From an uncultured Bacteroidales bacterium (GTDB taxonomy: Bacteria > Bacteroidota > Bacteroidia > Bacteroidales > Paludibacteraceae): a DNA stretch of 64,000 nucleotides. Under the pieces are notes generated by a model. The model made no database searches. It was given only the letters and a program-made list of their open reading frames with translations, and was not told the origin of the DNA. A program made the translations under genes and the position numbers. Below, piece after piece: positions 1 through 64,000 of this stretch. Where the stretch lies: assembly GCA_900317745.1 (NCBI GenBank), contig ONHW01000008.1, forward strand, positions 84,566-148,565, in the 5' to 3' direction. Every line of letters starts with the position of its first letter. The first letter of the stretch is position 1.

Positions 1-2
1 AG

Positions 3-1211
3 AAATATGTGCTCACCAACCTCCATGTCATCGGCTATGCCGGAAAAGCAACCCTCACCTTCCAGCTCCACGAGAAAACGCTCCGTTACGAGCATTGCGA
101 AGTGACGAATATCGGCGAAGCGGACTTGGCGGCGATAGCTCTTCCTTCGGAATGTGAGATGATTGCCCTGCCGCTTTATGCCGGTGAGATAGAGGAAGAT
201 CTCTCTATTGCGGCAGCAGGTTTTCCCGAGTTGGCAAATAAACCATCCTGGCAACTCACGCGCGGAAGCATCTCCAACGCACGCGTGGATGTCGATAGTC
301 ACGAGCGCGCCTCGCGTATCATCCAACATACGGCTTCTATTGATCCCGGTAGTAGCGGCGGACCGCTCTTGCTCAAAAACGCCGAAGGCAAGTACGAGAT
401 CTTGGGTATCAACACCTGGAAGGCTTTCTACCGAGAAGGAGTGGGATTGGCAATCGGGAAAGAAGATGTGCAAGCGTTTATCGCCACATTAGGAGCATCT
501 AAAACAGATGCAAGCAATGAGATGGAGCCTCTACGTGCTCTCTCCGGCGAAGATTGGTTGTATGTGTTCCGCCAGTTGCCGGATTCGGTTCAGAAAGATA
601 TACGGGACATGGACTGGCACCTGCCGCTCGATCCTGCTTTGCGCACGCTGGCTGTGCGCGACAGTCTGGTAACGAACAAAGGAAAAGGCGCCAAGAAATT
701 CGAGCGCTCCGCTACACATATCGTGACGGATATGGATCATATAAACTATGTGCGGTTGGTCTATGACAATTATCTGGGAATGAACCAGCAGGTGGGGCTG
801 CAAGTAGGGCATGATTGGTTGGGTTATATCGCTACCGGCGTGCAGATAACCGCGCTTATCGAAGAAGCCATGACCGAGGACGAGATTTTCGCTACCAAGT
901 TAGGTTATAAACCCATTCAGGTGGGAAAATACATGCTTGTTCCGCGTATTACCCAGAGTGCCGAAGCCGGACCGATGAAAACGGGAAATATATATGGCGG
1001 TTTTGCCCTTCTCACGGATACGCGTATAGGGCTCGATTGGCGTATCCCGTTCAACTCCGTGGACTTGGTCCTGGGACTTCATTACGCGATGGATTGGCAG
1101 TGGACTAAGAATGACCTGAAGATTCCGGCGTTCAAGCCCAAAAGCAATAACGAAGCCTTCAACCAATATCTCCAGCACGGCCTTGGCATCACCCTCGGCC
1201 TCGCATGGTAA
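3..1211 (+). CDS. Trypsin-like serine protease with C-terminal barrel-like domain, 5' end cut by window edge
   Basis: The frame is open to the left edge, so the N-terminus is missing. The first visible residues (KYVLTNLHVI) are the catalytic-histidine block of HtrA/trypsin-like proteases. An EADLAAIAL block could carry the catalytic aspartate, and DPGSSGGPLL carries the nucleophile serine. No PDZ domain follows. Instead, roughly the last 170 residues alternate hydrophobic and polar positions, are rich in Gly, Tyr and Trp, and end in Trp, like an outer-membrane beta-barrel. Function is inferred: a cell-envelope or surface protease. It stands alone before a repeat-bearing gap. The protease call is strong; the barrel is a reading of sequence texture only. 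Confidence 0.8.
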   Translation, partial: KYVLTNLHVIGYAGKATLTFQLHEKTLRYEHCEVTNIGEADLAAIALPSECEMIALPLYAGEIEEDLSIAAAGFPELANKPSWQLTRGSISNARVDVDSHERASRIIQHTASIDPGSSGGPLLLKNAEGKYEILGINTWKAFYREGVGLAIGKEDVQAFIATLGASKTDASNEMEPLRALSGEDWLYVFRQLPDSVQKDIRDMDWHLPLDPALRTLAVRDSLVTNKGKGAKKFERSATHIVTDMDHINYVRLVYDNYLGMNQQVGLQVGHDWLGYIATGVQITALIEEAMTEDEIFATKLGYKPIQVGKYMLVPRITQSAEAGPMKTGNIYGGFALLTDTRIGLDWRIPFNSVDLVLGLHYAMDWQWTKNDLKIPAFKPKSNNEAFNQYLQHGLGITLGLAW

Positions 1212-1308
1212 AATTGGCAGTCGCGCTCACTACCGCTTGCTGATGGAGTATCGTTATGCTTTTCCGGCACAATTTTTGTTGTGTCTTTTATAAAACCGTT
1301 TCGGTATT

Positions 1309-1367
1309 TTAGTAGGTGATTAGTAGGTGAATAGTAGATGATCAGTAGGTTATTAGTAGATGATTAA
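1309..1367. repeat. Degenerate tandem array, unit about 13 bases (tagtaggtgat-like)
   Basis: Five imperfect copies of a tagtaggtgat / tagtagatgat unit lie between the protease and the next gene. The rest of the gap (1212-1441) shows no recognisable gene. This is one of many unrelated micro-repeat arrays in the window's gaps. Confidence 0.7.
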
Positions 1368-1441
1368 CCCAATCAAAACGCAACCACCTCGTAACCTCGC
1401 AATAACATCTGTATCACGATATAAATCAAAACTTTACCCGT

Positions 1442-1882
1442 ATGGCAAAAATCCTTTACGAAATCCCTGTTGATAACATGACAGGCGCGCTTGACAGCAA
1501 CCACAGGTTCATTCAGCGCCAGAAACACTTGCACGACACCTCCGGCATTGAGGTCCACACATGTCCTACCGAGGCATATATCGTTGCTAATCCCCGCGAC
1601 TACAAACGCAACCCGCCTACAGGAGCCGAACTGGCTCATTTGCAGCACTTTGGCGAGGCAGCCAAACGCGCTACTGCTTTACTTGCCACACTCAAATCCG
1701 ACACCGAACCTACCGACGAACAGCTCGCACGACTCGACGATTACCGCCAACGTTTTCAGGCGCAGTTGCACAAGCATACCGACCCGCAAGCTCCACTTGA
1801 GCGCAACGGCAAGCGCAAACGCTACTACCGCTTTGACAACTTTGTCCGCGCTATGATTTATCAGGAAATGAAAAACGAATGA
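1442..1882 (+). CDS. Conserved hypothetical protein, 146 residues
   Basis: I do not recognise a functional family. The protein begins MAKILYEIPVD and is hydrophilic, with no signal peptide or membrane segment. It has many His, Arg and Lys residues, a basic patch near the C-terminus (NGKRKRYYR) and a helical middle (residues about 60-110). From memory it resembles short conserved proteins seen in other Bacteroidales; that is not verified. The ATG follows a run of repeats, and the gene converges with the minus-strand gene that ends at 1900. A nucleic-acid-binding role would fit the basic C-terminus, but nothing demonstrates it. Confidence 0.75.
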   Translation: MAKILYEIPVDNMTGALDSNHRFIQRQKHLHDTSGIEVHTCPTEAYIVANPRDYKRNPPTGAELAHLQHFGEAAKRATALLATLKSDTEPTDEQLARLDDYRQRFQAQLHKHTDPQAPLERNGKRKRYYRFDNFVRAMIYQEMKNE

Positions 1883-1899
1883 CCGCCACCCGACCGGCT

Positions 1900-2328
1900 C
1901 TAATACTCCTCCGGCACGTAGATATACTCCATCAGTGGTCGCACAAACAGGCGGCTGCTGATCTCATACTCCCGGCTGCTGTACCATTGCCTGTCATCGC
2001 CTAAGGCATATAGTGTATCCGTCTCATAGTTGAAAATATAAAACTCCGCATCCGGAAACCGCCGTTGCAACTGCTCGCACTTCCGTACATCGTAGCGGAT
2101 ATACTTCCGGCGCGTGATCTCCATGCTGAATACCAGCCGTTTATGCTCGTCTTTGATAATAATATCGGGATAATTGTCGTTGGGATCTTCCGTCACCAAT
2201 GCTTCCGGCAGTATATCCCAACCATGATGCTCCTCCACTTCGGGTATCATGTTAACAATAGTCTTTAAAATAATCTTCTGATGCAAGTCCCATGCTCGGG
2301 GACTGCCGATTGCTTTTGCATCGATCAT
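1900..2328 (-). CDS. Uma2/DUF820-like putative PD-(D/E)XK nuclease-fold protein
   Basis: The start MIDAKAIGSP at 2328 is preferred because the open frame further upstream runs into the neighbouring gene. The protein is 142 residues. The central block NDNYPDIIIKDEHKRLVFSM is followed by EITRRKYIRYDVRKC. This resembles the Uma2 pattern: PD, a beta-strand, then E-x-x-K-like residues, then D-x-x-K and a FYIFNYE strand. Uma2 proteins have a restriction-endonuclease fold, but their activity is largely uncharacterised. It lies 20 bases downstream of the 2348-3286 gene on the same strand and may be cotranscribed with it. The fold assignment is moderate and catalytic activity is unproven. Confidence 0.55.
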   Translation of the reverse strand: MIDAKAIGSPRAWDLHQKIILKTIVNMIPEVEEHHGWDILPEALVTEDPNDNYPDIIIKDEHKRLVFSMEITRRKYIRYDVRKCEQLQRRFPDAEFYIFNYETDTLYALGDDRQWYSSREYEISSRLFVRPLMEYIYVPEEY

Positions 2329-2347
2329 AATTCTCGCTGTTAATTCG

Positions 2348-3286
2348 TTAGAATGCAATCGCCAATCCCACTCCGTTGGGCGCAACCTGCCACTTGAGTT
2401 GCACTGCTGCATGGTCGTACTTGGAGTTGTAGATGTCGATAGCCTTGTTGTACTGCGCGTTTGCGCCCAGGCAAAGCCCCAATCCTATACCTAACGGTGC
2501 CAGCGCAACACAATTCAGCGCAACGCAAGGAGTAACATCTCCCGATGCCAGCGATACCAGTCCGCCGACAACCAAACCGCCGCCTATTCCTACACAAACA
2601 GCACCGCCAATCACCATTCCGTCACCCGCCTTCCAGCGTTTGTACGCGGCTTTGTCCTCCTGCTCCAAGATTCGCGCTACCTCTTTGGCAGAAATATATT
2701 TGTCGTTGTGCATATATTCCTTATTATCCCGATAGATCCGTCCGGACGTACGCGGCGCCGATGGAGTAGCAGCGGCTGAACTCTTTGTCTTTCGGGCTAT
2801 CAGCGGTTCTTGCGTATTGTACGCCTTCACTTGTCCGTTATGGAACGTCACGCGGTTGATTTGCGATGCCTGCAAGGTCTGTACCTCCTCGCCGACAACA
2901 TACGTGACATGGTCGCTCTTCAGTTCTGTCACGCGTGCCGTTATGCTCTGCCCGGACAGTAGCAGAATATCCGCCAGGCTCTCGTCGGCAACAACCTTGG
3001 CGGGCTCTTCCTCCGGCTGCGGCTCGGATGGTACAGCTGCCTGATTATATAGCACCACCTTGCCGTTCGCATAGATGATACTGCTTATCTCATCTGTACT
3101 GATTACGAACGTCGGTCCGTCAAGATAATTTTTCTCCTTGTAGCGGACTTCGGATTTGGTGACTTCGGTAATCTTCGCCTCAATCTTCTGTGCCGCAGTT
3201 GTTACGATTATGTCCTGCGCCGAAGCGCTCGCCGCCAGTAGCAGCGTAGCAATACCGATGATTGATCTGAGTAATGTGTGTCGCAT
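2348..3286 (-). CDS. Secreted protein with two internal SH3-like/beta repeats
   Basis: The start MRHTLLRSII at 3286 gives a clear signal peptide ending ASASAQ. Two related modules follow. The first begins DIIVTTAAQKIEAKITEV and ends ANGKVVLYN; the second begins DILLLSGQSITARVTEL and ends HNGQVKAYN. They look like tandem domains, about 55 residues each. A Pro/Ser/Thr linker, a short polar domain with a NKYISAKEVARI helix and a Gly/Ala-rich hydrophobic segment complete the protein. The pattern is common in envelope proteins of Bacteroidales, but the role is unknown. A promoter sits about 20 bases upstream (3308-3339). Confidence 0.7.
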   Translation of the reverse strand: MRHTLLRSIIGIATLLLAASASAQDIIVTTAAQKIEAKITEVTKSEVRYKEKNYLDGPTFVISTDEISSIIYANGKVVLYNQAAVPSEPQPEEEPAKVVADESLADILLLSGQSITARVTELKSDHVTYVVGEEVQTLQASQINRVTFHNGQVKAYNTQEPLIARKTKSSAAATPSAPRTSGRIYRDNKEYMHNDKYISAKEVARILEQEDKAAYKRWKAGDGMVIGGAVCVGIGGGLVVGGLVSLASGDVTPCVALNCVALAPLGIGLGLCLGANAQYNKAIDIYNSKYDHAAVQLKWQVAPNGVGLAIAF

Positions 3287-3307
3287 AGTTGTGTAAGATT
3301 TTGGGCA

Positions 3308-3339
3308 CAAAGATACGACTTTCAGACGAATTGTCCAAA
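3308..3339 (-). promoter_or_regulatory. Bacteroidetes promoter for the 3286 gene
   Basis: On the minus strand, TTTG (3339-3336), a 20-base spacer and TATCTTTG (3315-3308) match the Bacteroidetes consensus. The expected leader is about 18 bases. Confidence 0.7.
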
Positions 3340-3368
3340 AGTTCGATGCGATTGTCGAACAAATCGAA

Positions 3369-3965
3369 TTATCGGAGAAGATGTTCTATATCCTCGCGCG
3401 CCTTGGCTACCTTTGATTCGGTTGTGCTTGCCAGCGCTTCGTTGAAATGGTTGTAGTCGGGAGTCCGCTTGCCTGTAACTTGCTCCACCCATGCTTGCAG
3501 GGCATACACATTGTTCAGGTTGGCTTTGCCCAACTCCTTCAGTGCAGTCAGGTAGTTAGCAATATAGGACATGTAGATATAATCCGTCTTTCGCGGGTTA
3601 GCCGGCAGTTCGTGCAGTCGCTGCTTGACTTTTGCCTCCTGAAGCGGTGTCAGATTGCATAGGGGCGAATACTCTTGCGCATTGCGTAGCACTTCTGCAT
3701 GGTTTTTGTTCAGCAAATACTCCAGTTTCTCCTCCATCTCCTCTTCCTCGTCGCTCTTCACGAACGGATAGAAGCACAACCGGCACACGATCAGTAGTAG
3801 CCACACTGCTCCCACGGCAAAGAACGCCCATACAAAAATCTGCTTCCACGGCGTATTCACAGCCGCCAACAGCAGCAGCACAAACACCGGAACAGTTACT
3901 GCTCTCACTATCCCGCGTATCGTGCGGTCGGCAGCGAATAATCTCTTTTGAGTAGATGGTTTCAC
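3369..3965 (-). CDS. Hypothetical membrane protein with two N-terminal helices
   Basis: This 198-residue protein has two hydrophobic segments near residues 22-40 and 43-67. A strongly acidic stretch (DEEEEMEEKLE) and a soluble, helical C-terminal half of about 120 residues follow. No motif identifies a function. The soluble part carries TPLQEAKVKQRLHEL and a Tyr-rich YIYMSYIANYL segment and probably forms a helical bundle in the cytoplasm. It lies between a secreted beta-repeat protein and recO, all on the minus strand, without an obvious shared operon. No close family is recognised. Confidence 0.65.
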   Translation of the reverse strand: MKPSTQKRLFAADRTIRGIVRAVTVPVFVLLLLAAVNTPWKQIFVWAFFAVGAVWLLLIVCRLCFYPFVKSDEEEEMEEKLEYLLNKNHAEVLRNAQEYSPLCNLTPLQEAKVKQRLHELPANPRKTDYIYMSYIANYLTALKELGKANLNNVYALQAWVEQVTGKRTPDYNHFNEALASTTESKVAKAREDIEHLLR

Positions 3966-4026
3966 AATTGATTTCGGTATATATATTGTAAAAATGGCTA
4001 ATCTTCAGCAAGGACTCCGGTATTGC

Positions 4027-4638
4027 TCAGTTGAACACTTCGGTGAGGATATCGAGGGATTTGGGCATGTGGAACGACTCGATATGCGTGAGGTAGTAGT
4101 TGCAGAGTTGGTGGAGTATATCCTGTCTGGCGTGGCGCGAGAGGGCAACCGATGAAAAGTTGTCGATTATGCCGTCAGCGAACGGTGTATCCGTCAGTTC
4201 GGGAGTGCCTATACCGAGCAGTTCGGCAAGTCGGATCATGAAAGATATATGCAAATTTTCGGGTGCAGGATTGTCGTTGAGTTCGTGGACGAAGTCAACG
4301 ATAAAATCGTACATCTGCTCGTCCTGCATCGGATGTGTGAGTGTGAGCAGTAACATCTCCGTCGAAAAGAGCGCGATAGTCTGCCGGCGTATATCCGTAT
4401 AGACGTTATCGGGCAGGTAGAGAGGGTCGATGCTGACGAGCGTAGGGATCTGCCGTGTGGGCTGTGTGGAGCAGGTGAGTTCGACGATAGAGAGCGGCTG
4501 ATAGGCAGCGCGTACCTTGTGTTTGCTATGTGCGCCATAGACCTGCAGCAGCAGCCGTCCTTCGGAACGGGTATAGACGTGCAGCAGCGACATCTTGTCA
4601 GAGTGGCGGCGGAGTCCGAGTACTATGGATTGTTTAAT
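4027..4638 (-). CDS. recO: DNA repair protein RecO; no canonical start codon
   Basis: RecO loads RecA onto SSB-coated DNA with RecR in the RecFOR pathway. The C-terminus (MPKSLDILTEVFN) and the helical block around LSRHARQDILHQLCNYYLTH match the Bacteroidetes RecO pattern. The OB-fold N-terminus is recognisable as SIVLGLRRHSDKMSLLHVYT, but its first part lies upstream of the only in-frame ATG (4593). No ATG, GTG or TTG exists between that ATG and the stop at 4717-4719. I place the start at the ATT codon 4638-4636, preceding KQSIVLGL. The open frame further upstream is made of the 46-base repeat that also sits in prmC. recX ends at 4713, just upstream. No zinc-finger cysteines are visible. Confidence 0.75.
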   Translation of the reverse strand: MKQSIVLGLRRHSDKMSLLHVYTRSEGRLLLQVYGAHSKHKVRAAYQPLSIVELTCSTQPTRQIPTLVSIDPLYLPDNVYTDIRRQTIALFSTEMLLLTLTHPMQDEQMYDFIVDFVHELNDNPAPENLHISFMIRLAELLGIGTPELTDTPFADGIIDNFSSVALSRHARQDILHQLCNYYLTHIESFHMPKSLDILTEVFN

Positions 4639-4661
4639 GTTGAGCGTTGAGAGTTGAGAGT

Positions 4662-4707
4662 TTGAGAAGCCTACCCCCTGCCCCTCCCTGAAGGGAAGGG
4701 AGTGTTG
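4662..4707. repeat. 46-base palindromic repeat, copy A (5' end of recO frame)
   Basis: An exact 46-base match to 5670-5715, in the same orientation. Its core is a near-palindrome, CCCTTCCCT tc AGGGAGGGG on the minus strand. On the minus strand it reads through as QHSLPFREGQGVGFS in the recO frame. Confidence 0.9.
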
Positions 4708-4712
4708 AGGGT

Positions 4713-5180
4713 TTAACTATTTAACGTTTGTGTAACAAACTGCAGATCATCGTAGGTGTATCCACGCTGGAGCATGAAACGCAGTTGCTTCTGTCGGTCC
4801 TGTCCGCGCTTGGACAGGAGAAGCTTGCGTATATTGGCGTTGTAGGTATCGGTGTCGATATTACCGATAGCGTCGTTGATGAGTTCGTCGGGCAGGTGTT
4901 TGGCACGCAGACCCATGATAATCTTCATGCGTCCCCACGCCTGAAAAGCCACTTTATCGTGGACGAACGCCCGGCAGTAGCGTGCATCGTTGATATAGGA
5001 CTGCTGCTGCAGTTTGTCGATGATTGCGTCGGTTTGTTCGCAGGTAGCGCCTAAGCGGGAGAGCAGTTGTTGCACATCCGCTGTGCATCGTTCGGCGGTG
5101 GCACAGTAACGTTGTGCTCGCGAGAGGAGCGCATCGGTGTCAACGGGAAAATCGGGCATGAATGAATCGTTGTTTGCCAT
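4713..5180 (-). CDS. recX: Regulatory protein RecX
   Basis: RecX binds RecA filaments and inhibits RecA. The 155-residue protein is helical and shows the family blocks in order: RAQRYCATAERCTADVQQLL, then IIDKLQQQSYINDARYCRAFV, then WGRMKIIMGLRAK, and at the C-terminus LRFMLQRGYTYDDLQFV. The ATG at 5180 overlaps the 3' end of prmC by 41 bases; a second ATG at 5159 is also possible. The overlap suggests prmC-recX cotranscription, with recO immediately downstream, so the three form a minus-strand operon combining translation termination and recombination genes. Confidence 0.88.
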   Translation of the reverse strand: MANNDSFMPDFPVDTDALLSRAQRYCATAERCTADVQQLLSRLGATCEQTDAIIDKLQQQSYINDARYCRAFVHDKVAFQAWGRMKIIMGLRAKHLPDELINDAIGNIDTDTYNANIRKLLLSKRGQDRQKQLRFMLQRGYTYDDLQFVTQTLNS

Positions 5181-6018
5181 AGCTGTCTGTGAGGCATTGT
5201 GCCTCGTAACCTGATTGTTGCATGAGTGTGATCATCTCGTTGCCGAGATGTTCGTTGATCTCGAACCACAGCTCGTCGGCGGCATGCAGTTCGGCAATCC
5301 GCCGGTAGAAGATCAGCGGGTCGTTCTCGGGCACGAACAGAGCTTGTGCGGGTTCGTGCAGGAGGGTGTTGGCGGTCATTGAGTCTTGCTCCGACGGACG
5401 TATATATGGCGGATTGCTGACGATAAGGTCGTAGTGTCCGATATCGTCGGTGAGTATATCCGCATAGAAGAAGTGTACATCGAGATTGTTGCGCGTGGCA
5501 TTGGTGCGTGCTATGCTGAGTGCCTCGCGACTGTTGTCGAGTCCGGCAACCTGCCACTCGGGGTGCCGCTGCTTGAGCGCCAGGGCTATGCAGCCGGAGC
5601 CGGTGCCGAGGTCTAATATGTTGAGGGACATCCCCCGACCCCTTCTCAGAAGGGGAGAAGAGTTGAGGGTTGAGAAGCCTACCCCCTGCCCCTCCCTGAA
5701 GGGAAGGGAGTGTTGGTTGCAGATGAGGGTGACGAGTTCGGCGGTTTCGGGACGGGGAATGAGCGTGGCGGGAGTGACCTTCAGATCCAAACCAAGCCAC
5801 TCAGTATGACCGAAAATATACTGCACAGGGACGTACTCGGATAATTTTTTTAAAATTATTTCTAATTCTGGTATATTTTTTGTACCTTTGTGCATGCTGA
5901 CGTCAAAACGGTTCATTCCGGTTGTTTCCTCGATGATCCAGAACGCCAGTTCGCGTGCCTCTTGAGGCCCGTATAACGGGGTAAGCCGGGTGACAATATG
6001 TTCGAGAATCGCTTTCAC
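5140..6018 (-). CDS. prmC: Release factor glutamine methyltransferase PrmC/HemK with in-frame repeat insertion
   Basis: PrmC methylates the GGQ glutamine of release factors using S-adenosylmethionine. An N-terminal helical domain is followed by the Rossmann methyltransferase domain with ILDLGTGSGCIAL (SAM binding) and VSNPPYIRP (substrate glutamine site). GTG at 6018 is taken as the start because the upstream TTG at 6033 lies inside the -7 promoter box. Between the LIPRPETAELVTLIC block and the SAM motif, where family members have a short loop, about 30 extra residues (QHSLPFREGQGVGF... and SPLLRRGRG) are encoded by GC-rich palindromic repeats at 5626-5718. The frame is kept and all catalytic motifs are intact, so the protein is probably functional. 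Confidence 0.92.
   Translation of the reverse strand: MKAILEHIVTRLTPLYGPQEARELAFWIIEETTGMNRFDVSMHKGTKNIPELEIILKKLSEYVPVQYIFGHTEWLGLDLKVTPATLIPRPETAELVTLICNQHSLPFREGQGVGFSTLNSSPLLRRGRGMSLNILDLGTGSGCIALALKQRHPEWQVAGLDNSREALSIARTNATRNNLDVHFFYADILTDDIGHYDLIVSNPPYIRPSEQDSMTANTLLHEPAQALFVPENDPLIFYRRIAELHAADELWFEINEHLGNEMITLMQQSGYEAQCLTDSYGKQRFIHARFSR
5670..5715. repeat. 46-base palindromic repeat, copy B (inside prmC)
   Basis: Identical over 46 bases to 4662-4707. A related palindromic piece (ccccttctcagaaggggag) lies next to it at about 5638-5657. Both are translated within prmC. Confidence 0.92.
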
Positions 6019-6022
6019 GCTG

Positions 6023-6054
6023 CAAAGATACAAAAAAAAGTTGAGATTTGCAAA
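6023..6054 (-). promoter_or_regulatory. Promoter for prmC, directly at the start codon
   Basis: TTTG (6054-6051), a 20-base spacer and TATCTTTG (6030-6023). The predicted transcription start is within a base or two of the GTG at 6018, so the prmC transcript should be leaderless or nearly so. Confidence 0.7.
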
Positions 6055-6077
6055 TATTTTTGAAAAAAGAAGATAGA

Positions 6078-6274
6078 CCGGCTGCGCCTGACAGAAGACA
6101 GACCGCTACGCTGACAGAAGACAGACTGCTACGCTGACAGAAGACAGACCGCTCGCGTAGCTCGCTGAGAGAATATAGACAGAATAAGTCTATCAGTGAA
6201 ACGGTCTGTCAGTGAAGCGGTCTGTCAGTGAAACGATCTGTCAGCGAAGCGGTCTATCAGTGAAACGGTCTAAC
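6078..6274. repeat. Repeat block with two head-to-head arrays (gacagaccgctacgctgacag-like)
   Basis: The left half holds three copies of a roughly 24-base unit, gacagaagacagaccgctacgct. The right half holds several copies of a roughly 17-base unit, tctgtcagtgaagcggtc, which is the left unit's core in reverse complement. The block fills the gap between the divergent prmC and ribD genes. Relatives occur in frame in the NfnAB-like gene at 24726-24806. Confidence 0.85.
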
Positions 6275-6280
6275 AAAAGT

Positions 6281-7312
6281 ATGACAGATTCTGATTATAT
6301 ATTACGTTGTCTGGAGTTGGCTGCCAACGGGGAGTATTACGTTGCGCCTAATCCTATGGTAGGTGCGTTGCTGGTTGATCCGGCAACCGACCGAGTTGTA
6401 GCCGAAGGCTGGCACCGGCAGTACGGCGGTCCGCATGCCGAGGTAGAGTGTTTTCGTGCGGCAGACGCGCGTATGGCAGGTCTGACCGAGGCAGAGAAAG
6501 CCGCCCGGTACAGCAGCCTGACATTGTATGTGTCGCTTGAGCCGTGTTCGCACTACGGCAAGACACCGCCTTGCGCCGACCTGATTGTGAAAAAAGGTGT
6601 GCGTCGTGTAGTGGTGGGCATATTGGATCCTAATCCGCAAGTGTCGGGCAAAGGTGTTCAGAAGTTACGCGACGCGGGCATAGAGGTGACGGTTGGTGTG
6701 GAGCAGGCGGCGTGCCGGAGGCTGAACAAGCGGTTCCTGTGTCTGCACGAGAAGCACCGCCCGTACGTGATACTGAAGTGGGCACAGACGGCAGACGGGT
6801 TTGTGGATAGCAGAGAGTCGAAAGCCGAAAGTCAGCCGCTGGTGATATCCACGCCGGTGACGAAACAGATCGTGCACCAGATGCGTGCCGAGAACATGGC
6901 TATCATGGTAGGAACGCGTACCGCACTGCTGGACAACCCGTCGCTGCTGACCACCCGTTGGCCCGGGCGCAACCCCGTGCGTGTGGTGTTGGACAGACAC
7001 CACCGCATACCAAAAGATGCCAAGATCTTCTCGGGCGATGCACCGACGATCGTCTATAGCGAGCGCACGGACTGGGAGTACGTACTCGGCGACCTGGCGC
7101 AGCGCGGCATACACTCGGTGCTGGTGGAGGGCGGACCGACACTGCTGCGGCATATACTGCAGACGGGTATATGGGACGAGATGCACGTTGAGGTAGGTGC
7201 TATGACGATCGGCAGCGGTGTGCTGGCACCCGAGGTTGAACTGCCGGATACGTACGAGCAGGTAGGGGAGGCTAAACTATACACGATTGACAATTTGCAC
7301 GAATACGAATAA
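6281..7312 (+). CDS. ribD: Bifunctional riboflavin biosynthesis protein RibD (deaminase/reductase)
   Basis: RibD carries out two steps of riboflavin synthesis: deamination of the pyrimidine and NADPH-dependent reduction of the ribosyl side chain. The N-terminal deaminase domain has the zinc site PHAEVECF (His52, Glu54) and EPCSHYGKTPPCAD (Cys89, Cys98). The C-terminal reductase domain has KWAQTADGFV, the MVGTRTALLDNP block and the SVLVEGGPTLL motif. The start MTDSDYILRC at 6281 is chosen because sequence upstream in the same frame is translated repeat. The length of 343 residues is normal for the family. The gene is divergent from prmC. Confidence 0.95.
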   Translation: MTDSDYILRCLELAANGEYYVAPNPMVGALLVDPATDRVVAEGWHRQYGGPHAEVECFRAADARMAGLTEAEKAARYSSLTLYVSLEPCSHYGKTPPCADLIVKKGVRRVVVGILDPNPQVSGKGVQKLRDAGIEVTVGVEQAACRRLNKRFLCLHEKHRPYVILKWAQTADGFVDSRESKAESQPLVISTPVTKQIVHQMRAENMAIMVGTRTALLDNPSLLTTRWPGRNPVRVVLDRHHRIPKDAKIFSGDAPTIVYSERTDWEYVLGDLAQRGIHSVLVEGGPTLLRHILQTGIWDEMHVEVGAMTIGSGVLAPEVELPDTYEQVGEAKLYTIDNLHEYE

Positions 7313-7326
7313 AAAATCCGAATAAA

Positions 7327-7358
7327 TTTGCATTTATGCAAAAAAATGCGTATCTTTG
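7327..7358 (+). promoter_or_regulatory. Promoter of the outer-membrane biogenesis run
   Basis: TTTG (7327-7330), a 20-base spacer and TATCTTTG (7351-7358), about 20 bases before the start of the PPIC lipoprotein gene. Confidence 0.75.
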
Positions 7359-7377
7359 CAGGAAAATCACGATGCTA

Positions 7378-8232
7378 ATGAAACGAACACGAAGAGTATA
7401 TATCATTCTTGCCGGTTGTGCGCTGATAGGTTTGAGCGGTTGCAACCTGCTGCAGCGCGATGCGAAAGAGGGTGCTGTGGTGCAGGTGGGCAACAACTAC
7501 CTGTACGCGGAGGATCTGGCAGCCGTGACGCAGCGTGCTACCACGCCGGAGGACAGTGCGCGTTACGCGGAGGCGTTCATCCGCCGCTGGGCAACGGATA
7601 TATTGCAATACCAGGAGGGCAAGAGCCATAGCACGCCGGAGATAGAGGCGCTGGTGGAGGATTATCGCCGGAGTCTGTATGTGGCGGAGTATGAGCGTTA
7701 CGTGGTGGACAAACGTATGCCCAAGACGGTGAGCGATGCGGAGGCGGACACGTTCTATGTGCACAACACCGACCGGTTCATCCTGCAGGAGAACATCTTA
7801 CGCGGTGCGCTGCTGGTTATTCCCCGAGATGCGCCATTGCAGCCCGAACTGAAGAAAAGACTGACCGATCTGACAGACGAAGAGAACCTGGAGTATATAG
7901 AGAAGTATGCCTACCAGTATGCGTCGGGTTACGAGTTGTTCACTGAGCAGTGGCGCACGGGCAACCAGATACTGATTCGTATGCCAACGAACAACTGGCA
8001 GAAGACCTTGGCAGCGGGCAAGCAGTATGCGGAGCAGGACTCGACCTCGCTGTACCTGCTGCAGGTGACGGACTGCCGGTTGGCGGGTGAGCCTATGCCG
8101 GTGGATTATGCGCGCGAGGCGATAGACAAGATCATCCTGTCGCAGCGGCGGGTAGCGTTCTTGCAACAGCAGCGCAAGCAACTATACGATGAGGCAGTGA
8201 AATTCGGAAAAGTAAAATTTGATATTGAATGA
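7378..8232 (+). CDS. PPIC-related parvulin-like lipoprotein
   Basis: A lipoprotein signal (MKRTRRVYIILAGCALIGLSGC, lipobox LSGC) is followed by an N-terminal helical chaperone-like region (VVQVGNNYLYAEDLAAV, FIRRWATDILQYQEG) and a degenerate peptidyl-prolyl isomerase segment. This layout is typical of the first of two tandem PpiC/SurA homologues in Bacteroidetes, where the isomerase domain is often inactive. An ATG at 7372 is an alternative start. The stop overlaps the start of the next gene by four bases (ATGA), which implies translational coupling with the SurA-like protein. The inferred role is periplasmic escort of outer-membrane proteins. Confidence 0.78.
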   Translation: MKRTRRVYIILAGCALIGLSGCNLLQRDAKEGAVVQVGNNYLYAEDLAAVTQRATTPEDSARYAEAFIRRWATDILQYQEGKSHSTPEIEALVEDYRRSLYVAEYERYVVDKRMPKTVSDAEADTFYVHNTDRFILQENILRGALLVIPRDAPLQPELKKRLTDLTDEENLEYIEKYAYQYASGYELFTEQWRTGNQILIRMPTNNWQKTLAAGKQYAEQDSTSLYLLQVTDCRLAGEPMPVDYAREAIDKIILSQRRVAFLQQQRKQLYDEAVKFGKVKFDIE

Positions 8233-9572
8233 AGAAGATACTGTATATATGTATGCTGATGTTCGCCGTGTCGTGCATGGCTGACGAGAACATCATTGAC
8301 GAAGTGATCTGGATCGTAGGTGACGAAGCTATCCTGCGATCGGAGGTGGAGGAGGAACGGCTGCGTGCGCAGTACGAGGGTCAGGCTATCCCCGGTGACC
8401 CGTATTGCGTTATACCCGAGCAGTTGGCTGTGCAGAAGCTGTTTTTGCACCAGGCGGAGCTGGACTCGGTAGAGGTGTCGGAATCCACGGTGAGCCATCA
8501 GGTGGATATGCGTATGAACTATTACATCTCGCAGATCGGTTCGAAGGAGAAGATGGAGGAGTACTTCCGCAAGACGAGTTCGGAGATCCGTGAGGAAATG
8601 ATGAAGAACGTCCGTAACCAGATGGTTATCCAGCAGATGCAGCAGAAGCTGACGGCAAACATCAAACCTACGCCCGCCGAGATACGCCGTTATTACAACA
8701 GTCTGCCGATAGACTCTATCCCCATGATGCCAGCGGAGGTAGAGGTGCAGATACTGAGTTTCGTTCCACCCGTGCCGGTAGAAGAGACGGAGCGTATCAA
8801 GTCTCGTCTGCGCGAGTTCACGGAGCGTGTGATGAACGGTTCGGCAGACTTCTCGATGTTAGCGCGGTTCTACTCGGAGGACACCGAGAGCGCGAAGCAT
8901 GGCGGTGAGTTGGGGTTTGTAGGTCGCGGACAGTTGGTGCCGGAGTTTGCGGATGTGGCGTTCAGCCTGAACGACCCGAAGAAAGTGAGCCGCATTGTGG
9001 AGTCGGAGTACGGCTACCATATCATCCAGCTGATAGAGAAGCACGGCGAGCGAATCAACTGCCGGCATATACTGCTCAAGCCGCGCGTGTCGGCTACCGA
9101 CAAGATCAATGCTATCCATCGGCTGGACAGTATAGCCCAAGCCATACGTGCAGACAGTCTGACGTTTGAGCAGGCGATCATCCTATATTCGCAGGACAAG
9201 AACACCGCCATGAACGCGGGACTGATGACCAACCCGAACACCGGCGCATCGAAGTTCGAGTACCAGGATCTGCCAGCCGAGGTAGCCAAGCAGATCTACG
9301 GGATGAAGGAGGGAGACATATCCGAGCCGTTCGTAATGATGGATCCGACGAAGAACAAAGAGGTGTGCGCGATTGTCAAGCTCAAGCACAAGACGGATGT
9401 GCACCGCGCCAACCTGACGGACGATTTTCAGGCAGTCAAGTCGATGCTGATACAGAAGCAGTCGGCGGAGTTCATCCATAACTGGATCATCAAAAAGCAG
9501 AAAGAGACGTACATACAGATCGACCCTCGCTGGGCAGGGTGTGATTTTCAGTTTCCGAATTGGGTGCATTAA
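8229..9572 (+). CDS. SurA-like peptidyl-prolyl cis-trans isomerase
   Basis: SurA-type chaperones guide unfolded outer-membrane proteins through the periplasm. An N-terminal signal (MKKILYICMLMFAVSC) is followed by the SurA N-domain start (NIIDEVIWIVGDEAILRSEV) and a helical chaperone core. Two parvulin domains follow. The first has the FSMLARFYSEDTESAKHGGELGF and LVPEFADVAFSL blocks and SEYGYHIIQLIEKHG; the second starts at RHILLKPRV and carries ILYSQDKNTAMNAG. Cys16 could be a lipidation site, but the context (AVSCMA) is only a fair lipobox. The ATG overlaps the upstream lipoprotein gene. The length of 447 residues is normal for the Bacteroidetes family. Confidence 0.9.
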   Translation: MKKILYICMLMFAVSCMADENIIDEVIWIVGDEAILRSEVEEERLRAQYEGQAIPGDPYCVIPEQLAVQKLFLHQAELDSVEVSESTVSHQVDMRMNYYISQIGSKEKMEEYFRKTSSEIREEMMKNVRNQMVIQQMQQKLTANIKPTPAEIRRYYNSLPIDSIPMMPAEVEVQILSFVPPVPVEETERIKSRLREFTERVMNGSADFSMLARFYSEDTESAKHGGELGFVGRGQLVPEFADVAFSLNDPKKVSRIVESEYGYHIIQLIEKHGERINCRHILLKPRVSATDKINAIHRLDSIAQAIRADSLTFEQAIILYSQDKNTAMNAGLMTNPNTGASKFEYQDLPAEVAKQIYGMKEGDISEPFVMMDPTKNKEVCAIVKLKHKTDVHRANLTDDFQAVKSMLIQKQSAEFIHNWIIKKQKETYIQIDPRWAGCDFQFPNWVH

Positions 9573-9638
9573 GGTTGAGTGTTGAGTGTTGAGTGTTTAG
9601 TGTTGAGCGTTTAGAGTTGAGTGTTTAGAGTTGAAAAG
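9573..9638. repeat. gttgagtgt / gtttagagt tandem micro-repeat
   Basis: Near-tandem units of 7-9 bases fill the gap between the SurA-like and OstA-like genes and run into the first codons of the latter. Related sequence is seen at 4640-4660 and 40529-40576. Confidence 0.8.
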
Positions 9639-11303
9639 TTAATAGTGTTGCTGGTAGTCGGCTTGTTGTCAGTTGTCAATTGTCAATTGTCAATGAGTCA
9701 GACGTTGGTGTATCTGGAGCGGGCGGATAATCTGCTGTTTGATCAGGAGAAGCTGCCGGATGCACGGATCGTGGTGGGTAACGTGTTGTTTCGCCACGAT
9801 GAGGCGCTGATGTACTGCGATAGTGCGAACTTCTACGAAGGCAGCAACTCGCTGGAGGCTTTCGGGCACGTGAAGATGGTACAGGGTGATACGCTGACCG
9901 GTTATGGCGACAAACTGCTGTACAGCGGCAATACGAAGATAGCGCGGCTACGGCAGAACGTGCGGCTCATCCACCACGAGGCGGTGCTGACCACCGACAG
10001 TCTGAACTACGACAGGACGAACGATATAGCGTATTACTTCTCCGGCGGAAAGATCGTGGATGATCTGAACATCCTGACCTCTCGCTGGGGACAATACACG
10101 CCGTACAACAAACATGCAGCGTTCCGCGACAGCGTGCATCTGGTCAATCCGCGGTTCACGATGGATACCGATACGCTGCTGTACAACACCGAGACGCACG
10201 TGGCGCAGCTGGTGAGTCCGACCAAGGTGTTGTATGAGCAAGAGACAACGATCTACTCCTCCAACGGCCTGTACAACACCAAGACCGAGGAGTCGCAGTT
10301 GTTTGACCGCTCGCAGGTGATACATACCGACGGGATGTACCTGACGGGTGACACGATCTATTACGACAAGAAGTTGTCCTACGGCCGGCTGTACGGCAAT
10401 ATAGAGGTTGTTGACTCGGCGGAGCAGGTTACGCTGCGCGGCCATTACGGCGAGATGTACGAGAGCGGTTCTTCTGCCACGGCTCGTCCCGATTGGGGTT
10501 CGCACGGGTTTGCCACCAATGAGGCACTGCTGGAGCACTGGGGCGACAGTCTGCACACGTATATGCATGCGGACACGTTGTTTACGGAGGAAATAGCCTT
10601 GGCAGACACCTTGCCCGAGGACAGCACCTACCGCCGTGTGCGTGCGCATCATAACGTACGAATCTACCGCGAAGATATGCAGGGCGTGTGTGACTCGGCA
10701 GTGTATTTAGGCAACGATTCCATCGGCAAGATGTACGGTGCGCCCGTATGCTGGAACGAGAACAACCAGGTGTCGGCGGACAGCATATATGTATATTTCC
10801 GCAATGATGAGATCGATTATGCCCACGGGATGGGTTCGGCTATCTGCATCCAGCAGCACGACCTGCTGCACTACAACCAGATGAGCGGTAAGGAGATCAT
10901 TGCCCATGTGCGTGACGGTGACGTGTATCAGGTGGATGTGAACGGCAATGCGGAGACCGTGTTCTTCCCAGTGGATAAGGCGGACAACACCTTGAGCGGC
11001 TGTAACCGGACGCAAAGCAGTTTTGTGAAAGTGTTTATGGAGAACCGCGAGGTTCACCACGTGCTGTTCACGACCGCGACCACGGGTACGATGTATCCGA
11101 TGGATCAGGTGAGTGACGCAGTGATGCATCTGGGTGTGTTCTTCTGGGCGGAGGATGAGCGTCCGCGTGTGCCGGCAGATGTGCTGCTCAGTGTGCCGCG
11201 TACGCCCAGGGGCGAAAAGAAAGCTGTGAGTGCCGCCAGCGAAGAAGAGCCGGAGCAGAACAAACAGTCCTCACCGGCGAACGGCAGCCTGAAGGTCAAA
11301 TAG
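9621..11303 (+). CDS. OstA-like (LptA/LptD N-terminal-like) periplasmic protein
   Basis: This 560-residue protein is built of beta-jellyroll repeats such as NVLFRHDEALMYCDSANFYE, AFGHVKMVQGDTLTGYGDKL and GNIEVVDSAEQVTLRGHYGE, as in OstA/LptA-like lipopolysaccharide transport proteins. It lacks the large C-terminal barrel of LptD, so it is the OstA-like form common in Bacteroidetes. The start is a GTG at 9621 giving a hydrophobic LIVLLVVGLL signal core. The next residues (VVNCQLSMSQ) are encoded by a ttgtcaattgtcaattgtcaat repeat. The C-terminus is polar and low in complexity. Neighbouring SurA-like and barrel genes support a role in outer-membrane assembly; transport of lipopolysaccharide is inferred from the family. 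Confidence 0.82.
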   Translation: MFRVEKLIVLLVVGLLSVVNCQLSMSQTLVYLERADNLLFDQEKLPDARIVVGNVLFRHDEALMYCDSANFYEGSNSLEAFGHVKMVQGDTLTGYGDKLLYSGNTKIARLRQNVRLIHHEAVLTTDSLNYDRTNDIAYYFSGGKIVDDLNILTSRWGQYTPYNKHAAFRDSVHLVNPRFTMDTDTLLYNTETHVAQLVSPTKVLYEQETTIYSSNGLYNTKTEESQLFDRSQVIHTDGMYLTGDTIYYDKKLSYGRLYGNIEVVDSAEQVTLRGHYGEMYESGSSATARPDWGSHGFATNEALLEHWGDSLHTYMHADTLFTEEIALADTLPEDSTYRRVRAHHNVRIYREDMQGVCDSAVYLGNDSIGKMYGAPVCWNENNQVSADSIYVYFRNDEIDYAHGMGSAICIQQHDLLHYNQMSGKEIIAHVRDGDVYQVDVNGNAETVFFPVDKADNTLSGCNRTQSSFVKVFMENREVHHVLFTTATTGTMYPMDQVSDAVMHLGVFFWAEDERPRVPADVLLSVPRTPRGEKKAVSAASEEEPEQNKQSSPANGSLKVK

Positions 11304-11350
11304 ACCCAAGACGGCATAACGAACATAATGAAAATATAATCACAACAATA

Positions 11351-12064
11351 ATGAAGAAACTATCAACAATCCTCTTAGCCCTGCTGCTGGCAGTCAGTCT
11401 GTCGGCACAGGAAGAAATGGGCGGTCTGGGCTTCCATATCGGTTTTGCCGCGCCTACGCTGCGCGTGAACAGTCCGACCACGAAAACGCTGGAAACCATC
11501 CCTATGAACGGTGTGAAAGTCGGTTTAAGTTACGATGCCACGATCATCAAAGGTTTTGGTACGACACTGGGCTTGAACTACACGTTCGGCACGTATCACT
11601 CCAAGTGGTCGAGCGTGAGCGAAGGCGGTTACTCCACCGCTCAAACCAGTTACCGTGACACGTATCAGGGTTTGGAGATCTTCTGCGACTGGCAGTACAA
11701 GTTCGAGATAGCGGGTGACACGTACGTAATGCTCTACACGGGTCCGACGATCCAGGTACACCTCTCGCTCAAGGAGCAGCAGTATCTTCGTTCGGGTGAT
11801 GAAACAACGCGCCAGACACGCTACGGCTACGAGTACCGCGACAACGAGGCGTTTGAGGACTACAAACGCGTGAATGTGACCTGGGGCGTGGGAGCAGGAT
11901 TCCAGTACAGGCAGTTCTTCCTGCGTGGCGGGTACGACTTCGGTTTGTTCAATCCGTTCCGCTACGACACGTTCCGTGCCATGGGTGTGGATTCCGACTT
12001 ATACACCCGCGGTCGCTTCGACCAGTGGCAGATCAAACTCGGCTTGTATCTCTTGCAGTTCTAA
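11351..12064 (+). CDS. Outer-membrane beta-barrel protein, 237 residues
   Basis: A signal peptide (MKKLSTILLALLLAVSLSAQ) precedes about eight amphipathic beta-strands such as GLGFHIGFAAP, GTTLGLNYTFGTYH, DTYVMLYTGPTIQVHL, VTWGVGAGFQYRQFFLRGGYDFGL and a closing QIKLGLYLLQF. The last residue is Phe, the usual barrel-insertion signal. The protein fits the generic outer-membrane barrel families of Bacteroidetes; substrate and partner are unknown. It ends the run of envelope genes that begins at 7378 and may be cotranscribed from that promoter. Confidence 0.8.
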   Translation: MKKLSTILLALLLAVSLSAQEEMGGLGFHIGFAAPTLRVNSPTTKTLETIPMNGVKVGLSYDATIIKGFGTTLGLNYTFGTYHSKWSSVSEGGYSTAQTSYRDTYQGLEIFCDWQYKFEIAGDTYVMLYTGPTIQVHLSLKEQQYLRSGDETTRQTRYGYEYRDNEAFEDYKRVNVTWGVGAGFQYRQFFLRGGYDFGLFNPFRYDTFRAMGVDSDLYTRGRFDQWQIKLGLYLLQF

Positions 12065-12065
12065 A

Positions 12066-12199
12066 GACCCACCCCCTGCCCCTCCCTCAAATTCACCCCA
12101 CTTCCGTTGGTCGCAGGGACCCCGATAGGGAGGGGAGTGAATAGCCATAGCAAGAACAAGGCAGACTATCGACTTTTGACTATCGACTATCGACTAAAA
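12066..12199. repeat. GC-rich palindromic repeat plus tatcgactt micro-repeats before dnaG
   Basis: The first part (12068-12142) shares the ccctgcccctccct core of the 46-base repeat and has an inverted partner (agggagggg) about 45 bases on. The second part (12166-12199) holds three copies of actatcgact. No gene is visible here. Confidence 0.75.
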
Positions 12200-12200
12200 A

Positions 12201-14252
12201 ATGATTCCTCCGCAGACCATAGAAAAGATCTTCAGTGCCGCCAAGATAGAGGAGGTGGTGCAGGATTATGTGCCGCTGAAGCGGCGCGGTGCCAACCTGA
12301 TCGGGCTTTGTCCGTTCCACTCGGAGCGAACGGGTTCGTTCACCGTGTCGCCGAGCAAAGGTATATTCAAGTGCTTCGGTTGCGGCGAGAGCGGCAATGC
12401 CGTGGGGTTTGTGATGAAGATTGACAACTGCTCGTACGCCGATGCATTGCGCACCTTGGCAAAGAAGTACCACATTGAGATTGAGGAGCGCGAACTGACA
12501 CCCGAGGAGCAGCAGCACCAAGACAATCGTGAGGCAATGTTTGCCGTCAACGAGTGGGCGAACAAGTGGTTTCAGGATCAGTTGTGGAACACAGCGGAGG
12601 GACAGGCTATCGGACTGAAGTATTTCCGCGAGCGCGGATTACAGGATGCGACCATCAAGGATTTCCAACTCGGCTACTCGCCTGACAAGCACAAGGCGTT
12701 CACCGATGCAGCGCACCAGGCGGGGTATATCGACAAGTACCTGACCAACGACCCGGATACAGGTATCGGCACAGGCGTGTGCGGCAAGAATGACAAAGGT
12801 GAGGTGTATGACCGCTTTCGTGACAGGGTGATGTTTCCGATCTTCACTTCATCGGGCAAGACGGTTGCTTTTGCCGGACGCATACTGCGCAAGAAGTACG
12901 ACAAGAACGGCAACGAGATCCCAACCGGCAAGTATGTCAACTCGCCCGGCTCGACAATCTACTCCAAGACGAACGAGTTGTACGGACTGTATCAAGCCAA
13001 GCAGCAGATCGCTCGCCAGAACCTGTGTTACCTGGTTGAGGGACAGATGGATGTGCTGTCGATGCACCAGGCGGGTATATGTAACGTGGTGGCCTCCGGC
13101 GGCACGGCGCTCACCAAGGAGCAGGTGCGGCTTATCAAGCGCTTCACCACGAACATCACCGTGCTCTACGACGGAGATGCGGCAGGCATACATGCGGCGA
13201 TAAGGGGTATAGACATGTTTCTGACCGAAGGATTCTTTGTGAAAGTAGTGTTGCTGCCTGACGGCGAAGACCCGGACTCCTACGCGCGTACGCATGACGC
13301 GTCCGAGTTTATGGAATATATACGCGCGCACCAGCAGGATTTTATCCGATTCAAGGCTCAGTTCAGTTGGGAGCAGGCTAAGAACGATCCGTCGCAGCGC
13401 TCCGAGTTGACACACGACCTGGTGCGTTCGATAGCTGTTATACCTGACGAGATCACCCGCCACGAGTATATCCGCGATTGTGCCCAACTGCTGCAGACTG
13501 CACCCGAACTGCTCACGCGTGCTGTTGATCAGCAGCGTATTGAGGCGAGCAACAAAGCTACGGAGGAGTACCGTGCCCAGCGTAGGATGCAAGAACAGAA
13601 CGGTATATTGTCGTCGCGTAGTTCGTCGGCACCTGCTGCCGACAGTGCTGCACCGGCTGAGCCGACGGAAACAGTTGCGTCCCGCCCGCGTATGACCAAG
13701 ACCGAGCAGAACCTGCGCAACCTGACCGAACTGCTTGTGCGCTACGGTGACAAAGCTTTGTATTCCTTCCCCAATGGCACAAATATCACCGTGGGAGGCT
13801 ATATACTTCAGCAAATCGAAACAGACGGAGTGAATATAACTTTGCCGACGGACAAACGGATCTTTGAGGAGTTCAAGGCGCACCAGAACGATGAAGGGTT
13901 CGTGGCGGAGAAGTTCTTCACGTTCCACCCCGACCAGCAGATCAACTCGCTGGCGTGCGACCTGATAGCTGACCGCTACCAGTTGTCGAGTATATTCTCG
14001 AAAGTGGCGATATCCGAAAACGTTGTTCTGGATGTTGAGCAACGCTCGGAGCATGACCTGCTGGTGGAATTGGTGCCGCAACTGTTGTGCGAACTCAGAC
14101 TCAGTCTGGTGAACGACCGTATAGATGCAGTGCAGCAGCAGATGAAAGCAGACCCCGACGGCGAGCAATCCCTGCAACTGCTGGGTCAACTGAACAGCCT
14201 GAACGCCGTGAAACGCGAGATATGCAAGTATCTGGGCAACCGCATGCGGTAA
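12201..14252 (+). CDS. dnaG: DNA primase DnaG
   Basis: DnaG lays RNA primers at the replication fork. The N-terminal CHC2 zinc site is complete (Cys37, His40, Cys58, Cys61 within LCPFHSERTGSF and FKCFGCGESG). The TOPRIM core has YLVEGQMDVLSMHQAG, ASGGTAL and VLYDGDAAGIHAA, and the catalytic region includes VMFPIFTSSGKTVAFAGR. A C-terminal helical region of about 200 residues follows a low-complexity Ser/Ala/Pro linker and would contact DnaB. The length of 683 residues is normal. The start MIPPQTIEKI directly follows a repeat block. Confidence 0.96.
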   Translation: MIPPQTIEKIFSAAKIEEVVQDYVPLKRRGANLIGLCPFHSERTGSFTVSPSKGIFKCFGCGESGNAVGFVMKIDNCSYADALRTLAKKYHIEIEERELTPEEQQHQDNREAMFAVNEWANKWFQDQLWNTAEGQAIGLKYFRERGLQDATIKDFQLGYSPDKHKAFTDAAHQAGYIDKYLTNDPDTGIGTGVCGKNDKGEVYDRFRDRVMFPIFTSSGKTVAFAGRILRKKYDKNGNEIPTGKYVNSPGSTIYSKTNELYGLYQAKQQIARQNLCYLVEGQMDVLSMHQAGICNVVASGGTALTKEQVRLIKRFTTNITVLYDGDAAGIHAAIRGIDMFLTEGFFVKVVLLPDGEDPDSYARTHDASEFMEYIRAHQQDFIRFKAQFSWEQAKNDPSQRSELTHDLVRSIAVIPDEITRHEYIRDCAQLLQTAPELLTRAVDQQRIEASNKATEEYRAQRRMQEQNGILSSRSSSAPAADSAAPAEPTETVASRPRMTKTEQNLRNLTELLVRYGDKALYSFPNGTNITVGGYILQQIETDGVNITLPTDKRIFEEFKAHQNDEGFVAEKFFTFHPDQQINSLACDLIADRYQLSSIFSKVAISENVVLDVEQRSEHDLLVELVPQLLCELRLSLVNDRIDAVQQQMKADPDGEQSLQLLGQLNSLNAVKREICKYLGNRMR

Positions 14253-14318
14253 AATTACGCTTTGTCGGTTGAAAATCGGTAAAATATGCCGTATTTTTTA
14301 CTTTTTTCAGTAAAATAC

Positions 14319-14349
14319 TTGCAAATTCGAAAAATTTTTAGTAACTTTG
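14319..14349 (+). promoter_or_regulatory. Promoter of the hypB-hypA cluster
   Basis: TTG (14319-14321), a 20-base spacer and TAACTTTG (14342-14349). The leader to the hypB start is about 60 bases. Confidence 0.72.
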
Positions 14350-14416
14350 TATCGCGTTCGTGCCATGCATGTGCATCAGCACTGCGTATAAATACCATAA
14401 AACACAAGTCATCATA

Positions 14417-15088
14417 ATGGATGAAGTAAGAATTATTGAGATTAAGAAGAGTGTCTTCGAAGATAATGACCGAGCCGCAGATGCGATGCGCGGCGAGTTG
14501 AAAAAGAAAGGTGTATTTCTGCTCAACCTTATGTCCTCTCCGGGCAGCGGTAAGACCACCACTCTCATTCAGACCATCAATCGTCTGAAACACAAAATCC
14601 GAATAGCCGTAATGGAGGCCGACATCGATAGCGATGTCGATGCCGTCAAGATCAAGGACGCCACGGGTGTGGAGTCCATTCAGTTGCATACGGGCGGTAT
14701 GTGCCACTTGGATGCAGAGATGACCGGGCAGGGGCTGGCAGCGATAGGCGACCAACCGGATCTGGTCATCTTGGAGAATGTCGGTAACTTGGTATGCCCG
14801 GCAGAGTTTGACACGGGCGCTGTAAAGAATGCAATGATTCTGTCCGTGCCTGAAGGCCACGACAAACCGCTGAAGTATCCGCTGATGTTCTCGATCTGCG
14901 ATGTGGTGGTAATCAATAAGATAGACGTTCTCCCGTACTTTGATTTCGATCTCGACAAGTGCCGGCAGTACATTCACATGCGCAATCCGAAAGCCACCAT
15001 CATCCCCATCTGTGCGAAGACGGGTGAGGGAGTGGACGCATTTGCCGATTGGCTGCTCAGCGAGGTTAATCAATGGAAAGAAGCATAA
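14417..15088 (+). CDS. hypB: Nickel-insertion GTPase HypB
   Basis: HypB is a GTPase that delivers nickel with HypA during [NiFe]-hydrogenase (and sometimes urease) maturation. The P-loop SSPGSGKTT (residues 40-48), the metal and nucleotide switch region HTGGMCHLDAEM (Cys96, His97), VILENVGNLVCPAEFD (Cys127) and the guanine-specificity motif NKID (167-170) are all present. The N-terminal nickel-storage His or CxxCGC tail seen in some HypB is absent. The start MDEVRIIEIK at 14417 is preferred over an upstream ATG in the leader. No hydrogenase gene lies nearby; its neighbour is a large iron-sulfur flavoprotein, so the nickel client is unknown. Confidence 0.94.
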   Translation: MDEVRIIEIKKSVFEDNDRAADAMRGELKKKGVFLLNLMSSPGSGKTTTLIQTINRLKHKIRIAVMEADIDSDVDAVKIKDATGVESIQLHTGGMCHLDAEMTGQGLAAIGDQPDLVILENVGNLVCPAEFDTGAVKNAMILSVPEGHDKPLKYPLMFSICDVVVINKIDVLPYFDFDLDKCRQYIHMRNPKATIIPICAKTGEGVDAFADWLLSEVNQWKEA

Positions 15089-15135
15089 TCGTCATTACGC
15101 CATCATCACGTCATGTCGTCATCACGAAATAATAA
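15085..15135. repeat. catcatcacg / gtcgtcat micro-repeat
   Basis: Imperfect repeats of cgtcattacgccatcatcacg type fill the short gap between hypB and the flavoprotein gene. Similar cgtgatt-type arrays occur at 18855-18885 and 27790-27866. Confidence 0.6.
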
Positions 15136-15160
15136 CAAACAATAATCTATAAATAGTCTT

Positions 15161-18016
15161 ATGCCGCAAATGTCAGATAAGTTTGTTCCCAAGCACAAGG
15201 GGGACAAAAATCCGAATCCGAAACTGCTGAAATTCGTTCGTCATGTCACGGATCGTATCCCCGGAAAGATCAAGATGACCACCGATGCCCCTGAGTATTG
15301 GGGCTTGGCATGCATCTTTGAGGACGAGATGGATGCCGTGACGCGTGAGGCATCGTTGGATCTGTTGCTGGATATGCTGCCCGGCAACTTCTTCAAGGTG
15401 CGCAAGCACCATACCTACGCGCAACTGCACGCCATGAACGCCAAGAAGCACTACACGCCCGACGACAAGTCGTTCGATGACCTGCTCGACAAACTCGCGT
15501 ACTTCGGCATGCTTGAATATGATTATGGTGACCATTATACCAATGGGCAGGGGCCGGATAAAGGTACAACGTTCAACCGCGAAGACCGTGTCTACTGGGT
15601 GCCGATGTTCGTGCCCGGTAGTGCAGAATATACGAACATGAACACCGACCTGATGGATCGTCATCCGGAATTGGCGATGTTCTTTGAGCGCATGACATTC
15701 TTGCCGTTGGAGAAGATAACCCCCATGGTGCCGATGGGCGGTAGCGGTATAGGTATGCACGTCATACCCGTCGAGAAAGCTATCTCCATGGAAAACCAAT
15801 CGGTCGATATTGAGCATATTAGTTACTGGCTCAAGAAATATGAAGGACACATAGGCGTGGGCATCTGCTCGTGCCGTTACGGACGTAAGAAACTCGACGA
15901 GGGCTGTGCCGACGACTACCGCGACTGGTGTATCGGTGTAGGCGATATGGCGGATTATCTGCGTGAGACGGGGCGTGGTCATGACATTACCTACGATGAG
16001 GCGATGGCTATCCTCAAGAAAGCCGAGGACCATGGCTTCGTTCATCAGGTAACGAACATCGACGGCGAGGGTAAGATATTCGCCATTTGCAACTGCAACG
16101 TTAAGATATGTAATGCCTTGCGTACCTCGCAACTGTTCAACACTCCGAACATGAGCCGTAGCGCATACGTGGCAAAGGTGGAGCCGAAGAACTGTGTGGC
16201 TTGCGGCCGATGCGTGGAGTATTGCCCTGCCGGTGCAGTTAAACTCGGGCAGAAACTCTGCACCAAGCATGGGCAGCAGACCTATCCGAAGCAAGAGCTG
16301 CCTGATGCAACGAAGTGGGGTGAAGGCAAGTGGACAGAAGATTACCGCGATAAGAACCGCATTAACTGCTATCCTACAGGTACTGCACCTTGTAAGACCG
16401 CCTGCCCGGCACATATAGCCGTGCAAGGCTACCTAAAGAAAGCCGCCGAAGGCAAATATACCGAGGCGCTGGAACTCATCAAGCGTGAGAACCCGCTACC
16501 TGCTGTGTGCGGGCGTATATGCAATCGCAGGTGCGAGGACGCGTGCACGCGCGGTACAATAGATAGAGCTATTGCCATTGATGCAGTCAAGAAGTTTATT
16601 GCCGAACAAGACTTGCATGCCGAGACGCGATTCGTGCCCGAAGTGAATATCTGCTCCAATGTGCAGGATCGCTGGGAGGAGAAGGTTGCCATCATCGGTG
16701 CCGGTCCGGCAGGATTAAGCTGTGCATATTACCTCGCCACGATGGGATACAAACCTACCGTGTTTGAGCGTAACGAAGAGCCAGGAGGAATGTTGCGCTA
16801 TGGTATTCCGTCCTACAAGTTGGATAAGGATGTCATCAAAGCCGAGATAGATATCATGCGCGAGATAGGCGTGGATATCAAGTGCGGTGTTGAGGTCGGC
16901 AAAGATGTGACGATTGCGCAACTGCGCGAGCAGGGGTACAAGGGCTTCTATGTAGCCATCGGTTGCCAAGGTGGTCGCTTGCCGGGTATCCCGGGTGACA
17001 CGTTGGAGGGTACAACCACGGCGATTGACTTCCTGCACAACGCCAATTGCGGTCAATTAGTCGAAACTCAAAAGGCTGCTTTGCTCAAAGATAAAAGAGT
17101 AGTAGTCGTAGGCGGTGGCAACGTGGCTATCGATGCAGCACGCGTAGCCAAACGAAGCGGGGCAGCCGGGGTGACAATGCTCTCGCTGGAAACGGAAGAT
17201 ATAATGCCCGCATCGCTTGAGGAGCGCATTGAGGCGCGCGAAGACGGCGTGGTTATCAACCCCGGGTGGGGACCAATGGAAGTGAATGGTGAAGGTGGAA
17301 AGGTGAAAGGAATCACTTTCAAGAAGTGCCTGTCGGTGTTCGACAAGGATCATAAGTTCACGCCTACGTTCGATGAGAACGAGACAATCACGCTCGATGC
17401 CGATTTGGTGATCTTTGCCATTGGGCAAACCGTTGTACTGAAGGATCTGCTCAAGGATACAAAGGTAGAGTTCTTCCGCGGCGTATATCCTGTAGCCGAC
17501 AAACTGACCTATCAGACTGCCGAGCCGGATATCTTTGTGGGCGGTGATGTGTTTACCGGTCCTAAGTTTGCCATCGATGCCATCGCTGCGGGTAAGGAGG
17601 CGGCTGAGAGTCTGCATCGCTACGTGCAGCACGGCCATATGACGATCGGTCGTAACCGCCGAGACTTTATCGAACTCAACAAACAGGATATTTTGGTTGA
17701 GCAGTACGACAACGGCAGTCGTCAAGAGCCGGGTGTCGTTCCGACAAAGACGAAGTTTGAGGAGTACCACGGTACGCTCACCGAGGAGCAGGTTAAGAAG
17801 GAAACAGCCCGTTGCCTCAGTTGCGGCGCATCGGTAGTGGATGAGAATAGGTGTATCGGCTGCGGTATATGTACCACCAAATGCGCTTTCGATGCTATCC
17901 ATCTGCATCGTGAACACCCCGAAGCCAGTGTGATGCGCACATCGGAGAATAAGTTCGACGGCATCCTGCCATACATGATCAAACGTGCCGGAAAGATTAT
18001 GTTTAAGAAAGGTTAA
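15161..18016 (+). CDS. Multi-cluster [4Fe-4S] FAD/NAD(P) oxidoreductase, GltD-like core with an unusual N-terminal domain
   Basis: Three parts are visible. Residues 1-360 hold a winged-helix-like start and a cysteine-rich region (ICSCRY Cys236/238, Cys249, Cys257, ICNCNVKIC Cys310/312/317), then a ferredoxin motif CVACGRCVEYCP (Cys345-355). Residues about 400-880 are a glutamate-synthase beta-like module with its own cysteines (411, 415, 450, 454, 458, 462), the FAD site AIIGAGPAGLSCAYY (about 511) and the NAD(P) site VVVVGGGNVAIDAARV. The C-terminus has a second cysteine set (885-908, CIGCGICTTKC). Such modules move electrons between NAD(P)H, flavin and ferredoxin. Lying between hypB and hypA, it may be the redox partner of a nickel enzyme or itself a client; this is inference. 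Confidence 0.85.
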   Translation: MPQMSDKFVPKHKGDKNPNPKLLKFVRHVTDRIPGKIKMTTDAPEYWGLACIFEDEMDAVTREASLDLLLDMLPGNFFKVRKHHTYAQLHAMNAKKHYTPDDKSFDDLLDKLAYFGMLEYDYGDHYTNGQGPDKGTTFNREDRVYWVPMFVPGSAEYTNMNTDLMDRHPELAMFFERMTFLPLEKITPMVPMGGSGIGMHVIPVEKAISMENQSVDIEHISYWLKKYEGHIGVGICSCRYGRKKLDEGCADDYRDWCIGVGDMADYLRETGRGHDITYDEAMAILKKAEDHGFVHQVTNIDGEGKIFAICNCNVKICNALRTSQLFNTPNMSRSAYVAKVEPKNCVACGRCVEYCPAGAVKLGQKLCTKHGQQTYPKQELPDATKWGEGKWTEDYRDKNRINCYPTGTAPCKTACPAHIAVQGYLKKAAEGKYTEALELIKRENPLPAVCGRICNRRCEDACTRGTIDRAIAIDAVKKFIAEQDLHAETRFVPEVNICSNVQDRWEEKVAIIGAGPAGLSCAYYLATMGYKPTVFERNEEPGGMLRYGIPSYKLDKDVIKAEIDIMREIGVDIKCGVEVGKDVTIAQLREQGYKGFYVAIGCQGGRLPGIPGDTLEGTTTAIDFLHNANCGQLVETQKAALLKDKRVVVVGGGNVAIDAARVAKRSGAAGVTMLSLETEDIMPASLEERIEAREDGVVINPGWGPMEVNGEGGKVKGITFKKCLSVFDKDHKFTPTFDENETITLDADLVIFAIGQTVVLKDLLKDTKVEFFRGVYPVADKLTYQTAEPDIFVGGDVFTGPKFAIDAIAAGKEAAESLHRYVQHGHMTIGRNRRDFIELNKQDILVEQYDNGSRQEPGVVPTKTKFEEYHGTLTEEQVKKETARCLSCGASVVDENRCIGCGICTTKCAFDAIHLHREHPEASVMRTSENKFDGILPYMIKRAGKIMFKKG

Positions 18017-18050
18017 TTTTTTAATTCATAATTTTTAATTTTTAATTTCT
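18014..18050. repeat. AT-rich tttttaatt micro-repeat
   Basis: Near-tandem attcataattttt / tttttaatt units fill the gap between the flavoprotein and hypA. Confidence 0.75.
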
Positions 18051-18053
18051 CTC

Positions 18054-18410
18054 GTGCACGAACTGGGAATAGTTTTCTATATCATCCGTGATGTCAAGGC
18101 GGCAGCGGAGCAGAACAGCGTCAAGAAGGTGGCTCAGGTGGTGATGAACATCGGCGAGGTGAGCACCATCATCCCCGACTACCTGACGGACTGCTGGCGA
18201 TGGGCTGCTGACAAGGAGGATATCCTACGCGGCTGCGAACTGAAGATTGAACCCATCCCGGCCATTACGCATTGCGATGGCTGCGGCAAGGACTATCCTA
18301 CCGTGGCGCATGGCAAGATATGCCCGCATTGCGGCAGCCCGAACACGTGGCTCAAGCAGGGCAACGAGGTGGAGATAAAAGAGATCGTTGTGCCACAAGA
18401 GAACCCGTAA
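18054..18410 (+). CDS. hypA: Nickel metallochaperone HypA
   Basis: HypA binds nickel through its N-terminal MHE and zinc through two CxxC motifs, and hands nickel to client enzymes together with HypB. The gene starts with GTG, giving MHELGIVFYI with the nickel ligand His2 and Glu3 in place. The zinc site is CDGC (Cys74, Cys77) and CPHC (Cys90, Cys93). The 118-residue length is normal. It is separated from hypB only by the flavoprotein gene, with AT-rich repeats on both sides. The conserved ligands argue that nickel handling is real, even though no known nickel enzyme is in the window. Confidence 0.93.
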   Translation: MHELGIVFYIIRDVKAAAEQNSVKKVAQVVMNIGEVSTIIPDYLTDCWRWAADKEDILRGCELKIEPIPAITHCDGCGKDYPTVAHGKICPHCGSPNTWLKQGNEVEIKEIVVPQENP

Positions 18411-18491
18411 TTATTAATTTTGAATTCATAATTTTGAATTCTTAATTTTGAATTGTAATTTTTAATTTATAATTTTTAATTTTTAATTCAC
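18411..18491. repeat. AT-rich ttttgaattc / tttttaatt micro-repeat
   Basis: Six or more imperfect units of about 12 bases (ataattttgaattc type) lie between hypA and the next gene, and are similar to 18014-18050. Confidence 0.8.
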
Positions 18492-18493
18492 TA

Positions 18494-18847
18494 ATGGCTT
18501 GTTTTATTGTACCATTGACTCAAGCGATAGCCACAACGGCATATCGCAAATCGGTAGAGAAAAAGCAATCGTTGACTAACAGCGATAGCTGCCTTTCACC
18601 TTTCACCTCTCATCTCTCATCGTTGGAGAAGATGCTGTGGGGCGGATCGCTGATGCTGGTTGTGGACCATATCATCAACGGAGAAGTGACATGGATGTAC
18701 CCGTTCTTCACGGCGTTGGAGACGGAGGGTGGCTGGCAAACGATGCTCAGCGAAATGTTGACCGTAGGCGTGCCGATGAGTGTGATTGTGACTGCAGTAT
18801 GGGCGGTATATTGCTATGCAGTGGAAAAAAAAGCCGTCAAGGCATAA
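18494..18847 (+). CDS. Small membrane protein of the hypBA cluster
   Basis: A 117-residue protein with an N-terminal hydrophobic segment (MACFIVPLTQAIATTAY) and two later helices (MLWGGSLMLVVDHII, and GVPMSVIVTAVWAVYCYAV). From memory, similar small proteins accompany HypA and DUF5692-type genes in other anaerobes, but this is not verified. Between residues 25 and 43, the stretch QSLTNSDSCLSPFTSHLSS looks unlike the rest. It is encoded by a ctttcacctttcacctctcatct micro-repeat, suggesting an in-frame insertion in a loop. A membrane anchor or transport subunit is a reasonable guess; the function is unknown. Confidence 0.7.
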   Translation: MACFIVPLTQAIATTAYRKSVEKKQSLTNSDSCLSPFTSHLSSLEKMLWGGSLMLVVDHIINGEVTWMYPFFTALETEGGWQTMLSEMLTVGVPMSVIVTAVWAVYCYAVEKKAVKA

Positions 18848-18922
18848 ACAAAAATCGTGATCCCGTGATCTCATGATCTCGTGACTCCGATCCATAAAAA
18901 TCAATATTTAAAATCACAAATT

Positions 18923-20026
18923 ATGTTTTTTCAAGTTTATGGGCCTGAGGCCCTTGCTCAATGGGGAATGCTGTTGGTAGTCCTCGTTGGCTTAATCTTG
19001 TTCAATGAGTTTGCCCGTCGTACGAAGTTGGGCGGTGCAATCACATTCTTTGCTATACCGTTGGCTCTGACGGTATACTTCGTAGCCATTGCCATTGGAG
19101 CCCGTATGGGTGCAGAATGGGCGGTTAACAACCAAACGCACGTGTATATGAACGGCTGGTTCCATTACGCCAAACTCTATGCTGCGCTCACCGGCTGTAT
19201 CGGCTTTATGATGATCAAGTACGAGTGGGGTATAGGTGCCAAGCATTGGTTCAAACCTTTCCCGTTCATCATTGTGGCTATCAATATTCTGATTGCCGTT
19301 GCTTCTGACTTTGAGTCAGCCATCATGGGTTGGAACAAGTGGTGGCTGTCAAGTGAAGGTGTGTGGTTGTATGGCGGCTGGCACAACGTGTTCAACGGTG
19401 TAGCCGGTTTGTTCAACATCTTCTGTATGACTGCTTGGTGGAACGTGTTCCCGTCGAAGGACCGCAAGGATATGATCTGGGCGGATATGACCTGGGTGTA
19501 TATCCTCGTATATGACATCTGGAACTTTGCATACACCTACAACTGTCTGCCTACACACAGCTGGTACTGCGGTATCGCTCTGCTGTTGGCTCCGACCGTA
19601 GCAGCCTTGTTGTGGAACCGTGGTGGCTGGATTCAGAACCGCGCCAATACTTTGGCAATCTGGTGTATGTTCGCGCAGGTGTTCCCGTTGTTCCAAGAGA
19701 CGTTCTTCAACGGTAAGCAGTTCTACTCATGGGCTGTGTTGCCTACGCAGTACGTTAATGGTATCGAAACGATCAACGCTATCTACGCTGCATCAGGTCT
19801 GGGTGACGAGGTTGTTGCTCACACCACAGTCGTTGCCGAGGGTGCTACTGCTGCCAACCCGACAGCTATGTTGGTAATCAGTGCTCTGGCTCTGGTTACG
19901 AACATCGTAGCCTTCACCTATATCATGGTTCAAGCCAAGAAACGCAGTATCAACCCGTACAAGGAAGACGTATTCGTCGACCAGAAGTACTACAAGGATG
20001 CTATCGCACGCGCTGAGATCAACTAA
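18923..20026 (+). CDS. DUF5692-family multi-spanning membrane protein
   Basis: This 367-residue protein has about nine or ten hydrophobic helices, including WGMLLVVLVGLILFNEF, ITFFAIPLALTVYFVAI, PFIIVAINILIAVASDF, YCGIALLLAPTVAALLW and a last TAMLVISALALVTNIVAFTYIM. Tryptophans are abundant and several aromatic and His/Asp residues lie near membrane borders (GGWHNVFNGVAGLFNIF, WADMTWVYILVYDIWNF). I associate it with the DUF5692 family from memory. The start MFFQVYGPEA at 18923 is preferred to an upstream ATG in repeat sequence. It ends the hypB-flavoprotein-hypA-small membrane protein cluster and is followed by a strong terminator, so it is probably a cluster member. Confidence 0.75.
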   Translation: MFFQVYGPEALAQWGMLLVVLVGLILFNEFARRTKLGGAITFFAIPLALTVYFVAIAIGARMGAEWAVNNQTHVYMNGWFHYAKLYAALTGCIGFMMIKYEWGIGAKHWFKPFPFIIVAINILIAVASDFESAIMGWNKWWLSSEGVWLYGGWHNVFNGVAGLFNIFCMTAWWNVFPSKDRKDMIWADMTWVYILVYDIWNFAYTYNCLPTHSWYCGIALLLAPTVAALLWNRGGWIQNRANTLAIWCMFAQVFPLFQETFFNGKQFYSWAVLPTQYVNGIETINAIYAASGLGDEVVAHTTVVAEGATAANPTAMLVISALALVTNIVAFTYIMVQAKKRSINPYKEDVFVDQKYYKDAIARAEIN

Positions 20027-20050
20027 TCAGCTCATACCCTCCTATCACAG

Positions 20051-20081
20051 AAAAGCGTCCCGAGCGGGACGCTTTTCTTAT
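20051..20081 (+). terminator. Intrinsic terminator after the hypBA cluster
   Basis: A perfect inverted repeat (AAAAGCGTCCCG ag CGGGACGCTTTT) with a T-rich tail, 24 bases after the DUF5692-like stop codon. Confidence 0.9.
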
Positions 20082-20130
20082 TCACCGGTTGGTCGTTACT
20101 GCGTGTCAATCGCCGTTAGGCGATTGACTA

Positions 20131-20682
20131 CTATTTCTTAAAGTAACGGTTGTACAGGCCTTGGAAGCCGGCTCCGTGGCGTGCTTCATCGCGAGCCATC
20201 TCGTGAACGGTGTCGTGGATGGGATCGAGGTTCAGTTCCTTGGCACGTTTGGCGATAGCGAGTTTGTCTTCGCAAGCGCCAGCCTCGGCGAGCATACGTT
20301 TCTCGAGGTTGGTCTTGGTGTCCCAAACAACCTCACCGAGCAGTTCGGCGAACTTCGAAGCGTGCTCAGCCTCCTCGTAAGCATACTGGCGGAACGCAGC
20401 AGCGATCTCGGGATAGCCCTCGCGGTCAGCCTGACGCGCCATTGCCAGATACTGTCCCACCTCGGTGCACTCGCCCATGAAGTGCGCGCGCAGACCGTCG
20501 CGGATGATAGGATCCTGCTCGTTCTTGGCAACGCCCAGCACGTGCTCGCATGCCCAGGTCAGGGCCTTGCTCTCGTCGGCAACTTTCCACTCAACGATTT
20601 GTTTACACTGCGGGCAACGCTCGGGTGCCTCGGTGCCCTCGTGAACATATCCACAGATAGGGCAGATAAATTTCTTGTTCAT
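20131..20682 (-). CDS. Reverse rubrerythrin (NADH peroxidase type)
   Basis: The rubredoxin domain comes first (FICPICGY and RCPQCK; Cys7, Cys10, Cys23, Cys26), followed by a four-helix di-iron domain. This is the reverse order to classical rubrerythrin. Iron ligands are visible in [35 protein letters not shown] and [12 protein letters not shown]. Such proteins reduce hydrogen peroxide with electrons from NAD(P)H and protect anaerobes from oxygen. The 183-residue length is typical. It is a single gene converging with the DUF5692-like gene; no close promoter match was found. Confidence 0.9.
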
Positions 20683-20731
20683 TGGTTTGATATTTTAGGG
20701 TTAATTAATATTATTCTATTGTCAATTATTT

Positions 20732-21547
20732 TCAATAGCTCTCTTCAGCGGACGGGAAGGACGAATCTTTGACGGCCGTTATGTAGTCGCCTACGGCTGA
20801 TTGGATATTTTCGGCGAGGTGTGCGAACTGACGCAGGAATTTCGGCTTGAATCCTTGGTTGAGTCCGAGCATATCGTGCAGGACGAGCACTTGTCCGTCA
20901 GTACCTGCACCAGCACCTATGCCAATAGTCGGGCAGCTGACGGCAGCTGTGACGCGCGCAGCGAGTGCGGCAGGTATCTTCTCGAGCACGATACAGAAGC
21001 AGCCGGCTTCATCCAGCAGCCGTGCGTCAGAGAGCAGTTTGTCAGCCTCTGTCTCCTCCTTGGCACGCAGACCATATCCGCCGAACTGGTTGACGCTTTG
21101 CGGCGTTAGTCCCAGGTGGCCGCAGACCGGCACACCGGCTTTTACCATGCGGCGTATGGCGTCGGCTATCTCCTGTCCGCCCTCGAGTTTCACTGCATCG
21201 GCACCGCTCTCCTTGAGCATGCGGATAGCGTTGGCTACTGCCATATCGTCGTTCACCTGGTAGGAGCCGAACGGCATATCTGCGACCACCAGTGCGTGTT
21301 GCGCAGCGCGCACGACGCCTTTGGTGAGGAAAATCATCTCGTCAAGCGTGATAGGCAGTGTATATTGGTTGCCGCACACAATGTTGGATGCACTGTCGCC
21401 AACAAGGAGCATATCCACTCCGGCTTCGTCCACCAGCCGGGCGAGGGTATAATCGTAGGAGGTGAGCATTGTGATTTTCTCACCTTGTTGTTTCATCTGG
21501 CGAATCTTTGTTGTCGTCAGACGGGTATTTTGCGTATGAACAGACAT
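20732..21547 (-). CDS. panB: 3-methyl-2-oxobutanoate hydroxymethyltransferase PanB
   Basis: PanB makes ketopantoate from 2-oxoisovalerate and methylenetetrahydrofolate in pantothenate synthesis. The TIM-barrel protein shows MLTSYDYTLARLVDEAGVDM, LLVGDSASNIVCG, VADMPFGSYQV, the GADAVKLEGG block, VCGHLGLTPQSVNQFGGY and SCPTIGIGAGAGTDGQVLV, all family hallmarks. The 271-residue length is normal. Promoter 21609-21640 lies about 60 bases upstream. Panthothenate genes panC and panD are not in the window. Confidence 0.96.
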   Translation of the reverse strand: MSVHTQNTRLTTTKIRQMKQQGEKITMLTSYDYTLARLVDEAGVDMLLVGDSASNIVCGNQYTLPITLDEMIFLTKGVVRAAQHALVVADMPFGSYQVNDDMAVANAIRMLKESGADAVKLEGGQEIADAIRRMVKAGVPVCGHLGLTPQSVNQFGGYGLRAKEETEADKLLSDARLLDEAGCFCIVLEKIPAALAARVTAAVSCPTIGIGAGAGTDGQVLVLHDMLGLNQGFKPKFLRQFAHLAENIQSAVGDYITAVKDSSFPSAEESY

Positions 21548-21608
21548 TTTTGTTGTTTTTTTAGGTTGCAGTGCGGCAGCGGTGAGTACCGTTAGCCGAA
21601 TGCGTGTG

Positions 21609-21640
21609 CAAAGTTACGACTTTTTTTTGACATTTGCAAA
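21609..21640 (-). promoter_or_regulatory. Promoter for panB
   Basis: TTTG (21640-21637), a 20-base spacer and TAACTTTG (21616-21609) on the minus strand. The 321-base gap 21548-21868 between panB and the AraC gene holds only the two divergent promoters. Confidence 0.72.
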
Positions 21641-21814
21641 TAAAAAGTGTTTTTGATAGAAGATTGTGTGAAATTTGTCGGCACAACATTCAAAAGAGTG
21701 TATGTTTTGTGCGTTTGTGTCAGTTTTTGTGTACGAATTGTTCCTTAAGCCTGCCAAAATTGTAAACTGCAGGCGACTTTTGGGTAAGTATAGAACAAAA
21801 AGTGCAAAAATATC

Positions 21815-21845
21815 TTGCAAATATCAAATATTTTTTGTAACTTTG
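21815..21845 (+). promoter_or_regulatory. Promoter for the AraC-family regulator
   Basis: TTG (21815-21817), a 20-base spacer and TAACTTTG (21838-21845), about 24 bases before the ATG. Confidence 0.72.
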
Positions 21846-21868
21846 CATTGAAGTTTTCATTAGAAGTG

Positions 21869-23131
21869 ATGAATACTATATCGAAACAGATTCGCCAACT
21901 TTATTACGATTACCGGTCTGAACTTGTGTTCGGCCTGGTGCTATGTGTGCTAATGTTAGTCAGTTACTGGCTCGCAACGTTTATCCCTGAGGATATGTAC
22001 ACGTACATGATTGATCCTGCTTTTACGTTGAGCATGACAGTCGGTTGCTTCTGGTGCGGTTGGCTTATGCTGCGTCACCTGGACGGGAATGTGCTTCGCC
22101 GTTCGTGGGCAGGTGTGTTGTTAGCGTGGGCTGCGATAGAGGGGTTGATGCTTGTGCTGCGGATCAACGGAATAACGGCTGTAGGCGGCACGCCGGATGA
22201 TCCGTTGTTCAATGCGTCGGTTGTGGCAGGCAATTTTCTGGCGTGGCTACTGTTTGTCTATCCCACGCAGGTGTTACGTCCGGGTTGGCTCAGGTGGTGG
22301 GTAGTGATTATACTCCTTTTGCCGCAGATCTTGTTGGGCTACCTGGATTACAAGTTGGATATCAATCTGCTGCCAATTATTTTGGCGTTCCCGGTTGTAC
22401 TCTTTTTCCTTGTTTGCCGGCATATACACAAGTATCGCCAGTGGTGTGAGAACAACTTCTCGTCGATGGACAGCATAGATGTGCAGTGGATAGTGCGATA
22501 CCTGGTTATGCTCTTTCTGGCAGGTGTGTCGTTCTATTTTATATGCACATGTTTTATCCCCAACCGATTGTTTACGCAGCAGTGGTTCTTGTTCTTTATG
22601 CTTATGTACACAACGGAGCAGGTGCTGTTTCGTCCTGACCCGTGGCAGAAGTTGCAGCGTGGCGATTCGGAGGAGTACGGTGATCCGATGAATTACATCT
22701 CAGCCCCGGAAATCATCCAGCCGGATCGTGAAGTTGGGCAGCGTGAGGATATATCGGCGCAGCGTGCCGCCCTTGAGCAATGGATGGAGCAGGATAAGCC
22801 CTACCTGAATCCGAACTTCCAGTTGACAGATATGCGTAAAGTGCTGCCATTGAACCGCACGTATCTCAGCCAGTTTATCAAAGCGGAGTTCGGCTTCCCG
22901 TTCTACCAGTTTGTGAACGGTTATCGCGTCAACGAAGCAAAGCGGTTGATGTCAGAGAATCCGAATATGAAGATAGTGGATGTGGCGACGCAGGCAGGAT
23001 TCTCGTCACGTACTGTATTCTCATCGATTTTTACCAAAGAAACAGGTGTCTCACCCAGCGAGTGGAGCAAGCAGCAGGCGGGAAATATTGATGACACCGA
23101 CAAATCGTCAATGCCCTCCGACAAATTGTAA
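21869..23131 (+). CDS. Membrane-anchored AraC-family transcriptional regulator
   Basis: The N-terminal half has about seven hydrophobic helices (for example LVFGLVLCVLMLVSYWLATF, MTVGCFWCGWLMLRHL, LRWWVVIILLLPQILLGYL, LVMLFLAGVSFYFICTCF). A cytoplasmic linker leads to a C-terminal AraC DNA-binding domain with NRTYLSQFIKAEFGFPFYQF and VATQAGFSSRTVFSSIFTKE. Architectures of this kind in Bacteroidetes are thought to sense an envelope or membrane signal; no ligand is evident. The start at 21869 follows the promoter, and an upstream in-frame ATG lies inside the promoter itself. Its targets are unknown; nearby divergent panB is not an obvious one. Confidence 0.85.
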   Translation: MNTISKQIRQLYYDYRSELVFGLVLCVLMLVSYWLATFIPEDMYTYMIDPAFTLSMTVGCFWCGWLMLRHLDGNVLRRSWAGVLLAWAAIEGLMLVLRINGITAVGGTPDDPLFNASVVAGNFLAWLLFVYPTQVLRPGWLRWWVVIILLLPQILLGYLDYKLDINLLPIILAFPVVLFFLVCRHIHKYRQWCENNFSSMDSIDVQWIVRYLVMLFLAGVSFYFICTCFIPNRLFTQQWFLFFMLMYTTEQVLFRPDPWQKLQRGDSEEYGDPMNYISAPEIIQPDREVGQREDISAQRAALEQWMEQDKPYLNPNFQLTDMRKVLPLNRTYLSQFIKAEFGFPFYQFVNGYRVNEAKRLMSENPNMKIVDVATQAGFSSRTVFSSIFTKETGVSPSEWSKQQAGNIDDTDKSSMPSDKL

Positions 23132-23226
23132 ACCCCCAAAGAGTGTTTTTACGAGGCGATTTATGTCATAATACGTAAAAATATTGCGTTTTTTGGTCAT
23201 TCTGCGTCAAAATATGCTTTCCCCTA

Positions 23227-23257
23227 TTGCGAAAGTGCAGATTTTTTTGTATCTTTG
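23227..23257 (+). promoter_or_regulatory. Promoter for ssb
   Basis: TTG (23227-23229), a 20-base spacer and TATCTTTG (23250-23257); the leader is about 30 bases. Confidence 0.74.
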
Positions 23258-23289
23258 CATTGACAATTATTAAAAATACTATTCTTACT

Positions 23290-23673
23290 ATGACTTCAGT
23301 CAATAAAGTTATCCTTGTTGGAAACGTGGGTTCTGATCCTGATGTACGCACCTTGGAGCGTGGCGGGATTATTGTATCACTCAACCTTGCAACCACTGAG
23401 CGCGGGTACACGATGCAGAACGGCATTCAGGTGCCCGATCGCACCGAGTGGCATTCTATTGTGCTGCGCAACAATCTTGCCGATTGGGCAGAGCGCAGTA
23501 TCAGAAAAGGGATGAAGTTGTACGTTGAGGGCAAACTGCAGACGCGCAGTTGGGAGAAAGACGGTCAGCGTCGCAGCAAGACCGAGGTAGTAGCCGAGTC
23601 GATACAGATCTTGTATCGTCCCGCAGACAACCGTCGCCCTGAATCTTTCGACCCAGACGAGGAGAATGAGTAG
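23290..23673 (+). CDS. ssb: Single-stranded DNA-binding protein, lacking the usual acidic DDIPF-type tail
   Basis: The OB-fold is clear: VNKVILVGNVGSDPDVR, a beta-strand with VSLNLATTERG, TEWHSIVLRNNLADWAERSI and KGMKLYVEGKLQTRSW. The length is 127 residues with only a short tail (ESFDPDEENE). The C-terminal hydrophobic tip that recruits repair and replication partners in most bacterial SSBs is missing. Bacteroidetes often carry several ssb genes, so this may be a secondary copy. It is monocistronic, with a promoter upstream and a hairpin terminator downstream. Confidence 0.93.
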   Translation: MTSVNKVILVGNVGSDPDVRTLERGGIIVSLNLATTERGYTMQNGIQVPDRTEWHSIVLRNNLADWAERSIRKGMKLYVEGKLQTRSWEKDGQRRSKTEVVAESIQILYRPADNRRPESFDPDEENE

Positions 23674-23708
23674 TGAAGTACGCGAACAGTAACGCTACAT
23701 CACAACAC

Positions 23709-23742
23709 AGCAGCCGCACTATGAGGTGCGGCTGCTGTTGTT
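23709..23742 (+). terminator. Terminator after ssb
   Basis: An 11-base perfect stem (AGCAGCCGCAC / GTGCGGCTGCT) with a 6-base loop and a short T-rich tail, between ssb and the converging NfnAB-like gene. Confidence 0.8.
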
Positions 23743-23758
23743 ATCAGGGTGTTGTCCG

Positions 23759-26110
23759 TTACTTGTCAGCGCTGAGTGCGGCGTGCATGGCTGCTGCGGC
23801 TTTACGTCCGTCGGACATAGCGAGGATCACCGTAGCGCCACCGCGGACTATATCGCCGCCGGCATAGAGGACAGGCAGCGAGGAGCGCATGTTGTCGTCC
23901 ACGACGATCGTGCCTTTGCGTGACACTTCGAGTCCGGCTACGGACTTCGGTATGATCGGATTGGGCGACACGCCTACTGCTACCACTACCATGTCGGCGG
24001 GCATAGTGATCGTCTTGCCTTCAACAGGCACAGGCGAGCGGCGACCGGATTCATCGGGTTCACCCAAAGTCATGACTTGCAGCACCGCCTCCTTGACACG
24101 GCCGCTTTCGTCGGCGTGGTACTCGATAGGGTTATGCAAGGTCATGAACTCTATACCTTCGGCTTTGGCGTGCTCCACCTCCTCATGACGTGCAGGCATT
24201 TCGTCCTCGCTACGGCGATACACGATGATCGCGTGTTCTGCGCCCAGACGTTTGGCTGTACGCACCGCATCCATGGCGGTGTTGCCACCGCCTATGACGA
24301 GCACGTTCTTGCCATAGAGCACCGGTGTATCGGTGGCGGCGTTGGTGGCGTCCATAAGGTTCACGCGCGTGAGGTACTCGTTGGAGGACATAACACCGTT
24401 GAGGTTCTCACCCGGGATACCCATGAATCGCGGCAGACCTGCGCCCGAGGCGACAAACACAGCCTTGTAGCCGTCAGCCTGCAGATCATCGACAGTGATC
24501 GTCTTGCCAACAATTGTATCGGTGACAAACTCCACGCCCAAGGCGCGCAGACCGTCGATCTCCTTATCCACAATCGCGTTAGGCAGACGGTACTCGGGTA
24601 TACCGTACTTGAGCACACCGCCAATGGCGTGCAGCGCCTCGAACACTGTGACCCGATAGCCGTATTTAGCCATGTCGCCGGCAAAGGTCAGGCCGGCAGG
24701 ACCAGATCCGACTACAGCAACCTTTAGACCGCTTTCGCTGACAGACCGTTCGCTTTGCTCACTGATAGAGTACAGACCGCTCGTTTCACTCGCTGAAAGA
24801 TTGTCAGCATGGTCGGCAACGAAGCGCTCGAGGTAACCGATGGCAACGGGTTTGTGCCCCATTTTCAGATGGATACATTGTGCTTCGCACTGCTTCTCCT
24901 GCGGGCATACGCGGCCGCAGACGGCAGGCAGCGAACTGGACTCGTGGATGATAGCCGAAGCCTTCTGTATATCGCCGAGTTCGATCTGCTTGATGAACGC
25001 CGGTATATCGATGTTCACGGGGCAGCCTTTGACGCAGCCCGGGTTCTTGCAACTCAGGCAGCGGTGGCTCTCGGTGAGAGCCTGTTCGGGTGTCAGGCCG
25101 AGGTTGACCTCTTTGTGGAGCGACTTAATACGCTCCTCGGGTGCCAGTTCGGGCATAACTACGCGAGGAATGGCGGCGCGCTCTTTCGGAGAAAGACCAA
25201 GACCCTTCTCCGGCTCTCCCCTCATAGGGGAGAGAGTAGTATGACTCGAATCTGAGGGTTGGGGAGTGACGGAGTTGGTTTCTGCGTGTTGACCATTGAG
25301 GTAGGCTTCGTAGGCAGCGGCTTCCTCAGGCTTGTAGGAGCGCAGGCGGGAAAGCATTTCATCGAAATCCACCTGATGCGCATCGAACTCGGGTCCATCG
25401 ACACAGACGAACTTCGTTTGTCCGCCAACGGTGACACGGCATGCGCCGCACATACCTGTGCCGTCCACCATGATTGTGTTCAGCGAAGCTTCGGTAGGGA
25501 TATTGTACTTCTTGGTGGTGAGTGCGACGAACTTCATCATGATAGCGGGACCGATCGTGATACACTTGTCCACGTGCTCGCGTGCTGCAACCGTCTCTAT
25601 ACCTTGTGTGACCAATCCCTGCGTTCCCATCGAACCATCATCTGTCATGACGATCACTTCGTCGGAGGTGGCAGACAGTTCGTCGTGGAGGATGATCAGG
25701 TCTTTGTTACGCGCAGCGAGTATAGTGATCACGCGGTTGCCGGCGCGCTTGAGCGCCTGTGCGATAGGCAACATAGGCGCAGCACCCACGCCACCGCAGG
25801 CACAAACGACCGTTCCGTAGTTCTCGATACGCGTAGCCTGCCCGAGCGGGCCAACAATGTCCGCAAGGCAGTCGCCCGGGTTCAGGGCGCAGAGTTTGGC
25901 ACTGCTGACACCAATACGCTGTACGACCAGAGTGATCGTGCCGGCAGAGGTGTCGGCGTTGGAAATGGTGAGCGGCATACGCTCGGAGTTGTTGTCCACG
26001 CGCACTATGACAAAGTGTCCTGCGCGACGACTCTTGGCAATGAGCGGAGCTTCCACAACGAGCTCCGCTACATTGTCAGAGAAGAAACGCTTAGAAATGA
26101 TCCGATTCAT
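23759..26110 (-). CDS. Fused NfnA-NfnB-like NAD(P)H/ferredoxin flavoprotein with two in-frame repeat insertions
   Basis: The 783-residue protein joins two subunits that are separate in many anaerobes. Residues 1-270 are a ferredoxin-NADP reductase/DHODB-like domain with FAD and NAD sites (VVCACGGVGAAPML) and a [2Fe-2S] site MCGACRVTV (Cys221, Cys224, Cys236). Residues 310-783 are a GltD-like domain with CLSCKNPGCVKGCP, CGRVCPQEKQCEAQC, AVVGSGPAGLTFAGD and VLVIGGGNTAMDAVR. NfnAB bifurcates electrons between NADH, ferredoxin and NADPH; assigning that reaction here is inference, and a sulfide dehydrogenase/glutamate synthase-like role is the alternative. Residues about 272-306 and 434-461 are repeat-encoded inserts. 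Confidence 0.85.
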   Translation of the reverse strand: MNRIISKRFFSDNVAELVVEAPLIAKSRRAGHFVIVRVDNNSERMPLTISNADTSAGTITLVVQRIGVSSAKLCALNPGDCLADIVGPLGQATRIENYGTVVCACGGVGAAPMLPIAQALKRAGNRVITILAARNKDLIILHDELSATSDEVIVMTDDGSMGTQGLVTQGIETVAAREHVDKCITIGPAIMMKFVALTTKKYNIPTEASLNTIMVDGTGMCGACRVTVGGQTKFVCVDGPEFDAHQVDFDEMLSRLRSYKPEEAAAYEAYLNGQHAETNSVTPQPSDSSHTTLSPMRGEPEKGLGLSPKERAAIPRVVMPELAPEERIKSLHKEVNLGLTPEQALTESHRCLSCKNPGCVKGCPVNIDIPAFIKQIELGDIQKASAIIHESSSLPAVCGRVCPQEKQCEAQCIHLKMGHKPVAIGYLERFVADHADNLSASETSGLYSISEQSERSVSESGLKVAVVGSGPAGLTFAGDMAKYGYRVTVFEALHAIGGVLKYGIPEYRLPNAIVDKEIDGLRALGVEFVTDTIVGKTITVDDLQADGYKAVFVASGAGLPRFMGIPGENLNGVMSSNEYLTRVNLMDATNAATDTPVLYGKNVLVIGGGNTAMDAVRTAKRLGAEHAIIVYRRSEDEMPARHEEVEHAKAEGIEFMTLHNPIEYHADESGRVKEAVLQVMTLGEPDESGRRSPVPVEGKTITMPADMVVVAVGVSPNPIIPKSVAGLEVSRKGTIVVDDNMRSSLPVLYAGGDIVRGGATVILAMSDGRKAAAAMHAALSADK
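24726..24806. repeat. Repeat of the gacagaccgct family inside the NfnAB-like gene
   Basis: Several copies of cagaccgctttcgctga-type units, like 6078-6274, translated on the minus strand as residues about 434-461 (SASETSGLYSISEQSERS region). Confidence 0.8.
25203..25265. repeat. Palindromic GC-rich repeat inside the NfnAB-like gene
   Basis: Contains the palindrome CTCTCCCCT cat AGGGGAGAG (25214-25234) and a gagggttggggag tail, the same class as the repeats in prmC and at 31597. It is translated in frame in the inter-domain linker. Confidence 0.8.
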
Positions 26111-26158
26111 TTACGATTTGGGCATTTACGATTTACCAATTGGTAATTTACGATTTAG
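26109..26158. repeat. atttacgatttg micro-repeat
   Basis: Four near copies of atttacgattt, plus an accaattggt palindrome, between the NfnAB-like gene and deoC. Confidence 0.8.
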
Positions 26159-27042
26159 AAGTATTTCTGCTCGCTGCCCATGATGGAGGTGAGCAGGTTG
26201 TTAGCCAGACGGCTGGCGCCGAAGCGGAAGAGACGGTTGTTGAGCCAATCTTTGCCGAGGATTTCCTTCACTAGGGTATAGTGAGCGACAGCCTCGTCGG
26301 TGGTGCTGACACCTCCGGCAGGTTTGTAGCCCTTGATCTCGCCTGTCTTTTCTTTCCACGCCTTGATAGCCTGGCACATGATGAATGTGGCTTCGGGAGT
26401 AGCGTTGACGCTAATCTTGCCGGTAGAAGTCTTGATGAAGTCCGCACCGGCAGCCATAGCGAGGATAGATGCTTTCCAGATGTTCTCGGCGGTCTTCAGC
26501 GTGCCGGTCTCAAGAATAACCTTGAAGTGTGCGTCTTTGGCAGCGGCTTTCTGTTCGCGGATTTCGTCGAAGCACTCCTCGTACTTGCCCTCAAGGAACT
26601 TGCCTTGCGAAAGAACCATGTCGCACTCGGTAGCACCTTCTTTGACAGCCATAGCCGTCTCTGCGACTTTGATCTCGATGAACGTTTGTGCAGCAGGGAA
26701 ACCGCCTACAACGGAGGTTATGCCAACGCCTTCGGCTTTGAGGTTAGCCTTAACAACGGGCACGAGAGCCGGATAAACGCAAATGCTGGCTACGTTATAG
26801 TCTTTGAGTTCGGGGAAATGTTCCCCGAAATAGTTGACACAAGCAGCCATTTTCTCCACACGTGCGTCGGTGTCGTCACCCATGAGGGTGGTGAGGTCGA
26901 TCTGGTGTAGGCACTGTTTCCAAACAGCGGCGTTGTTGTTCTCGGCAGCGTGCTTGGCGATGATATCTGCGGTCTGAGCCTTAACCTGCTCGTCGGTCAG
27001 CGCAAAGGGATATTGCGCAAAAAGTTCTTCAAATTTGTTCAT
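26155..27042 (-). CDS. deoC: Deoxyribose-phosphate aldolase DeoC
   Basis: DeoC splits 2-deoxyribose 5-phosphate into glyceraldehyde 3-phosphate and acetaldehyde in deoxynucleoside breakdown. The TIM barrel shows CLHQIDLTTL, ASICVYPALV, SVVGGFPAAQTFIEIKVAE, FKVILETGTL and DFIKTSTGKI, where Lys204 is the Schiff-base lysine, plus the phosphate-binding KPAGGVST and FRFGASRLANNLL. The length (295 residues) is slightly longer than E. coli DeoC because of an extended N-terminus. It starts a minus-strand pair with the NfnAB-like gene, separated by micro-repeats. Confidence 0.95.
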   Translation of the reverse strand: MNKFEELFAQYPFALTDEQVKAQTADIIAKHAAENNNAAVWKQCLHQIDLTTLMGDDTDARVEKMAACVNYFGEHFPELKDYNVASICVYPALVPVVKANLKAEGVGITSVVGGFPAAQTFIEIKVAETAMAVKEGATECDMVLSQGKFLEGKYEECFDEIREQKAAAKDAHFKVILETGTLKTAENIWKASILAMAAGADFIKTSTGKISVNATPEATFIMCQAIKAWKEKTGEIKGYKPAGGVSTTDEAVAHYTLVKEILGKDWLNNRLFRFGASRLANNLLTSIMGSEQKYF

Positions 27043-27044
27043 GG

Positions 27045-27086
27045 TGATTTATGTATTATGTGTTATGTGTTATGTTTGATGTTTGA
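27045..27086. repeat. tgttatgt micro-repeat
   Basis: Near-tandem units tgttatgt / tgtttgat fill the gap between psd and deoC. Confidence 0.7.
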
Positions 27087-27770
27087 TCAGTGGAGTTTGG
27101 CGATGATTGTCTGGTTGCCGCGGACGTTTTCGCCTATCTCAACGAACATCTCGGTGTTGAGCGGCAGGTACAGATCGACGCGCGAGCCTAACTTGATGAA
27201 ACCGAGGTGCGAGTTGCGGTGGCACTCCTTTCCGGCACGGGCGTAGGTCACTATACGCCGCGCCATAGCACCTGCAATCTGGCGAACGGCGATTATTGCT
27301 TTGCTCTTGGTTTGTATAACGACGAGTGAGCGTTCGTTCTCGGTGGAGGACTTGGGCAGCCATGCGGCTTTGTGGTTACCCGCCTGGTGCTCGGACACCA
27401 GAACCGTTCCCTCGCAGGGATACCAGTTGGCGTGGACATTGAACGGCGACATGAAGATACTGACCTGCAGGCGCTCCTCGTGGAAATACTCGTTTTCCAT
27501 GACAGGTTCGATAACTACAACCTTGCCGTCAGCAGGCGCGACGAGATAGTTCGGGTTATCGATCGTGAACACGCGCACGGGGTCGCGGAAGAAATACACT
27601 ACAAACACAAGTGCTAAAGCCGACAGAGCCAGCAACGTGGCTAAGATCCAGTGCGGCCAGTAGAAGTACGCTGTGATGTTAAGGATAAATACAACAAGAC
27701 ATACGATGAGCAGCATTCTGCGTCCCTCGCGGTGTAGTCCTGTACGTTTGCGTTGTTTGGTTTTGGTCAT
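27087..27770 (-). CDS. psd: Phosphatidylserine decarboxylase
   Basis: Psd converts phosphatidylserine to phosphatidylethanolamine. The short (227-residue) PSD-A form begins with two membrane helices (residues about 19-61), then FFRDP, LVAPADGKVV, IFMSPFNVHANW and QIAGAMARRIV. The self-cleavage site LGS is seen in GFIKLGSRVDLYLP, where Ser196 becomes the pyruvoyl group. The protein acts at the cytoplasmic membrane. A pssA gene, often adjacent in Bacteroides, is not beside it here. A cgagatgtcg repeat array separates it from the upstream SRPBCC gene. Confidence 0.95.
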   Translation of the reverse strand: MTKTKQRKRTGLHREGRRMLLIVCLVVFILNITAYFYWPHWILATLLALSALALVFVVYFFRDPVRVFTIDNPNYLVAPADGKVVVIEPVMENEYFHEERLQVSIFMSPFNVHANWYPCEGTVLVSEHQAGNHKAAWLPKSSTENERSLVVIQTKSKAIIAVRQIAGAMARRIVTYARAGKECHRNSHLGFIKLGSRVDLYLPLNTEMFVEIGENVRGNQTIIAKLH

Positions 27771-27789
27771 TGTTGTGTTGATTATTTTT

Positions 27790-27866
27790 TTTCGAGATGT
27801 CGAGATGTCGTGATTACGTGATTGCGTGATTGCGAGATATCGAGATGTCGTGATTTCGAGATGTTG
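27790..27866. repeat. cgagatgtcg / cgtgattgcg micro-repeat
   Basis: Seven or so near-tandem 10-base units (cgagatgtcg, cgtgattacg, cgtgattgcg) run between psd and the SRPBCC gene. Confidence 0.85.
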
Positions 27867-27869
27867 GGG

Positions 27870-28295
27870 TTATGCCCATTGTTCGAAGGGCATTTGTGCC
27901 ATCATGTCGGCAGCCTGGTCGATACCGTCCTGAATCTTTTTGCCAGCCATCATGGCGATCATCATGGGCAGTTCAGCCTTGAGCGTAAGTTTGATTCGGC
28001 TGTCGTGCGGAGCGACCTGCTTGATCTGGATCCAGAAATTTCCTTCGACAGGCAGATTCTCCACGCCGAACTTAACCGTATCGCCGGGAATACGGTCCAC
28101 GATGCGAAAGACGATCTTCTGTCCGAGTCCGTCCACTTTGAGGCGGACAAAATCGGTATCTGTTTCAAACTCTTGCACTTTGTCCTGCGGAATAAGGTCG
28201 CGTACACGCTCGAGGTTACGCAGGTCGGAGACAACAGCGTAGATGGCTGAGGCGTCAGCAGGAACGGCTGCTATGTGACTTTCGTATGTTTTCAT
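27870..28295 (-). CDS. SRPBCC-fold (START-like) protein
   Basis: A 141-residue cytoplasmic protein with the SRPBCC pattern: an N-terminal strand (YESHIAAVPADASAIYAVVSD), a helix (LRNLERVRDLIP), a run of strands (DFVRLKVDGLGQKIVFRIVD, KFGVENLPVEGNFWIQIKQV, SRIKLTLKAELP) and a long C-terminal helix. The fold binds hydrophobic ligands in a deep pocket; the ligand here is unknown. The protein is widespread in Bacteroidales as a conserved hypothetical. Its neighbours (psd, a lipoprotein) would fit a lipid connection, but that is weak. Confidence 0.8.
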   Translation of the reverse strand: MKTYESHIAAVPADASAIYAVVSDLRNLERVRDLIPQDKVQEFETDTDFVRLKVDGLGQKIVFRIVDRIPGDTVKFGVENLPVEGNFWIQIKQVAPHDSRIKLTLKAELPMMIAMMAGKKIQDGIDQAADMMAQMPFEQWA

Positions 28296-28503
28296 TTTCG
28301 TTGAAATTTCGTTGTTGCAAAATGCGCTATAAGTCGTTGATTTGTACTATGTTACAAGCATCCGGTGTCGGATAAGGTCTAGGATTACCCCGATAAGCCT
28401 CCGAAATACCTCTGAAAGAGTACCGAAATGCCCCCGATTATAGTGCACGTTTTGTGTGTTTTGTACTTGTTTTGTTGTCGGTTATTTTGCTTTTTTTAAT
28501 TGG

Positions 28504-29331
28504 TTATTTTGTTTTTGTTTCAAAGTGTTCAATCCGCTGCGAGGCGAGTGCGATCTGTTGCTCGAGTTGGTTGATGTCGCGCATGAGCAGTCCGAGGCGG
28601 TAAGTCTGGTCGAGCGCCTGTTTCTCGTTGTCGGAGAGATAATAGATAGCACCGGCTTTGTTTTGTCCTTTGGCAGCGACTCGGATCCGTTCGCCCATGT
28701 GCGAAGATATGAAGTTCAGGACTTCGAGAGCCTGCTCGTCCTCGAGCGTGAGGATTTCGTGCCAACCTTCGACTTCGAAGGCGTGGTTACGTCCCTGCAG
28801 TTCGATCTCCTGCTCGCCCGCCTGAAGTGCTACTGCAGTCTGGTGTAGCGGTTTGGCACCGTAGTAATAACTCTTGAGAAGCGTTTTGCGGTCGTCGGAG
28901 ACATAGGCTTGCAGGAAACAGCGGTTGGTGTTCCAGCCGGTTTGGAGTGTGCGATAGACGTAGTTGCCGTGGTCCTCGTAGTTGTCGTTTTTCTCGAAGC
29001 GGAACTCCTTGAGCAGTCGGTCCGCCTCGGGGAGCAAGGGTTTGAGGATCGAATCGCTGTAGTACAGGGTCTGTTGCGCCTGCAGATAGACGATAGAGTC
29101 TTTGAGCGCTTTGGCTTGCCGGCGCTGTGCGACCTGCTTGGGATAGAGCGTGTGTACAGAGTCGATCTGCTGCAACGCCGCCTCGTAGCGGTGCTGCTCG
29201 ACGAGTTCGGCAGCACGGTCCACATACGCCTGTGCGGCGCGCTCGGGAGTAAGCCCGGTGCAAGCGCTGAGGCAGAGCATGACAGAAACTGCCGTCAGGC
29301 AATATACATATAAATAAGATACGCGTATCAT
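28504..29331 (-). CDS. Hypothetical lipoprotein with helical body
   Basis: The start MIRVSYLYVY at 29331 gives a lipoprotein signal ending CLSAC. The 275-residue protein then has a TPR-like helical hairpin (RAAQAYVDRAAELVEQHRYEAALQQIDSVHTLYP) and a coiled-coil stretch. A beta-rich middle follows (NDNYEDHGNYVYRTLQTGW, CFLQAYVSDDRKTLLKSYYYG), and the C-terminal coil ends QQIALASQRIEHFETK. No family name is recognised. A TAACTTTG promoter box lies at 29372-29365 on the minus strand. The gap to the SRPBCC gene (28296-28503) holds degenerate ccgataagcc-type repeats and no gene. Confidence 0.75.
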   Translation of the reverse strand: MIRVSYLYVYCLTAVSVMLCLSACTGLTPERAAQAYVDRAAELVEQHRYEAALQQIDSVHTLYPKQVAQRRQAKALKDSIVYLQAQQTLYYSDSILKPLLPEADRLLKEFRFEKNDNYEDHGNYVYRTLQTGWNTNRCFLQAYVSDDRKTLLKSYYYGAKPLHQTAVALQAGEQEIELQGRNHAFEVEGWHEILTLEDEQALEVLNFISSHMGERIRVAAKGQNKAGAIYYLSDNEKQALDQTYRLGLLMRDINQLEQQIALASQRIEHFETKTK

Positions 29332-29461
29332 TGTGATGCGATGTGTTGCGAAAAATAACGCGTACAAAGTTACGAAAAAAAAATGAAATATCCTAATTTG
29401 TCACAATTTCTACACTAATTTAGGCATAAAAATATTATTTTTGCAAAAAAATCGCTAAAAA

Positions 29462-29493
29462 TTTGCATATTTGAGTTTTTTTTTGTACCTTTG
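29462..29493 (+). promoter_or_regulatory. Promoter for the OmpA-like/TPR lipoprotein
   Basis: TTTG (29462-29465), a 20-base spacer and TACCTTTG (29486-29493). The roughly 100-base leader contains a possible hairpin (cgctgc ... gcagc, about 29518-29548). Confidence 0.74.
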
Positions 29494-29597
29494 TAGCCGA
29501 TTTAAAGTGTATAGCGCCCGCTGCGTTCTTATTTGCGGTGCAGCAAGGCGTTATAAGGGAAAGACCAAACAAAACAATTATACAATAATTCACGAGT

Positions 29598-31289
29598 ATG
29601 AAAAAACATTTTCTTATGCTTTCAGTGATTGCATTGGCAGTCCTGACATCATGTAACAACACCGTGCCCAATCCTGAGCAGGTGAAAGTTAACCCGAGCC
29701 CTATGGCCGTAGTGGCTGACAAGGTGAACGTAGATATTACGGGTACGTTCCCCGAGAAGAAGTTTGCCAAGAAAGGCGTATTGACCGTTACTCCGGTACT
29801 GAAATCCGGTGATCAAGAGTTGCTTGGCGAGCCTGTAACCTACGTAGGTGAGAAGGCCAAAGAGAACGGAACGACCGTTAACTACAATGCCGGTGGTACG
29901 TATCGTCAGCACGCTGCGTTCAACTACAACGGCGCAATGGACAAGAACACGAAGCTCTATCTTCGCTTTGATGCCAAGGTTGGTAATAAGGATCTGGAGT
30001 TGCCCGACCTGCTGATTGCCGAGGGTCTGAACACGACCGCCAAGCACGTAAGCGCCGGTGACAACAAGCCTCAGATCACGGCTGACAAGTTCCAGCGCGT
30101 TATCCAACAGATGCAAGAGGCTGACATTTTGTTCCTTATCCAGCAGGCTAACCTCCGTAACTCGGAGACCACCTCGCAGCAGATGAAAGACCTGCAGGAA
30201 GCCATCAAGGAGGCCAACGCCAACGAGCACAAGGCTATCCACAGTCTGGAGGTTGCCGGTTATGCATCGCCCGATGGTGCTCAGGCTCTGAACGAGAAAC
30301 TGGCAAAGAACCGTCAGGATGTAGCTCAGAAGTTCCTGGCTAAGGACCTGAAGAAGAACAAGATCAACAAAGCTATCGAGAGCAACATTACCGCTGAGGA
30401 CTGGGAAGGCTTCAAGGCCGCTCTGGAGAACAGCAACATTCAGGACAAGGAGTTGGTACTGCGCGTGTTGTCGATGTACAGCGATCCTGAGGAGCGCGAG
30501 AAACAGATCAAGAACATTGCAGCTGCTTACAAGAACATTGCAGACGAGATTCTGCCTGCATTGCGTCGCAGCCGTCTGATTCTGACCACCGATCTTATCG
30601 GCAAGTCGGACGACGAGATTCGCAACCTGGCTAAGAACGATCCTGCTGCTCTGAACGTAGAGGAGTTGTTGTATGCTGCTACTCTGACGAACGACAAGGC
30701 AGAGAAGATTGCTATCTACAAGAAGGCAACCGAGCAGTTCGCAAACGACTATCGCGGTTTCAACAACCTTGGTATGGTGTATATGGAAGAAGGCAACGTA
30801 GCTGAGGCTCGTCGCTGCTTCCAGAATGCTCTTCAGATTGAGCCGAACAATCCTGACGTAAATTACAACGCCGGTGTAGCTGCCATGGCAGATGGCGACT
30901 TGAAGAAAGCCGAGGAGCACCTGGGCAAGGCTGCAGGAACGCAGGCCAACCTGAGCGCCGCTATGGGTACACTGTACACCATGAAGGGTGACTACAAGTC
31001 AGCTCGCGGTGCTTATGGCCAGAGCGCAACGAACAACGCCGCCGTTCAGCAGATCCTGGCAGAGGATTATGCAGCAGCCAAGAAGACTCTGGATGCCGTA
31101 GCCGAGCCTAACGCCACGACCGCTTATCTGAAAGCCGTTGTTGCAGCCCGCACGAACGCTCGCGCAGACGTATTGAGCAACCTGAAGAACGCTGTAGCTC
31201 AGGACGCAAGCTTGAAGGCTAAGGCAGCCAACGACGTTGAGTTCGCGAAGTTTGCTGAGGACGCTGAGTTCCAGGCAATTGTTAAGTAA
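29598..31289 (+). CDS. Lipoprotein with OmpA-like and TPR domains
   Basis: A lipoprotein signal (MKKHFLMLSVIALAVLTSC) precedes a beta-rich N-terminal domain (KVNVDITGTFPEKKFAKKGV, VTPVLKSGDQELLGEPVTYV). The middle contains the OmpA-like pattern EVAGYASPDGAQALNEKLAKNR and the Bacteroidales-type continuation EDWEGFKAALE ... LPALRRSRL. The C-terminal third holds TPR motifs (YRGFNNLGMVYMEEGNVAEA, PDVNYNAGVAAMADGDLKKA). It is probably anchored in the outer membrane with a peptidoglycan-binding or scaffold role. Codon use is strongly biased to one codon per residue, suggesting high expression. The stop overlaps the next start (TAATG). Confidence 0.8.
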   Translation: MKKHFLMLSVIALAVLTSCNNTVPNPEQVKVNPSPMAVVADKVNVDITGTFPEKKFAKKGVLTVTPVLKSGDQELLGEPVTYVGEKAKENGTTVNYNAGGTYRQHAAFNYNGAMDKNTKLYLRFDAKVGNKDLELPDLLIAEGLNTTAKHVSAGDNKPQITADKFQRVIQQMQEADILFLIQQANLRNSETTSQQMKDLQEAIKEANANEHKAIHSLEVAGYASPDGAQALNEKLAKNRQDVAQKFLAKDLKKNKINKAIESNITAEDWEGFKAALENSNIQDKELVLRVLSMYSDPEEREKQIKNIAAAYKNIADEILPALRRSRLILTTDLIGKSDDEIRNLAKNDPAALNVEELLYAATLTNDKAEKIAIYKKATEQFANDYRGFNNLGMVYMEEGNVAEARRCFQNALQIEPNNPDVNYNAGVAAMADGDLKKAEEHLGKAAGTQANLSAAMGTLYTMKGDYKSARGAYGQSATNNAAVQQILAEDYAAAKKTLDAVAEPNATTAYLKAVVAARTNARADVLSNLKNAVAQDASLKAKAANDVEFAKFAEDAEFQAIVK

Positions 31290-31597
31290 TGTCGGTATTA
31301 TTTCCGAAAGTAAACAAACCCCGTGAGTGGGATTATCGTCCCATTTACTACGATGAGGCTAAGGAGGCGCGCAAGCAAAAACTTGCGCGTCTTCGGGCTT
31401 TGCGTGAGCAGAGAGAGCAGTCGGAAAACGAGAACCCGGACGGCAAGGAGCATGTGACAACATTGCACCGCGGTTCGTTCCGCGAGGCACATGAGGCACA
31501 AACGAAGTTGAGAATAGATACGGAGCGTAAGTCGAAGTTGTCGTTCTGGATTGTGCTGCTGGTGCTGCTGTTTGTGGTGTTCTATTGGTTGTTGTAA
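31289..31597 (+). CDS. Small tail-anchored membrane protein
   Basis: A 102-residue protein with a basic and charged N-terminal part (REWDYRPIYYDEAKEARKQKL) and a single C-terminal helix (LSFWIVLLVLLFVVFYWLL), so it is probably tail-anchored in the inner membrane. The pattern PR-x-YRP-x-YYDE-x-KE recalls a short Bacteroidetes protein found next to mutL and sometimes mislabelled as a riboflavin synthase subunit; this is from memory. It starts inside the stop codon of the upstream lipoprotein gene, implying coupled translation, and lies just upstream of mutL. Confidence 0.72.
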   Translation: MSVLFPKVNKPREWDYRPIYYDEAKEARKQKLARLRALREQREQSENENPDGKEHVTTLHRGSFREAHEAQTKLRIDTERKSKLSFWIVLLVLLFVVFYWLL

Positions 31598-31655
31598 AAA
31601 AAGCCTACCCCCGCCCCCACCCTGAAAGGAGGGGAGTGGGGTTGAGAGTTTGAAG
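31598..31655. repeat. Palindromic GC-rich repeat before mutL
   Basis: A cctacccccgcccccaccct / aggaggggagtgggg element of the same class as the prmC and recO copies, followed by gttgagagtttgaagg. Confidence 0.8.
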
Positions 31656-31660
31656 GTTTT

Positions 31661-33478
31661 ATGGATATTATTCGTCTGTTACCGGATAGTGTTGCCAATC
31701 AGATTGCTGCGGGCGAGGTTATTCAGCGCCCGGCATCGTGTCTGAAAGAGTTGGTTGAGAACTCGCTTGATGCGGGTGCTCGCAGTATCCGTGTGCTTGT
31801 TCGCGATGCAGGCAAGACGCTTATCCAAGTGACGGACGACGGTTCGGGCATGTCGGTATCGGATGCGCGTATGGCGTTTGAACGTCACGCGACCTCGAAG
31901 ATCAGCAATGCGCAGGACTTGTTTCACTTGCGTACGATGGGTTTTCGCGGTGAGGCGTTGCCGAGTATATGCGCGGTGGCACAAGTGAAAATGACCACCC
32001 GTCGAGCAAATGACGAGATGGGAACGCAGTTGGAGATAGCAGGTTCGCAAGTGCTGAACCAAGAACCTTGTCAGTGTGCAGCGGGCACAACGATCCAGGT
32101 GCAGAACCTGTTCTTCAACGTGCCGGCACGGCGCCGATTCCTGAAGTCCGACCAGACAGAACTGAGAAACCTGATAACGACTTTCCAGCACATTGTGTTA
32201 GTTTATCCGGAGGTGGCGTTTACGTTTGCCTCGGACGACGAGATTCTATACGACTTGCCGGTTGCTACGCACAAGCAGCGTATAGAGGGTGTGTTCGGCA
32301 AGAGCAAGAGCAAACTCTATACAGCGCAGTTGCTGGAGATAGAGCAACAGACCGAGTTGGTGACGATTCACGGGTTTGTGGGCAAACCCGAATCCGCCTC
32401 GAAGCAGGCAGCGCAGTTCTTCTTTGTGAACGGTCGTTACATGCGTCACCCGTACTTCCATAAAGCTGTTCTTCAGGCATACGCAGGTATGTTGCCGTCG
32501 GAGCAGTTGCCGCCGTACTTCATCTATTTCGATATAGCGCCGGAGCAGATTGACGTGAATGTTCATCCGACGAAGACAGAGATCAAGTTTGCCGACGAGC
32601 AGTCGATTTTCCCAATATTGATGGCTACGGTTCGTGCTGCGTTGGGTAAGTTCAATGTAGTGCCTTCGATAGATTTTCTGGGCGGAGATGTTGAAATGCC
32701 CGTGTCAGACGCAAATATGCGTGCCGGAGCTAAAGCTCCCGAGTTACATCTGTCGTCGGGTTACAACCCATTTTCCCAGCCGCGAAATGCAGTGCAGCCT
32801 AAGGAACGCGTTGCGCCGCATTGGCAGGAGTTGTACGAGCCGTTGCGCCGTGAGCAACAGTCAAGCGTTATGCCGGAGCCGGTGCAGGACGAGTTGCCGC
32901 AGATACAGACAAAAGAAGCAGTTTTGCATCCGCAAGCCTTGGCGGGAGGATATATATCCTGTGTTGTGCCTGAAGGTTTGTTGCTCGTACATGCGCGTCG
33001 CGCGCACGTTACCATCTTATATCACCAGTTGCTGGCACAGTTGCAGATTCATCGCGGAGTGAGTCAGCAGTTGCTGTTTGCCGAACCGCTGACGTTGAGT
33101 GCCGATGAGCAGCCTGTGCTGGAGGCATTGCTGCCCGAGCTCAGGTACATAGGGTTTGAACTGGAGAAAGTGAGTGCCGATGCGTATGATATAACGGCAA
33201 TGCCTTCGGTGTTAGGCAACCAGAGTGCGGAGACCTCGCTGCGTGCTATTCTGGCGCGTTCGGCAGACAGTCCGTCGGATCTGCAGGCGGATATGCAGCA
33301 GCGTATTGCGTTAACATTGGCGCAGAGCGCCGCTATCCCGACAGGTAAAAACATGAGTGAGGCAGAGATGAGTGATTTGTTGGAGAAACTGTTTGCACTG
33401 CCTTCCTCACGAATAACGCCGGACGGAAAAACCGTAGCCGTACTCCTTTCGGCAGAAGATATAGCAAGGCGATTTTAG
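31661..33478 (+). CDS. mutL: DNA mismatch repair protein MutL
   Basis: MutL couples mismatch recognition by MutS to strand removal. The GHKL ATPase motifs are intact: SVANQIAAGEVIQRPASCLK, ELVENSLDAGAR, VTDDGSGM, RHATSKI and MGFRGEALPSI. The transducer domain includes QFFFVNGRYMRHP and DVNVHPTKTEIKFAD. In the C-terminal dimerisation domain, where endonuclease-type MutLs carry DQHA-x2-E-x4-E, the sequence reads VHARRAHVTILYHQ, without the metal-binding Asp and Glu. The metal-dependent nicking activity may therefore be absent. The length of 605 residues is normal. Confidence 0.95.
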   Translation: MDIIRLLPDSVANQIAAGEVIQRPASCLKELVENSLDAGARSIRVLVRDAGKTLIQVTDDGSGMSVSDARMAFERHATSKISNAQDLFHLRTMGFRGEALPSICAVAQVKMTTRRANDEMGTQLEIAGSQVLNQEPCQCAAGTTIQVQNLFFNVPARRRFLKSDQTELRNLITTFQHIVLVYPEVAFTFASDDEILYDLPVATHKQRIEGVFGKSKSKLYTAQLLEIEQQTELVTIHGFVGKPESASKQAAQFFFVNGRYMRHPYFHKAVLQAYAGMLPSEQLPPYFIYFDIAPEQIDVNVHPTKTEIKFADEQSIFPILMATVRAALGKFNVVPSIDFLGGDVEMPVSDANMRAGAKAPELHLSSGYNPFSQPRNAVQPKERVAPHWQELYEPLRREQQSSVMPEPVQDELPQIQTKEAVLHPQALAGGYISCVVPEGLLLVHARRAHVTILYHQLLAQLQIHRGVSQQLLFAEPLTLSADEQPVLEALLPELRYIGFELEKVSADAYDITAMPSVLGNQSAETSLRAILARSADSPSDLQADMQQRIALTLAQSAAIPTGKNMSEAEMSDLLEKLFALPSSRITPDGKTVAVLLSAEDIARRF

Positions 33479-33538
33479 CGTGTGAATATAGCAAAAAAAA
33501 GTTAATCACACAGCAAATAAATGTAAACACGCCAAATA

Positions 33539-33570
33539 TTTGCATTTTCGACAAAAAAGCCTTTACTTTG
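33539..33570 (+). promoter_or_regulatory. Promoter for acpP-fabF
   Basis: TTTG (33539-33542), a 20-base spacer and TTACTTTG (33563-33570), a one-base deviation from the -7 consensus. The leader is about 50 bases. Confidence 0.62.
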
Positions 33571-33623
33571 CATTCGCTTATAGCGAAATTTAGAATAAAT
33601 TAACCATTTAAACATACAAGATT

Positions 33624-33863
33624 ATGTCTGAAATTGAATCAAAAGTAATTGACATCATTGTTGAAAAATTAGGTGTCAGCAAATCACAAGTTACCATGGA
33701 ATCGTCTTACACAGCCGATCTGAACGCAGATTCGCTGGACGTTGTAGAGCTCGTAATGGAGTTTGAGAAGGAGTTTGGAATCACCATCTCCGACGACGCC
33801 ACCCAGAAGATCAGCACCGTAGGCGATACAGTAGCTTATATCACTGAAGCTTTGAACAAGTAA
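33624..33863 (+). CDS. acpP: Acyl carrier protein
   Basis: AcpP carries growing acyl chains on a phosphopantetheine arm in type II fatty-acid synthesis. The attachment site is DSLD with Ser37 in [20 protein letters not shown], and the protein is small (79 residues) and acidic. fabF follows after 18 bases, the standard acpP-fabF arrangement, so the two share a transcript. Confidence 0.97.
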
Positions 33864-33881
33864 TTCAGCGCATAGTCGTCC

Positions 33882-35144
33882 ATGGCATTGAAACGGGTAG
33901 TAATAACGGGTTTAGGAACGATCAATCCCCTTGGTCATGATGTACCGTCCACCTGGGCGGCACTGATGGCCGGAAAGAGCGGAGCAGGTCCTATTACGTT
34001 GTTTGATGCAACGTTGTTCCGCAGCCATTTCGCCTGTGAGGTGAAAGATTTCGACCCGAATGTCTGGTTTGACTTCAAGGAGCAACGCAAGCTGGATCGT
34101 TTTACGATGCTGGCTTACGTTGCGGCACTTGAGGCCTACAAAGATGCGGCACTGCAAGCCGAGCAGGATCCTACCCGCGTTGGTGTGATCATAGGTTCAG
34201 GCATGGGCGGTGTGAGCACGTTTGAGCAACAAGTGACCGAACATGAGCAGCAGGGAGACGGAGTACCGCACTATTCACCGTTCCTTATTCCGCGAATCAT
34301 CACGGATATAGCTGCCGGATACATAGCTATCCATCTGGGTCTGAAAGGCCCTAACTTCTGTACAACAGCCGCGTGCGCATCCTCAGCCATTGCGTTTATG
34401 TCAGCAATGAACCATATTCGTCTGGGCAAGGCGGATGCAGTGCTGGTAGGCGGCAGTGAAGCAGAGATCTGCCCGATCTCGATAGGCGGATTTAATGCGC
34501 TACGAGCCTTGTCCACGCGTAATGATGAGCCAATGACGGCCTCTCGTCCGTTCTCGGCGTCGCGTGACGGTTTTGTAGCGGGCGAAGGTGCAGCGTGTGT
34601 GATGCTGGAGGAGTATGAGCACGCGGTAGAGCGCGGAGCACATATCTATGCCGAGTTGGTAGGTTACGGTTCGACAGCGGATGCGTTCCACCTGACCGCT
34701 CCTGATCCTGAAGGCGAAGGTGCAGCACGTGTGATGCTGGACGCCGTAAAAGATGCCGGCATTCGTGCAGATGAAGTGGATTATATCAATACGCACGGTA
34801 CATCGACACCGATAGGCGATCTGGCAGAAGCCAAGGCGATAGTCAAGGCGTTTGGCGAGCATGCGTACGAGATGAATCTGTCGTCCACCAAATCGATGAC
34901 CGGACATTTGCTGGGCGCGTCGGGCGCGATGGAAGCACTGATAACAACGTTGGCGTTATACCACCAGGTTGTGCCGCCGACAACCAATCATGCGGAGGGC
35001 GACGAAGACCCGAATATTGACCCACGATTGAACTTCACGTTCAACACCCCGCAGCAGCGCGAGTTGCGCTATGCAATAAGTAACGCGTTCGGCTTTGGCG
35101 GTCACAATGCCGCACTGCTGTTCAAGCGTTACAACAACGAGTAG
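33882..35144 (+). CDS. fabF: Beta-ketoacyl-ACP synthase II FabF
   Basis: FabF condenses malonyl-ACP with an acyl chain in fatty-acid elongation. The thiolase-fold protein has the active cysteine in CTTAACASSAIAFM (Cys165), the first active histidine in YINTHGTSTPIGD and the second in SSTKSMTGHLLGASGAMEA, then AISNAFGFGGHNAALL near the C-terminus. The length (420 residues) is normal. It lies directly after acpP. The rest of the fatty-acid cluster is absent from the window. Confidence 0.96.
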   Translation: MALKRVVITGLGTINPLGHDVPSTWAALMAGKSGAGPITLFDATLFRSHFACEVKDFDPNVWFDFKEQRKLDRFTMLAYVAALEAYKDAALQAEQDPTRVGVIIGSGMGGVSTFEQQVTEHEQQGDGVPHYSPFLIPRIITDIAAGYIAIHLGLKGPNFCTTAACASSAIAFMSAMNHIRLGKADAVLVGGSEAEICPISIGGFNALRALSTRNDEPMTASRPFSASRDGFVAGEGAACVMLEEYEHAVERGAHIYAELVGYGSTADAFHLTAPDPEGEGAARVMLDAVKDAGIRADEVDYINTHGTSTPIGDLAEAKAIVKAFGEHAYEMNLSSTKSMTGHLLGASGAMEALITTLALYHQVVPPTTNHAEGDEDPNIDPRLNFTFNTPQQRELRYAISNAFGFGGHNAALLFKRYNNE

Positions 35145-35255
35145 AAAACTATAGGGAGGCTGCTGCCGACTGTGTGTCGGATGCAGATCCTACTATATAG
35201 AGTCGAAAAACCGACTATAAACCCTAAACTTCAAGTATAACAAAACAAAACAATT

Positions 35256-35453
35256 ATGAATGTAGAATTGATTGGCGCAAACGCCGGAAAAATTTGGAAT
35301 GCATTGCAGAATGGTGCTTTGTCGAGCAAAGCCTTGAAGAAAGCAACCAAACTCAAAGAGGCTGACCTCAACCTTGCATTAGGCTGGTTGGCACGCGAAG
35401 GCAAGTTGGCCTTCTGCGAAGAAGGTGAAGAGACAATTATCGCTCTTGCCTAA
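35256..35453 (+). CDS. Winged helix-turn-helix protein, DUF2582-like
   Basis: A 65-residue protein with a three-helix winged-helix pattern: GKIWNALQNGALSSKALKKA, then LKEADLNLALGWLAREGKL, and a C-terminal wing (AFCEEGEETIIAL). It matches the short DUF2582 winged-helix family of Bacteroidetes, presumed DNA binding without known targets. The leader (35145-35255) includes a ctgctgccgac / gtcggatgcag inverted repeat. A terminator follows at 35475. Confidence 0.82.
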   Translation: MNVELIGANAGKIWNALQNGALSSKALKKATKLKEADLNLALGWLAREGKLAFCEEGEETIIALA

Positions 35454-35474
35454 GCAGTAAAAAAGTTAACAAAC

Positions 35475-35512
35475 AAGATACCCACCTTAACCCAAGATGG
35501 GTATCTTTGTTT
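35475..35512 (+). terminator. Terminator after the winged-helix gene, overlapping a promoter-like -7 box
   Basis: A 10-base perfect stem (AAGATACCCA / TGGGTATCTT), a 13-base loop and a T-rich tail. The descending arm also spells TATCTTTG (35502-35509), the -7 element, 43 bases before the next gene. Confidence 0.8.
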
Positions 35513-35551
35513 AGAAGACCAAGCAATCAAGGAAAAACGAATATACCAATC

Positions 35552-36997
35552 ATGAAGAAACTTAATCTGTTATTTGTAGCGTTGGCGGTATGTGCCGCAC
35601 AGGTGCTGGCCGAGGCGACATTTGATTTCTCAACGAGTCTGCCGCAAGGCTGGACGGCAACGGTCAGTCCTCGCGGATATGAAGACAGAGGTGCGCAGTT
35701 CATAGAGAACAGCGAACTCAGTCTGCCCGGAGTGAGCGAGGTGAAGCAGGTGACAGTCCTGTGTTCCGCCAACGAAGATAACGTCAACAGCATAGAAGTG
35801 ACAGTAGGCGGCGTATCGCTCGGCAAGAAACAGTTGCCAAAAGCCAACGACCAGACGCAGACCTTTGAGAGCAGTACGGCTCTTGAGGGCGAATTGAAGA
35901 TACTGATCACCCGGACAAAGAAGTCTGTTTGGATCAAAACCGTGACTATAGACGGGACATTTGACAGCAGTGTTATTCCCGAGGTTGATCCGACAGAAGG
36001 TTTGGACGGCGAGTATGTATATGACGAACCGACTACGGTTGTGAGCACCGACTCGTTAGGAAGCAAGATTCCGTACACATTCATATACAACAACGTGAAA
36101 GTGATTGCATCGATGGGCACCAAGACAGCCAATTACTTCGGTGCGAATGCCGGATCGGTAATCACGTTTGTAACAACGCGGAAAATGAAAGCGCTGGTTG
36201 TGGACGGATTTTTGCGCAAAGGGTTCAGTGCGGAAAGTACGGCAGGGAAGATTGTATATAAATACTCGAGTGACGTGGATATCGAGGAAGATGAGGTGTT
36301 GGCAGTAACGGATATTGACACGAATATCGTCAGTCTGACCTGCGACAAGCAGTTGCGCTGTCATGCGTTGCACATCTACTTTGAGGCTAATCCCGAGGTA
36401 GATATAGAGCCTGGAGAGGAAGGCCAGTTCTCGTACTACTATGAGCCTGAGGAGACAAAGGCGTTTGTGCTGAAGTTTGATTCGCTTACATACGTTGATA
36501 TGACTGAGAATTTAGGTTATGCTTGCACCAGTCTGCTTTTCACCAGCGGTGAGGCTGAACTGAGTCTGGCAGTGTTTGCATCCACGATAGATGGTGAGAG
36601 CATATTGCCGGTAGGCACGTATCCTATTAATGACAGTTATGCCGCCAATACCGTTCAGGCTTCGCCCGGCGGTGACAAATATATGGATTATCCGTCGTAT
36701 CTGGCAACAGATTTTGAGCAAACAGAAGAAGGCGAGACATACAATCCGTACTATCTGGTCAGCGGAACGGTGGAGGTTCTGCAAGTAGAAGGCGGTGTAT
36801 ATTTCGGCATTGACGCCACGTCCTACAAAGGCTCGACCATTAAAGGTGAATACATGTGTGCCAAAGGTGAGCCCATTGTAGAAGATGCAGTGGAACGGGT
36901 AAGCGTGTCGGTTAAGGCGCGCAAGGTTCTGCGTGACGGACGGCTGATGATAGAGCGTAACGGAACGATATATAACGTAGGCGGGCAGAAGCAGTAA
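35552..36997 (+). CDS. Secreted hypothetical protein with C-terminal NGxxYNxxG-type motif
   Basis: The start MKKLNLLFVALAVCAAQVLA at 35552 is a signal peptide. The mature part is beta-rich and acidic, with an N-terminal jelly-roll-like segment (FDFSTSLPQGWTATVSP, VTVGGVSLGKKQL) and repeats of similar texture to about residue 440. The last 30 residues (KVLRDGRLMIERNGTIYNVG) resemble a short C-terminal motif seen at the ends of many secreted Bacteroidales proteins, similar in texture to sorting-domain ends. The localisation is probably cell surface or secreted; no enzyme motif is seen. Confidence 0.68.
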   Translation: MKKLNLLFVALAVCAAQVLAEATFDFSTSLPQGWTATVSPRGYEDRGAQFIENSELSLPGVSEVKQVTVLCSANEDNVNSIEVTVGGVSLGKKQLPKANDQTQTFESSTALEGELKILITRTKKSVWIKTVTIDGTFDSSVIPEVDPTEGLDGEYVYDEPTTVVSTDSLGSKIPYTFIYNNVKVIASMGTKTANYFGANAGSVITFVTTRKMKALVVDGFLRKGFSAESTAGKIVYKYSSDVDIEEDEVLAVTDIDTNIVSLTCDKQLRCHALHIYFEANPEVDIEPGEEGQFSYYYEPEETKAFVLKFDSLTYVDMTENLGYACTSLLFTSGEAELSLAVFASTIDGESILPVGTYPINDSYAANTVQASPGGDKYMDYPSYLATDFEQTEEGETYNPYYLVSGTVEVLQVEGGVYFGIDATSYKGSTIKGEYMCAKGEPIVEDAVERVSVSVKARKVLRDGRLMIERNGTIYNVGGQKQ

Positions 36998-37000
36998 TAC

Positions 37001-37888
37001 TTAGACCGCTACGAGGGCTTTCAGTCCGCCCTGAATGATGCGGATGTGAATGTCTTTGCCGGCATCAACGGGATCACCATCGATATGAAACGGTGCTGCA
37101 GATTCGCGCTGGAGAGTAATATCTCCGGCGCGAAGTGTTTTTATGAGCGGACTTCGGTCAATCGTTCCGGCAAAGAGTCTGACTGCCAGTGGCAAGCAGT
37201 CCCACAAGGCGTATGGTGACATAAGAACGATATCCATTTTGCCGTCTTGCAGGCTTGCGTGAGGAGCGATACGTGCGGCGTTGCCCCATTGGTTGGCGTT
37301 GGCAAACGTGACGAGAAAGGCTTTGCGGGTTTCGTTGATACCATCGCCGGATATGTGGTAGGTTTGTGCCTTGTACGTGAACACGAGGTGTATGATGTTT
37401 TGCAGATACGTCATGAATCCGCGCTGCGCGCTGTGTGCAAATCGGTCAGCCACTTCGGCGTCCAAGCCTGCTCCGCAGGTGCATACGAAGAGTTGTTCGT
37501 TGGCCAATCCGTAGTCGATGTCAATCGTTCGGCAGTTGTTCAGCAGCGCGATGGCTTTGCGTGTATCCATTGGAATATGCAGATGTCTCGCCAAACCGTT
37601 ACCGCTGCCCATAGGCAGGATTCCCAGTGCTGTAGTGGTGTCGCGTAGTCCGCGTGCCACTTCGTTTACAGTGCCGTCACCACCCACTGAAACCACGGTG
37701 TCGAAGCCGTCATGAGCGAACTGTCGTGCCAGTTCGGTAGCATGACCGGCGTGCTCAGTATAAACGAGTGTCGGTTGCCATTGTTCGTGGTCGAGGATCT
37801 GATTGACCAGTTCCGGCAGTTGGCGCTTGACCTGCTGCAGTCTTTTGGCACCGGAGATAGGATTGATGATAAATGCAATATGCTTCAT
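37001..37888 (-). CDS. Diacylglycerol/lipid kinase family protein (YegS/BmrU type)
   Basis: The N-terminal ATP-binding domain has IAFIINPISGAKR and the diagnostic VSVGGDGTVNEVA (residues 67-77), then LGILPMGSGNGLARHL. The beta-sandwich C-domain follows with CGAGLDAEV and a terminal QRESAAPFHIDGDPVDAG. The enzyme transfers phosphate to a lipid such as diacylglycerol, but the exact substrate is not readable. The start MKHIAFIINP at 37888 is chosen over upstream ATGs because the promoter at 37929-37958 lies just before it. It converges with the upstream secreted-protein gene, leaving only three bases between stops. Confidence 0.88.
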   Translation of the reverse strand: MKHIAFIINPISGAKRLQQVKRQLPELVNQILDHEQWQPTLVYTEHAGHATELARQFAHDGFDTVVSVGGDGTVNEVARGLRDTTTALGILPMGSGNGLARHLHIPMDTRKAIALLNNCRTIDIDYGLANEQLFVCTCGAGLDAEVADRFAHSAQRGFMTYLQNIIHLVFTYKAQTYHISGDGINETRKAFLVTFANANQWGNAARIAPHASLQDGKMDIVLMSPYALWDCLPLAVRLFAGTIDRSPLIKTLRAGDITLQRESAAPFHIDGDPVDAGKDIHIRIIQGGLKALVAV

Positions 37889-37928
37889 GTACTTTTGGTC
37901 ACCGATTGGGGAACGTGCAATTTTTATG

Positions 37929-37958
37929 CAAAGATAGTGAAAAAAAATGAAAAAACAA
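37929..37958 (-). promoter_or_regulatory. Promoter for the lipid kinase
   Basis: TTG (37958-37956), a 19-base spacer and TATCTTTG (37936-37929) on the minus strand; the leader is about 37 bases. Confidence 0.66.
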
Positions 37959-38052
37959 AATGCTTGGGTAAAAAATCTGCTATTTGTGTGTAAGAATTTT
38001 AACGGGAAAGCGTTTTTTGCTGTGTGTATCGATATGCAGACAGCAGTCACAC

Positions 38053-38083
38053 AAAAAAACAGCCCCGCGCGTTGCGGGGCTGT
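38053..38083 (-). terminator. Terminator after comEC
   Basis: A 10-base perfect stem (ACAGCCCCGC / GCGGGGCTGT) followed on the minus strand by seven Ts (38059-38053). It ends the rpe-comEC transcription unit. Micro-repeats cgtgacacg lie between it and the comEC stop. Confidence 0.87.
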
Positions 38084-38186
38084 AGTTGAGTGGCGCGTGA
38101 CACGGATCGCTTGGTGCGTGACACGAGTTACTGTATAGGTGACTTAGTTAAGTTCAGCACCCATGAGGTTGAAGATTTTACCGTGT

Positions 38187-39872
38187 TTACGGTTGTTGTT
38201 CGTCCAAAAGATGTATGTTGCGGTTGCGGCAATATTGCTCGAGGGCTTGTTGGCGGCGCGGAGACAGGTAGGGCGCATAGACATAATCGTTGTTGCGGAA
38301 GCGGAAGAAGGTGTAACGGGAGTCGGTGGCAAACGTTTCTGTCGTGCCGCCATGCGAGTAATAGATCGTTCTGCCACGTGTTGCCAGGGTGTGGGTGTTG
38401 AGGGTTTGCTTTGCGTCATAGACGTGCAAGACGCAGAACAAAGCGATAGCCGCTGCTGCCGGAGCGTACCAGGAAAGTCGTTGCCGCTGGATGCGCAGGT
38501 AGCAACAGCCGATGGCAATCACCAGACAGGCGAGCATAGATGGCGTGGCGGAGATATGTAGCGTAGAATAGGGTAGATGTTCGATCCAGGCGACGAATGT
38601 ACATACCCAACCGCCTGCGTATTGCAGAGCGAAGGCAAGCCAGGCGCCAACAGGTGTGTGAGCGAGTACGAGGGTAAGTATGCCTCCAATAACCAAGAAA
38701 TATGATATAGGCAAAATGACAAGGTTCGTCAAAATAAAATACCGAGATACTTGTCTAAAATAAAAGAGCGTAACAGGTAATGTTCCAATTGTGGCAGCAA
38801 TAGATGTGGACAATATAACTCTTGGCCACCGAATAAACCAATTCCCTCTTTTCCCCAAAGAAGAACTTATGTACATGGAGAACATCAAAATACTTGCAAC
38901 GGCAGAAAAAGACAACAGGAAACTCACATTGAATAAACTTAATGGTTCTACCCACAAACAGATACATGCTGCGGCTGCCAGTGTGTTGAAGGAAATACTT
39001 TGCCGCCGGCATATCCAGCCGACTTGTACAATAGTCAGCATTAGTGCGGCGCGCATGACGGATGGAGACAGACCGGTTATGAACGCGTAAGCCCACATAA
39101 CTGCAATAATGCAGGAGGAGAGTAATGCGCGCCGGATACGTTGTTCGTATAACGGTCGCCACAAGCCGAAGCAGGTGAGCAAGGAAACGACGACTATATA
39201 AATGATTCCTGTGTGCAAGCCGCTCACCGCGAGAACGTGTGCTGCGCCAGCGGCAGCAAATGACTGCCTGAGGTCGGAGTCCAGCGCGTCCCGTTCGCCC
39301 AAGGTGATGGCGGATATCAGCGCCAAGGGCTGATCGTGCAGGCCTGCGTCAGAATAACGTTGTGCTAATTTTCGCTGAACAGTTGTGGCGTAGGCGCGCA
39401 AAGTGCGAACAGGAAGATGCCCGATAGTCTGCCACTGCGTTATATGCCCCACACCAACCTTGTGTTGCAAACGTAGAAAGTCACCATAGTTGAATTCTCT
39501 TTCCGCTTTAACATGCGGGCGCGTGATACGCGTGCGCACTAACAATATATCACCTATATCAGGAATGTCGGCAGAATCAGTCCGTAGATACAAGACAGCA
39601 TTCTGCGAAAGTGCCCGGACTGAATCCTGTTGCACGAGCATTCCCAACAAGTTAACCGATAAACGCCAACTGCTGGATTTGCGTACGGGCGGTTCGGTTA
39701 CATGAACGCGATAGACGGCAAGCGAGTCGAGATAGTCAGCCTCGGTGTCGTAGCGCAGGTTAAACGGGAAATGCAGATAGTACGCACAGCAGATAAGCAA
39801 TGCGGTAAACAGAAAGATAAAAACGAAAGGAAAGCGCCTTGCCACCGGTTGTTCAATCAGAATTTGTCGCAA
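38187..39872 (-). CDS. ComEC/Rec2-family competence membrane protein without the hydrolase domain
   Basis: ComEC forms the inner-membrane channel for DNA uptake. The 561-residue protein has N-terminal membrane segments, a DUF4131-like beta domain (YRVHVTEPPVRKSSSWRLSV, DIGDILLVRTRITRPH), then the competence core with AHVLAVSGLHTGIIYIVVVSL and many helices such as LTIVQVGWICRRQ and ISYFLVIGGILTLVLAHTPV. A C-terminal metallo-beta-lactamase domain, present in full-length ComEC of Gram-positives, is missing, as is common in Bacteroidetes. rpe lies 13 bases upstream on the same strand. Natural competence itself cannot be judged from this. Confidence 0.9.
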   Translation of the reverse strand: MRQILIEQPVARRFPFVFIFLFTALLICCAYYLHFPFNLRYDTEADYLDSLAVYRVHVTEPPVRKSSSWRLSVNLLGMLVQQDSVRALSQNAVLYLRTDSADIPDIGDILLVRTRITRPHVKAEREFNYGDFLRLQHKVGVGHITQWQTIGHLPVRTLRAYATTVQRKLAQRYSDAGLHDQPLALISAITLGERDALDSDLRQSFAAAGAAHVLAVSGLHTGIIYIVVVSLLTCFGLWRPLYEQRIRRALLSSCIIAVMWAYAFITGLSPSVMRAALMLTIVQVGWICRRQSISFNTLAAAACICLWVEPLSLFNVSFLLSFSAVASILMFSMYISSSLGKRGNWFIRWPRVILSTSIAATIGTLPVTLFYFRQVSRYFILTNLVILPISYFLVIGGILTLVLAHTPVGAWLAFALQYAGGWVCTFVAWIEHLPYSTLHISATPSMLACLVIAIGCCYLRIQRQRLSWYAPAAAAIALFCVLHVYDAKQTLNTHTLATRGRTIYYSHGGTTETFATDSRYTFFRFRNNDYVYAPYLSPRRQQALEQYCRNRNIHLLDEQQP

Positions 39873-39885
39873 TGGCTTCAGCCGA

Positions 39886-40530
39886 TCATTGTTTCATAAT
39901 GCGAATAGCCTGTTCGGGATCAGGTGCGCCGAACACAGCCGAGCCAGCCACGAGCACGTCAGCACCTGCAGCAAACAGTTCGCTTGCGTTATGAGTGTTC
40001 ACTCCGCCATCAATCTCGATGAGTGTATTGAGGCCGCGACGATCGATCTCCTGACGGATGAAACGGATCTTATCCATCGTTTCGGGGATGAACTTTTGCC
40101 CGCCGAATCCGGCAAAGACAGACATGAGCAAAACCATGTCCACTTTGTCGAGAAATTTTACCAGTCTCTCAACGGCTATGTTTGAATTGATTGTCAAGCA
40201 AGTACGTACCCCCTTGGCACGTATAAGGTCTAGGATTGGCTCGGGATTGTCCGTAGCCTCCAAGTGAAACCCCACGCTCCACGCCCCAGCATCGCAGAAT
40301 CGCTCGACATATTTCTCGGGATGAACGATCATCAGGTGCACGTCCAACGGCTTGGTGCAATACTTGCGCATGGGTTCCATGAGCGGGAAGCCGAAGGAGA
40401 TGTTCGGCACAAACACGCCATCCATAACATCCACGTGCAGCCAGTCGGCCTCGGAGCGGTTGATCATCTCAAGGTCTTTGCGCAGTTCGGCAAAGTTAGC
40501 AGACAAAACGGAAGGAGCAATGAGTTTCAT
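39886..40530 (-). CDS. rpe: Ribulose-phosphate 3-epimerase
   Basis: Rpe interconverts ribulose 5-phosphate and xylulose 5-phosphate in the pentose phosphate pathway. The TIM barrel has SVLSANFAELRKDLEM, WLHVDVMDGVFVPNISFG, LDVHLMIVHPEKYVERF, LLMSVFAGFGGQKFIPE and LIEIDGGVNTHNA, including the metal-binding His and Asp residues. The length (214 residues) is normal. It heads the rpe-comEC unit; a gtttgagggtttga repeat lies just upstream. Confidence 0.96.
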   Translation of the reverse strand: MKLIAPSVLSANFAELRKDLEMINRSEADWLHVDVMDGVFVPNISFGFPLMEPMRKYCTKPLDVHLMIVHPEKYVERFCDAGAWSVGFHLEATDNPEPILDLIRAKGVRTCLTINSNIAVERLVKFLDKVDMVLLMSVFAGFGGQKFIPETMDKIRFIRQEIDRRGLNTLIEIDGGVNTHNASELFAAGADVLVAGSAVFGAPDPEQAIRIMKQ

Positions 40531-40576
40531 GGTTTGAGGGTTTGAATGTTTGAGGGTTTGAAAGTTTGAGAGTTTA
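40529..40576. repeat. gtttgagg / gtttgaaag tandem micro-repeat
   Basis: Five near copies of gtttga(g/a)(g/t)g between rpe and the phosphoesterase gene. The same word, in reverse complement, appears in the ClpC-like linker at 62366-62428. Confidence 0.85.
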
Positions 40577-41557
40577 ACGTTTTACCAGTTTGACGGAGTC
40601 GATACATGTTCCGTCGAGAAGGCAGCTGCGTATGGTCAGTTCGTGGCGTGTTATGCTCATCTGTTCGAAGAACGGTCCGCCTGCAGCGATGGTATCCATC
40701 CGGCTGCGGTTCTTAGGTGTGCGCGCGCGCGTTGTGGAACTAATGCCCAGCCATACAGGCTCGTGCGTTACGTCGTAGTCCTGGAACGTACTGCCGCGGC
40801 GTGCGTACGTGTGGTCGTGACCGGAGAAGATAACATCCGCTCCGCGTAATGCATTGGCGAGCGAGAGCCAGACGGAAGGATTGGCGCGCCCTTTGCGCGA
40901 GGAGAATACCGGCCGGTGCATTATCACCACCACCCAAGGCTGACAAGCCGAACTGATGGCGTTCTTAACCCACGTGTTGAGGCGCGTGAAATCCGACAAT
41001 ATTTGTGAATCCTCGGTGTCGATAGCGATGAACCGCAGGTTGCGGAAATCGACATAGTACGTTGTGCCCAGTCCGTCTTTTGGTCCGTTCTGCGGCATAG
41101 CAAACGAGTCGAACCAAGAGTCGGGCAGTTGCCGGTTGAGTCCTTTGGTGTACTCATGATTACCCGGGCAAACGAGTACGGGCAGCGAGTCAAACGGAGT
41201 GCCCGCCAGTTGGTGCATGAGCAGTTGCTTGTAATAGAACTGCTCTCGATCGACCCAGTCGCCGAGTTGTGCGTAGCACTGCATATCCGGACTGAGTGCG
41301 GCTATCTGCAGGTAGTCGGTTTGCTCGAGCGTGTTGTGCACATCGCCAAGCACGACCATCGACAGTGTGTCAGTAAGTTGGCATGCGTAGGTTGTGTCGC
41401 TGCGGAACGTGACGAACCGTGTGCTGAGTGTGTCGCCCTGCCATTCGGGTTCAGGCGGCATAGTGAACCATGCGTCCCAACGGAGAGTGCACAAGATGGC
41501 ACTCCCCGTCAGGATCAGTACGGCTATAATCAGCCATATAATGGTTCGCAGACGCAT
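40574..41557 (-). CDS. Calcineurin-like metallophosphoesterase
   Basis: After one N-terminal membrane anchor (IIWLIIAVLILTGSAILCTL), the metal-binding motifs appear in order: VVLGDVHNT, QLGDWVDRE, VCPGNHEY, MHRPVF and SGHDHTYARRG. Some alternative metal ligands could not be assigned by eye. The protein probably faces the periplasm and hydrolyses a phosphoester or pyrophosphate; the substrate is unknown. The DUF3127 gene lies 26 bases upstream on the same strand. Confidence 0.87.
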   Translation of the reverse strand: MRLRTIIWLIIAVLILTGSAILCTLRWDAWFTMPPEPEWQGDTLSTRFVTFRSDTTYACQLTDTLSMVVLGDVHNTLEQTDYLQIAALSPDMQCYAQLGDWVDREQFYYKQLLMHQLAGTPFDSLPVLVCPGNHEYTKGLNRQLPDSWFDSFAMPQNGPKDGLGTTYYVDFRNLRFIAIDTEDSQILSDFTRLNTWVKNAISSACQPWVVVIMHRPVFSSRKGRANPSVWLSLANALRGADVIFSGHDHTYARRGSTFQDYDVTHEPVWLGISSTTRARTPKNRSRMDTIAAGGPFFEQMSITRHELTIRSCLLDGTCIDSVKLVKR

Positions 41558-41583
41558 GATTCTCCAATCTACCGATCAGCCGA

Positions 41584-42003
41584 TTAGAACGGCAGATCGT
41601 CGGTTGACTCGCCAGCAGCGGGATCGAAGGTCTCCACGTTCGGTGCAGCGGCTTGAGGCATCGGTTGCGCTGCCGGAGCAGCGGCTTGCGGTGCAGCAGC
41701 GGGTGCAGCAGGCTGGGCGTTATTGTCCACAATGCCTTGCTTAATCTGCCAAGCGCGGATAGAGGTGTACCAGCGACCATTGAACTCGCGGCTCTCGATG
41801 TCGAACGAGATGGTTACCAGGTCGTCGATCTCGCAAGGGTTGTCTTTGATTCGCTGTTCGCCGAAGATCTCGAAATAAACCTTGCGTGCGTACTGCTCCT
41901 GTGTTTCAAGCAAATAAGCCTGCAGTTGCCAAGGTTTGCCCGAAGTCTTTGACTCTCCCGACTGAAGTGGGAATTTCTGTATAATCTTACCTGAAAGTTC
42001 CAT
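41584..42003 (-). CDS. DUF3127 protein with an SSB-like acidic C-terminal tail
   Basis: The N-terminal 85 residues (MELSGKIIQKFPLQSGES, WQLQAYLLETQEQYARKVYF, DLVTISFDIESREFNGRWYT) form the predicted OB-fold-like DUF3127 domain. A low-complexity Ala/Pro/Gln linker follows, and the protein ends ESTDDLPF. That last motif copies the acidic, Phe-terminated tip with which SSB proteins recruit repair and replication factors. Function is unknown; a single-stranded nucleic-acid-binding role is a reasonable inference. It lies between pgk and the phosphoesterase on the minus strand. Confidence 0.85.
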   Translation of the reverse strand: MELSGKIIQKFPLQSGESKTSGKPWQLQAYLLETQEQYARKVYFEIFGEQRIKDNPCEIDDLVTISFDIESREFNGRWYTSIRAWQIKQGIVDNNAQPAAPAAAPQAAAPAAQPMPQAAAPNVETFDPAAGESTDDLPF

Positions 42004-42037
42004 AAAATAACTTGCGATTTAGCGGTTAGATTAGATC

Positions 42038-43291
42038 TTATTCTCCTTTGATAGCAGCTACACCCGGAAGAACCTTGCCCTCGATAGCCTCGAGCAGGGC
42101 GCCGCCACCGGTAGAGATATACGAAACCTTGTCAGCCAATCCGAACTTGTTGACGCAAGCTACCGAGTCGCCGCCACCGATGAGTGAGAATGCACCTTCG
42201 GCAGTAGCCTCAGCGATAGCCTCGCCGATAGCGCGGCTGCCTCCGCAGAAGTTATCGAACTCAAATACGCCTGCAGGACCATTCCAGAGGATTGTTTTGC
42301 AGCCCTTGATAGCGGCAGCGAACTTCTTCTGTGCCTCAGGACCAGCATCCAATCCTTCCCATCCATCGGGTATAGCGTCTGAGGGGCAAACCATCTGCTT
42401 GGCATCGTTGCTGAACGAGTCACCGCAGATAGCGTCAGGAGCCATCACGAGTTCGACGCCGTTCTTCTTAGCCAGTTCTTCTACGCCGAGAGCAACGTCG
42501 AGTTTGTCGAGCTCAACGATCGAGCCGCCGATGTTTCCACCGTGTGCTTTGGCGAAGGTGTAGGTCATACCACCGCATAGGATGAGTTTGTCCACCTTGC
42601 CGAGCAGGTTCTCGATGATACCGATCTTCGAGCTCACCTTCGAACCGCCCATGATAGCGATGAACGGACGTTTGATGTTCGACAGTACGTTGTCCACAGC
42701 CTTGACCTCTTTCTCCATGAGGTAACCAAGCATTTTGTTGTCGGCATCGAAGTAGTCGGCGATGACAGCAGTTGAAGCGTGTTTGCGGTGTGCAGTACCG
42801 AAGGCGTCCATTACGTAGCAGTCAGCGTACGAAGCGAGTGTCTTGGCGAAATCTTTCTGGCGAGCCTTCATTTCTTTCTTGGCAGCCTCGTAAGCGGGGT
42901 CTTCCTTCTCGATGCCTACGGGTTTGCCTTCCTCTTCGGGATAGAATCGGAGGTTCTCGAGCATCAGCACCTCACCTGCTTTGAGTGCAGCGGCCTCAGC
43001 CTGCGCCTTAGCGCAGTCGGGAGCGAACTTCACCTCAGCAACGCCTAGCGCTTTGGCTACGGCGTCCTTGATTTGACCGAGACTGTATTTGGCAGCGGGT
43101 TTGCCTTTGGGTTTGCCCATGTGGCTCATGATAATGAGCGCACCGCCGTTATCCAGGATGTGTTTCAGTGTTGGCAGGGCACCGCGGATACGGGTGTCGT
43201 CGGTAATGTTACCGTTCTCGTCCAGTGGTACATTGAAGTCCACGCGTACAATCGCCTTCTTGCCGGCGAAATTGTAATTGTCAATTGTCAT
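42038..43291 (-). CDS. pgk: Phosphoglycerate kinase
   Basis: Pgk makes ATP in glycolysis by transferring phosphate from 1,3-bisphosphoglycerate to ADP. Both domains are intact: [39 protein letters not shown] and [13 protein letters not shown] in the N-domain; [11 protein letters not shown] and the nucleotide site [13 protein letters not shown], then [11 protein letters not shown] in the C-domain. The start [10 protein letters not shown] at 43291 is chosen over an adjacent ATG. Upstream in-frame codons belong to the leader. The length (417 residues) is normal. Confidence 0.97.
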
Positions 43292-43341
43292 CATAATAGT
43301 ATAATTTTGTGTTAATATATGCGTTTTTCGGTTTTGCTTGA

Positions 43342-43366
43342 GCGTACGAGCGTACGTTCCGTACGC
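43342..43366 (-). promoter_or_regulatory. Palindromic hairpin in the pgk leader
   Basis: GCGTACG and CGTACGC arms flank another cgtacg copy inside the predicted 5' leader of pgk (about 80 bases, transcription start near 43372). It may be a structured leader; the role is unknown. Confidence 0.4.
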
Positions 43367-43375
43367 AAAATCATG

Positions 43376-43406
43376 CAAAGGTACAAAAAAAATCCCACAT
43401 TTGCAA
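43376..43406 (-). promoter_or_regulatory. Promoter for pgk
   Basis: TTG (43406-43404), a 20-base spacer and TACCTTTG (43383-43376) on the minus strand. Confidence 0.74.
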
Positions 43407-43531
43407 GTTTTGTTGTTATTTTTTTGATAAATGCAATATCAAACATGCACATTTATGTGCATCTGCGTGGTGTTTGGCAGATGAAATTTTGACAGAACGA
43501 GATAGCAAAATAGATTTTTTGGCGAAAATGC

Positions 43532-43562
43532 TTGCTTATGTCAAAAAAAAGTAGTACCTTTG
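43532..43562 (+). promoter_or_regulatory. Promoter for tRNA-Met(CAT)
   Basis: TTG (43532-43534), a 20-base spacer and TACCTTTG (43555-43562), 34 bases before the mature tRNA. The 305-base stretch 43292-43596 contains only this and the divergent pgk promoter. Confidence 0.74.
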
Positions 43563-43596
43563 CAGCCGATTTCCGAATTGTGAAATCAATTGTGTC

Positions 43597-43670
43597 GGCG
43601 GGATAGCTCAGCTGGTTAGAGCGCATGATTCATAATCATGAGGTCCCCAGTTCAATCCTGGGTCCCGCTA
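43597..43670 (+). tRNA. tRNA-Met (anticodon CAT)
   Basis: A complete cloverleaf can be drawn. The acceptor stem GGCGGGA pairs with TCCCGCT, with G-T at the first pair. The D-stem is GCTC/GAGC, the anticodon stem ATGAT/ATCAT around TCATA-A gives CAT, and the T-stem is CCCAG/CTGGG with TTCAATC. No CCA is encoded. The paired first position (not a C-A mismatch) argues against initiator tRNA. A CAT anticodon could also belong to the lysidine-modified tRNA-Ile; elongator Met is the better guess. Confidence 0.9.
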
Positions 43671-43672
43671 CA

Positions 43673-43706
43673 AGAAAGCCACTCGGTTGAGTGGCTTTCT
43701 GTTTTT
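43673..43706 (+). terminator. Terminator after tRNA-Met
   Basis: A 12-base perfect stem (AGAAAGCCACTC / GAGTGGCTTTCT), a four-base loop and five Ts. Confidence 0.9.
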
Positions 43707-43732
43707 ATGCTTTGTGTTTCAGCATTTATGCT

Positions 43733-45646
43733 TTATTTTTCAGGTCGATTTTTCAGGTCGGGGTAGGCAATCCGTTGATGGTGGATAGCAATCAGTTTGG
43801 TGGTGAACACCTCGCGTATCGCCTCTACATCGCTAAAGGAGAGCGGCGTCTCGGCAAACTGTCCGTCCTGGATCTGTGCGTCAATCATCTGGTTGACCAT
43901 GGTTGCGATGGATTCCTCCGTATATTCCTTCAGGCTGCGGCTGCGTGCCTCCACGGCGTCAGCCATCATCAGTATTGCGGCTTCCTTGGTGGCAGGTTTG
44001 GGGCCGGGGTAGCGGAACATGCTCTCGTCGATCTTCTCTCCCGGATGGGCGTTAGCCTCGGAGTTGTAGAAGTAACGCACGAGCGAAGTGCCGTGGTGCG
44101 ATGCGATGAACGAGCGGATGATCTGCGGCAGTCGGTGCTTGGCAGCCAGAGTCAGTCCGTCGCTGACATGAGCGATCACGGTGCGTGCCGCCTCAGTGTT
44201 CGACATGTGACTGAGCGGATTGTCGCCGTTCTGCTGGTTCTCGGTGAAGTTAAGCGGTGCCATGAGTTTGCCTATGTCGTGGTACAACGCTCCTGTGCGC
44301 ACGAGTAGCGCGTTGGCGTCGATCTTCTTTGCTGCCTCGGTAGCCAGATTGCTCACTTGCAGCGTGTGCTGGAACGTGCCGGGTGCTTCCTCGGCAAAGC
44401 GGTGCATCAGGTCGGAGTTGACGTTCGACAGTTCAATCAGCGTCACGTCGGATACCAAGCCAAACAGGCGTTCGAACACATAAATCACTCCGTAAGCACA
44501 GATGATCAGTATGGCATTGGCTGCAATGAACATATATATCCTGGCTTGCAAATGGGTGTATGTGCCCGTAGTGGCAAAGGTGAGTGCGGTATAGACAAAC
44601 GCGTACGCCACGCCGGTCAGCAGTGCCGTGTGTGCCAGGTGTGCGCGCTGGGTCATCTTTCTGAGCGAGTAGATAACTACTATGCCGGCTATTATCTGTG
44701 TGAACAGGAAGGTGTATGGCGAAGGTACAGCCAGCGAAACGAGCAGTATGGTGATAGCGTGTACGACAAGTGCGGTACGCGAGTCGTAGAACACCGAGGT
44801 CAGTATGCCCAACCATGCAAACGGAACGATATACAGCAGCGTGTCATCCGCGGTAAATCGCAGGATAAGGAACGATGTGGTAACGAAGATTGCTATCAGC
44901 AGGCAGAAGAACAGCGTGGAGCGAAGTTGTACAAACAGGTCGTGCTTGATGATCACCAGGAAGAGCACAAAGAGTGTAATCATCAGGATGATCAGCGCGA
45001 GGTAGCCTATTTGCACATAGGTTGTCTGCTGGCGGGTTATGTTCTTTTCGGAGTACGCGCGTGCCAGCGAAGTAAGGATCTGATAGGTCTCAGCCGTAAC
45101 GATCTCTCCGCGGTCGATGATTCGTTCGCCGCTTTGTACGAGACCAAAGGTCTTCGACACGGACTCAACGGCATTTTGATAGAGGTTGGCATTGGCTGCG
45201 GAGTCGGCAATGATGTTCGGTTCGCACTGTTCGCCCAAGAGTTCGTATGCCGTTTTGGGCGTCATTAGTTCGTTGACCGCCAAGGTCGTTATTGTGTGCC
45301 GTGCTGTGCGGATGGATACGCGTTTGTATCCCTCGCTGTGAAGCTTGTCGTGCTCCTCGAGCGAAAGCACGAATATACCGTTCGGCAGGTCGGCTGTTTT
45401 GATGTAGCACGGCGTGATATTGCGTATCGCCTCCTGTTGCTCTTGCAGGATCTCGGCATCGGTTTTGTATATAGGGAAGTCGAACTCCGCCGTTACCAGG
45501 TCGTAGCCCCAGGGTTTGCCGATCTCAAAGTGGTAGTTGAAGGCGTTGTTGTAGCGCGGAAACAGGTACACCGTGAGTCCGGTCAGTGCAGCATAGGCTG
45601 TCAGGATAAGGATGAATTTCAGCGTTTTGGACATATTGCTTTCCAT
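43733..45646 (-). CDS. 7TM-HD cyclic-nucleotide phosphodiesterase-like protein (PgpH/YqfF family)
   Basis: An extracytoplasmic region (residues about 35-200) between a first helix and seven further membrane helices is followed by an HD domain. The metal-binding HD signature is ALYHDIGKLM, with HMSNTEAARTVIAHVSDGL, FIASHHGTSL and ILMMADAVEARSRSL marking the rest. Members such as PgpH hydrolyse cyclic di-AMP; the substrate here is inferred from the family. The inner-membrane protein probably senses through its external domain. An ATG at 45634 is an alternative start. It lies downstream of tadA on the same strand. Confidence 0.9.
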   Translation of the reverse strand: MESNMSKTLKFILILTAYAALTGLTVYLFPRYNNAFNYHFEIGKPWGYDLVTAEFDFPIYKTDAEILQEQQEAIRNITPCYIKTADLPNGIFVLSLEEHDKLHSEGYKRVSIRTARHTITTLAVNELMTPKTAYELLGEQCEPNIIADSAANANLYQNAVESVSKTFGLVQSGERIIDRGEIVTAETYQILTSLARAYSEKNITRQQTTYVQIGYLALIILMITLFVLFLVIIKHDLFVQLRSTLFFCLLIAIFVTTSFLILRFTADDTLLYIVPFAWLGILTSVFYDSRTALVVHAITILLVSLAVPSPYTFLFTQIIAGIVVIYSLRKMTQRAHLAHTALLTGVAYAFVYTALTFATTGTYTHLQARIYMFIAANAILIICAYGVIYVFERLFGLVSDVTLIELSNVNSDLMHRFAEEAPGTFQHTLQVSNLATEAAKKIDANALLVRTGALYHDIGKLMAPLNFTENQQNGDNPLSHMSNTEAARTVIAHVSDGLTLAAKHRLPQIIRSFIASHHGTSLVRYFYNSEANAHPGEKIDESMFRYPGPKPATKEAAILMMADAVEARSRSLKEYTEESIATMVNQMIDAQIQDGQFAETPLSFSDVEAIREVFTTKLIAIHHQRIAYPDLKNRPEK

Positions 45647-45679
45647 TTGTAATTAGTCATTTAGGCGATCTTTGTTCTT

Positions 45680-46123
45680 TCAGTGAAGCGTTCTTTTTGC
45701 TTGAAAGAACTGTTGCATCAGTGCATGGCAGTCCTCGGCAAGCACTCCGGCGGTTACGGTACATTTGGGGTGCAGCGCCTGCGGTGCGAATGTTGCGTAG
45801 CCGCGTTTAGGATCATCAGCACCGTACACGAGGCGTGATACTTGTGCCCAGCCTATTGCTCCGGCGCACATGATACACGGTTCCACAGTCACGTACAGTG
45901 TGCAGCCTTGCAGGTACTTGCCGTTGAGCGTTTCGGTGGCGGCTGTTATGGCTTGCATCTCGGCGTGGGCTGTCACGTCGTGCAGCCGTTGCGTGAGGTT
46001 GTGCCCGCGACCTATCACCTGTCCGTCGGCTACAATGATACAGCCGACAGGTATCTCGCCTTGGTCGTAGGCAAGTTGCGCCTCGTGCAGCGCGAGTGAC
46101 ATGTATTTTTCGTCGGTTGACAT
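45680..46123 (-). CDS. tadA: tRNA-specific adenosine deaminase-like nucleoside deaminase TadA
   Basis: TadA converts the wobble adenosine of tRNA-Arg(ACG) to inosine. The zinc site is TAHAEMQAI (His53, Glu55 as proton shuttle) and EPCIMCAGAI (Cys83, Cys86). The RLVYGADDPKRG block and the FFQAKR C-terminus fit tRNA-type deaminases better than guanine deaminases. The length (147 residues) is normal. The gene is three bases from the GGGPS homologue and cotranscribed with it. Confidence 0.92.
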   Translation of the reverse strand: MSTDEKYMSLALHEAQLAYDQGEIPVGCIIVADGQVIGRGHNLTQRLHDVTAHAEMQAITAATETLNGKYLQGCTLYVTVEPCIMCAGAIGWAQVSRLVYGADDPKRGYATFAPQALHPKCTVTAGVLAEDCHALMQQFFQAKRTLH

Positions 46124-46126
46124 GGC

Positions 46127-46873
46127 TCAGTTATGACTTGGTATGACTGCGTTTGTACTCCGATAAGACCCCGATAAGACCTCGATAAAGTCGGCCATTT
46201 GTTCAGGATGTTGCTCAAAGTGGTTGCCTATGACCACTATATCCGCGCCCGCCGCATAAGCGTCAAGCATCTGTTGCGGTGTGCGAATGCCTCCGCCTAC
46301 GGTGAGGGGAAGGTTCACCGCTTGGCGTACTGCGCTTATGACCTGTTGGCTGACGGGCGTTTGTGCTCCGCTGCCGGCTTCCAGATAGATGAGTTGTTTG
46401 CCTAACAGTTGTGCAGCACGCGCCATGCGTACGGCGGCGGGTATGTCGCCTTGCGATACGGGTGTAGCACCTGTCAGTTGCTGCGTGGTGCTCTTGCGTC
46501 CGCCGTCCACCAGGATATATCCCATCGGAATAGATTCTATTCCGGAGTCAACGATAGCATCGGCACTTTGCAGTTGCCAGTCAATCAGGAATCTCGGGTT
46601 GCGGCTGTTCATCAGTGTCAGGAACAGCAATGCGTCCGCCTCGGGCGTGAACTGCCCCGGATTGCCGGGGAAGAGCACCACGGGCGTTGAGCATGTGTCG
46701 TGTATGGCGCGTACCACCGAACTGCACCCGTCAGCCGTCGAGCCGCCTACAAAGTACAGGTCAAAACCCTCGTATAGCGTAGCGGCATCGAACTTGTCGG
46801 GATCAATCAGCCTGACAAGCATTTTTTTGCCACGGCGAGCGCAGTCCGATATGGTATTGTAGATCATTGCCAT
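46127..46873 (-). CDS. Geranylgeranylglyceryl-phosphate synthase family protein (GGGPS/PcrB-like)
   Basis: GGGPS joins a prenyl diphosphate to glycerol 1-phosphate through an ether bond. It is best known from archaea, but a bacterial group occurs in Bacteroidetes. The TIM barrel has LVRLIDPDKFDA, LYFVGGSTADGCSS, VVLFPGNPGQFTPEADALLFL, IPMGYILVDGGRKS, QLIYLEAGSGAQTPV and LTVGGGIRTPQQM, all family blocks. The C-terminal tail (SGSYRSTNAVIPSHN) is encoded by three copies of a ccgataagacc-type repeat (46158-46191). The prenyl chain length and the role of ether lipids in this organism are unknown. Confidence 0.9.
   Translation of the reverse strand: MAMIYNTISDCARRGKKMLVRLIDPDKFDAATLYEGFDLYFVGGSTADGCSSVVRAIHDTCSTPVVLFPGNPGQFTPEADALLFLTLMNSRNPRFLIDWQLQSADAIVDSGIESIPMGYILVDGGRKSTTQQLTGATPVSQGDIPAAVRMARAAQLLGKQLIYLEAGSGAQTPVSQQVISAVRQAVNLPLTVGGGIRTPQQMLDAYAAGADIVVIGNHFEQHPEQMADFIEVLSGSYRSTNAVIPSHN
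46158..46191. repeat. ccgataagac tandem micro-repeat in the GGGPS C-terminal codons
   Basis: Three 10-11 base units (ccgataagacc, ccgataagacc, tcgataaag) read as part of the protein's last 20 residues. Related words occur at 28374-28440. Confidence 0.75.
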
Positions 46874-47442
46874 CTGAATGATTCGATCAAGTGGTGTATA
46901 TCTCTGCGTATGACTTCGTTGACCGGTGCCAGCGAGTCGGCGTTGGGTACATTGTTGTAATACAGCGCAGCGCGGAAGAAATGTTGCGTGGAGTCGGTCA
47001 GGAAGAACTGCACGGGCGAGGCTGTGTTTCCCTCCAGGTCGTAATAGACGCCGAACACGCGTTCTTCTGGATTGGTGTAACCCTGCTCGGGGATAGCGTC
47101 CGCCTTGATGGCGTGGTCGAACACGAAGCGGATAGACTCGTCAGTCAACTGGCGGAGGTTGTGCTCAACGGGTTTGTAACTGCAATGAATACGCGCGTTG
47201 AGTGCGGGATAGACTATGTCCACCCAGTACGGTTCGGCGTTGTCCAGCTTGGTGTCGATATACGCAATACCCGCGTACTCAAACCGATAGGGATAGCCCT
47301 GCAGATTCGAACACTGATAACCGTACTCGGGGATGTCAATCCTGTAGTAACCGAACGGACGCGGCTGTGACGGACGAGAGCAGGACAACAACTGTACCGC
47401 TACCGCACAAAGCAGGAGTATGTGACGAATTTTGAGCATCAT
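46864..47442 (-). CDS. gldD: Gliding motility/T9SS lipoprotein GldD
   Basis: GldD is an inner-membrane-associated lipoprotein needed for gliding motility and for the type IX secretion system in several Bacteroidetes. The start MMLKIRHILL at 47442 yields a lipoprotein signal (LLCAVAVQLLSC). The mature protein has the family pattern RPFGYYRIDIPEYGYQC, YPYRFEYAGIAYI and EPYWVDIVYPALNARIHCSYK, then FFRAALYYNNVPNADSLAPV. The length is 192 residues. It overlaps the start of the GGGPS gene by 10 bases, so gldD, GGGPS homologue, tadA and perhaps the 7TM-HD gene form one unit. Confidence 0.9.
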   Translation of the reverse strand: MMLKIRHILLLCAVAVQLLSCSRPSQPRPFGYYRIDIPEYGYQCSNLQGYPYRFEYAGIAYIDTKLDNAEPYWVDIVYPALNARIHCSYKPVEHNLRQLTDESIRFVFDHAIKADAIPEQGYTNPEERVFGVYYDLEGNTASPVQFFLTDSTQHFFRAALYYNNVPNADSLAPVNEVIRRDIHHLIESFRWQ

Positions 47443-47459
47443 TTTTGCGTTTGCGCCTA

Positions 47460-47491
47460 CAAAGTTACGACAATTTGTTGAAAAATGCAAA
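47460..47491 (-). promoter_or_regulatory. Promoter for gldD operon
   Basis: TTTG (47491-47488), a 20-base spacer and TAACTTTG (47467-47460), with about 14 bases of leader. Confidence 0.74.
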
Positions 47492-47527
47492 TTATTTCGA
47501 TATATTTCGATATATTTTATCATATTA

Positions 47528-47559
47528 TTTGCAAAATTGAAAAAATATTTGTATCTTTG
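47528..47559 (+). promoter_or_regulatory. Promoter for manC and probably the glycogen locus
   Basis: TTTG (47528-47531), a 20-base spacer and TATCTTTG (47552-47559), 27 bases before manC and divergent from gldD. Confidence 0.74.
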
Positions 47560-47585
47560 TACGCAAATTAAAAAAATCCCCAACC

Positions 47586-48752
47586 ATGGCAAACAGTACA
47601 GACAAATTGTCGCGTGACCGCAACTTCTGCGTCATTATGGCGGGAGGTGTAGGCAGTCGTTTCTGGCCGGAGAGCCGCAACAGCCGTCCGAAGCAGTTTC
47701 TGGATTTTTTCGGTACGGGCCAAAGCCTTATTCAGATGACGGTTAACCGTTTTCGCGAATTAGTGCCGGTAGAAAATATCCTGATCGTTACCAACGTTCT
47801 GTATCGCGATATGATACTGGAGCAGTTGCCCGAACTCAAGCCCGAGCAGATCTTGTGCGAGCCTGCCCGCCGCAACACCGCGCCGTGTGTGGCGTACGCC
47901 GTGTCGCATATTTCCGGCATAATGGGTCGCCGCTTGGGTATGAAGAGCATTGCTGATGTCGATTGGAGCGACCCTGCCAGTCATGCGAATATTATCGTTG
48001 CGCCCAGCGACCATCTTATTTTGCGCGAGGACAAGTTTATAGAAACGCTCAAGGTTGGTCTGGCACACGTGGCGGAGCACGACAGTCTGCTTACGCTCGG
48101 TATGCGTCCTACGCGACCGGAGACGGGATACGGATATATACAACTGGATAATATAGAGGAGAAACGCGAAAATGCCGTTCTGCCTGTCAAGACGTTCACC
48201 GAGAAACCCAATGCCGAACTGGCAAAAGTGTTCTTTGAGAGCGGAGAGTTCTTATGGAACTCGGGTATCTTCCTCTGGAACATTCGCGCTATCCGCAAGG
48301 CGTTCCGTGCACACCAGCCGAGTATTGCCGATGTGTTCAAGCGCGGCGACGAATTGATGAACACGCCCGAGGAAGAGGCGTTCATCCAGGAGATGTTCCC
48401 CACTTGCCCGAACATCAGTCTCGACTACGGAATAATGGAGAAAGCGTCGGATGTGCGCGTTATCTATGCCGACTTCGGCTGGAGTGATCTCGGTACGTGG
48501 GGTTCGCTGTACGACCTCGGCGCCAAGGATGAGCACCGCAACGTTTCCCTGCGCGGCAATACGATGTTCTACGAGAGCAACGGCAACGTAGTCACTTTGC
48601 CCGACGGCAATCTGGCGGTTATCGAGGGCTTGCAGGATATGATTGTTGCCCAGAACGACAACGTGCTGCTCATCTGCCGCAAGCAGAACGAGCAGTCCAT
48701 ACGGCAGATCGTGGCGGATGTTGACAACAAGTTCGGCAACCAATATACGTAA
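47586..48752 (+). CDS. manC: Mannose-1-phosphate guanylyltransferase
   Basis: The enzyme makes GDP-mannose from mannose 1-phosphate and GTP for capsule, glycan or glycoprotein synthesis. The nucleotidyltransferase domain begins VIMAGGVGSRFWPESRNSRP (about residue 17), with RPKQFLDFFG, EPARRNTAPC and GYGYIQLD, FTEKPN and FLWNSGIFLWN, IDYGIMEKA-like SLDYGIMEKAS and DFGWSDLGTWGSLY. It is the short form (388 residues) without the isomerase domain. It is followed after 44 bases by the glycogen debranching gene. Confidence 0.95.
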   Translation: MANSTDKLSRDRNFCVIMAGGVGSRFWPESRNSRPKQFLDFFGTGQSLIQMTVNRFRELVPVENILIVTNVLYRDMILEQLPELKPEQILCEPARRNTAPCVAYAVSHISGIMGRRLGMKSIADVDWSDPASHANIIVAPSDHLILREDKFIETLKVGLAHVAEHDSLLTLGMRPTRPETGYGYIQLDNIEEKRENAVLPVKTFTEKPNAELAKVFFESGEFLWNSGIFLWNIRAIRKAFRAHQPSIADVFKRGDELMNTPEEEAFIQEMFPTCPNISLDYGIMEKASDVRVIYADFGWSDLGTWGSLYDLGAKDEHRNVSLRGNTMFYESNGNVVTLPDGNLAVIEGLQDMIVAQNDNVLLICRKQNEQSIRQIVADVDNKFGNQYT

Positions 48753-48796
48753 GCCTGATTTAGAACGGACAACTAATAGCAAAAACACAACAATAT

Positions 48797-50761
48797 ATGA
48801 GTTACTTAAATTTCGACAAAACCTTGCTTGTCAACCTCGAGCGGAGTTTGAGCAAGGAGTTGCTGCTGACTAACCGTGCCGGTGCCTATTGCGCCTCTAC
48901 TCTGGTGGGGTGCAACACGCGCAAGTACCACGGTCAGTTGGTTGTTCCGGTGGGAGATCACAACTACGTGCTCTTGTCGTCGCTGGACGAAACGATAATT
49001 CAGCACGGCGCAGCTTTCAACCTTGGGCTGCATGAGTACGGCGAGAATCAGTTCTCGCCCAACGGACACAAATATATCCGCGAGTTTGACTGTATCACCA
49101 TCAGCAAGACGACCTACCGCGTAGGCGGCGTGGTGCTCACCAAGGAGCACATGCTCGTCAGTTTCGAACCGCGCATCCTGATCCGTTACACCTTGCTGGA
49201 TTCAGGTGCATCCACCACCATGCGCTTCAAGCCGTTCCTGGCGTTCAGGGATATCAACTCTCTGACTCACGCCAACAGCATGGCTAACACGAACATGGAT
49301 GAGATCCCCAACGGGCGCGTATGCCAACTCTACGACTCGCTGCCGCAGTTGTATATGCAGTTCAACAAACAGGTGACATACGTGCATGACCCGCACTGGT
49401 ACGAAGGTATTCGTTATCGCAAGGAGAAAGAGCGCGGATTCGAGTTCCGTGAGGACCAGATGGTTCCCGGCTACTTTGAGGTGCAGATGCGCAAGGGCGA
49501 GTCGATCATCTTCTCCGCCGGCGTGAGCGAACTCAAGCCATCGGGACTCAAGCAACTCTGGGAGAAAGAGGCAGAGCGCCGTATGGCTAAGAATGATATG
49601 TACTCCTGGCTCAAGAACTCCGCCTCGCAGTTCTACAAGCGCGAAGGCGACAAGTGCTACCTGCTGCCGGGTTACCCGTGGTACAAACCTAATGCACGCG
49701 CCGAGTTCTTCGCTGTCTGCGCCTGTACGATGGGTATCAACCGTCCCGAGTATTGGGATGTGATCATGAACAAGACAGCCGTACCTGAGGTGCGCGCGTT
49801 CCTTGACGGACAATACGACGGGCTGCGGCTCGTGGATATGGACGAACCTGACTCGCTCTTGTGGTTCGTGTATGCCATTCAGGAATATACGCGTTATGCC
49901 GATGTCCGTGACGTGGCTGCGCAGTACGGCGACCTCGTACAGGATATCATCGCTTTCTACCGCAAAGGCAATCATCCTCGTGCACGGCTGCATCACAACG
50001 GCCTGCTATGGGTGGACGGCACCGAGCGCCCGGCTACATGGATGAGTGCCATGGAGAACGGACGACCGATCACGCCGCGTACAGGTTACGTGGTTGAGAT
50101 CAACGCCTACTGGTACAACGCCATGTGCTTTGCTACCGAACTGCTCAAGGCTGCCGGCAATGAGCATCTGGCAGAACTGATGGAGTACCAGTCCGAACTC
50201 ACACGCGACGCGTTTGTGCGTACGTTCTGGAACGGATTCTACCTCAACGATTATGTGGTGGATCAGTATCAGGACAAAGAGGTTCGTCCCAATCAGATCT
50301 GGGCGGTGTCGCTGCCATACTCGCCGCTGGATCGCCGCCAGCAGAAGGCTATCGTGGATATCTGCACCAAGGAACTTTATACGCCCAAAGGTCTGCGTAC
50401 ACTGTCGCCTAAGAGCGGCAACTACCGGCCGGTATATATCGGCGGTCAGTTGGAGCGCGACCGTAACTTCCACAACGGTCCCGTATGGCCGTCCACACTG
50501 TCTGCCTATGGCAGAGCTTACCTGCGCGTCTATCAGCACAGCGGCGAGAGTTTCATGCGCCGCCTGCTCGTAGGATTTGAGGCAGAGATGAGCGAACTGT
50601 GTATCGGCACGCTGAACGAACTCTACGACGGCAACCCGCCGTACAAAGGACACGGCGGCATGAGTTATGCGCCCAGCGTGGCTGCCGTACTCACCGTATT
50701 CAACGAACTGCGCGCTATGGAGGAAGAGTCCGCCGCAGCTGACAATAACGAACAAAAATAG
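48797..50761 (+). CDS. Glycogen debranching enzyme (amylo-alpha-1,6-glucosidase, GH133-like)
   Basis: The enzyme removes alpha-1,6-linked glucose at glycogen branch points. Residues 1-200 form the N-terminal domain (LTNRAGAYCASTLVGCNTRKYHGQLV, LLSSLDETI). The alpha/alpha-barrel part includes LPGYPWYKPNARAEFFAVCA, HNGLLWVDGTERPATWMSA, RPNQIWAVSLPYSPLDRRQQ and GPVWPSTLSAYGRAYL, typical of the family. The length (654 residues) fits. It is followed closely by a GT4 synthase and GH57 enzyme, the standard Bacteroides glycogen cluster. Confidence 0.93.
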   Translation: MSYLNFDKTLLVNLERSLSKELLLTNRAGAYCASTLVGCNTRKYHGQLVVPVGDHNYVLLSSLDETIIQHGAAFNLGLHEYGENQFSPNGHKYIREFDCITISKTTYRVGGVVLTKEHMLVSFEPRILIRYTLLDSGASTTMRFKPFLAFRDINSLTHANSMANTNMDEIPNGRVCQLYDSLPQLYMQFNKQVTYVHDPHWYEGIRYRKEKERGFEFREDQMVPGYFEVQMRKGESIIFSAGVSELKPSGLKQLWEKEAERRMAKNDMYSWLKNSASQFYKREGDKCYLLPGYPWYKPNARAEFFAVCACTMGINRPEYWDVIMNKTAVPEVRAFLDGQYDGLRLVDMDEPDSLLWFVYAIQEYTRYADVRDVAAQYGDLVQDIIAFYRKGNHPRARLHHNGLLWVDGTERPATWMSAMENGRPITPRTGYVVEINAYWYNAMCFATELLKAAGNEHLAELMEYQSELTRDAFVRTFWNGFYLNDYVVDQYQDKEVRPNQIWAVSLPYSPLDRRQQKAIVDICTKELYTPKGLRTLSPKSGNYRPVYIGGQLERDRNFHNGPVWPSTLSAYGRAYLRVYQHSGESFMRRLLVGFEAEMSELCIGTLNELYDGNPPYKGHGGMSYAPSVAAVLTVFNELRAMEEESAAADNNEQK

Positions 50762-50773
50762 GAGGTCGAATAT

Positions 50774-52036
50774 ATGAAAGCATTAATGTTCGGTTGGGAG
50801 TTTCCCCCTCATATCCTTGGTGGTTTGGGCACCGCCAGTTATGGTCTGACCCGCGGCATGGCACAGCAGGAGGATATGCAGATCACCTTTGTTATACCCA
50901 AGCCTTGGGGCGATGAAGATCAGTCGTTCCTGCGAATCATAGGCGCCAACAGCGTGCCGGTGGTGTGGAAAGACGTCGATTACAATTATGTCCGCCAGCG
51001 CATGGAGGGCAAGATGTCACCCGAGGAGTTCTATAACCTGCGTAACGGTATTCATTACGACTACACGCGTATCGGCACCGACGACCTCGGCTGTGTAGGT
51101 TTCTCGGGCCGTTATCCCGACAACCTGCTGGAGGAGATCAGCAACTACGAGGCTGTAGCATCGGTTCTGGCACACTCGCTGGATTTCGATATTATCCACT
51201 CGCACGACTGGCTGACCTATCCTGCCGGAGTCTTTGCCAAGCATATCAGCGGCAAGCCGCTTGTTATCCACGTGCACGCTACGGATTTCGACCGCTCGCG
51301 CGGCAACGTCAATCCTACCGTGTACAGCATCGAGAAGCGCGGCATGGACGAGGCGGACCATATCATATGCGTCAGCAACCTCACCCGCCGCACGGTGATC
51401 GAGAAGTACGGCATACCCGAGTACAAAGTTTCTACCGTTCACAACGCAGTCGAGCCGCTGCCTAATCCCGAGGAGTTCGTCAAACATCCGCGTAAGGACA
51501 AACTTGTTACGTTCCTCGGCCGTATAACCATGCAGAAAGGTCCTGAGTTCTTCGTTGAGGCAGCCGCCCGCGTGCTCTCCAAGACCGACGGCGTACGTTT
51601 CGTCATGGCAGGTTCGGGCGACAAGATGCATGAGATGATCGATCTGGTTGCCAAACGCGGCATAGCCGACAAGTTCCACTTCCCGGGCTTCATGCGCGGC
51701 AAGCAGGTGCAGGAGATGCTCTGCGAGAGCGATGTCTATATCATGCCGTCCGTGAGCGAGCCGTTCGGTATATCGCCGCTCGAGGCGATGCAGGTCGGCT
51801 GTCCGTCCATCATCTCGCACCAGTCAGGCTGCGCCGAGATTCTGCAGCACGCTATCAAGACCGACTACTGGGACATCGACGCCATGGCGGATGCTATCTA
51901 TGCTATCGTCAAGTATCCGGCTATGTACAAGTCGCTCAGCGAACTCGGTAGGGAAGAGGTGAACAATATCAAGTGGTACGACGCCGGACTCAAGGTGCGA
52001 CGCATCTATGACGGAGTGATCCATCACACCATTTAA
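50774..52036 (+). CDS. GT4-family glycogen/alpha-glucan synthase-like glycosyltransferase
   Basis: The GT-B fold protein starts MKALMFGWEFPPHILGGLG, where GGLG binds the nucleotide sugar. It continues with IIHSHDWLTYPAGVFAK and the C-terminal donor-binding motif SEPFGISPLEAMQVGCPSII. The family elongates alpha-glucans from UDP- or ADP-glucose; the donor is not readable. The start is preceded by an unusually good ribosome-binding sequence (ggaggt at 50761-50766), rare in this genome. Its partners on either side are the debranching enzyme and the GH57 amylase, so it is assigned to glycogen metabolism. Confidence 0.9.
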   Translation: MKALMFGWEFPPHILGGLGTASYGLTRGMAQQEDMQITFVIPKPWGDEDQSFLRIIGANSVPVVWKDVDYNYVRQRMEGKMSPEEFYNLRNGIHYDYTRIGTDDLGCVGFSGRYPDNLLEEISNYEAVASVLAHSLDFDIIHSHDWLTYPAGVFAKHISGKPLVIHVHATDFDRSRGNVNPTVYSIEKRGMDEADHIICVSNLTRRTVIEKYGIPEYKVSTVHNAVEPLPNPEEFVKHPRKDKLVTFLGRITMQKGPEFFVEAAARVLSKTDGVRFVMAGSGDKMHEMIDLVAKRGIADKFHFPGFMRGKQVQEMLCESDVYIMPSVSEPFGISPLEAMQVGCPSIISHQSGCAEILQHAIKTDYWDIDAMADAIYAIVKYPAMYKSLSELGREEVNNIKWYDAGLKVRRIYDGVIHHTI

Positions 52037-52095
52037 GCAGCTAAACTTGGCTGCTCCAAGATAAACGATTAACAACGCTATAAATTATTGCCATT

Positions 52096-53373
52096 ATGAA
52101 AAATATATGTTTTTGCTTCCAGATGCACGCACCGTTCCGCATGAAACGCTACCGCTTCTTTGACATCGGTGCTGACCATTATTACTACGAAGATATGCAG
52201 AGCGAGGATCAGGTGCAGTACCTTGCCTCCACCTCCTATCTGCCTTTGTGCCAGACGCTGCAGGAGATGATCCGCCTCAGCCACGGCAAGTTCCACTGTG
52301 CGTTTGCTATCTCCGGCGAGATGCTTGAGATGCTTGAGCAGTTCGTGCCCGAGATGATCGACAGCCTCAAGGCGCTGGCTGCCACCAAGTGTGTGGAGTT
52401 CGTGGCTATGCCGTACGCCTACTCGCTTGCATCGCAGTACGATGCCAATGAGTTCACGGCACAGGTCAAACTGCATGCTGACAAGATCAACGAACTCTTC
52501 GGACAGAAATCCACCACTCTGGCAAACACCGAACTCCTGTTCGACGACGATCTGGCTATCAAGGCACAGAAACTCGGCTTCAAGACCTGCATGACCGAGG
52601 GCTCCAAGCATCTGCTGTCATGGAAGTCGCCTAACTACGTCTATTCGGCTGCTGCTGCACCGAAGATGAAACTGCTGCTGCGTAACGCACAGATTTCCGA
52701 CTCGCTGTCGTTCCTGTTCTCCGACAGTTCGTGGTCGGGCTATCCCATGGATGCCGAGAAGTTCACCCAGCAGATCGTTGACCTGCCCAAGGAGGAAGAC
52801 CTCGTGAACATCTGGCTCGGTGCCGAGACCTTCGGTATCCGTCAGCAGGCGGCTACGGGTATCTTCGAGTTCCTGAAGGCTATACCGTACTTCGCACTGG
52901 AGAAAGAGATAGGTTTCCTCACTCCGTCGGAGGCGGGTAAGAAACCTGCTGTTGACTCGCTGGCTGTACCGTTTGCCAACACCTGGTGCGGCGAGGCGAA
53001 AGACCTTGCGCCGTTCGTGGGCAACGACCTGCAGCAGGAGGCGCTCAACAAACTTTACGCTGTGGCTGAGCGCGTGCACCTCTGCCAGGATAAGAGCCTC
53101 AAACGCGACTGGCTGCATCTGCAGGCGGCTGACAACTTCCTGTACATGAACCACATCAATGCAGGCAACACACATTACGAGTCGGCGTACGATGCGTTCA
53201 TCAATTACATGAATATCCTCTCCGACTTCCTGCAGCGCGTTGAGGAGCAGTACCCGACTACCATCGAGAACGAGGAACTCAACGGCTTGCTTAAAACCAT
53301 CAACAACCAGAACCAGGAGATTGAAGAATTGCAAGAAGAAATCAAGAAGCTTCGTGCCCGCAAAAAGGCTTAG
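52096..53373 (+). CDS. GH57-family alpha-amylase/glucanotransferase-like protein
   Basis: GH57 enzymes act on alpha-glucans. The protein begins ICFCFQMHAPFRMKRYRFFD, matching motif 1 (usually HQP), and carries a putative catalytic glutamate in LANTELLFDD (Glu146). The remainder is a (beta/alpha)7-like barrel with a helical extension, ending in a charged coiled coil (NQNQEIEELQEEIKKLRARKK). The 425-residue length agrees with Bacteroides GH57 proteins. Its last 20 bases overlap the next gene's start, suggesting coupling. The precise reaction is undetermined. Confidence 0.88.
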   Translation: MKNICFCFQMHAPFRMKRYRFFDIGADHYYYEDMQSEDQVQYLASTSYLPLCQTLQEMIRLSHGKFHCAFAISGEMLEMLEQFVPEMIDSLKALAATKCVEFVAMPYAYSLASQYDANEFTAQVKLHADKINELFGQKSTTLANTELLFDDDLAIKAQKLGFKTCMTEGSKHLLSWKSPNYVYSAAAAPKMKLLLRNAQISDSLSFLFSDSSWSGYPMDAEKFTQQIVDLPKEEDLVNIWLGAETFGIRQQAATGIFEFLKAIPYFALEKEIGFLTPSEAGKKPAVDSLAVPFANTWCGEAKDLAPFVGNDLQQEALNKLYAVAERVHLCQDKSLKRDWLHLQAADNFLYMNHINAGNTHYESAYDAFINYMNILSDFLQRVEEQYPTTIENEELNGLLKTINNQNQEIEELQEEIKKLRARKKA

Positions 53374-55228
53374 TCTGCTTCTTATCGCTATTGTCTTGCT
53401 GCCGCTCGGTATGAGTGCGGCAGGTAAGGAGAAAATGCCTACGCCCGCGTTGCGGACGTGGCATTTCTCTCCTGTGCTGATTATGCCCGATACGCTGCCG
53501 GAGATCAACGACACGCTCTGGCTCAACTATCCCGCGCGTACCGTTATCAACGATTACAGCATAGCCAACTCCTACAACGGCAACTTCATCTCGCCTATTC
53601 AGTCCAAACTCTTCTTCGACCGGCGCACGCCTACCGACAATCCGTTCGTGCACGCTTATGCGCCGTATCTGATTACGCCCGAGCAGACACGTTTCTTCCG
53701 AACGAACCTGCCGTTCTCCACCATCTCCTACCGCAAGGGATTCAAGACCTACCGCGAGGAGAACGACCTCTCGCTGCTGCTCACAGGCAATATCCGTGAG
53801 GACCTGAACGTCGGCGCACGGATCAACTACTACAACTCCGTCGGTCACTACGCCTCGCAGGAGGCCAAAGCGGTCAACGGCGATGTGTTCCTCGCTTACA
53901 GCGGCTACAACTATGCCATACATGGCGCGTTTAACTTCGGCGCTATCTCCAACTTCGAGAACGGCGGACTGGCTAATCCTGCGGACATAGGCGGAGCACT
54001 CAATCCCGAAGACCTGAATGTCAACCTCGCTGCTATGTCCGGCGTGCGGTACCTGAGCGGGTATGTCAACAACGCGTACACCTTCCGCTCACCCGACAGT
54101 ATTCCGCTCTTCACTATCCGCCACGCTCTGGATATACAGGAGGCAACCAAACGGTATATCGAGAGGCAGGCGGATCAGGGCTTCTATGCCAACAATTACA
54201 AGACCGACAGCCTCCGTGCCTACACGCGCGACACAGCGGCGGTGCTGACGATCAGCAATACGGTCGATGTCACCTTCCACGAGGAGTTCAACCGCCTCAT
54301 GCGTTTCGGCTTCGATGTCTATGCCCGCAACGAGGCACAACGCTACACCATGCAGGACGACACGCTCGGCGGCTCGTTTCACTGGGTGAACAATACGTTT
54401 GTCGGCGGTGCTTTGTATATGCGCCAGAACCGCTATTTCCGCTACGATGTCAACGGCGAGGTCTGCGTTGTAGGTTACAAGATTGGCGAGTTTGCCGTCA
54501 ACGGTCATGTCGATGCCGGGTTCCGCCTCGGCAACGACAGCCTCACCCTCGCCGCCAAGGCGTATGTGCGCAACCAGACACCCTCGTACTACCTGCAGCA
54601 CTACTCCTCCAACCACTTCCGCTGGGATAACTCGTTCGGCAAGACCTACCGCTTCTACGTAGGCGGACAGGTCGCTTATCCTACGCGATGGTTCAAACCT
54701 GCCGTCGATGTCAGTTTCGAGAATCTGACACGGCTCATCTATTTCGATACCGACGGCATGCCGAAGCAGCACGATGGCAACGTCCAGGTCATTGCCGTCA
54801 ACGCCCACCTCGACCTCACCACACCGTGGGTGAACTTCGAGAACAATGTTGTCTGGCAGCGCGCCAGCAGTAACATTGTCCCCTTGCCGGATATAGCGCT
54901 GTACAGCAAGTTGTACTACCACGGCTTGTGGTTCCGCGCCATGGATGCGCAGATCGGTGCCGATGTGCGTTACCATACGGCATACTACGCACCGCTGTTG
55001 TGCCCTGCCACATCGCAGTTCTGCAAGCAGACCGATACCAAAGTCGGCAATTATCCGGTCATCAATGTGTTTGCCAACTTCTATGTCCGACTGCTCAGGC
55101 TCAGGTTCTTTGCCGAGTACCAGCACCTGAACGGACACTTCATGGATCCCAACTACTTCTCCATGCCCGGTTATCCGCTCAACCCGCCCGTCTTCCGCGC
55201 AGGACTGGCATGGCACTTCTACAAGTGA
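53354..55228 (+). CDS. Putative porin, Porin_10-like outer-membrane barrel
   Basis: A GTG start at 53354, inside the end of the GH57 gene, gives a signal peptide (KRLSLLLIAIVLLPLGMSAA). The mature protein has many beta-strands with Tyr/Phe/Asn-rich ends (NGNFISPIQSKLFFDRR, LNVGARINYYNSVGHYAS, FLAYSGYNYAIHGAFNFGAI, FRLGNDSLTLAAKAYVRN), and closes with AGLAWHFYK. This texture and the conserved FFDRRTPTDNPFV start match the Bacteroidetes putative porin family. A role in uptake of sugars is suggested by its place after glycogen genes but is not proven. Confidence 0.82.
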   Translation: MPAKRLSLLLIAIVLLPLGMSAAGKEKMPTPALRTWHFSPVLIMPDTLPEINDTLWLNYPARTVINDYSIANSYNGNFISPIQSKLFFDRRTPTDNPFVHAYAPYLITPEQTRFFRTNLPFSTISYRKGFKTYREENDLSLLLTGNIREDLNVGARINYYNSVGHYASQEAKAVNGDVFLAYSGYNYAIHGAFNFGAISNFENGGLANPADIGGALNPEDLNVNLAAMSGVRYLSGYVNNAYTFRSPDSIPLFTIRHALDIQEATKRYIERQADQGFYANNYKTDSLRAYTRDTAAVLTISNTVDVTFHEEFNRLMRFGFDVYARNEAQRYTMQDDTLGGSFHWVNNTFVGGALYMRQNRYFRYDVNGEVCVVGYKIGEFAVNGHVDAGFRLGNDSLTLAAKAYVRNQTPSYYLQHYSSNHFRWDNSFGKTYRFYVGGQVAYPTRWFKPAVDVSFENLTRLIYFDTDGMPKQHDGNVQVIAVNAHLDLTTPWVNFENNVVWQRASSNIVPLPDIALYSKLYYHGLWFRAMDAQIGADVRYHTAYYAPLLCPATSQFCKQTDTKVGNYPVINVFANFYVRLLRLRFFAEYQHLNGHFMDPNYFSMPGYPLNPPVFRAGLAWHFYK

Positions 55229-55277
55229 TCAGCCGCACCTTTCATTTTTCACTTTTCCCCTTTCCGCTAACACCTAT

Positions 55278-55320
55278 TTGTCTAAAATCGCAAAAAAATC
55301 AATTTTAGACAATTTTATTT
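55278..55320 (+). terminator. Terminator after the porin gene
   Basis: An 11-base perfect stem (TTGTCTAAAAT / ATTTTAGACAA), a 13-base loop and a T-rich tail. The remaining gap to 55464 contains a second hairpin (about 55344-55377, arms aaacag...cctgttt) that could terminate the facing OmpA gene. Confidence 0.87.
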
Positions 55321-55464
55321 GCTTTTTTCATGTTTATATAAAGAAACAGACACCAACCATAGTGGTGGTGCCTGTTTACTTGTTACATTACTCTTTGGTA
55401 TAGCCAATTGAGCAGATATAGTTCTTACTTTACTCTCGCGCCGATGGCGTTATATACCTTGTCC

Positions 55465-56985
55465 TTACTCGAAGCGGATATTGGCGCGGCGGTTGAGTGC
55501 CCGTCCTTCGCGGGTGGCGTTGTCGGCTACAGGTTCGAGCTGGCCCTTGCTCTCGCAATGAATCTGACCGGCAGGCACACCTTTCTCTACCATGTAGTTA
55601 CGTAGCGACTCGGCACGTTTCATACCCCATACCCGCAGGTTCTGATCGGCATTGCCGGTATTGTCGGTGTGACCGGTGATGACGATACGGAGCGAAGCAT
55701 CGTTCTTCATCGCTTCGGCGATGTCATCCACGATAGCCTGCTCGCCTTCGCTGAACTTCAGCGCATCGCCGCCGGTGTCGAAGTGTACGTTCACGGTCTC
55801 GCCTTTGGCTTTGAGCGCGGCGATACGTGCGGCACGCTCTGCAGCCTTGCGCGCTTGCTCCGCCTCGGCAGCAGCAATGCTATCGGCTTGGGCTTTTGCT
55901 TTGGCGTTGGCAGCAGCAAGGCTGTCAGCCACAGCTTGGGCGTTGGCATTGGCAGCAGCGAGGCTGTCACGCAGTGCCTGCTCGGCTTGGGCGTGAGCGA
56001 GACTGTCAGCGATGGCTTTGGCGCGTGCCTCGGCTTGGGCGATAGAGTCCTGACGGGCTTTTTGTTGCGCCGCAGCCAGTTCGTCTGCCAGACGTGCTTG
56101 CTCCTCCAGCTCCGCACGGCGGTTGCCCCAACCGAAGTCAACGGCTATCTTCACCCCTGCACGCAGGAGGTTGGCTTTGCCCGTCTCGTTGGAGTCGAAC
56201 GTACCGCGGTAGTCAATCACAGCTGAGTTGGTGGCATTGACCATAATCATCTCCTCCGTCTTGGCGGAAGCGAGGAGGTTAGTGAAGCCGTAGCCGGCAT
56301 AGAGGCCGAAGTACATGCCCCAGTTGTCGTTCATCGCTACGCGGAAGCCGAGGTCGGCGATGACCGAAGCACCGATGGCAGCCTTGTTGCGGAACTTGGC
56401 GCCCTGTGTGGTTGTATAGGTACTAAAGCCGTGCTCGGGCATGTCGCTAAAGGCGTACGACCCGAGGGCAGGGAAGACACCTGTGGTGCTGTAGCTGCCG
56501 CCCTTGGCGATATAGTTGCCGTAGAGTGGCAGGTCGAGACTGAGACCTACACCACCGATAAAGGCAGCACGGTCATTGATAGACTTGCGGAAGAGCACCT
56601 CAACAGGGATACTCAACACACCTATATTCTGACGTTCCACGAAGTTGTTGAATCCCGTGGTGAGGTTATACGGTGTGTTGGGGTTGGATGGGTGCGTGAG
56701 TCCTGTGGTCACTTCGTTCCAGTTATAAGTGGCATAGGCGTTCGCCCACGAGAACTGGAGTCCGACGCCGAGACCTACAACGGGGGTGAAGAAGTGTCCG
56801 TAGTGCACGCCGGCGTCGAAGCCGAAGCCCAATGCCTGTGTGCCGTTGGCCGGCTTGTACAGCGCAGAGTTCAGTCCACCGCCGAAGTTAACACCGATGT
56901 AGTTGTCATGTTCGCTTTGCTGTGCACTGACCGAAACGGCCAGTGCAACAGCTGCGATGAGGGAAAATATCTTATTGGATTGCAT
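55465..56985 (-). CDS. OmpA-family outer-membrane protein with coiled-coil linker
   Basis: A signal peptide (KIFSLIAAVALAVSVSA) precedes an N-terminal beta-barrel of about 270 residues (GVNFGGGLNSALY, GFDAGVHYGHFFTPVVGLGVG, DNWGMYFGLYAGYGFTNLL). Residues about 290-395 form a long alanine-rich coiled coil built of near-repeats (LAAANANAQAVADSLAAANA). The C-terminus is an OmpA peptidoglycan-binding domain (VNVHFDTGGDALKFSEGEQAI, VITGHTDNTGNADQNLRVWG, NRRANIRFE). It links the outer membrane to the cell wall. It lies downstream of the T9SS substrate gene on the minus strand with only 18 bases between them. Confidence 0.93.
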   Translation of the reverse strand: MQSNKIFSLIAAVALAVSVSAQQSEHDNYIGVNFGGGLNSALYKPANGTQALGFGFDAGVHYGHFFTPVVGLGVGLQFSWANAYATYNWNEVTTGLTHPSNPNTPYNLTTGFNNFVERQNIGVLSIPVEVLFRKSINDRAAFIGGVGLSLDLPLYGNYIAKGGSYSTTGVFPALGSYAFSDMPEHGFSTYTTTQGAKFRNKAAIGASVIADLGFRVAMNDNWGMYFGLYAGYGFTNLLASAKTEEMIMVNATNSAVIDYRGTFDSNETGKANLLRAGVKIAVDFGWGNRRAELEEQARLADELAAAQQKARQDSIAQAEARAKAIADSLAHAQAEQALRDSLAAANANAQAVADSLAAANAKAKAQADSIAAAEAEQARKAAERAARIAALKAKGETVNVHFDTGGDALKFSEGEQAIVDDIAEAMKNDASLRIVITGHTDNTGNADQNLRVWGMKRAESLRNYMVEKGVPAGQIHCESKGQLEPVADNATREGRALNRRANIRFE

Positions 56986-57003
56986 AGTGTTTTCCTCCTT
57001 TCA

Positions 57004-60000
57004 TTATTGTTTCATTACCTTAACTACGATGCCGTCGACAGATATCATGTAGTTGCCTTGTGCATGTCCGTCCAGATCAATTGTGGTGCGGTCGCCCTCG
57101 AAGGTGGTGTTGATGATCTCTACCCCCATGAGGTTGACAACACGCAGCGCGTGCTCCCAATTGTCGGAGTGCTCAATCGAAACGGTCGTGGTGTTGACCA
57201 CAGGGTTCGGGAACGCCTTGACGATAGCCTTCTGCTGCTTGTCAGCACCATACAGTGTCTGCATGTCTGCCTGACCGCAGGTGTAGGTCGGTACACCGTT
57301 CATCTTAGCCTGTACGAAGAACTCGCCCGTCAGCTTGCTGCCGTCGGCAGGACGGTAGTAATAACCCGTAGCACCTGCTATCGGCTGCCATGCCTCCGAT
57401 GCGTCAGCACGGTGGTACCACTGGATGTCGGTGAAGCAGTTGCAGGTATCAACGAGTGCAATCGTATTGTCGAACATCGGAGTTACGTAGGTCTCCGGCA
57501 GGTTGACATGGAACGTCACGTTCAGCGCGTTGCTCTCCAGCCAGTCGAAGCGGCTGTCACGGAAGGTAGCCGTGAAGGTGTAGTCGCCCGTCGGCATGTC
57601 AACCGGTATCTCGATGTCGATGGTGCCGTCCTTACCCGGCGTGGTCAGGTTGGTCCAATTGACATCCTCGAAGCGGCTGTCGTCGAAATTGATCTTGTAC
57701 TGGTCGGGGTTACCGCTGTTGAGGTGGTAACGCAGGCTGTAGCCGCTGCCGTCGCAATAACCGTACGCATAGACCTCGATACCTTCTTCTATCTGTGCCT
57801 CATCGTCCTCCTTCTCATCCGGGTTGTTGTCCGGGATGAACTTCTCGATGATGACGCCCTCGGCAGTGAAGACATCGGATGCCGGAGTCAGATCGTAGTT
57901 AGCGAGCAGTGCTGCATCGCCCGTCAGTTCATAGAAGAGCGTGATGGTCTTACCCTCGCCTACAGAAGCGTCTGAGAACGAAGCGGTGGTCTCATGAGCG
58001 ACAGCGTCATTGAGCTTGATGCCCTCCAGCTGACCGGCGTTGAGTACCACAGCATTGGTGTTGCCGTCCTCGAACTTGGCTATCTGCGCCTCGGCGCCTG
58101 CCACTTTGACGACAGCCTTGCTTACCGTTACCTTGCCGTTGACGAAGGTAATAGCATAGTCCGGGTTGCTGACGCCGCTCGGAATGATGTCGTACTCGCC
58201 TACATTAGAGGTCGGCGCGTACTCGCACGCATAAGCGATCGTGCCGGAGAGCACATCCGCATTGTCTTCGCCCTGCCATCCTTCATAGGTCACTGTGTAC
58301 TCGGGCGCGTCATCGCCGTAGATGACGGACTTGTCGTCCGCGGTAGCGGTCAGTGCCGCCTGGGCGATGGTCACTACTACTGCATCAGCAGACTCGTAGT
58401 CAAGGTGGTTGGCATCACCGGCGATGCGGTAATAAACGCCGTAGGTATCGGCATTCTTAGCCTGCGGCAGAGCGGTATTCCAACTCTCCTCGTCATTCGG
58501 GGTGAAGGTATATTCGAACGTACCATGCTCGGTTGCACCGGCTGCAATCAGTGTCTGTACGCCGCCGTTATAGGTCAGCGTGATAGCTGTCGGAGCGGTG
58601 AAGGCAGGATCGGCTTTGTAAACAACGAGTGTACCCTTGACATAGGTGATGTCGTAGTTAGCCGAAGTCTGTCCGGACGGGGTGATGTCGTACTCGCCTA
58701 CGTTGCTGCCGACGGTATAGTCGCACACATAACTCAGTTCGCCCGTCAGCACGTCAGCCGGCAGGTCGCTGCCCTTCAGACCATAGTAGGAGACGCTGAA
58801 GCCCGGAGCGGCATAGCCGTAAACGACCTCTTTGTTCTCCGCGGTGATGGTCAGCGCAGCCTTGGCGATGGATACCTCAAGCGAGCCGGTGATGTCCTGC
58901 TCCTCGTTGCCGTTGGTAGCCTTGTAATAAACGGTGTAACTGCCCGCATCGGTGGCCGTAGGCAGGTCGGCGCTGTACTCGCCGTTCTCACCTACCTTGT
59001 ATTGGAAGGTGAAGCCTGTTACCTCACCGGCAGTGATGAGCGTCTGCGCCTCGCCGGTATAGACGAGTCCTGTTACAGCCTCCGGCAGAGTAACGGGAAA
59101 CGGTGCTGCATCTAACTCAAACTCGATAAGTGAAATCAATCTAAGATCACTGCTAATACCTACCGTATCAGCCTCTCCTGTCCAGATGAAGGGAGTACTC
59201 AGATTCCTGTCCAGTGCAATAACCTGTTTGAAGATTTTTCCTTTCGGAGCAATTAACTGAATTCCGTTTGTTGCCGAAGTAGAAAGCGTGATATAACTAC
59301 CTGACATGTTAATAATAGTAGAAGAGCCATCGACGATTTTCAACGTCACATCCTTGCATGTATGACTGCTGCCTTTCACCAACTCAGGGAAGGTCTTGAA
59401 ATCATCCGACCTCCAGAGAGTCCATGAAGTAGCCGGAGCCTCTTGCGGAGCTTGGTATTTAACGACTGCTTTCCCAAAAACTTTAGTTTCATTCTCCGCG
59501 GTGATGACGCCGCTCTTTTCCTCGGTACGGGTGTAATCCACTCCTTCTACCAGACCGGAAGCCTCATGACTCCAGAACATATCTTCGTCGCCATAAGCAA
59601 CCATGTCGTCATATCTGTCTTGGAGATATTCATCCTTGAAAGCATAACTTGCCGGTAGGTGATACAAGGAGCCGGTGGGGATAGTTACGGTATCTTTTTC
59701 TCTAAGATAGCTGCACCAACTCTTCTCGAATGTTGTCACAGGCATATTGAAGATAATATGTTGTGGAGTGCCGTAGTTTGCAACGAACTCTCTGCCAATC
59801 GAGGCGATGGCAGGTGCTGTAATAGTGACCGTGACAGATTCATCCGAACCATCCTCTTTTCTATAAAATACAGACTCTCTACCTGCTACAAAAGGAAGTG
59901 TCGTTTTGATATCTACAGCCTCTAACGGAGAGTTGGACGTATAATACATATACCAGTTCTCTCCAAAAGAATAGACCTTGCAGTCATCTGCAAACTCAAA

Positions 60001-60588
60001 TCTCTTTACACTCGGGACATAGTCATGATCATTTGCCGCAAAAATACGAGCTGCTACGATGCCGGTACCGCTGACCTTCACTACTCCATTGTCATAGATG
60101 TCGTAGGTCATGCCGTTGTCAGTAATCGTCTTGGTAATAGCCGGAGCGGCAGGTTCTTCGATGGTGAATACAATTTGTGTGACATTTTTAAAATACATAC
60201 CAAATGTAGTTTCGTTGGCATCACCTGTCCACACAGCACCCGGGCTTGTTTGCGTCCAACCGCTTCCACCAAGACCCCTAATTACCCCAGTGATTTCAAT
60301 CTTCGTGAAGTTTCCTAAAGAAGTCGAGAACTTAAATGAGGCATCAACAGAATTCCCCATCCAACTTCCTCTCTGCCCATCAATCATTCCATCCAATGAC
60401 ATCACCGTGACACCATCTTTAGTGAATGATTCACCATCGTGCATGTAAATACTTGATAAGGTGCTGTTGTCCCACGTTACGGTGGTTGCCCAACTAAGCC
60501 CTATGCTGGCCGCGAGGGCGAAGAAGAGGGCAAAGATTTTTCGTTTTCGTGCCACTAAGGCGCGAGTAAGAGAAAAAAGTCTTTCCAT
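57004..60588 (-). CDS. Large T9SS-secreted protein with MBG domains and sorting domain
   Basis: The 1194-residue protein starts with a signal-like segment (KIFALFFALAASIGLSWA). The first 550 residues are beta-rich, with no enzyme motif. Two MBG (mostly-beta, YGX-type) domains follow, near residues 575-655 and 735-820 (VVYGYAAPGFSVSYYGL, VIYGDDAPEYTVTYEGW). A DNNPDEKEDDEAQIEEG acidic linker and an Ig-like module precede the C-terminal sorting domain from about residue 1120 (AFPNPVVNTTTVSIEHS ... YMISVDGIVVKVMKQ). Such proteins are exported by the T9SS and anchored or released at the cell surface; an adhesin role is plausible. A promoter with a long structured leader precedes it. Confidence 0.9.
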   Translation of the reverse strand: MERLFSLTRALVARKRKIFALFFALAASIGLSWATTVTWDNSTLSSIYMHDGESFTKDGVTVMSLDGMIDGQRGSWMGNSVDASFKFSTSLGNFTKIEITGVIRGLGGSGWTQTSPGAVWTGDANETTFGMYFKNVTQIVFTIEEPAAPAITKTITDNGMTYDIYDNGVVKVSGTGIVAARIFAANDHDYVPSVKRFEFADDCKVYSFGENWYMYYTSNSPLEAVDIKTTLPFVAGRESVFYRKEDGSDESVTVTITAPAIASIGREFVANYGTPQHIIFNMPVTTFEKSWCSYLREKDTVTIPTGSLYHLPASYAFKDEYLQDRYDDMVAYGDEDMFWSHEASGLVEGVDYTRTEEKSGVITAENETKVFGKAVVKYQAPQEAPATSWTLWRSDDFKTFPELVKGSSHTCKDVTLKIVDGSSTIINMSGSYITLSTSATNGIQLIAPKGKIFKQVIALDRNLSTPFIWTGEADTVGISSDLRLISLIEFELDAAPFPVTLPEAVTGLVYTGEAQTLITAGEVTGFTFQYKVGENGEYSADLPTATDAGSYTVYYKATNGNEEQDITGSLEVSIAKAALTITAENKEVVYGYAAPGFSVSYYGLKGSDLPADVLTGELSYVCDYTVGSNVGEYDITPSGQTSANYDITYVKGTLVVYKADPAFTAPTAITLTYNGGVQTLIAAGATEHGTFEYTFTPNDEESWNTALPQAKNADTYGVYYRIAGDANHLDYESADAVVVTIAQAALTATADDKSVIYGDDAPEYTVTYEGWQGEDNADVLSGTIAYACEYAPTSNVGEYDIIPSGVSNPDYAITFVNGKVTVSKAVVKVAGAEAQIAKFEDGNTNAVVLNAGQLEGIKLNDAVAHETTASFSDASVGEGKTITLFYELTGDAALLANYDLTPASDVFTAEGVIIEKFIPDNNPDEKEDDEAQIEEGIEVYAYGYCDGSGYSLRYHLNSGNPDQYKINFDDSRFEDVNWTNLTTPGKDGTIDIEIPVDMPTGDYTFTATFRDSRFDWLESNALNVTFHVNLPETYVTPMFDNTIALVDTCNCFTDIQWYHRADASEAWQPIAGATGYYYRPADGSKLTGEFFVQAKMNGVPTYTCGQADMQTLYGADKQQKAIVKAFPNPVVNTTTVSIEHSDNWEHALRVVNLMGVEIINTTFEGDRTTIDLDGHAQGNYMISVDGIVVKVMKQ

Positions 60589-60669
60589 TTTTCTTTTGTT
60601 TTTAATTGTTAAACTTGTTGTTAATTTATTTTGTTGTTTTGTTGTTTTTTCTATCTCTCACACACATGC

Positions 60670-60719
60670 AAAAAAAAGCAGCGCATAGTACGAGACTACA
60701 CGCCGCCTTTGTAGCTGCG
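60670..60719 (-). promoter_or_regulatory. Hairpin plus eight-U run in the leader of the T9SS substrate gene
   Basis: On the minus strand, gcag/ctgc outer and ctaca/tgtag inner arms are followed by eight Ts (60677-60670). It resembles a terminator or attenuator about 80 bases before the start codon. The stem is interrupted by an asymmetric bulge, so the call is tentative. Confidence 0.35.
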
Positions 60720-60755
60720 AATTCATTGATATTCTTTATATTGCGCCCATTCGTA

Positions 60756-60764
60756 GGGGGGGGG
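60756..60764. repeat. Nine-base G homopolymer (C9 in the leader of the T9SS gene)
   Basis: A run of nine Gs on the plus strand inside an AT-rich gap of 529 bases (60589-61117) that holds no gene. It lies between the promoter and start codon of the minus-strand surface-protein gene. Confidence 0.9.
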
Positions 60765-60838
60765 TAAAATTGAACATGCTATTTGTAGTGAGTGTCATAG
60801 AGGGGTATATTTTTTCCAATCTTTTTTCAAATCCAGTA

Positions 60839-60870
60839 CAAAGGTACAAATTTTTTCTGAAATATGCAAA
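60839..60870 (-). promoter_or_regulatory. Promoter for the T9SS substrate gene
   Basis: TTTG (60870-60867), a 20-base spacer and TACCTTTG (60846-60839). The predicted leader is about 245 bases, unusually long for this window. Confidence 0.7.
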
Positions 60871-61048
60871 TTTTTAGCCCATAAAAAGTTCAAAAGTGTA
60901 AACTTTTTCCTTGATAATGACAAAATCACAAGATTTTGAGAATGAATATCGGAGGAACATCGGAGGTGTCCATTATCACATAGCAGACAACTACACCCTG
61001 CATGCCACACTCTAAATGAACAAAAAATACCATTTTCATGCCGTAATA

Positions 61049-61080
61049 TTTGCAAATATGAAAAAAAAATTGTAATTTTG
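61049..61080 (+). promoter_or_regulatory. Promoter for the ClpC-like gene
   Basis: TTTG (61049-61052), a 20-base spacer and TAATTTTG (61073-61080), 37 bases before the ATG. Confidence 0.72.
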
Positions 61081-61117
61081 CATACAAAACAATTAGTGAC
61101 ATTACTGACAAACAACA

Positions 61118-63406
61118 ATGGATTACACTAAACGATTACGCGACATCATTTCTTACGCCGGGCAGGAGACTGTCCGCCTGGGCAACGACAAGGTTCAGCC
61201 CGAACACCTCATGCTTGGTATCATGCGCATGGGCGAAGGCACGGCGTACGATATACTTACTAAGACGAACATCAACATCTCCGACTTCCGTCACCACCTG
61301 GAACTGCACCTGCGTCAGCAGTCCGGCGAACCGGCTGATGTCAACGCCCTGCACCTCTCGCCTGCCGGCGAACGGATCATCCGCCTGGTGGGCATTGAGC
61401 GCGACGCTTACGGCGCTGACGTGGCAGGCTCTATCCATCTGCTCATGGCTATCCTGCGCGAGCGCATCAATTATGTGGCACAATCGTTGGCAAACTTATA
61501 CGGCATAACCTACGAGTCCGTCGAGCAACTCTATCCCAAACCCGAACGGATGATGGCTGACGGTACGCAGGAGGCGGATAATGAGCAACCGTCCGGACGC
61601 AAGTCTTCTGCACCTAAGTCCGACACGCCCGCTCTCGATGCCTATGGCCGTGACCTCACGCGTCTGGCTCTTCAGGGTAAACTCGATCCTGTTGTCGGAC
61701 GCGAACAGGAGATAGCGCGTACACTGCGTATCCTCTCGCGCCGCAGGAAGAACAATCCTATTCTGCTCGGCGAACCCGGAGTAGGCAAGTCCGCTATCGT
61801 CGAGGGACTGGCGCAGCAACTCATCCACACGGATGCACCCGAACTGCAAGATAAACGTATTATCTCGCTCGATATGGCGGTGCTCGTGGCTGGTACGATG
61901 TACCGCGGACAGTTTGAGGAACGTATGAAGAACGTCCTGCAGGAACTGCGCCGACACCCGGAGATCATCCTGTTCATCGACGAGATACACACCCTCATGG
62001 GTGCAGGCAACGGCTCGGGCTCGCTCGACGCCGCGGGCATTCTCAAGCCTGCCCTGGCACGTGGTGAGGTGCAGTGTATAGGTGCCACCACGCTCGAGGA
62101 GTACAAGAAGACGATCGAGAAAGACGGTGCCTTGGAGCGACGCTTCCAGAAAATCATCGTGCCGCCGGCTACGGCGGATGAGACGAAGTCTATCCTCGAA
62201 CGTCTCGCACCGTTCTACAGCGATTATCACCATGTCAACTACTCGCCCGAGGCTATCGAGGCGTGCGTGAGGCTCGCTGACAGATACATAACCGACCGCG
62301 CCTTCCCCGACAAGGCGATCGATGTGCTCGACGAAGCCGGTGCACTCGTCTCCGGACGACAGAACCCTCCAACGGCGCAGCCTTCAAACTCTCCAACGGC
62401 GCAGCCATCAAACCCTCCAACGGCTGATGGCACTCCAACCGTCTCCGACACCGACATCGCAGAGGTGGTCAGTATCATCTCCGGCGTACCCGTCCAGCGT
62501 GTGGCTACTGCCGAAGGACAACGCCTGCGCGACCTCGATGCTACGCTACGCTCGCGCGTCATAGGGCAGGACGAGGCGGTCAGTCAGGTCGTCAAAGCCA
62601 TACGCCGCTCGCGTATGGGACTGGCGGACCCGGGCAGACCCATCGGTTCGTTCTTCTTCCTCGGACCGACAGGCGTAGGCAAGACCTATCTCGCTCAGTG
62701 CCTCGCGGAGGAGATGTTCGGCAGCAAAGACGCACTCGTGCGATTCGATATGTCCGAGTATACCGAGAAACATACCGCCTCGCTCATGGTCGGCGCACCT
62801 CCGGGATACGTTGCGCATGAGGAAGGCGGAAGGCTCACCGAAGCCGTGCGACGCAAACCGTACTCGATCATCCTCTTCGACGAGATTGAGAAAGCACACC
62901 CGGATATCTTCAACGTCCTGCTGCAGGTCCTCGACGAAGGACGACTCACCGACCGACAGGGACACACCGTTGATTTCCGCAACACGATCATCATCTTCAC
63001 CTCCAATGTCGGCACGCGGCAACTCGCTGAGCAGGGTGGAGGCATAGGTTTTGAATCGTCGGCACTCGATGCACGTACCTCGCAGGCTATACTCACCAAG
63101 GCGCTCAACCGCACCTTCCCGCCGGAGTTCGTCAACAGGCTCGATGCCGTTATCTTCTTCCATCCGCTCGAGCACGACGCCCTGGCGCGTATCGTGGATA
63201 TCGAACTCAGCGGACTGCTGGCGCGTACGGCGGTCATGGGATATGATGTCACCGTCTCGCCCGAGGTCCGTGAGCAGATCATCCGCGAGGGCTCCGACCC
63301 GCGCTACGGTGCACGACCTCTCCGCCGCGCCATCCAGACGCATATCGAGGACGTCATCACCGATATCCTGCTCAACCAGCCCGCAGGTCAGCCGATTGTC
63401 GTCTGA
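61118..63406 (+). CDS. ClpA/ClpC-type AAA+ unfoldase with a repeat-derived linker in place of the middle domain
   Basis: Clp ATPases unfold proteins for ClpP. An N-terminal double Clp repeat (residues 1-145) is followed by AAA-1 (Walker A LGEPGVGKSAIVEG, Walker B ILFIDEIHTLMGAG) and AAA-2 (FLGPTGVGKTYLAQ, IILFDEIEKAHPD, SNVGTR). ClpC proteins of about 840 residues have a UVR-containing coiled-coil middle domain between them. Here that place holds a short Pro/Thr/Ala/Ser linker (RQNPPTAQPSNSPTAQPSNP) encoded by tandem repeats at 62366-62428, so the protein is 762 residues. It is either a shortened ClpC or ClpA-like. A terminator follows. Confidence 0.93.
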   Translation: MDYTKRLRDIISYAGQETVRLGNDKVQPEHLMLGIMRMGEGTAYDILTKTNINISDFRHHLELHLRQQSGEPADVNALHLSPAGERIIRLVGIERDAYGADVAGSIHLLMAILRERINYVAQSLANLYGITYESVEQLYPKPERMMADGTQEADNEQPSGRKSSAPKSDTPALDAYGRDLTRLALQGKLDPVVGREQEIARTLRILSRRRKNNPILLGEPGVGKSAIVEGLAQQLIHTDAPELQDKRIISLDMAVLVAGTMYRGQFEERMKNVLQELRRHPEIILFIDEIHTLMGAGNGSGSLDAAGILKPALARGEVQCIGATTLEEYKKTIEKDGALERRFQKIIVPPATADETKSILERLAPFYSDYHHVNYSPEAIEACVRLADRYITDRAFPDKAIDVLDEAGALVSGRQNPPTAQPSNSPTAQPSNPPTADGTPTVSDTDIAEVVSIISGVPVQRVATAEGQRLRDLDATLRSRVIGQDEAVSQVVKAIRRSRMGLADPGRPIGSFFFLGPTGVGKTYLAQCLAEEMFGSKDALVRFDMSEYTEKHTASLMVGAPPGYVAHEEGGRLTEAVRRKPYSIILFDEIEKAHPDIFNVLLQVLDEGRLTDRQGHTVDFRNTIIIFTSNVGTRQLAEQGGGIGFESSALDARTSQAILTKALNRTFPPEFVNRLDAVIFFHPLEHDALARIVDIELSGLLARTAVMGYDVTVSPEVREQIIREGSDPRYGARPLRRAIQTHIEDVITDILLNQPAGQPIVV
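62366..62428. repeat. ccaacggcgcagc-c-ttcaaac repeat in the Clp linker
   Basis: Three near copies of a ctccaacggcgcagccttcaaac unit (about 21 bases) translated as PTAQPSN-type residues. It contains the reverse complement of the gtttgaag word used in gaps. Confidence 0.85.
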
Positions 63407-63434
63407 GCGAACCTGATCATAGCAATCCTGTATC

Positions 63435-63472
63435 AAAGAGCAGTCACGCATCATCGCGTGGCTGCTCTTTTT
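63435..63472 (+). terminator. Terminator after the ClpC-like gene
   Basis: A 15-base stem (AAAGAGCAGTCACGC / GCGTGGCTGCTCTTT, one G-T pair) with a five to six base loop and a short T run. Confidence 0.9.
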
Positions 63473-63498
63473 GCGTGCCTACAGCCAATTATCGGGGT

Positions 63499-63571
63499 CC
63501 CCGACACAACCTGCAAAGGTTGTGGTGGGGAGAGCGGAGGCGATAGTGCGCCCCATGCCGCCAGGCGGCAT
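63499..63571. repeat. Two strong hairpins without a T-run
   Basis: 63499-63530 has 14-base arms (CCCCgaCACAACCT / AGGTTGTGgtGGGG, 12 pairs) with loop GCAA, and is preceded by the palindrome CGGGGTCCCCG. 63555-63571 is ATGCCGCC a GGCGGCAT and reaches the stop codon of the small minus-strand gene. Confidence 0.7.
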
Positions 63572-63774
63572 CAGTAGCGCCTATCTGCCGAACGCGAGGC
63601 GTCATAGCTCTCGATCGTCTTACTCTGTATGATCACGGTGGTATCACCGCGTTTGACGCTGCTCGAGGTCGTGGTGACAGTGCGGGTGACGTTGCAGGCG
63701 GTCAGCATCACCGAGAGACCAATCGCCAGGGCGGTGAGCAGGGTCAACAGGATTTGTTTGATGTACTTCTTCAT
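63571..63774 (-). CDS. Small lipoprotein-like protein, 67 residues
   Basis: One membrane-targeting helix (KQILLTLLTALAIGLSVMLTAC) ends in a lipobox-like LTAC, and a polar tail of about 40 residues is rich in Thr and Ser (RTVTTTSSSVKRGDTTVII). It is reminiscent, from memory, of short Bacteroidales proteins that sit near N-acetylmuramoyl-L-alanine amidases in accessory or prophage-like regions; the amidase, if any, is not in view. Strong hairpins follow its stop and an inverted-repeat element precedes its start. Expression is not certain. Confidence 0.6.
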   Translation of the reverse strand: MKKYIKQILLTLLTALAIGLSVMLTACNVTRTVTTTSSSVKRGDTTVIIQSKTIESYDASRSADRRY

Positions 63775-63798
63775 TGTGCTGAGTTTTTTAGTGTTTTT

Positions 63799-63876
63799 GT
63801 TCTGTACGGATACTACGGATACTACGGATATTTTTGCTCATCTGCATCCGTGTTATCCGTGCGATCCGTACAGAAC
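63799..63876. repeat. Inverted-repeat element with gatactacg / atccgt units
   Basis: Exact 13-base outer arms (gttctgtacggat / atccgtacagaac) enclose further units of tactacggat on the left and atccgtg on the right, arranged symmetrically around a 14-base centre. It lies between the small lipoprotein and the truncated gene. Confidence 0.85.
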
Positions 63877-63891
63877 CATCAGAACCTCCGT

Positions 63892-64000
63892 TTATCCGTC
63901 GATCTCGGCTGCACAGATGTGCCAGAGGTACTGGTAGAAGGTCTTGTAACCGGTGTCCTTTTGAGCATTGAATGCCTCAAGGTCGGCGGCAATGGTTGAG
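63892..64000 (-). CDS. 3' end of an unidentified gene, cut by the window edge
   Basis: Reading in from the right edge on the minus strand there are 35 sense codons ending in TAA at 63894-63892; the C-terminus reads DTGYKTFYQYLWHICAAEIDG. This is too short to identify. Its composition is coding-like, and the same-strand neighbour is the small lipoprotein. Confidence 0.55.
   Translation of the reverse strand, partial: STIAADLEAFNAQKDTGYKTFYQYLWHICAAEIDG

Follow-up and report, generated by a model that had tools for sequence, protein, structure and literature searches.

The window, i.e. the whole stretch of 64,000 nucleotides analysed here, carries what is probably the operon of an IsrA-type reductase equipped with its own metal-loading pair, in which alkenes would be hydrogenated at a nickel site. 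The five genes all lie on the + strand, where they had been placed beforehand: hypB, coding for the nickel-insertion GTPase (14417..15088; profile and motifs); the isrA-like gene of a FAD/NAD(P)H iron-sulfur oxidoreductase (15161..18016; domain table, alignments A1 and A3), whose predicted length of 951 residues was confirmed; hypA, coding for the nickel metallochaperone (18054..18410; GTG start, profile and motifs); the gene of a small membrane protein that has no Pfam family and was seen in Bacteroidales IsrA loci only (18494..18847); and that of a DUF5692 integral membrane protein (18923..20026; first ATG at 18923, PF18948). The set of five, lying within 14255-20081, includes no ferredoxin gene.

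The strong terminator announced behind the cluster is an intrinsic hairpin with a 13-pair stem (20049..20078, + strand; -22.3 kcal/mol, z -7.3). As for the one good promoter expected in front, a promoter-like site is indeed present (TTG-N20-TAACTTTG, 14319..14349, + strand), presumably of the Bacteroidota -33/-7 type, and the + strand of the window carries 11 such sites vs. 1.6 in mononucleotide shuffles. A single promoter ahead of the five genes is rated as plausible, and not higher, because, of 45 relatives, only 11 show the pattern in the 300 nt ahead of hypB.

The flavoprotein and its relation to IsrA

The flavoprotein possesses, according to a Pfam-type domain table, Fer4 (residues 339-360), Fer4_20 (403-486), Pyr_redox_2 (508-811) and Fer4_6 (892-913) domains. 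This agrees with the clade-9 architecture given in PMC10134865, i.e. about 900 residues with an unassigned N-terminal domain, Fer4, Fer4_20, an FAD/NAD(P) domain and a C-terminal Fer4, and the window also has hypA and hypB as gene neighbours, a further feature of that clade. IsrA itself, put forward in 2023 as a putative isoprene-reducing enzyme from Acetobacterium wieringae, contains four canonical [4Fe-4S] clusters in its published model (PMC10134865).

Ahead of the first ferredoxin motif, eight cysteines were counted (51, 236, 238, 249, 257, 310, 312 and 317), instead of the seven first reported. Six of these (C236, C238, C257, C310, C312 and C317) are invariant throughout alignment A3 (42 rows, that of the window among them), and with H295, also invariant in that alignment, they make up a candidate metal or active site (15866..16111, + strand). 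In IsrA the CxC motifs are numbered 180/182 and 254/256 and the ferredoxin motif 289-300, and a constant offset of 56 leads from these to their places in the window protein (236/238, 310/312 and 345-356); the register was compared at those CxC positions, PMC10134865 numbering four of the six IsrA cysteines. The C-terminal ferredoxin motif breaks this offset (848-877 in IsrA vs. 885-908 in the window), and IsrA carries a 26-residue insertion at 756-782 (PMC10134865). The register suggests that the six window cysteines correspond to 'cluster V' of IsrA, which has been likened both to the A cluster of acetyl-CoA synthase, which contains Ni, and to all-iron P and double-cubane clusters (PMC10134865).

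By architecture and cysteine register, the window flavoprotein thus appears to be an IsrA reductase of clade 9 from the Bacteroidales, the tree itself being built on 79 relatives with IsrA left out. The system had originally been predicted to be undescribed, a label that was rejected because the IsrA-family association was published in 2023: PMC10134865 already describes the link between flavoprotein, HypA, HypB and DUF5692, a genome that lacks [NiFe]-hydrogenase, and six cysteines as a possible nickel centre. Newly seen are the small membrane protein seen in the Bacteroidales clade alone, DUF5692 without IsrA, CooC loci without HypB, and fatty-acid gene contexts.

Residues 346-890 have 9bov as their best solved match (E 1.4e-87), with Nfn subunits among the next ones. 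Concerning the N-terminal domain, a fold search with its model, which is weak at residues 181-216 and 323-400, gave no PDB match at E <= 0.001. In a random sample of the phylum, the domain was found in two of 148 genomes, namely the window's own and one with a partial 30% match, and a scan of viral contigs gave no match.

HypA, HypB and known nickel enzymes

HypB scores 233.5 bits (TIGR00073 cut-off 121.2), has 4lps as its closest solved HypB (E 8.3e-41), and carries C96, H97, C127, GSGKT and NKID at 167. HypA, with 101.4 bits, exceeds the PF01155 cut-off (28.9), falls below that of NCBIfam TIGR00100 (73.5 vs. 88.1), and carries H2, E3 and two CxxC. The nickel and GTP residues listed in the original prediction (HypA H2; HypB C96, H97 and NKID) were therefore all recovered. 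CH and a second cysteine are kept in 70 of 70 HypB ORFs, and MHE with two CxxC in 79 of 79 HypA ORFs.

The genome of the window (GCA_900317745.1) is 95.6% complete. It holds one hypA match and no match to the [NiFe]-hydrogenase large subunit (PF00374), the urease alpha subunit (PF00449), or the NiFe-S CO dehydrogenase (CODH) and LarA profiles. The claim that this hypAB pair serves neither a hydrogenase nor a urease accordingly stood when extended to the whole genome, and service to either enzyme was rejected, since neither is matched there.

The same profiles were run on 52 genomes, namely G000, G348 and those behind 50 of the 80 genome_contigs loci; 30 of the 52 are Bacteroidales, own genome included. 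All 30 Bacteroidales have exactly one HypA match and none has a [NiFe] large-subunit match. Four genomes have [NiFe]-type matches. HypA passes the cut-off at least twice in each of them, and in two (G489 and G490) the distance between one of these HypA and the hydrogenase match is about 5 kb at most. Additional copies of HypA are likewise present in three genomes that have no [NiFe] match (G480, G483 and G487). The PF00449 matches of two Bacteroidales (G459 and G465) span 41 and 46 positions out of 121, lie just above the cut-off of 23 (23.4 and 29.6 bits) and are unlikely to be true ureases. Two further Bacteroidales (G348 and G469) have CODH matches of 45.3 and 38 bits vs. a cut-off of 478, which are probably hybrid-cluster proteins, and LarA-type matches, partial and weak, were found in six of the 30, four of these six being over the cut-off.

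Gene neighbourhoods and membrane proteins

Neighbourhoods were counted on 57 of the 87 fetched loci (31 Bacteroidales and 26 others), the 30 loci with short flanks being dropped; a gene was scored as present at tblastn E <= 1e-4 over at least 60 residues, broken copies included (DUF5692 of locus L047 is in three pieces). All five genes occur together in 26 of the 31 Bacteroidales loci, 24 of them with the same order and strand, which bears out their supposed conservation elsewhere and is far above chance. By their record titles, many of the 80 loci come from MAGs of the rumen or the herbivore gut, and three are Pseudobutyrivibrio.

Across the full-flank flavoprotein loci, which span three phyla, HypA accompanies 56 and HypB 49 of the 57; for clade-9 IsrA homologues, neighbour co-occurrences of 0.73 (HypA), 0.56 (HypB) and 0.40 (DUF5692) are given in PMC10134865. 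Were HypA and HypB serving some other nickel enzyme of the genome, with the flavoprotein as a mere neighbour, such near-constant company of HypA would hardly be expected, nor would a window genome without hydrogenase, urease, CODH or LarA match; that reading, which draws on the completeness figure above and on a profile set leaving out Ni-glyoxalase, Ni-SOD and further nickel proteins, is highly improbable. Most likely, as originally predicted, the metal pair would serve the extra cysteine region of the flavoprotein, none of the four nickel enzymes being found in its genome.

A CooC-type ATPase gene is present in five of the eight full-flank loci without HypB, all five Lachnospiraceae-type; the fetched stretches of the remaining 82 of the 87 loci lack such a gene. 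The copy tested (L101) has CooC1 as its best solved match (3kje, E 1.4e-18), so that, judged by similarity, the ATPase is a different, putative nickel-insertion protein in the same gene context. ACS-domain-like genes adjoin isrA in five Lachnospiraceae-type loci (the L101 copy is just over the PF03598 cut-off), as do PF06050 genes of the double-cubane type in five (profile run on the L103 copies). The latter, together with the likeness of cluster V to all-iron P and double-cubane clusters (PMC10134865), would suit a site of six cysteines holding an all-iron cluster, HypA and HypB delivering a metal other than nickel or aiding iron-sulfur assembly. This is a real but minor possibility, against which stand the residues kept throughout the HypB and HypA ORFs and the CooC-type nickel ATPase as alternative neighbour of isrA.

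The small membrane protein, to which Pfam-type searches assigned no family, is present in 28 of the 31 Bacteroidales and none of the 26 other full-flank loci, as well as in two of 295 genomes of the order, both flavoprotein-positive. The DUF5692 assignment was upheld (428.5 bits vs. a PF18948 cut-off of 27), the model having nine helices of at least 15 residues (pLDDT 79.7, pTM 0.79) and no PDB match at E <= 0.001 in a fold search. DUF5692 as a dedicated partner of the flavoprotein was rejected because nine genomes of the order carry it without flavoprotein; 11 of 16 DUF5692-positive genomes were checked, the five with weak, partial or fragmentary DUF5692 matches being left out.

The original prediction had both membrane proteins forming an electron-transfer complex between NAD(P)H, ferredoxin and the membrane. 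The Nfn/GltD/DPD-like C-terminal two thirds of the flavoprotein are in keeping with it, but alignments of 21-27 rows show neither an invariant His nor an invariant Cys in DUF5692 (H212 is nearly invariant) and the small protein has one of each, so that neither seems to offer an obvious haem pair or cluster. Moreover, DUF5692 is found without flavoprotein and is absent from 23 of the 26 non-Bacteroidales full-flank loci, all 26 of which lack the small protein. Such a complex is consequently very unlikely.

Proposed reaction and known systems

In the preferred reading, that of a nickel-dependent IsrA-type reductase, HypB would hand Ni2+ to HypA, which would insert it into the N-terminal six-cysteine site. 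NAD(P)H would reduce the FAD of the Nfn/GltD-like domain, and electrons would pass along the [4Fe-4S] clusters to this site. There the enzyme would hydrogenate a C=C bond, unactivated and probably conjugated, in a hydrophobic substrate that is putatively an alkene, thereby disposing of reductant. DUF5692 and the small membrane protein would probably help indirectly, by docking the enzyme to the membrane or supplying it with a lipophilic substrate. The reductase role would be carried over from the Acetobacterium homologue, which is isoprene-induced and whose role was proposed from proteomics and comparative genomics (PMC10134865). The window operon has no substrate gene.

Could the enzyme be a fatty-acid biohydrogenase, specifically reducing conjugated polyunsaturated fatty acids (e.g. 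conjugated linoleate) in the rumen or gut, for detoxification and as an electron sink? On a human-faecal contig (L037), an ORF that matches 2b9w with 384 bits (E 8.8e-114) stops 13 nt before an isrA homologue on the same strand; 2b9w, listed as a putative aminooxidase, is presumably the P. acnes linoleate isomerase PAI. On a contig of a Spirochaetia genome (L128), TetR, oleate hydratase (PF06100, 697 bits), the isrA homologue and an AMP-binding ligase follow each other on one strand, whereas at L129 a distance of 9.5 kb, with ORFs on the opposite strand, separates isrA from a PAI-like gene that stands beside a ligase and an acyl-ACP thioesterase. Oleate hydratase also neighbours the A. woodii and A. 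fimetarium homologues (PMC10134865), and the rumen and herbivore-gut titles, Pseudobutyrivibrio included, point the same way. Against this, a PAI-like gene is found in one and oleate hydratase in none of the 87 fetched loci; among the 52 genomes, one has a near-full-length PAI homologue, the remaining matches being short dinucleotide-fold stretches, and three have oleate hydratase over the cut-off, one of them fragmentary. Neither gene is matched in the 30 Bacteroidales genomes, that of the window included. Moreover, a Butyrivibrio CLA reductase sequence was already reported by Fukuda 2007, as cited in PMC4478896. In the literature searched, which left most subscription papers outside, nothing beyond the oleate-hydratase remark of PMC10134865 links the IsrA family to fatty acids. 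The contexts hint that some members of the family may biohydrogenate fatty acids; for the window enzyme this is possible but not likely.

Known nickel enzyme classes are few, and we know of none that hydrogenates plain C=C bonds. The fat of milk and meat is shaped by how unsaturated fats are biohydrogenated in the rumen and gut, where alternative electron sinks also affect methane. More speculatively still, the IsrA family, whose relatives are common among rumen and gut anaerobes, might be a new class of Ni-Fe-S biohydrogenases, fitted by HypA and HypB or by a CooC-type ATPase and acting on unactivated conjugated C=C bonds, with gut and rumen members including the missing polyunsaturated fatty-acid reductases, to which DUF5692 and the small membrane protein would present the lipid. 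The rumen butyrivibrio fatty-acid oxidoreductase, despite its reported sequence, was outside KEGG, COG and Pfam and so could not be searched for in 2015 (PMC4478896). The gene contexts described above open a concrete and cheap way of testing substrate and metal.

Compared with known systems, the window pair shares protein families and metal residues with the HypA/HypB of [NiFe]-hydrogenase and urease maturation, but its genome has no match to either enzyme and its HypA lies under the TIGR00100 cut-off. Solved FAD-[4Fe-4S] modules of NfnB, GltD and dihydropyrimidine dehydrogenase align with residues ~391-823 of the flavoprotein, which differs by an extra N-terminal domain of ~340 residues with six cysteines, a C-terminal ferredoxin domain and its HypAB partners. 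Acetyl-CoA synthase and its CooC nickel insertion are echoed by the CooC-like and ACS-domain-like genes beside isrA in the five Lachnospiraceae-type loci, whereas the window has neither and the ACS-like protein is short, standing beside IsrA rather than within it. According to PMC10134865, IsrA has the same domain order (901 vs. 951 residues), and its clade-9 homologues share with the window the HypA, HypB and DUF5692 neighbours and the lack of [NiFe]-hydrogenase. While the isr operon of A. wieringae ISORED-2 has two hypA and a 4Fe-4S ferredoxin beside isrA, the window has one hypA, no isr ferredoxin and an added small membrane protein.

Gene content and conservation of the cluster

As observed originally, the five genes are co-oriented, all on the + strand: hypB (14417–15088), the gene for the 951-residue flavoprotein (15161–18016), hypA (18054–18410), the gene for a 117-residue small membrane protein (18494–18847) and a DUF5692 gene (first ATG at 18923, end at 20026), with intergenic spacers of 37 to 83 nt. 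Profile matches were obtained for HypB, HypA, the DUF5692 protein and, within the flavoprotein, for Fer4, Fer4_20, Pyr_redox_2 and a C-terminal Fer4; the small membrane protein matched no family. ORFs resembling dnaG and rubrerythrin genes (identified by eye) border the cluster, and the expected strong terminator ends the operon. As for the one good promoter proposed, a promoter-like site of what we take to be the Bacteroidota pattern does precede the operon, but such a site occurs within 300 nt upstream of hypB in only 11 of 45 relatives.

Short degenerate tandem repeats with 7–8 nt units were seen in the spacers (18013–18048, 18408–18488 and 18855–18884) and also in other gene spacers of the window (9574–9694 and 12164–12196). 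A CTCATC-rich stretch (about 18590–18621, by eye), where relatives differ or are gapped, lies in the small membrane protein gene. Downstream, the rubrerythrin-like gene (20131–20682, − strand) and a gene for a 783-aa NfnAB/GltA-like flavoprotein (23759–26110, − strand), both named by eye, possibly provide an electron-supply and oxygen-defence context.

The first distant homologues of the flavoprotein (47–69% identity, full alignment) came from gut contigs and a plasmid in phage/plasmid collections, and a genome scan with the N-terminal alignment gave at least 451 relatives among at least 592 pattern matches. The best 80 of these relatives, together with L023 and L034–L039, made up the 87 loci compared, with flanks long enough for counts in 31 of 51 Bacteroidales and 26 of 36 other loci. 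Among the 31 Bacteroidales loci, HypB and HypA were found in 31 each and the small membrane protein and DUF5692 in 28 each; all five genes occur in 26, with the order and strand of the window in 24; the exceptions, L081 and L082, are rearranged. For the 26 other loci, the counts were 25 for HypA, 18 for HypB, three for DUF5692 and zero for the small membrane protein.

A tree was built by a quick method from 79 long proteins and rooted at the midpoint. All of its Bacteroidota rows, including the window, fall into a single clade (46 rows, SH-aLRT 100), and the surrounding rows are from Bacillota, Spirochaetota and, in one case, Actinomycetota; this suggests a single transfer into Bacteroidales. 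The distribution of the cluster is patchy, and no flavoprotein match was found in the same-genus genome G392 or in two same-family genomes.

Concerning individual records, a 267-kb Subdoligranulum entry, filed among plasmids and with mobilizable (MOBV) typing, carries hypB-isrA-hypA-DUF5692 (L034; OY725877.1, 187101–202228) and is a possible vehicle for horizontal transfer. Human-faecal 'Bacteriophage sp.' deposits with isrA clusters (L035–L039: MT835522, MT835711, MT836859, MT835472 and MT835493) look, by eye, like pieces of bacterial chromosomes. The Clostridia MAG contig L111 holds divergent isrA homologues (4277–7024, − strand; 7962–10853, + strand) around a TetR-like ORF (by eye), at 50% and 63% identity to the window protein (tblastn). 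On the 'Clostridia' MAG contig L084 (2069–3166), the isrA match (78%) ends at residue 367 and the fetched stretch has no hypA; this is a broken copy, a chimeric contig or contamination.

Evidence for a probable nickel centre

The CH pair and second cysteine of HypB are kept in all 70 ORFs (GSGKT in 65, NKxD in 68), and MHE and both CxxC of HypA in 79 of 79. HypB is not nearby in eight of the 57 full-flank loci. Five of these eight possess a CooC-type ATPase, found in none of the other 82 of the 87 loci, in gene groups with isrA (L101, 2592–11267; L103, 2492–11454; L108, 2488–11423; L111, 7962–16131; L113, 2479–11258); the best solved match of the L101 protein is CooC1 (3kje, E 1.4e-18). Neither a HypB nor a CooC gene lies in the stretch fetched for L035, L107 and L114. 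Profiles, run for each gene on a single copy, place further genes in the CooC loci: two for PF06050 proteins (2-hydroxyacyl-CoA dehydratase/double-cubane type), one for a BcrAD/BadFG ATPase and one for a product of about 240 residues whose match to the acetyl-CoA synthase CdhC domain is borderline (PF03598, 24.9 bits, cut-off 24). When all five CdhC-like proteins were searched against the PDB, the 13 hits with E ≤ 1 were without exception acetyl-CoA synthases (best E 0.017). In L111, the CooC group lies on the strand opposite to isrA, and the association therefore survives rearrangement. We read the CooC neighbour, in five loci related to each other rather than five independent events, as an additional argument for a nickel centre; these loci may represent a low-potential, ATP-driven version of the system.

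Nickel clients were sought in 52 genomes (30 Bacteroidales, 22 others), namely the window's own, G348 and 50 drawn from the 80 loci. Four of them, none Bacteroidales, matched the [NiFe] large-subunit profile; urease alpha matched in two, both Bacteroidales, through short partial matches just over cut-off; NiFe-S CODH in five (over cut-off in one, non-Bacteroidales); and LarA_N in 15, of which 13 exceed the cut-off. The window's own genome matched none of these four profiles, in agreement with the predicted lack of nickel hydrogenase and urease, and the flavoprotein is the sole candidate nickel client found there among the clients tested. All 52 genomes have a HypA match, and each of the 30 Bacteroidales has just one. 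In every one of the four [NiFe]-positive genomes, two or more HypA exceed the cut-off, and in G489 and G490 one of these lies within about 5 kb of the [NiFe] match. G480, G483 and G487 have two HypA and no [NiFe] match, so an extra HypA is not solely a hydrogenase mark. We consider that the flavoprotein probably contains nickel.

The flavoprotein, its membrane partners and the substrate

Eight cysteines, rather than the seven first counted, precede the first ferredoxin motif, and six are invariant: within the N-terminal 340 residues these are C236, C238, C257, C310, C312 and C317; H295 is invariant too. Against solved structures, a profile search matched the ferredoxin stretch alone among the matches listed (60 of 61), and Foldseek with the N-terminal model (pLDDT 67.9; weak at 181–216 and 323–400) gave nothing at E ≤ 0.001. 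Of 42 rows, two or three give a match to HVO_A0114 or DUF7342, presumably winged-helix types. The C-terminal two thirds form an Nfn/GltD/DPD-type FAD-[4Fe-4S] unit, and transfer from NAD(P)H via FAD to the clusters, established for this family, is therefore the safest step of the mechanism.

The small membrane protein occurs in two of 295 genomes of the order and, because both carry the flavoprotein (a minority of the other 293 were screened for it), looks like a dedicated partner there. DUF5692 occurs in 16 of the 295; nine of the 11 screened for the flavoprotein lack it, and in two of these nine DUF5692 is 80% identical. Its invariant residues include E29, R32, K84, D129, D183, R240 and several aromatics. 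None is His or Cys in the aligned rows (H212 is nearly invariant), which argues against a haem electron carrier and thus against the membrane electron transfer proposed earlier. That the two membrane proteins take part in docking or handle a lipid substrate is a guess.

By comparison with IsrA, the substrate would be a non-activated conjugated double bond; for C=C reduction by the flavoprotein, we hold the case evenly balanced. On the human-faecal contig L037 (1972–6574), a homologue of 2b9w (E 8.8e-114), which we take to be the P. acnes linoleate isomerase (PAI), is encoded by an ORF that ends 13 nt upstream of an isrA homologue. L128 (2242–10137), from the Spirochaetia genome of L112, has the order TetR, oleate hydratase (PF06100), isrA homologue and AMP-binding ligase. 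In L129 (1870–18742; genome of L096), the distance between isrA and a PAI-like gene is 9.5 kb, with opposite-strand ORFs in between; genes for a ligase and an acyl-ACP thioesterase adjoin the PAI-like gene. Such neighbourhoods suggest that part of the family handles unsaturated fatty acids; PMC10134865 notes oleate hydratase at two Acetobacterium homologues, and the string 'linole' is absent from its text. A fatty acid is nevertheless an unlikely substrate for the window cluster: the PAI-like gene occurs in one and oleate hydratase in none of the 87 loci, and among the 52 genomes a near-full-length PAI homologue was found in one and oleate hydratase (MCRA) over cut-off in three, none of them Bacteroidales.

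Relation to the published IsrA

In Kronen et al. 2023 (PMC10134865), the one paper found to mention DUF5692, IsrA is a 901-residue, isoprene-induced oxidoreductase of Acetobacterium wieringae, whose operon holds two hypA, hypB and a ferredoxin gene; the genome lacks [NiFe]-hydrogenase. Neighbour frequencies for 988 homologues are given there as 0.73 (HypA), 0.56 (HypB), 0.40 (DUF5692) and 0.21 (TetR), and a six-cysteine 'cluster V' is proposed as a possible nickel site. When the published residue positions, rather than an aligned sequence, are mapped onto the window protein, CxC 180/182 and 254/256 and ferredoxin motif 289–300 fall on 236/238, 310/312 and 345–356, a constant offset of 56, which is lost at the C-terminal ferredoxin motif (848–877 in IsrA vs. 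cysteines 885–908 in the window); IsrA has a 26-residue insertion at 756–782 (PMC10134865). In all three features tested, the window protein is of the clade-9 kind of IsrA homologues. The gene cluster is confirmed and its original interpretation is partly right, although its core is not new: the system called undescribed has its flavoprotein family and its HypA, HypB and DUF5692 neighbours already in Kronen et al. 2023 (PMC10134865). The window cluster does not, however, qualify as an isr operon in the strict sense.
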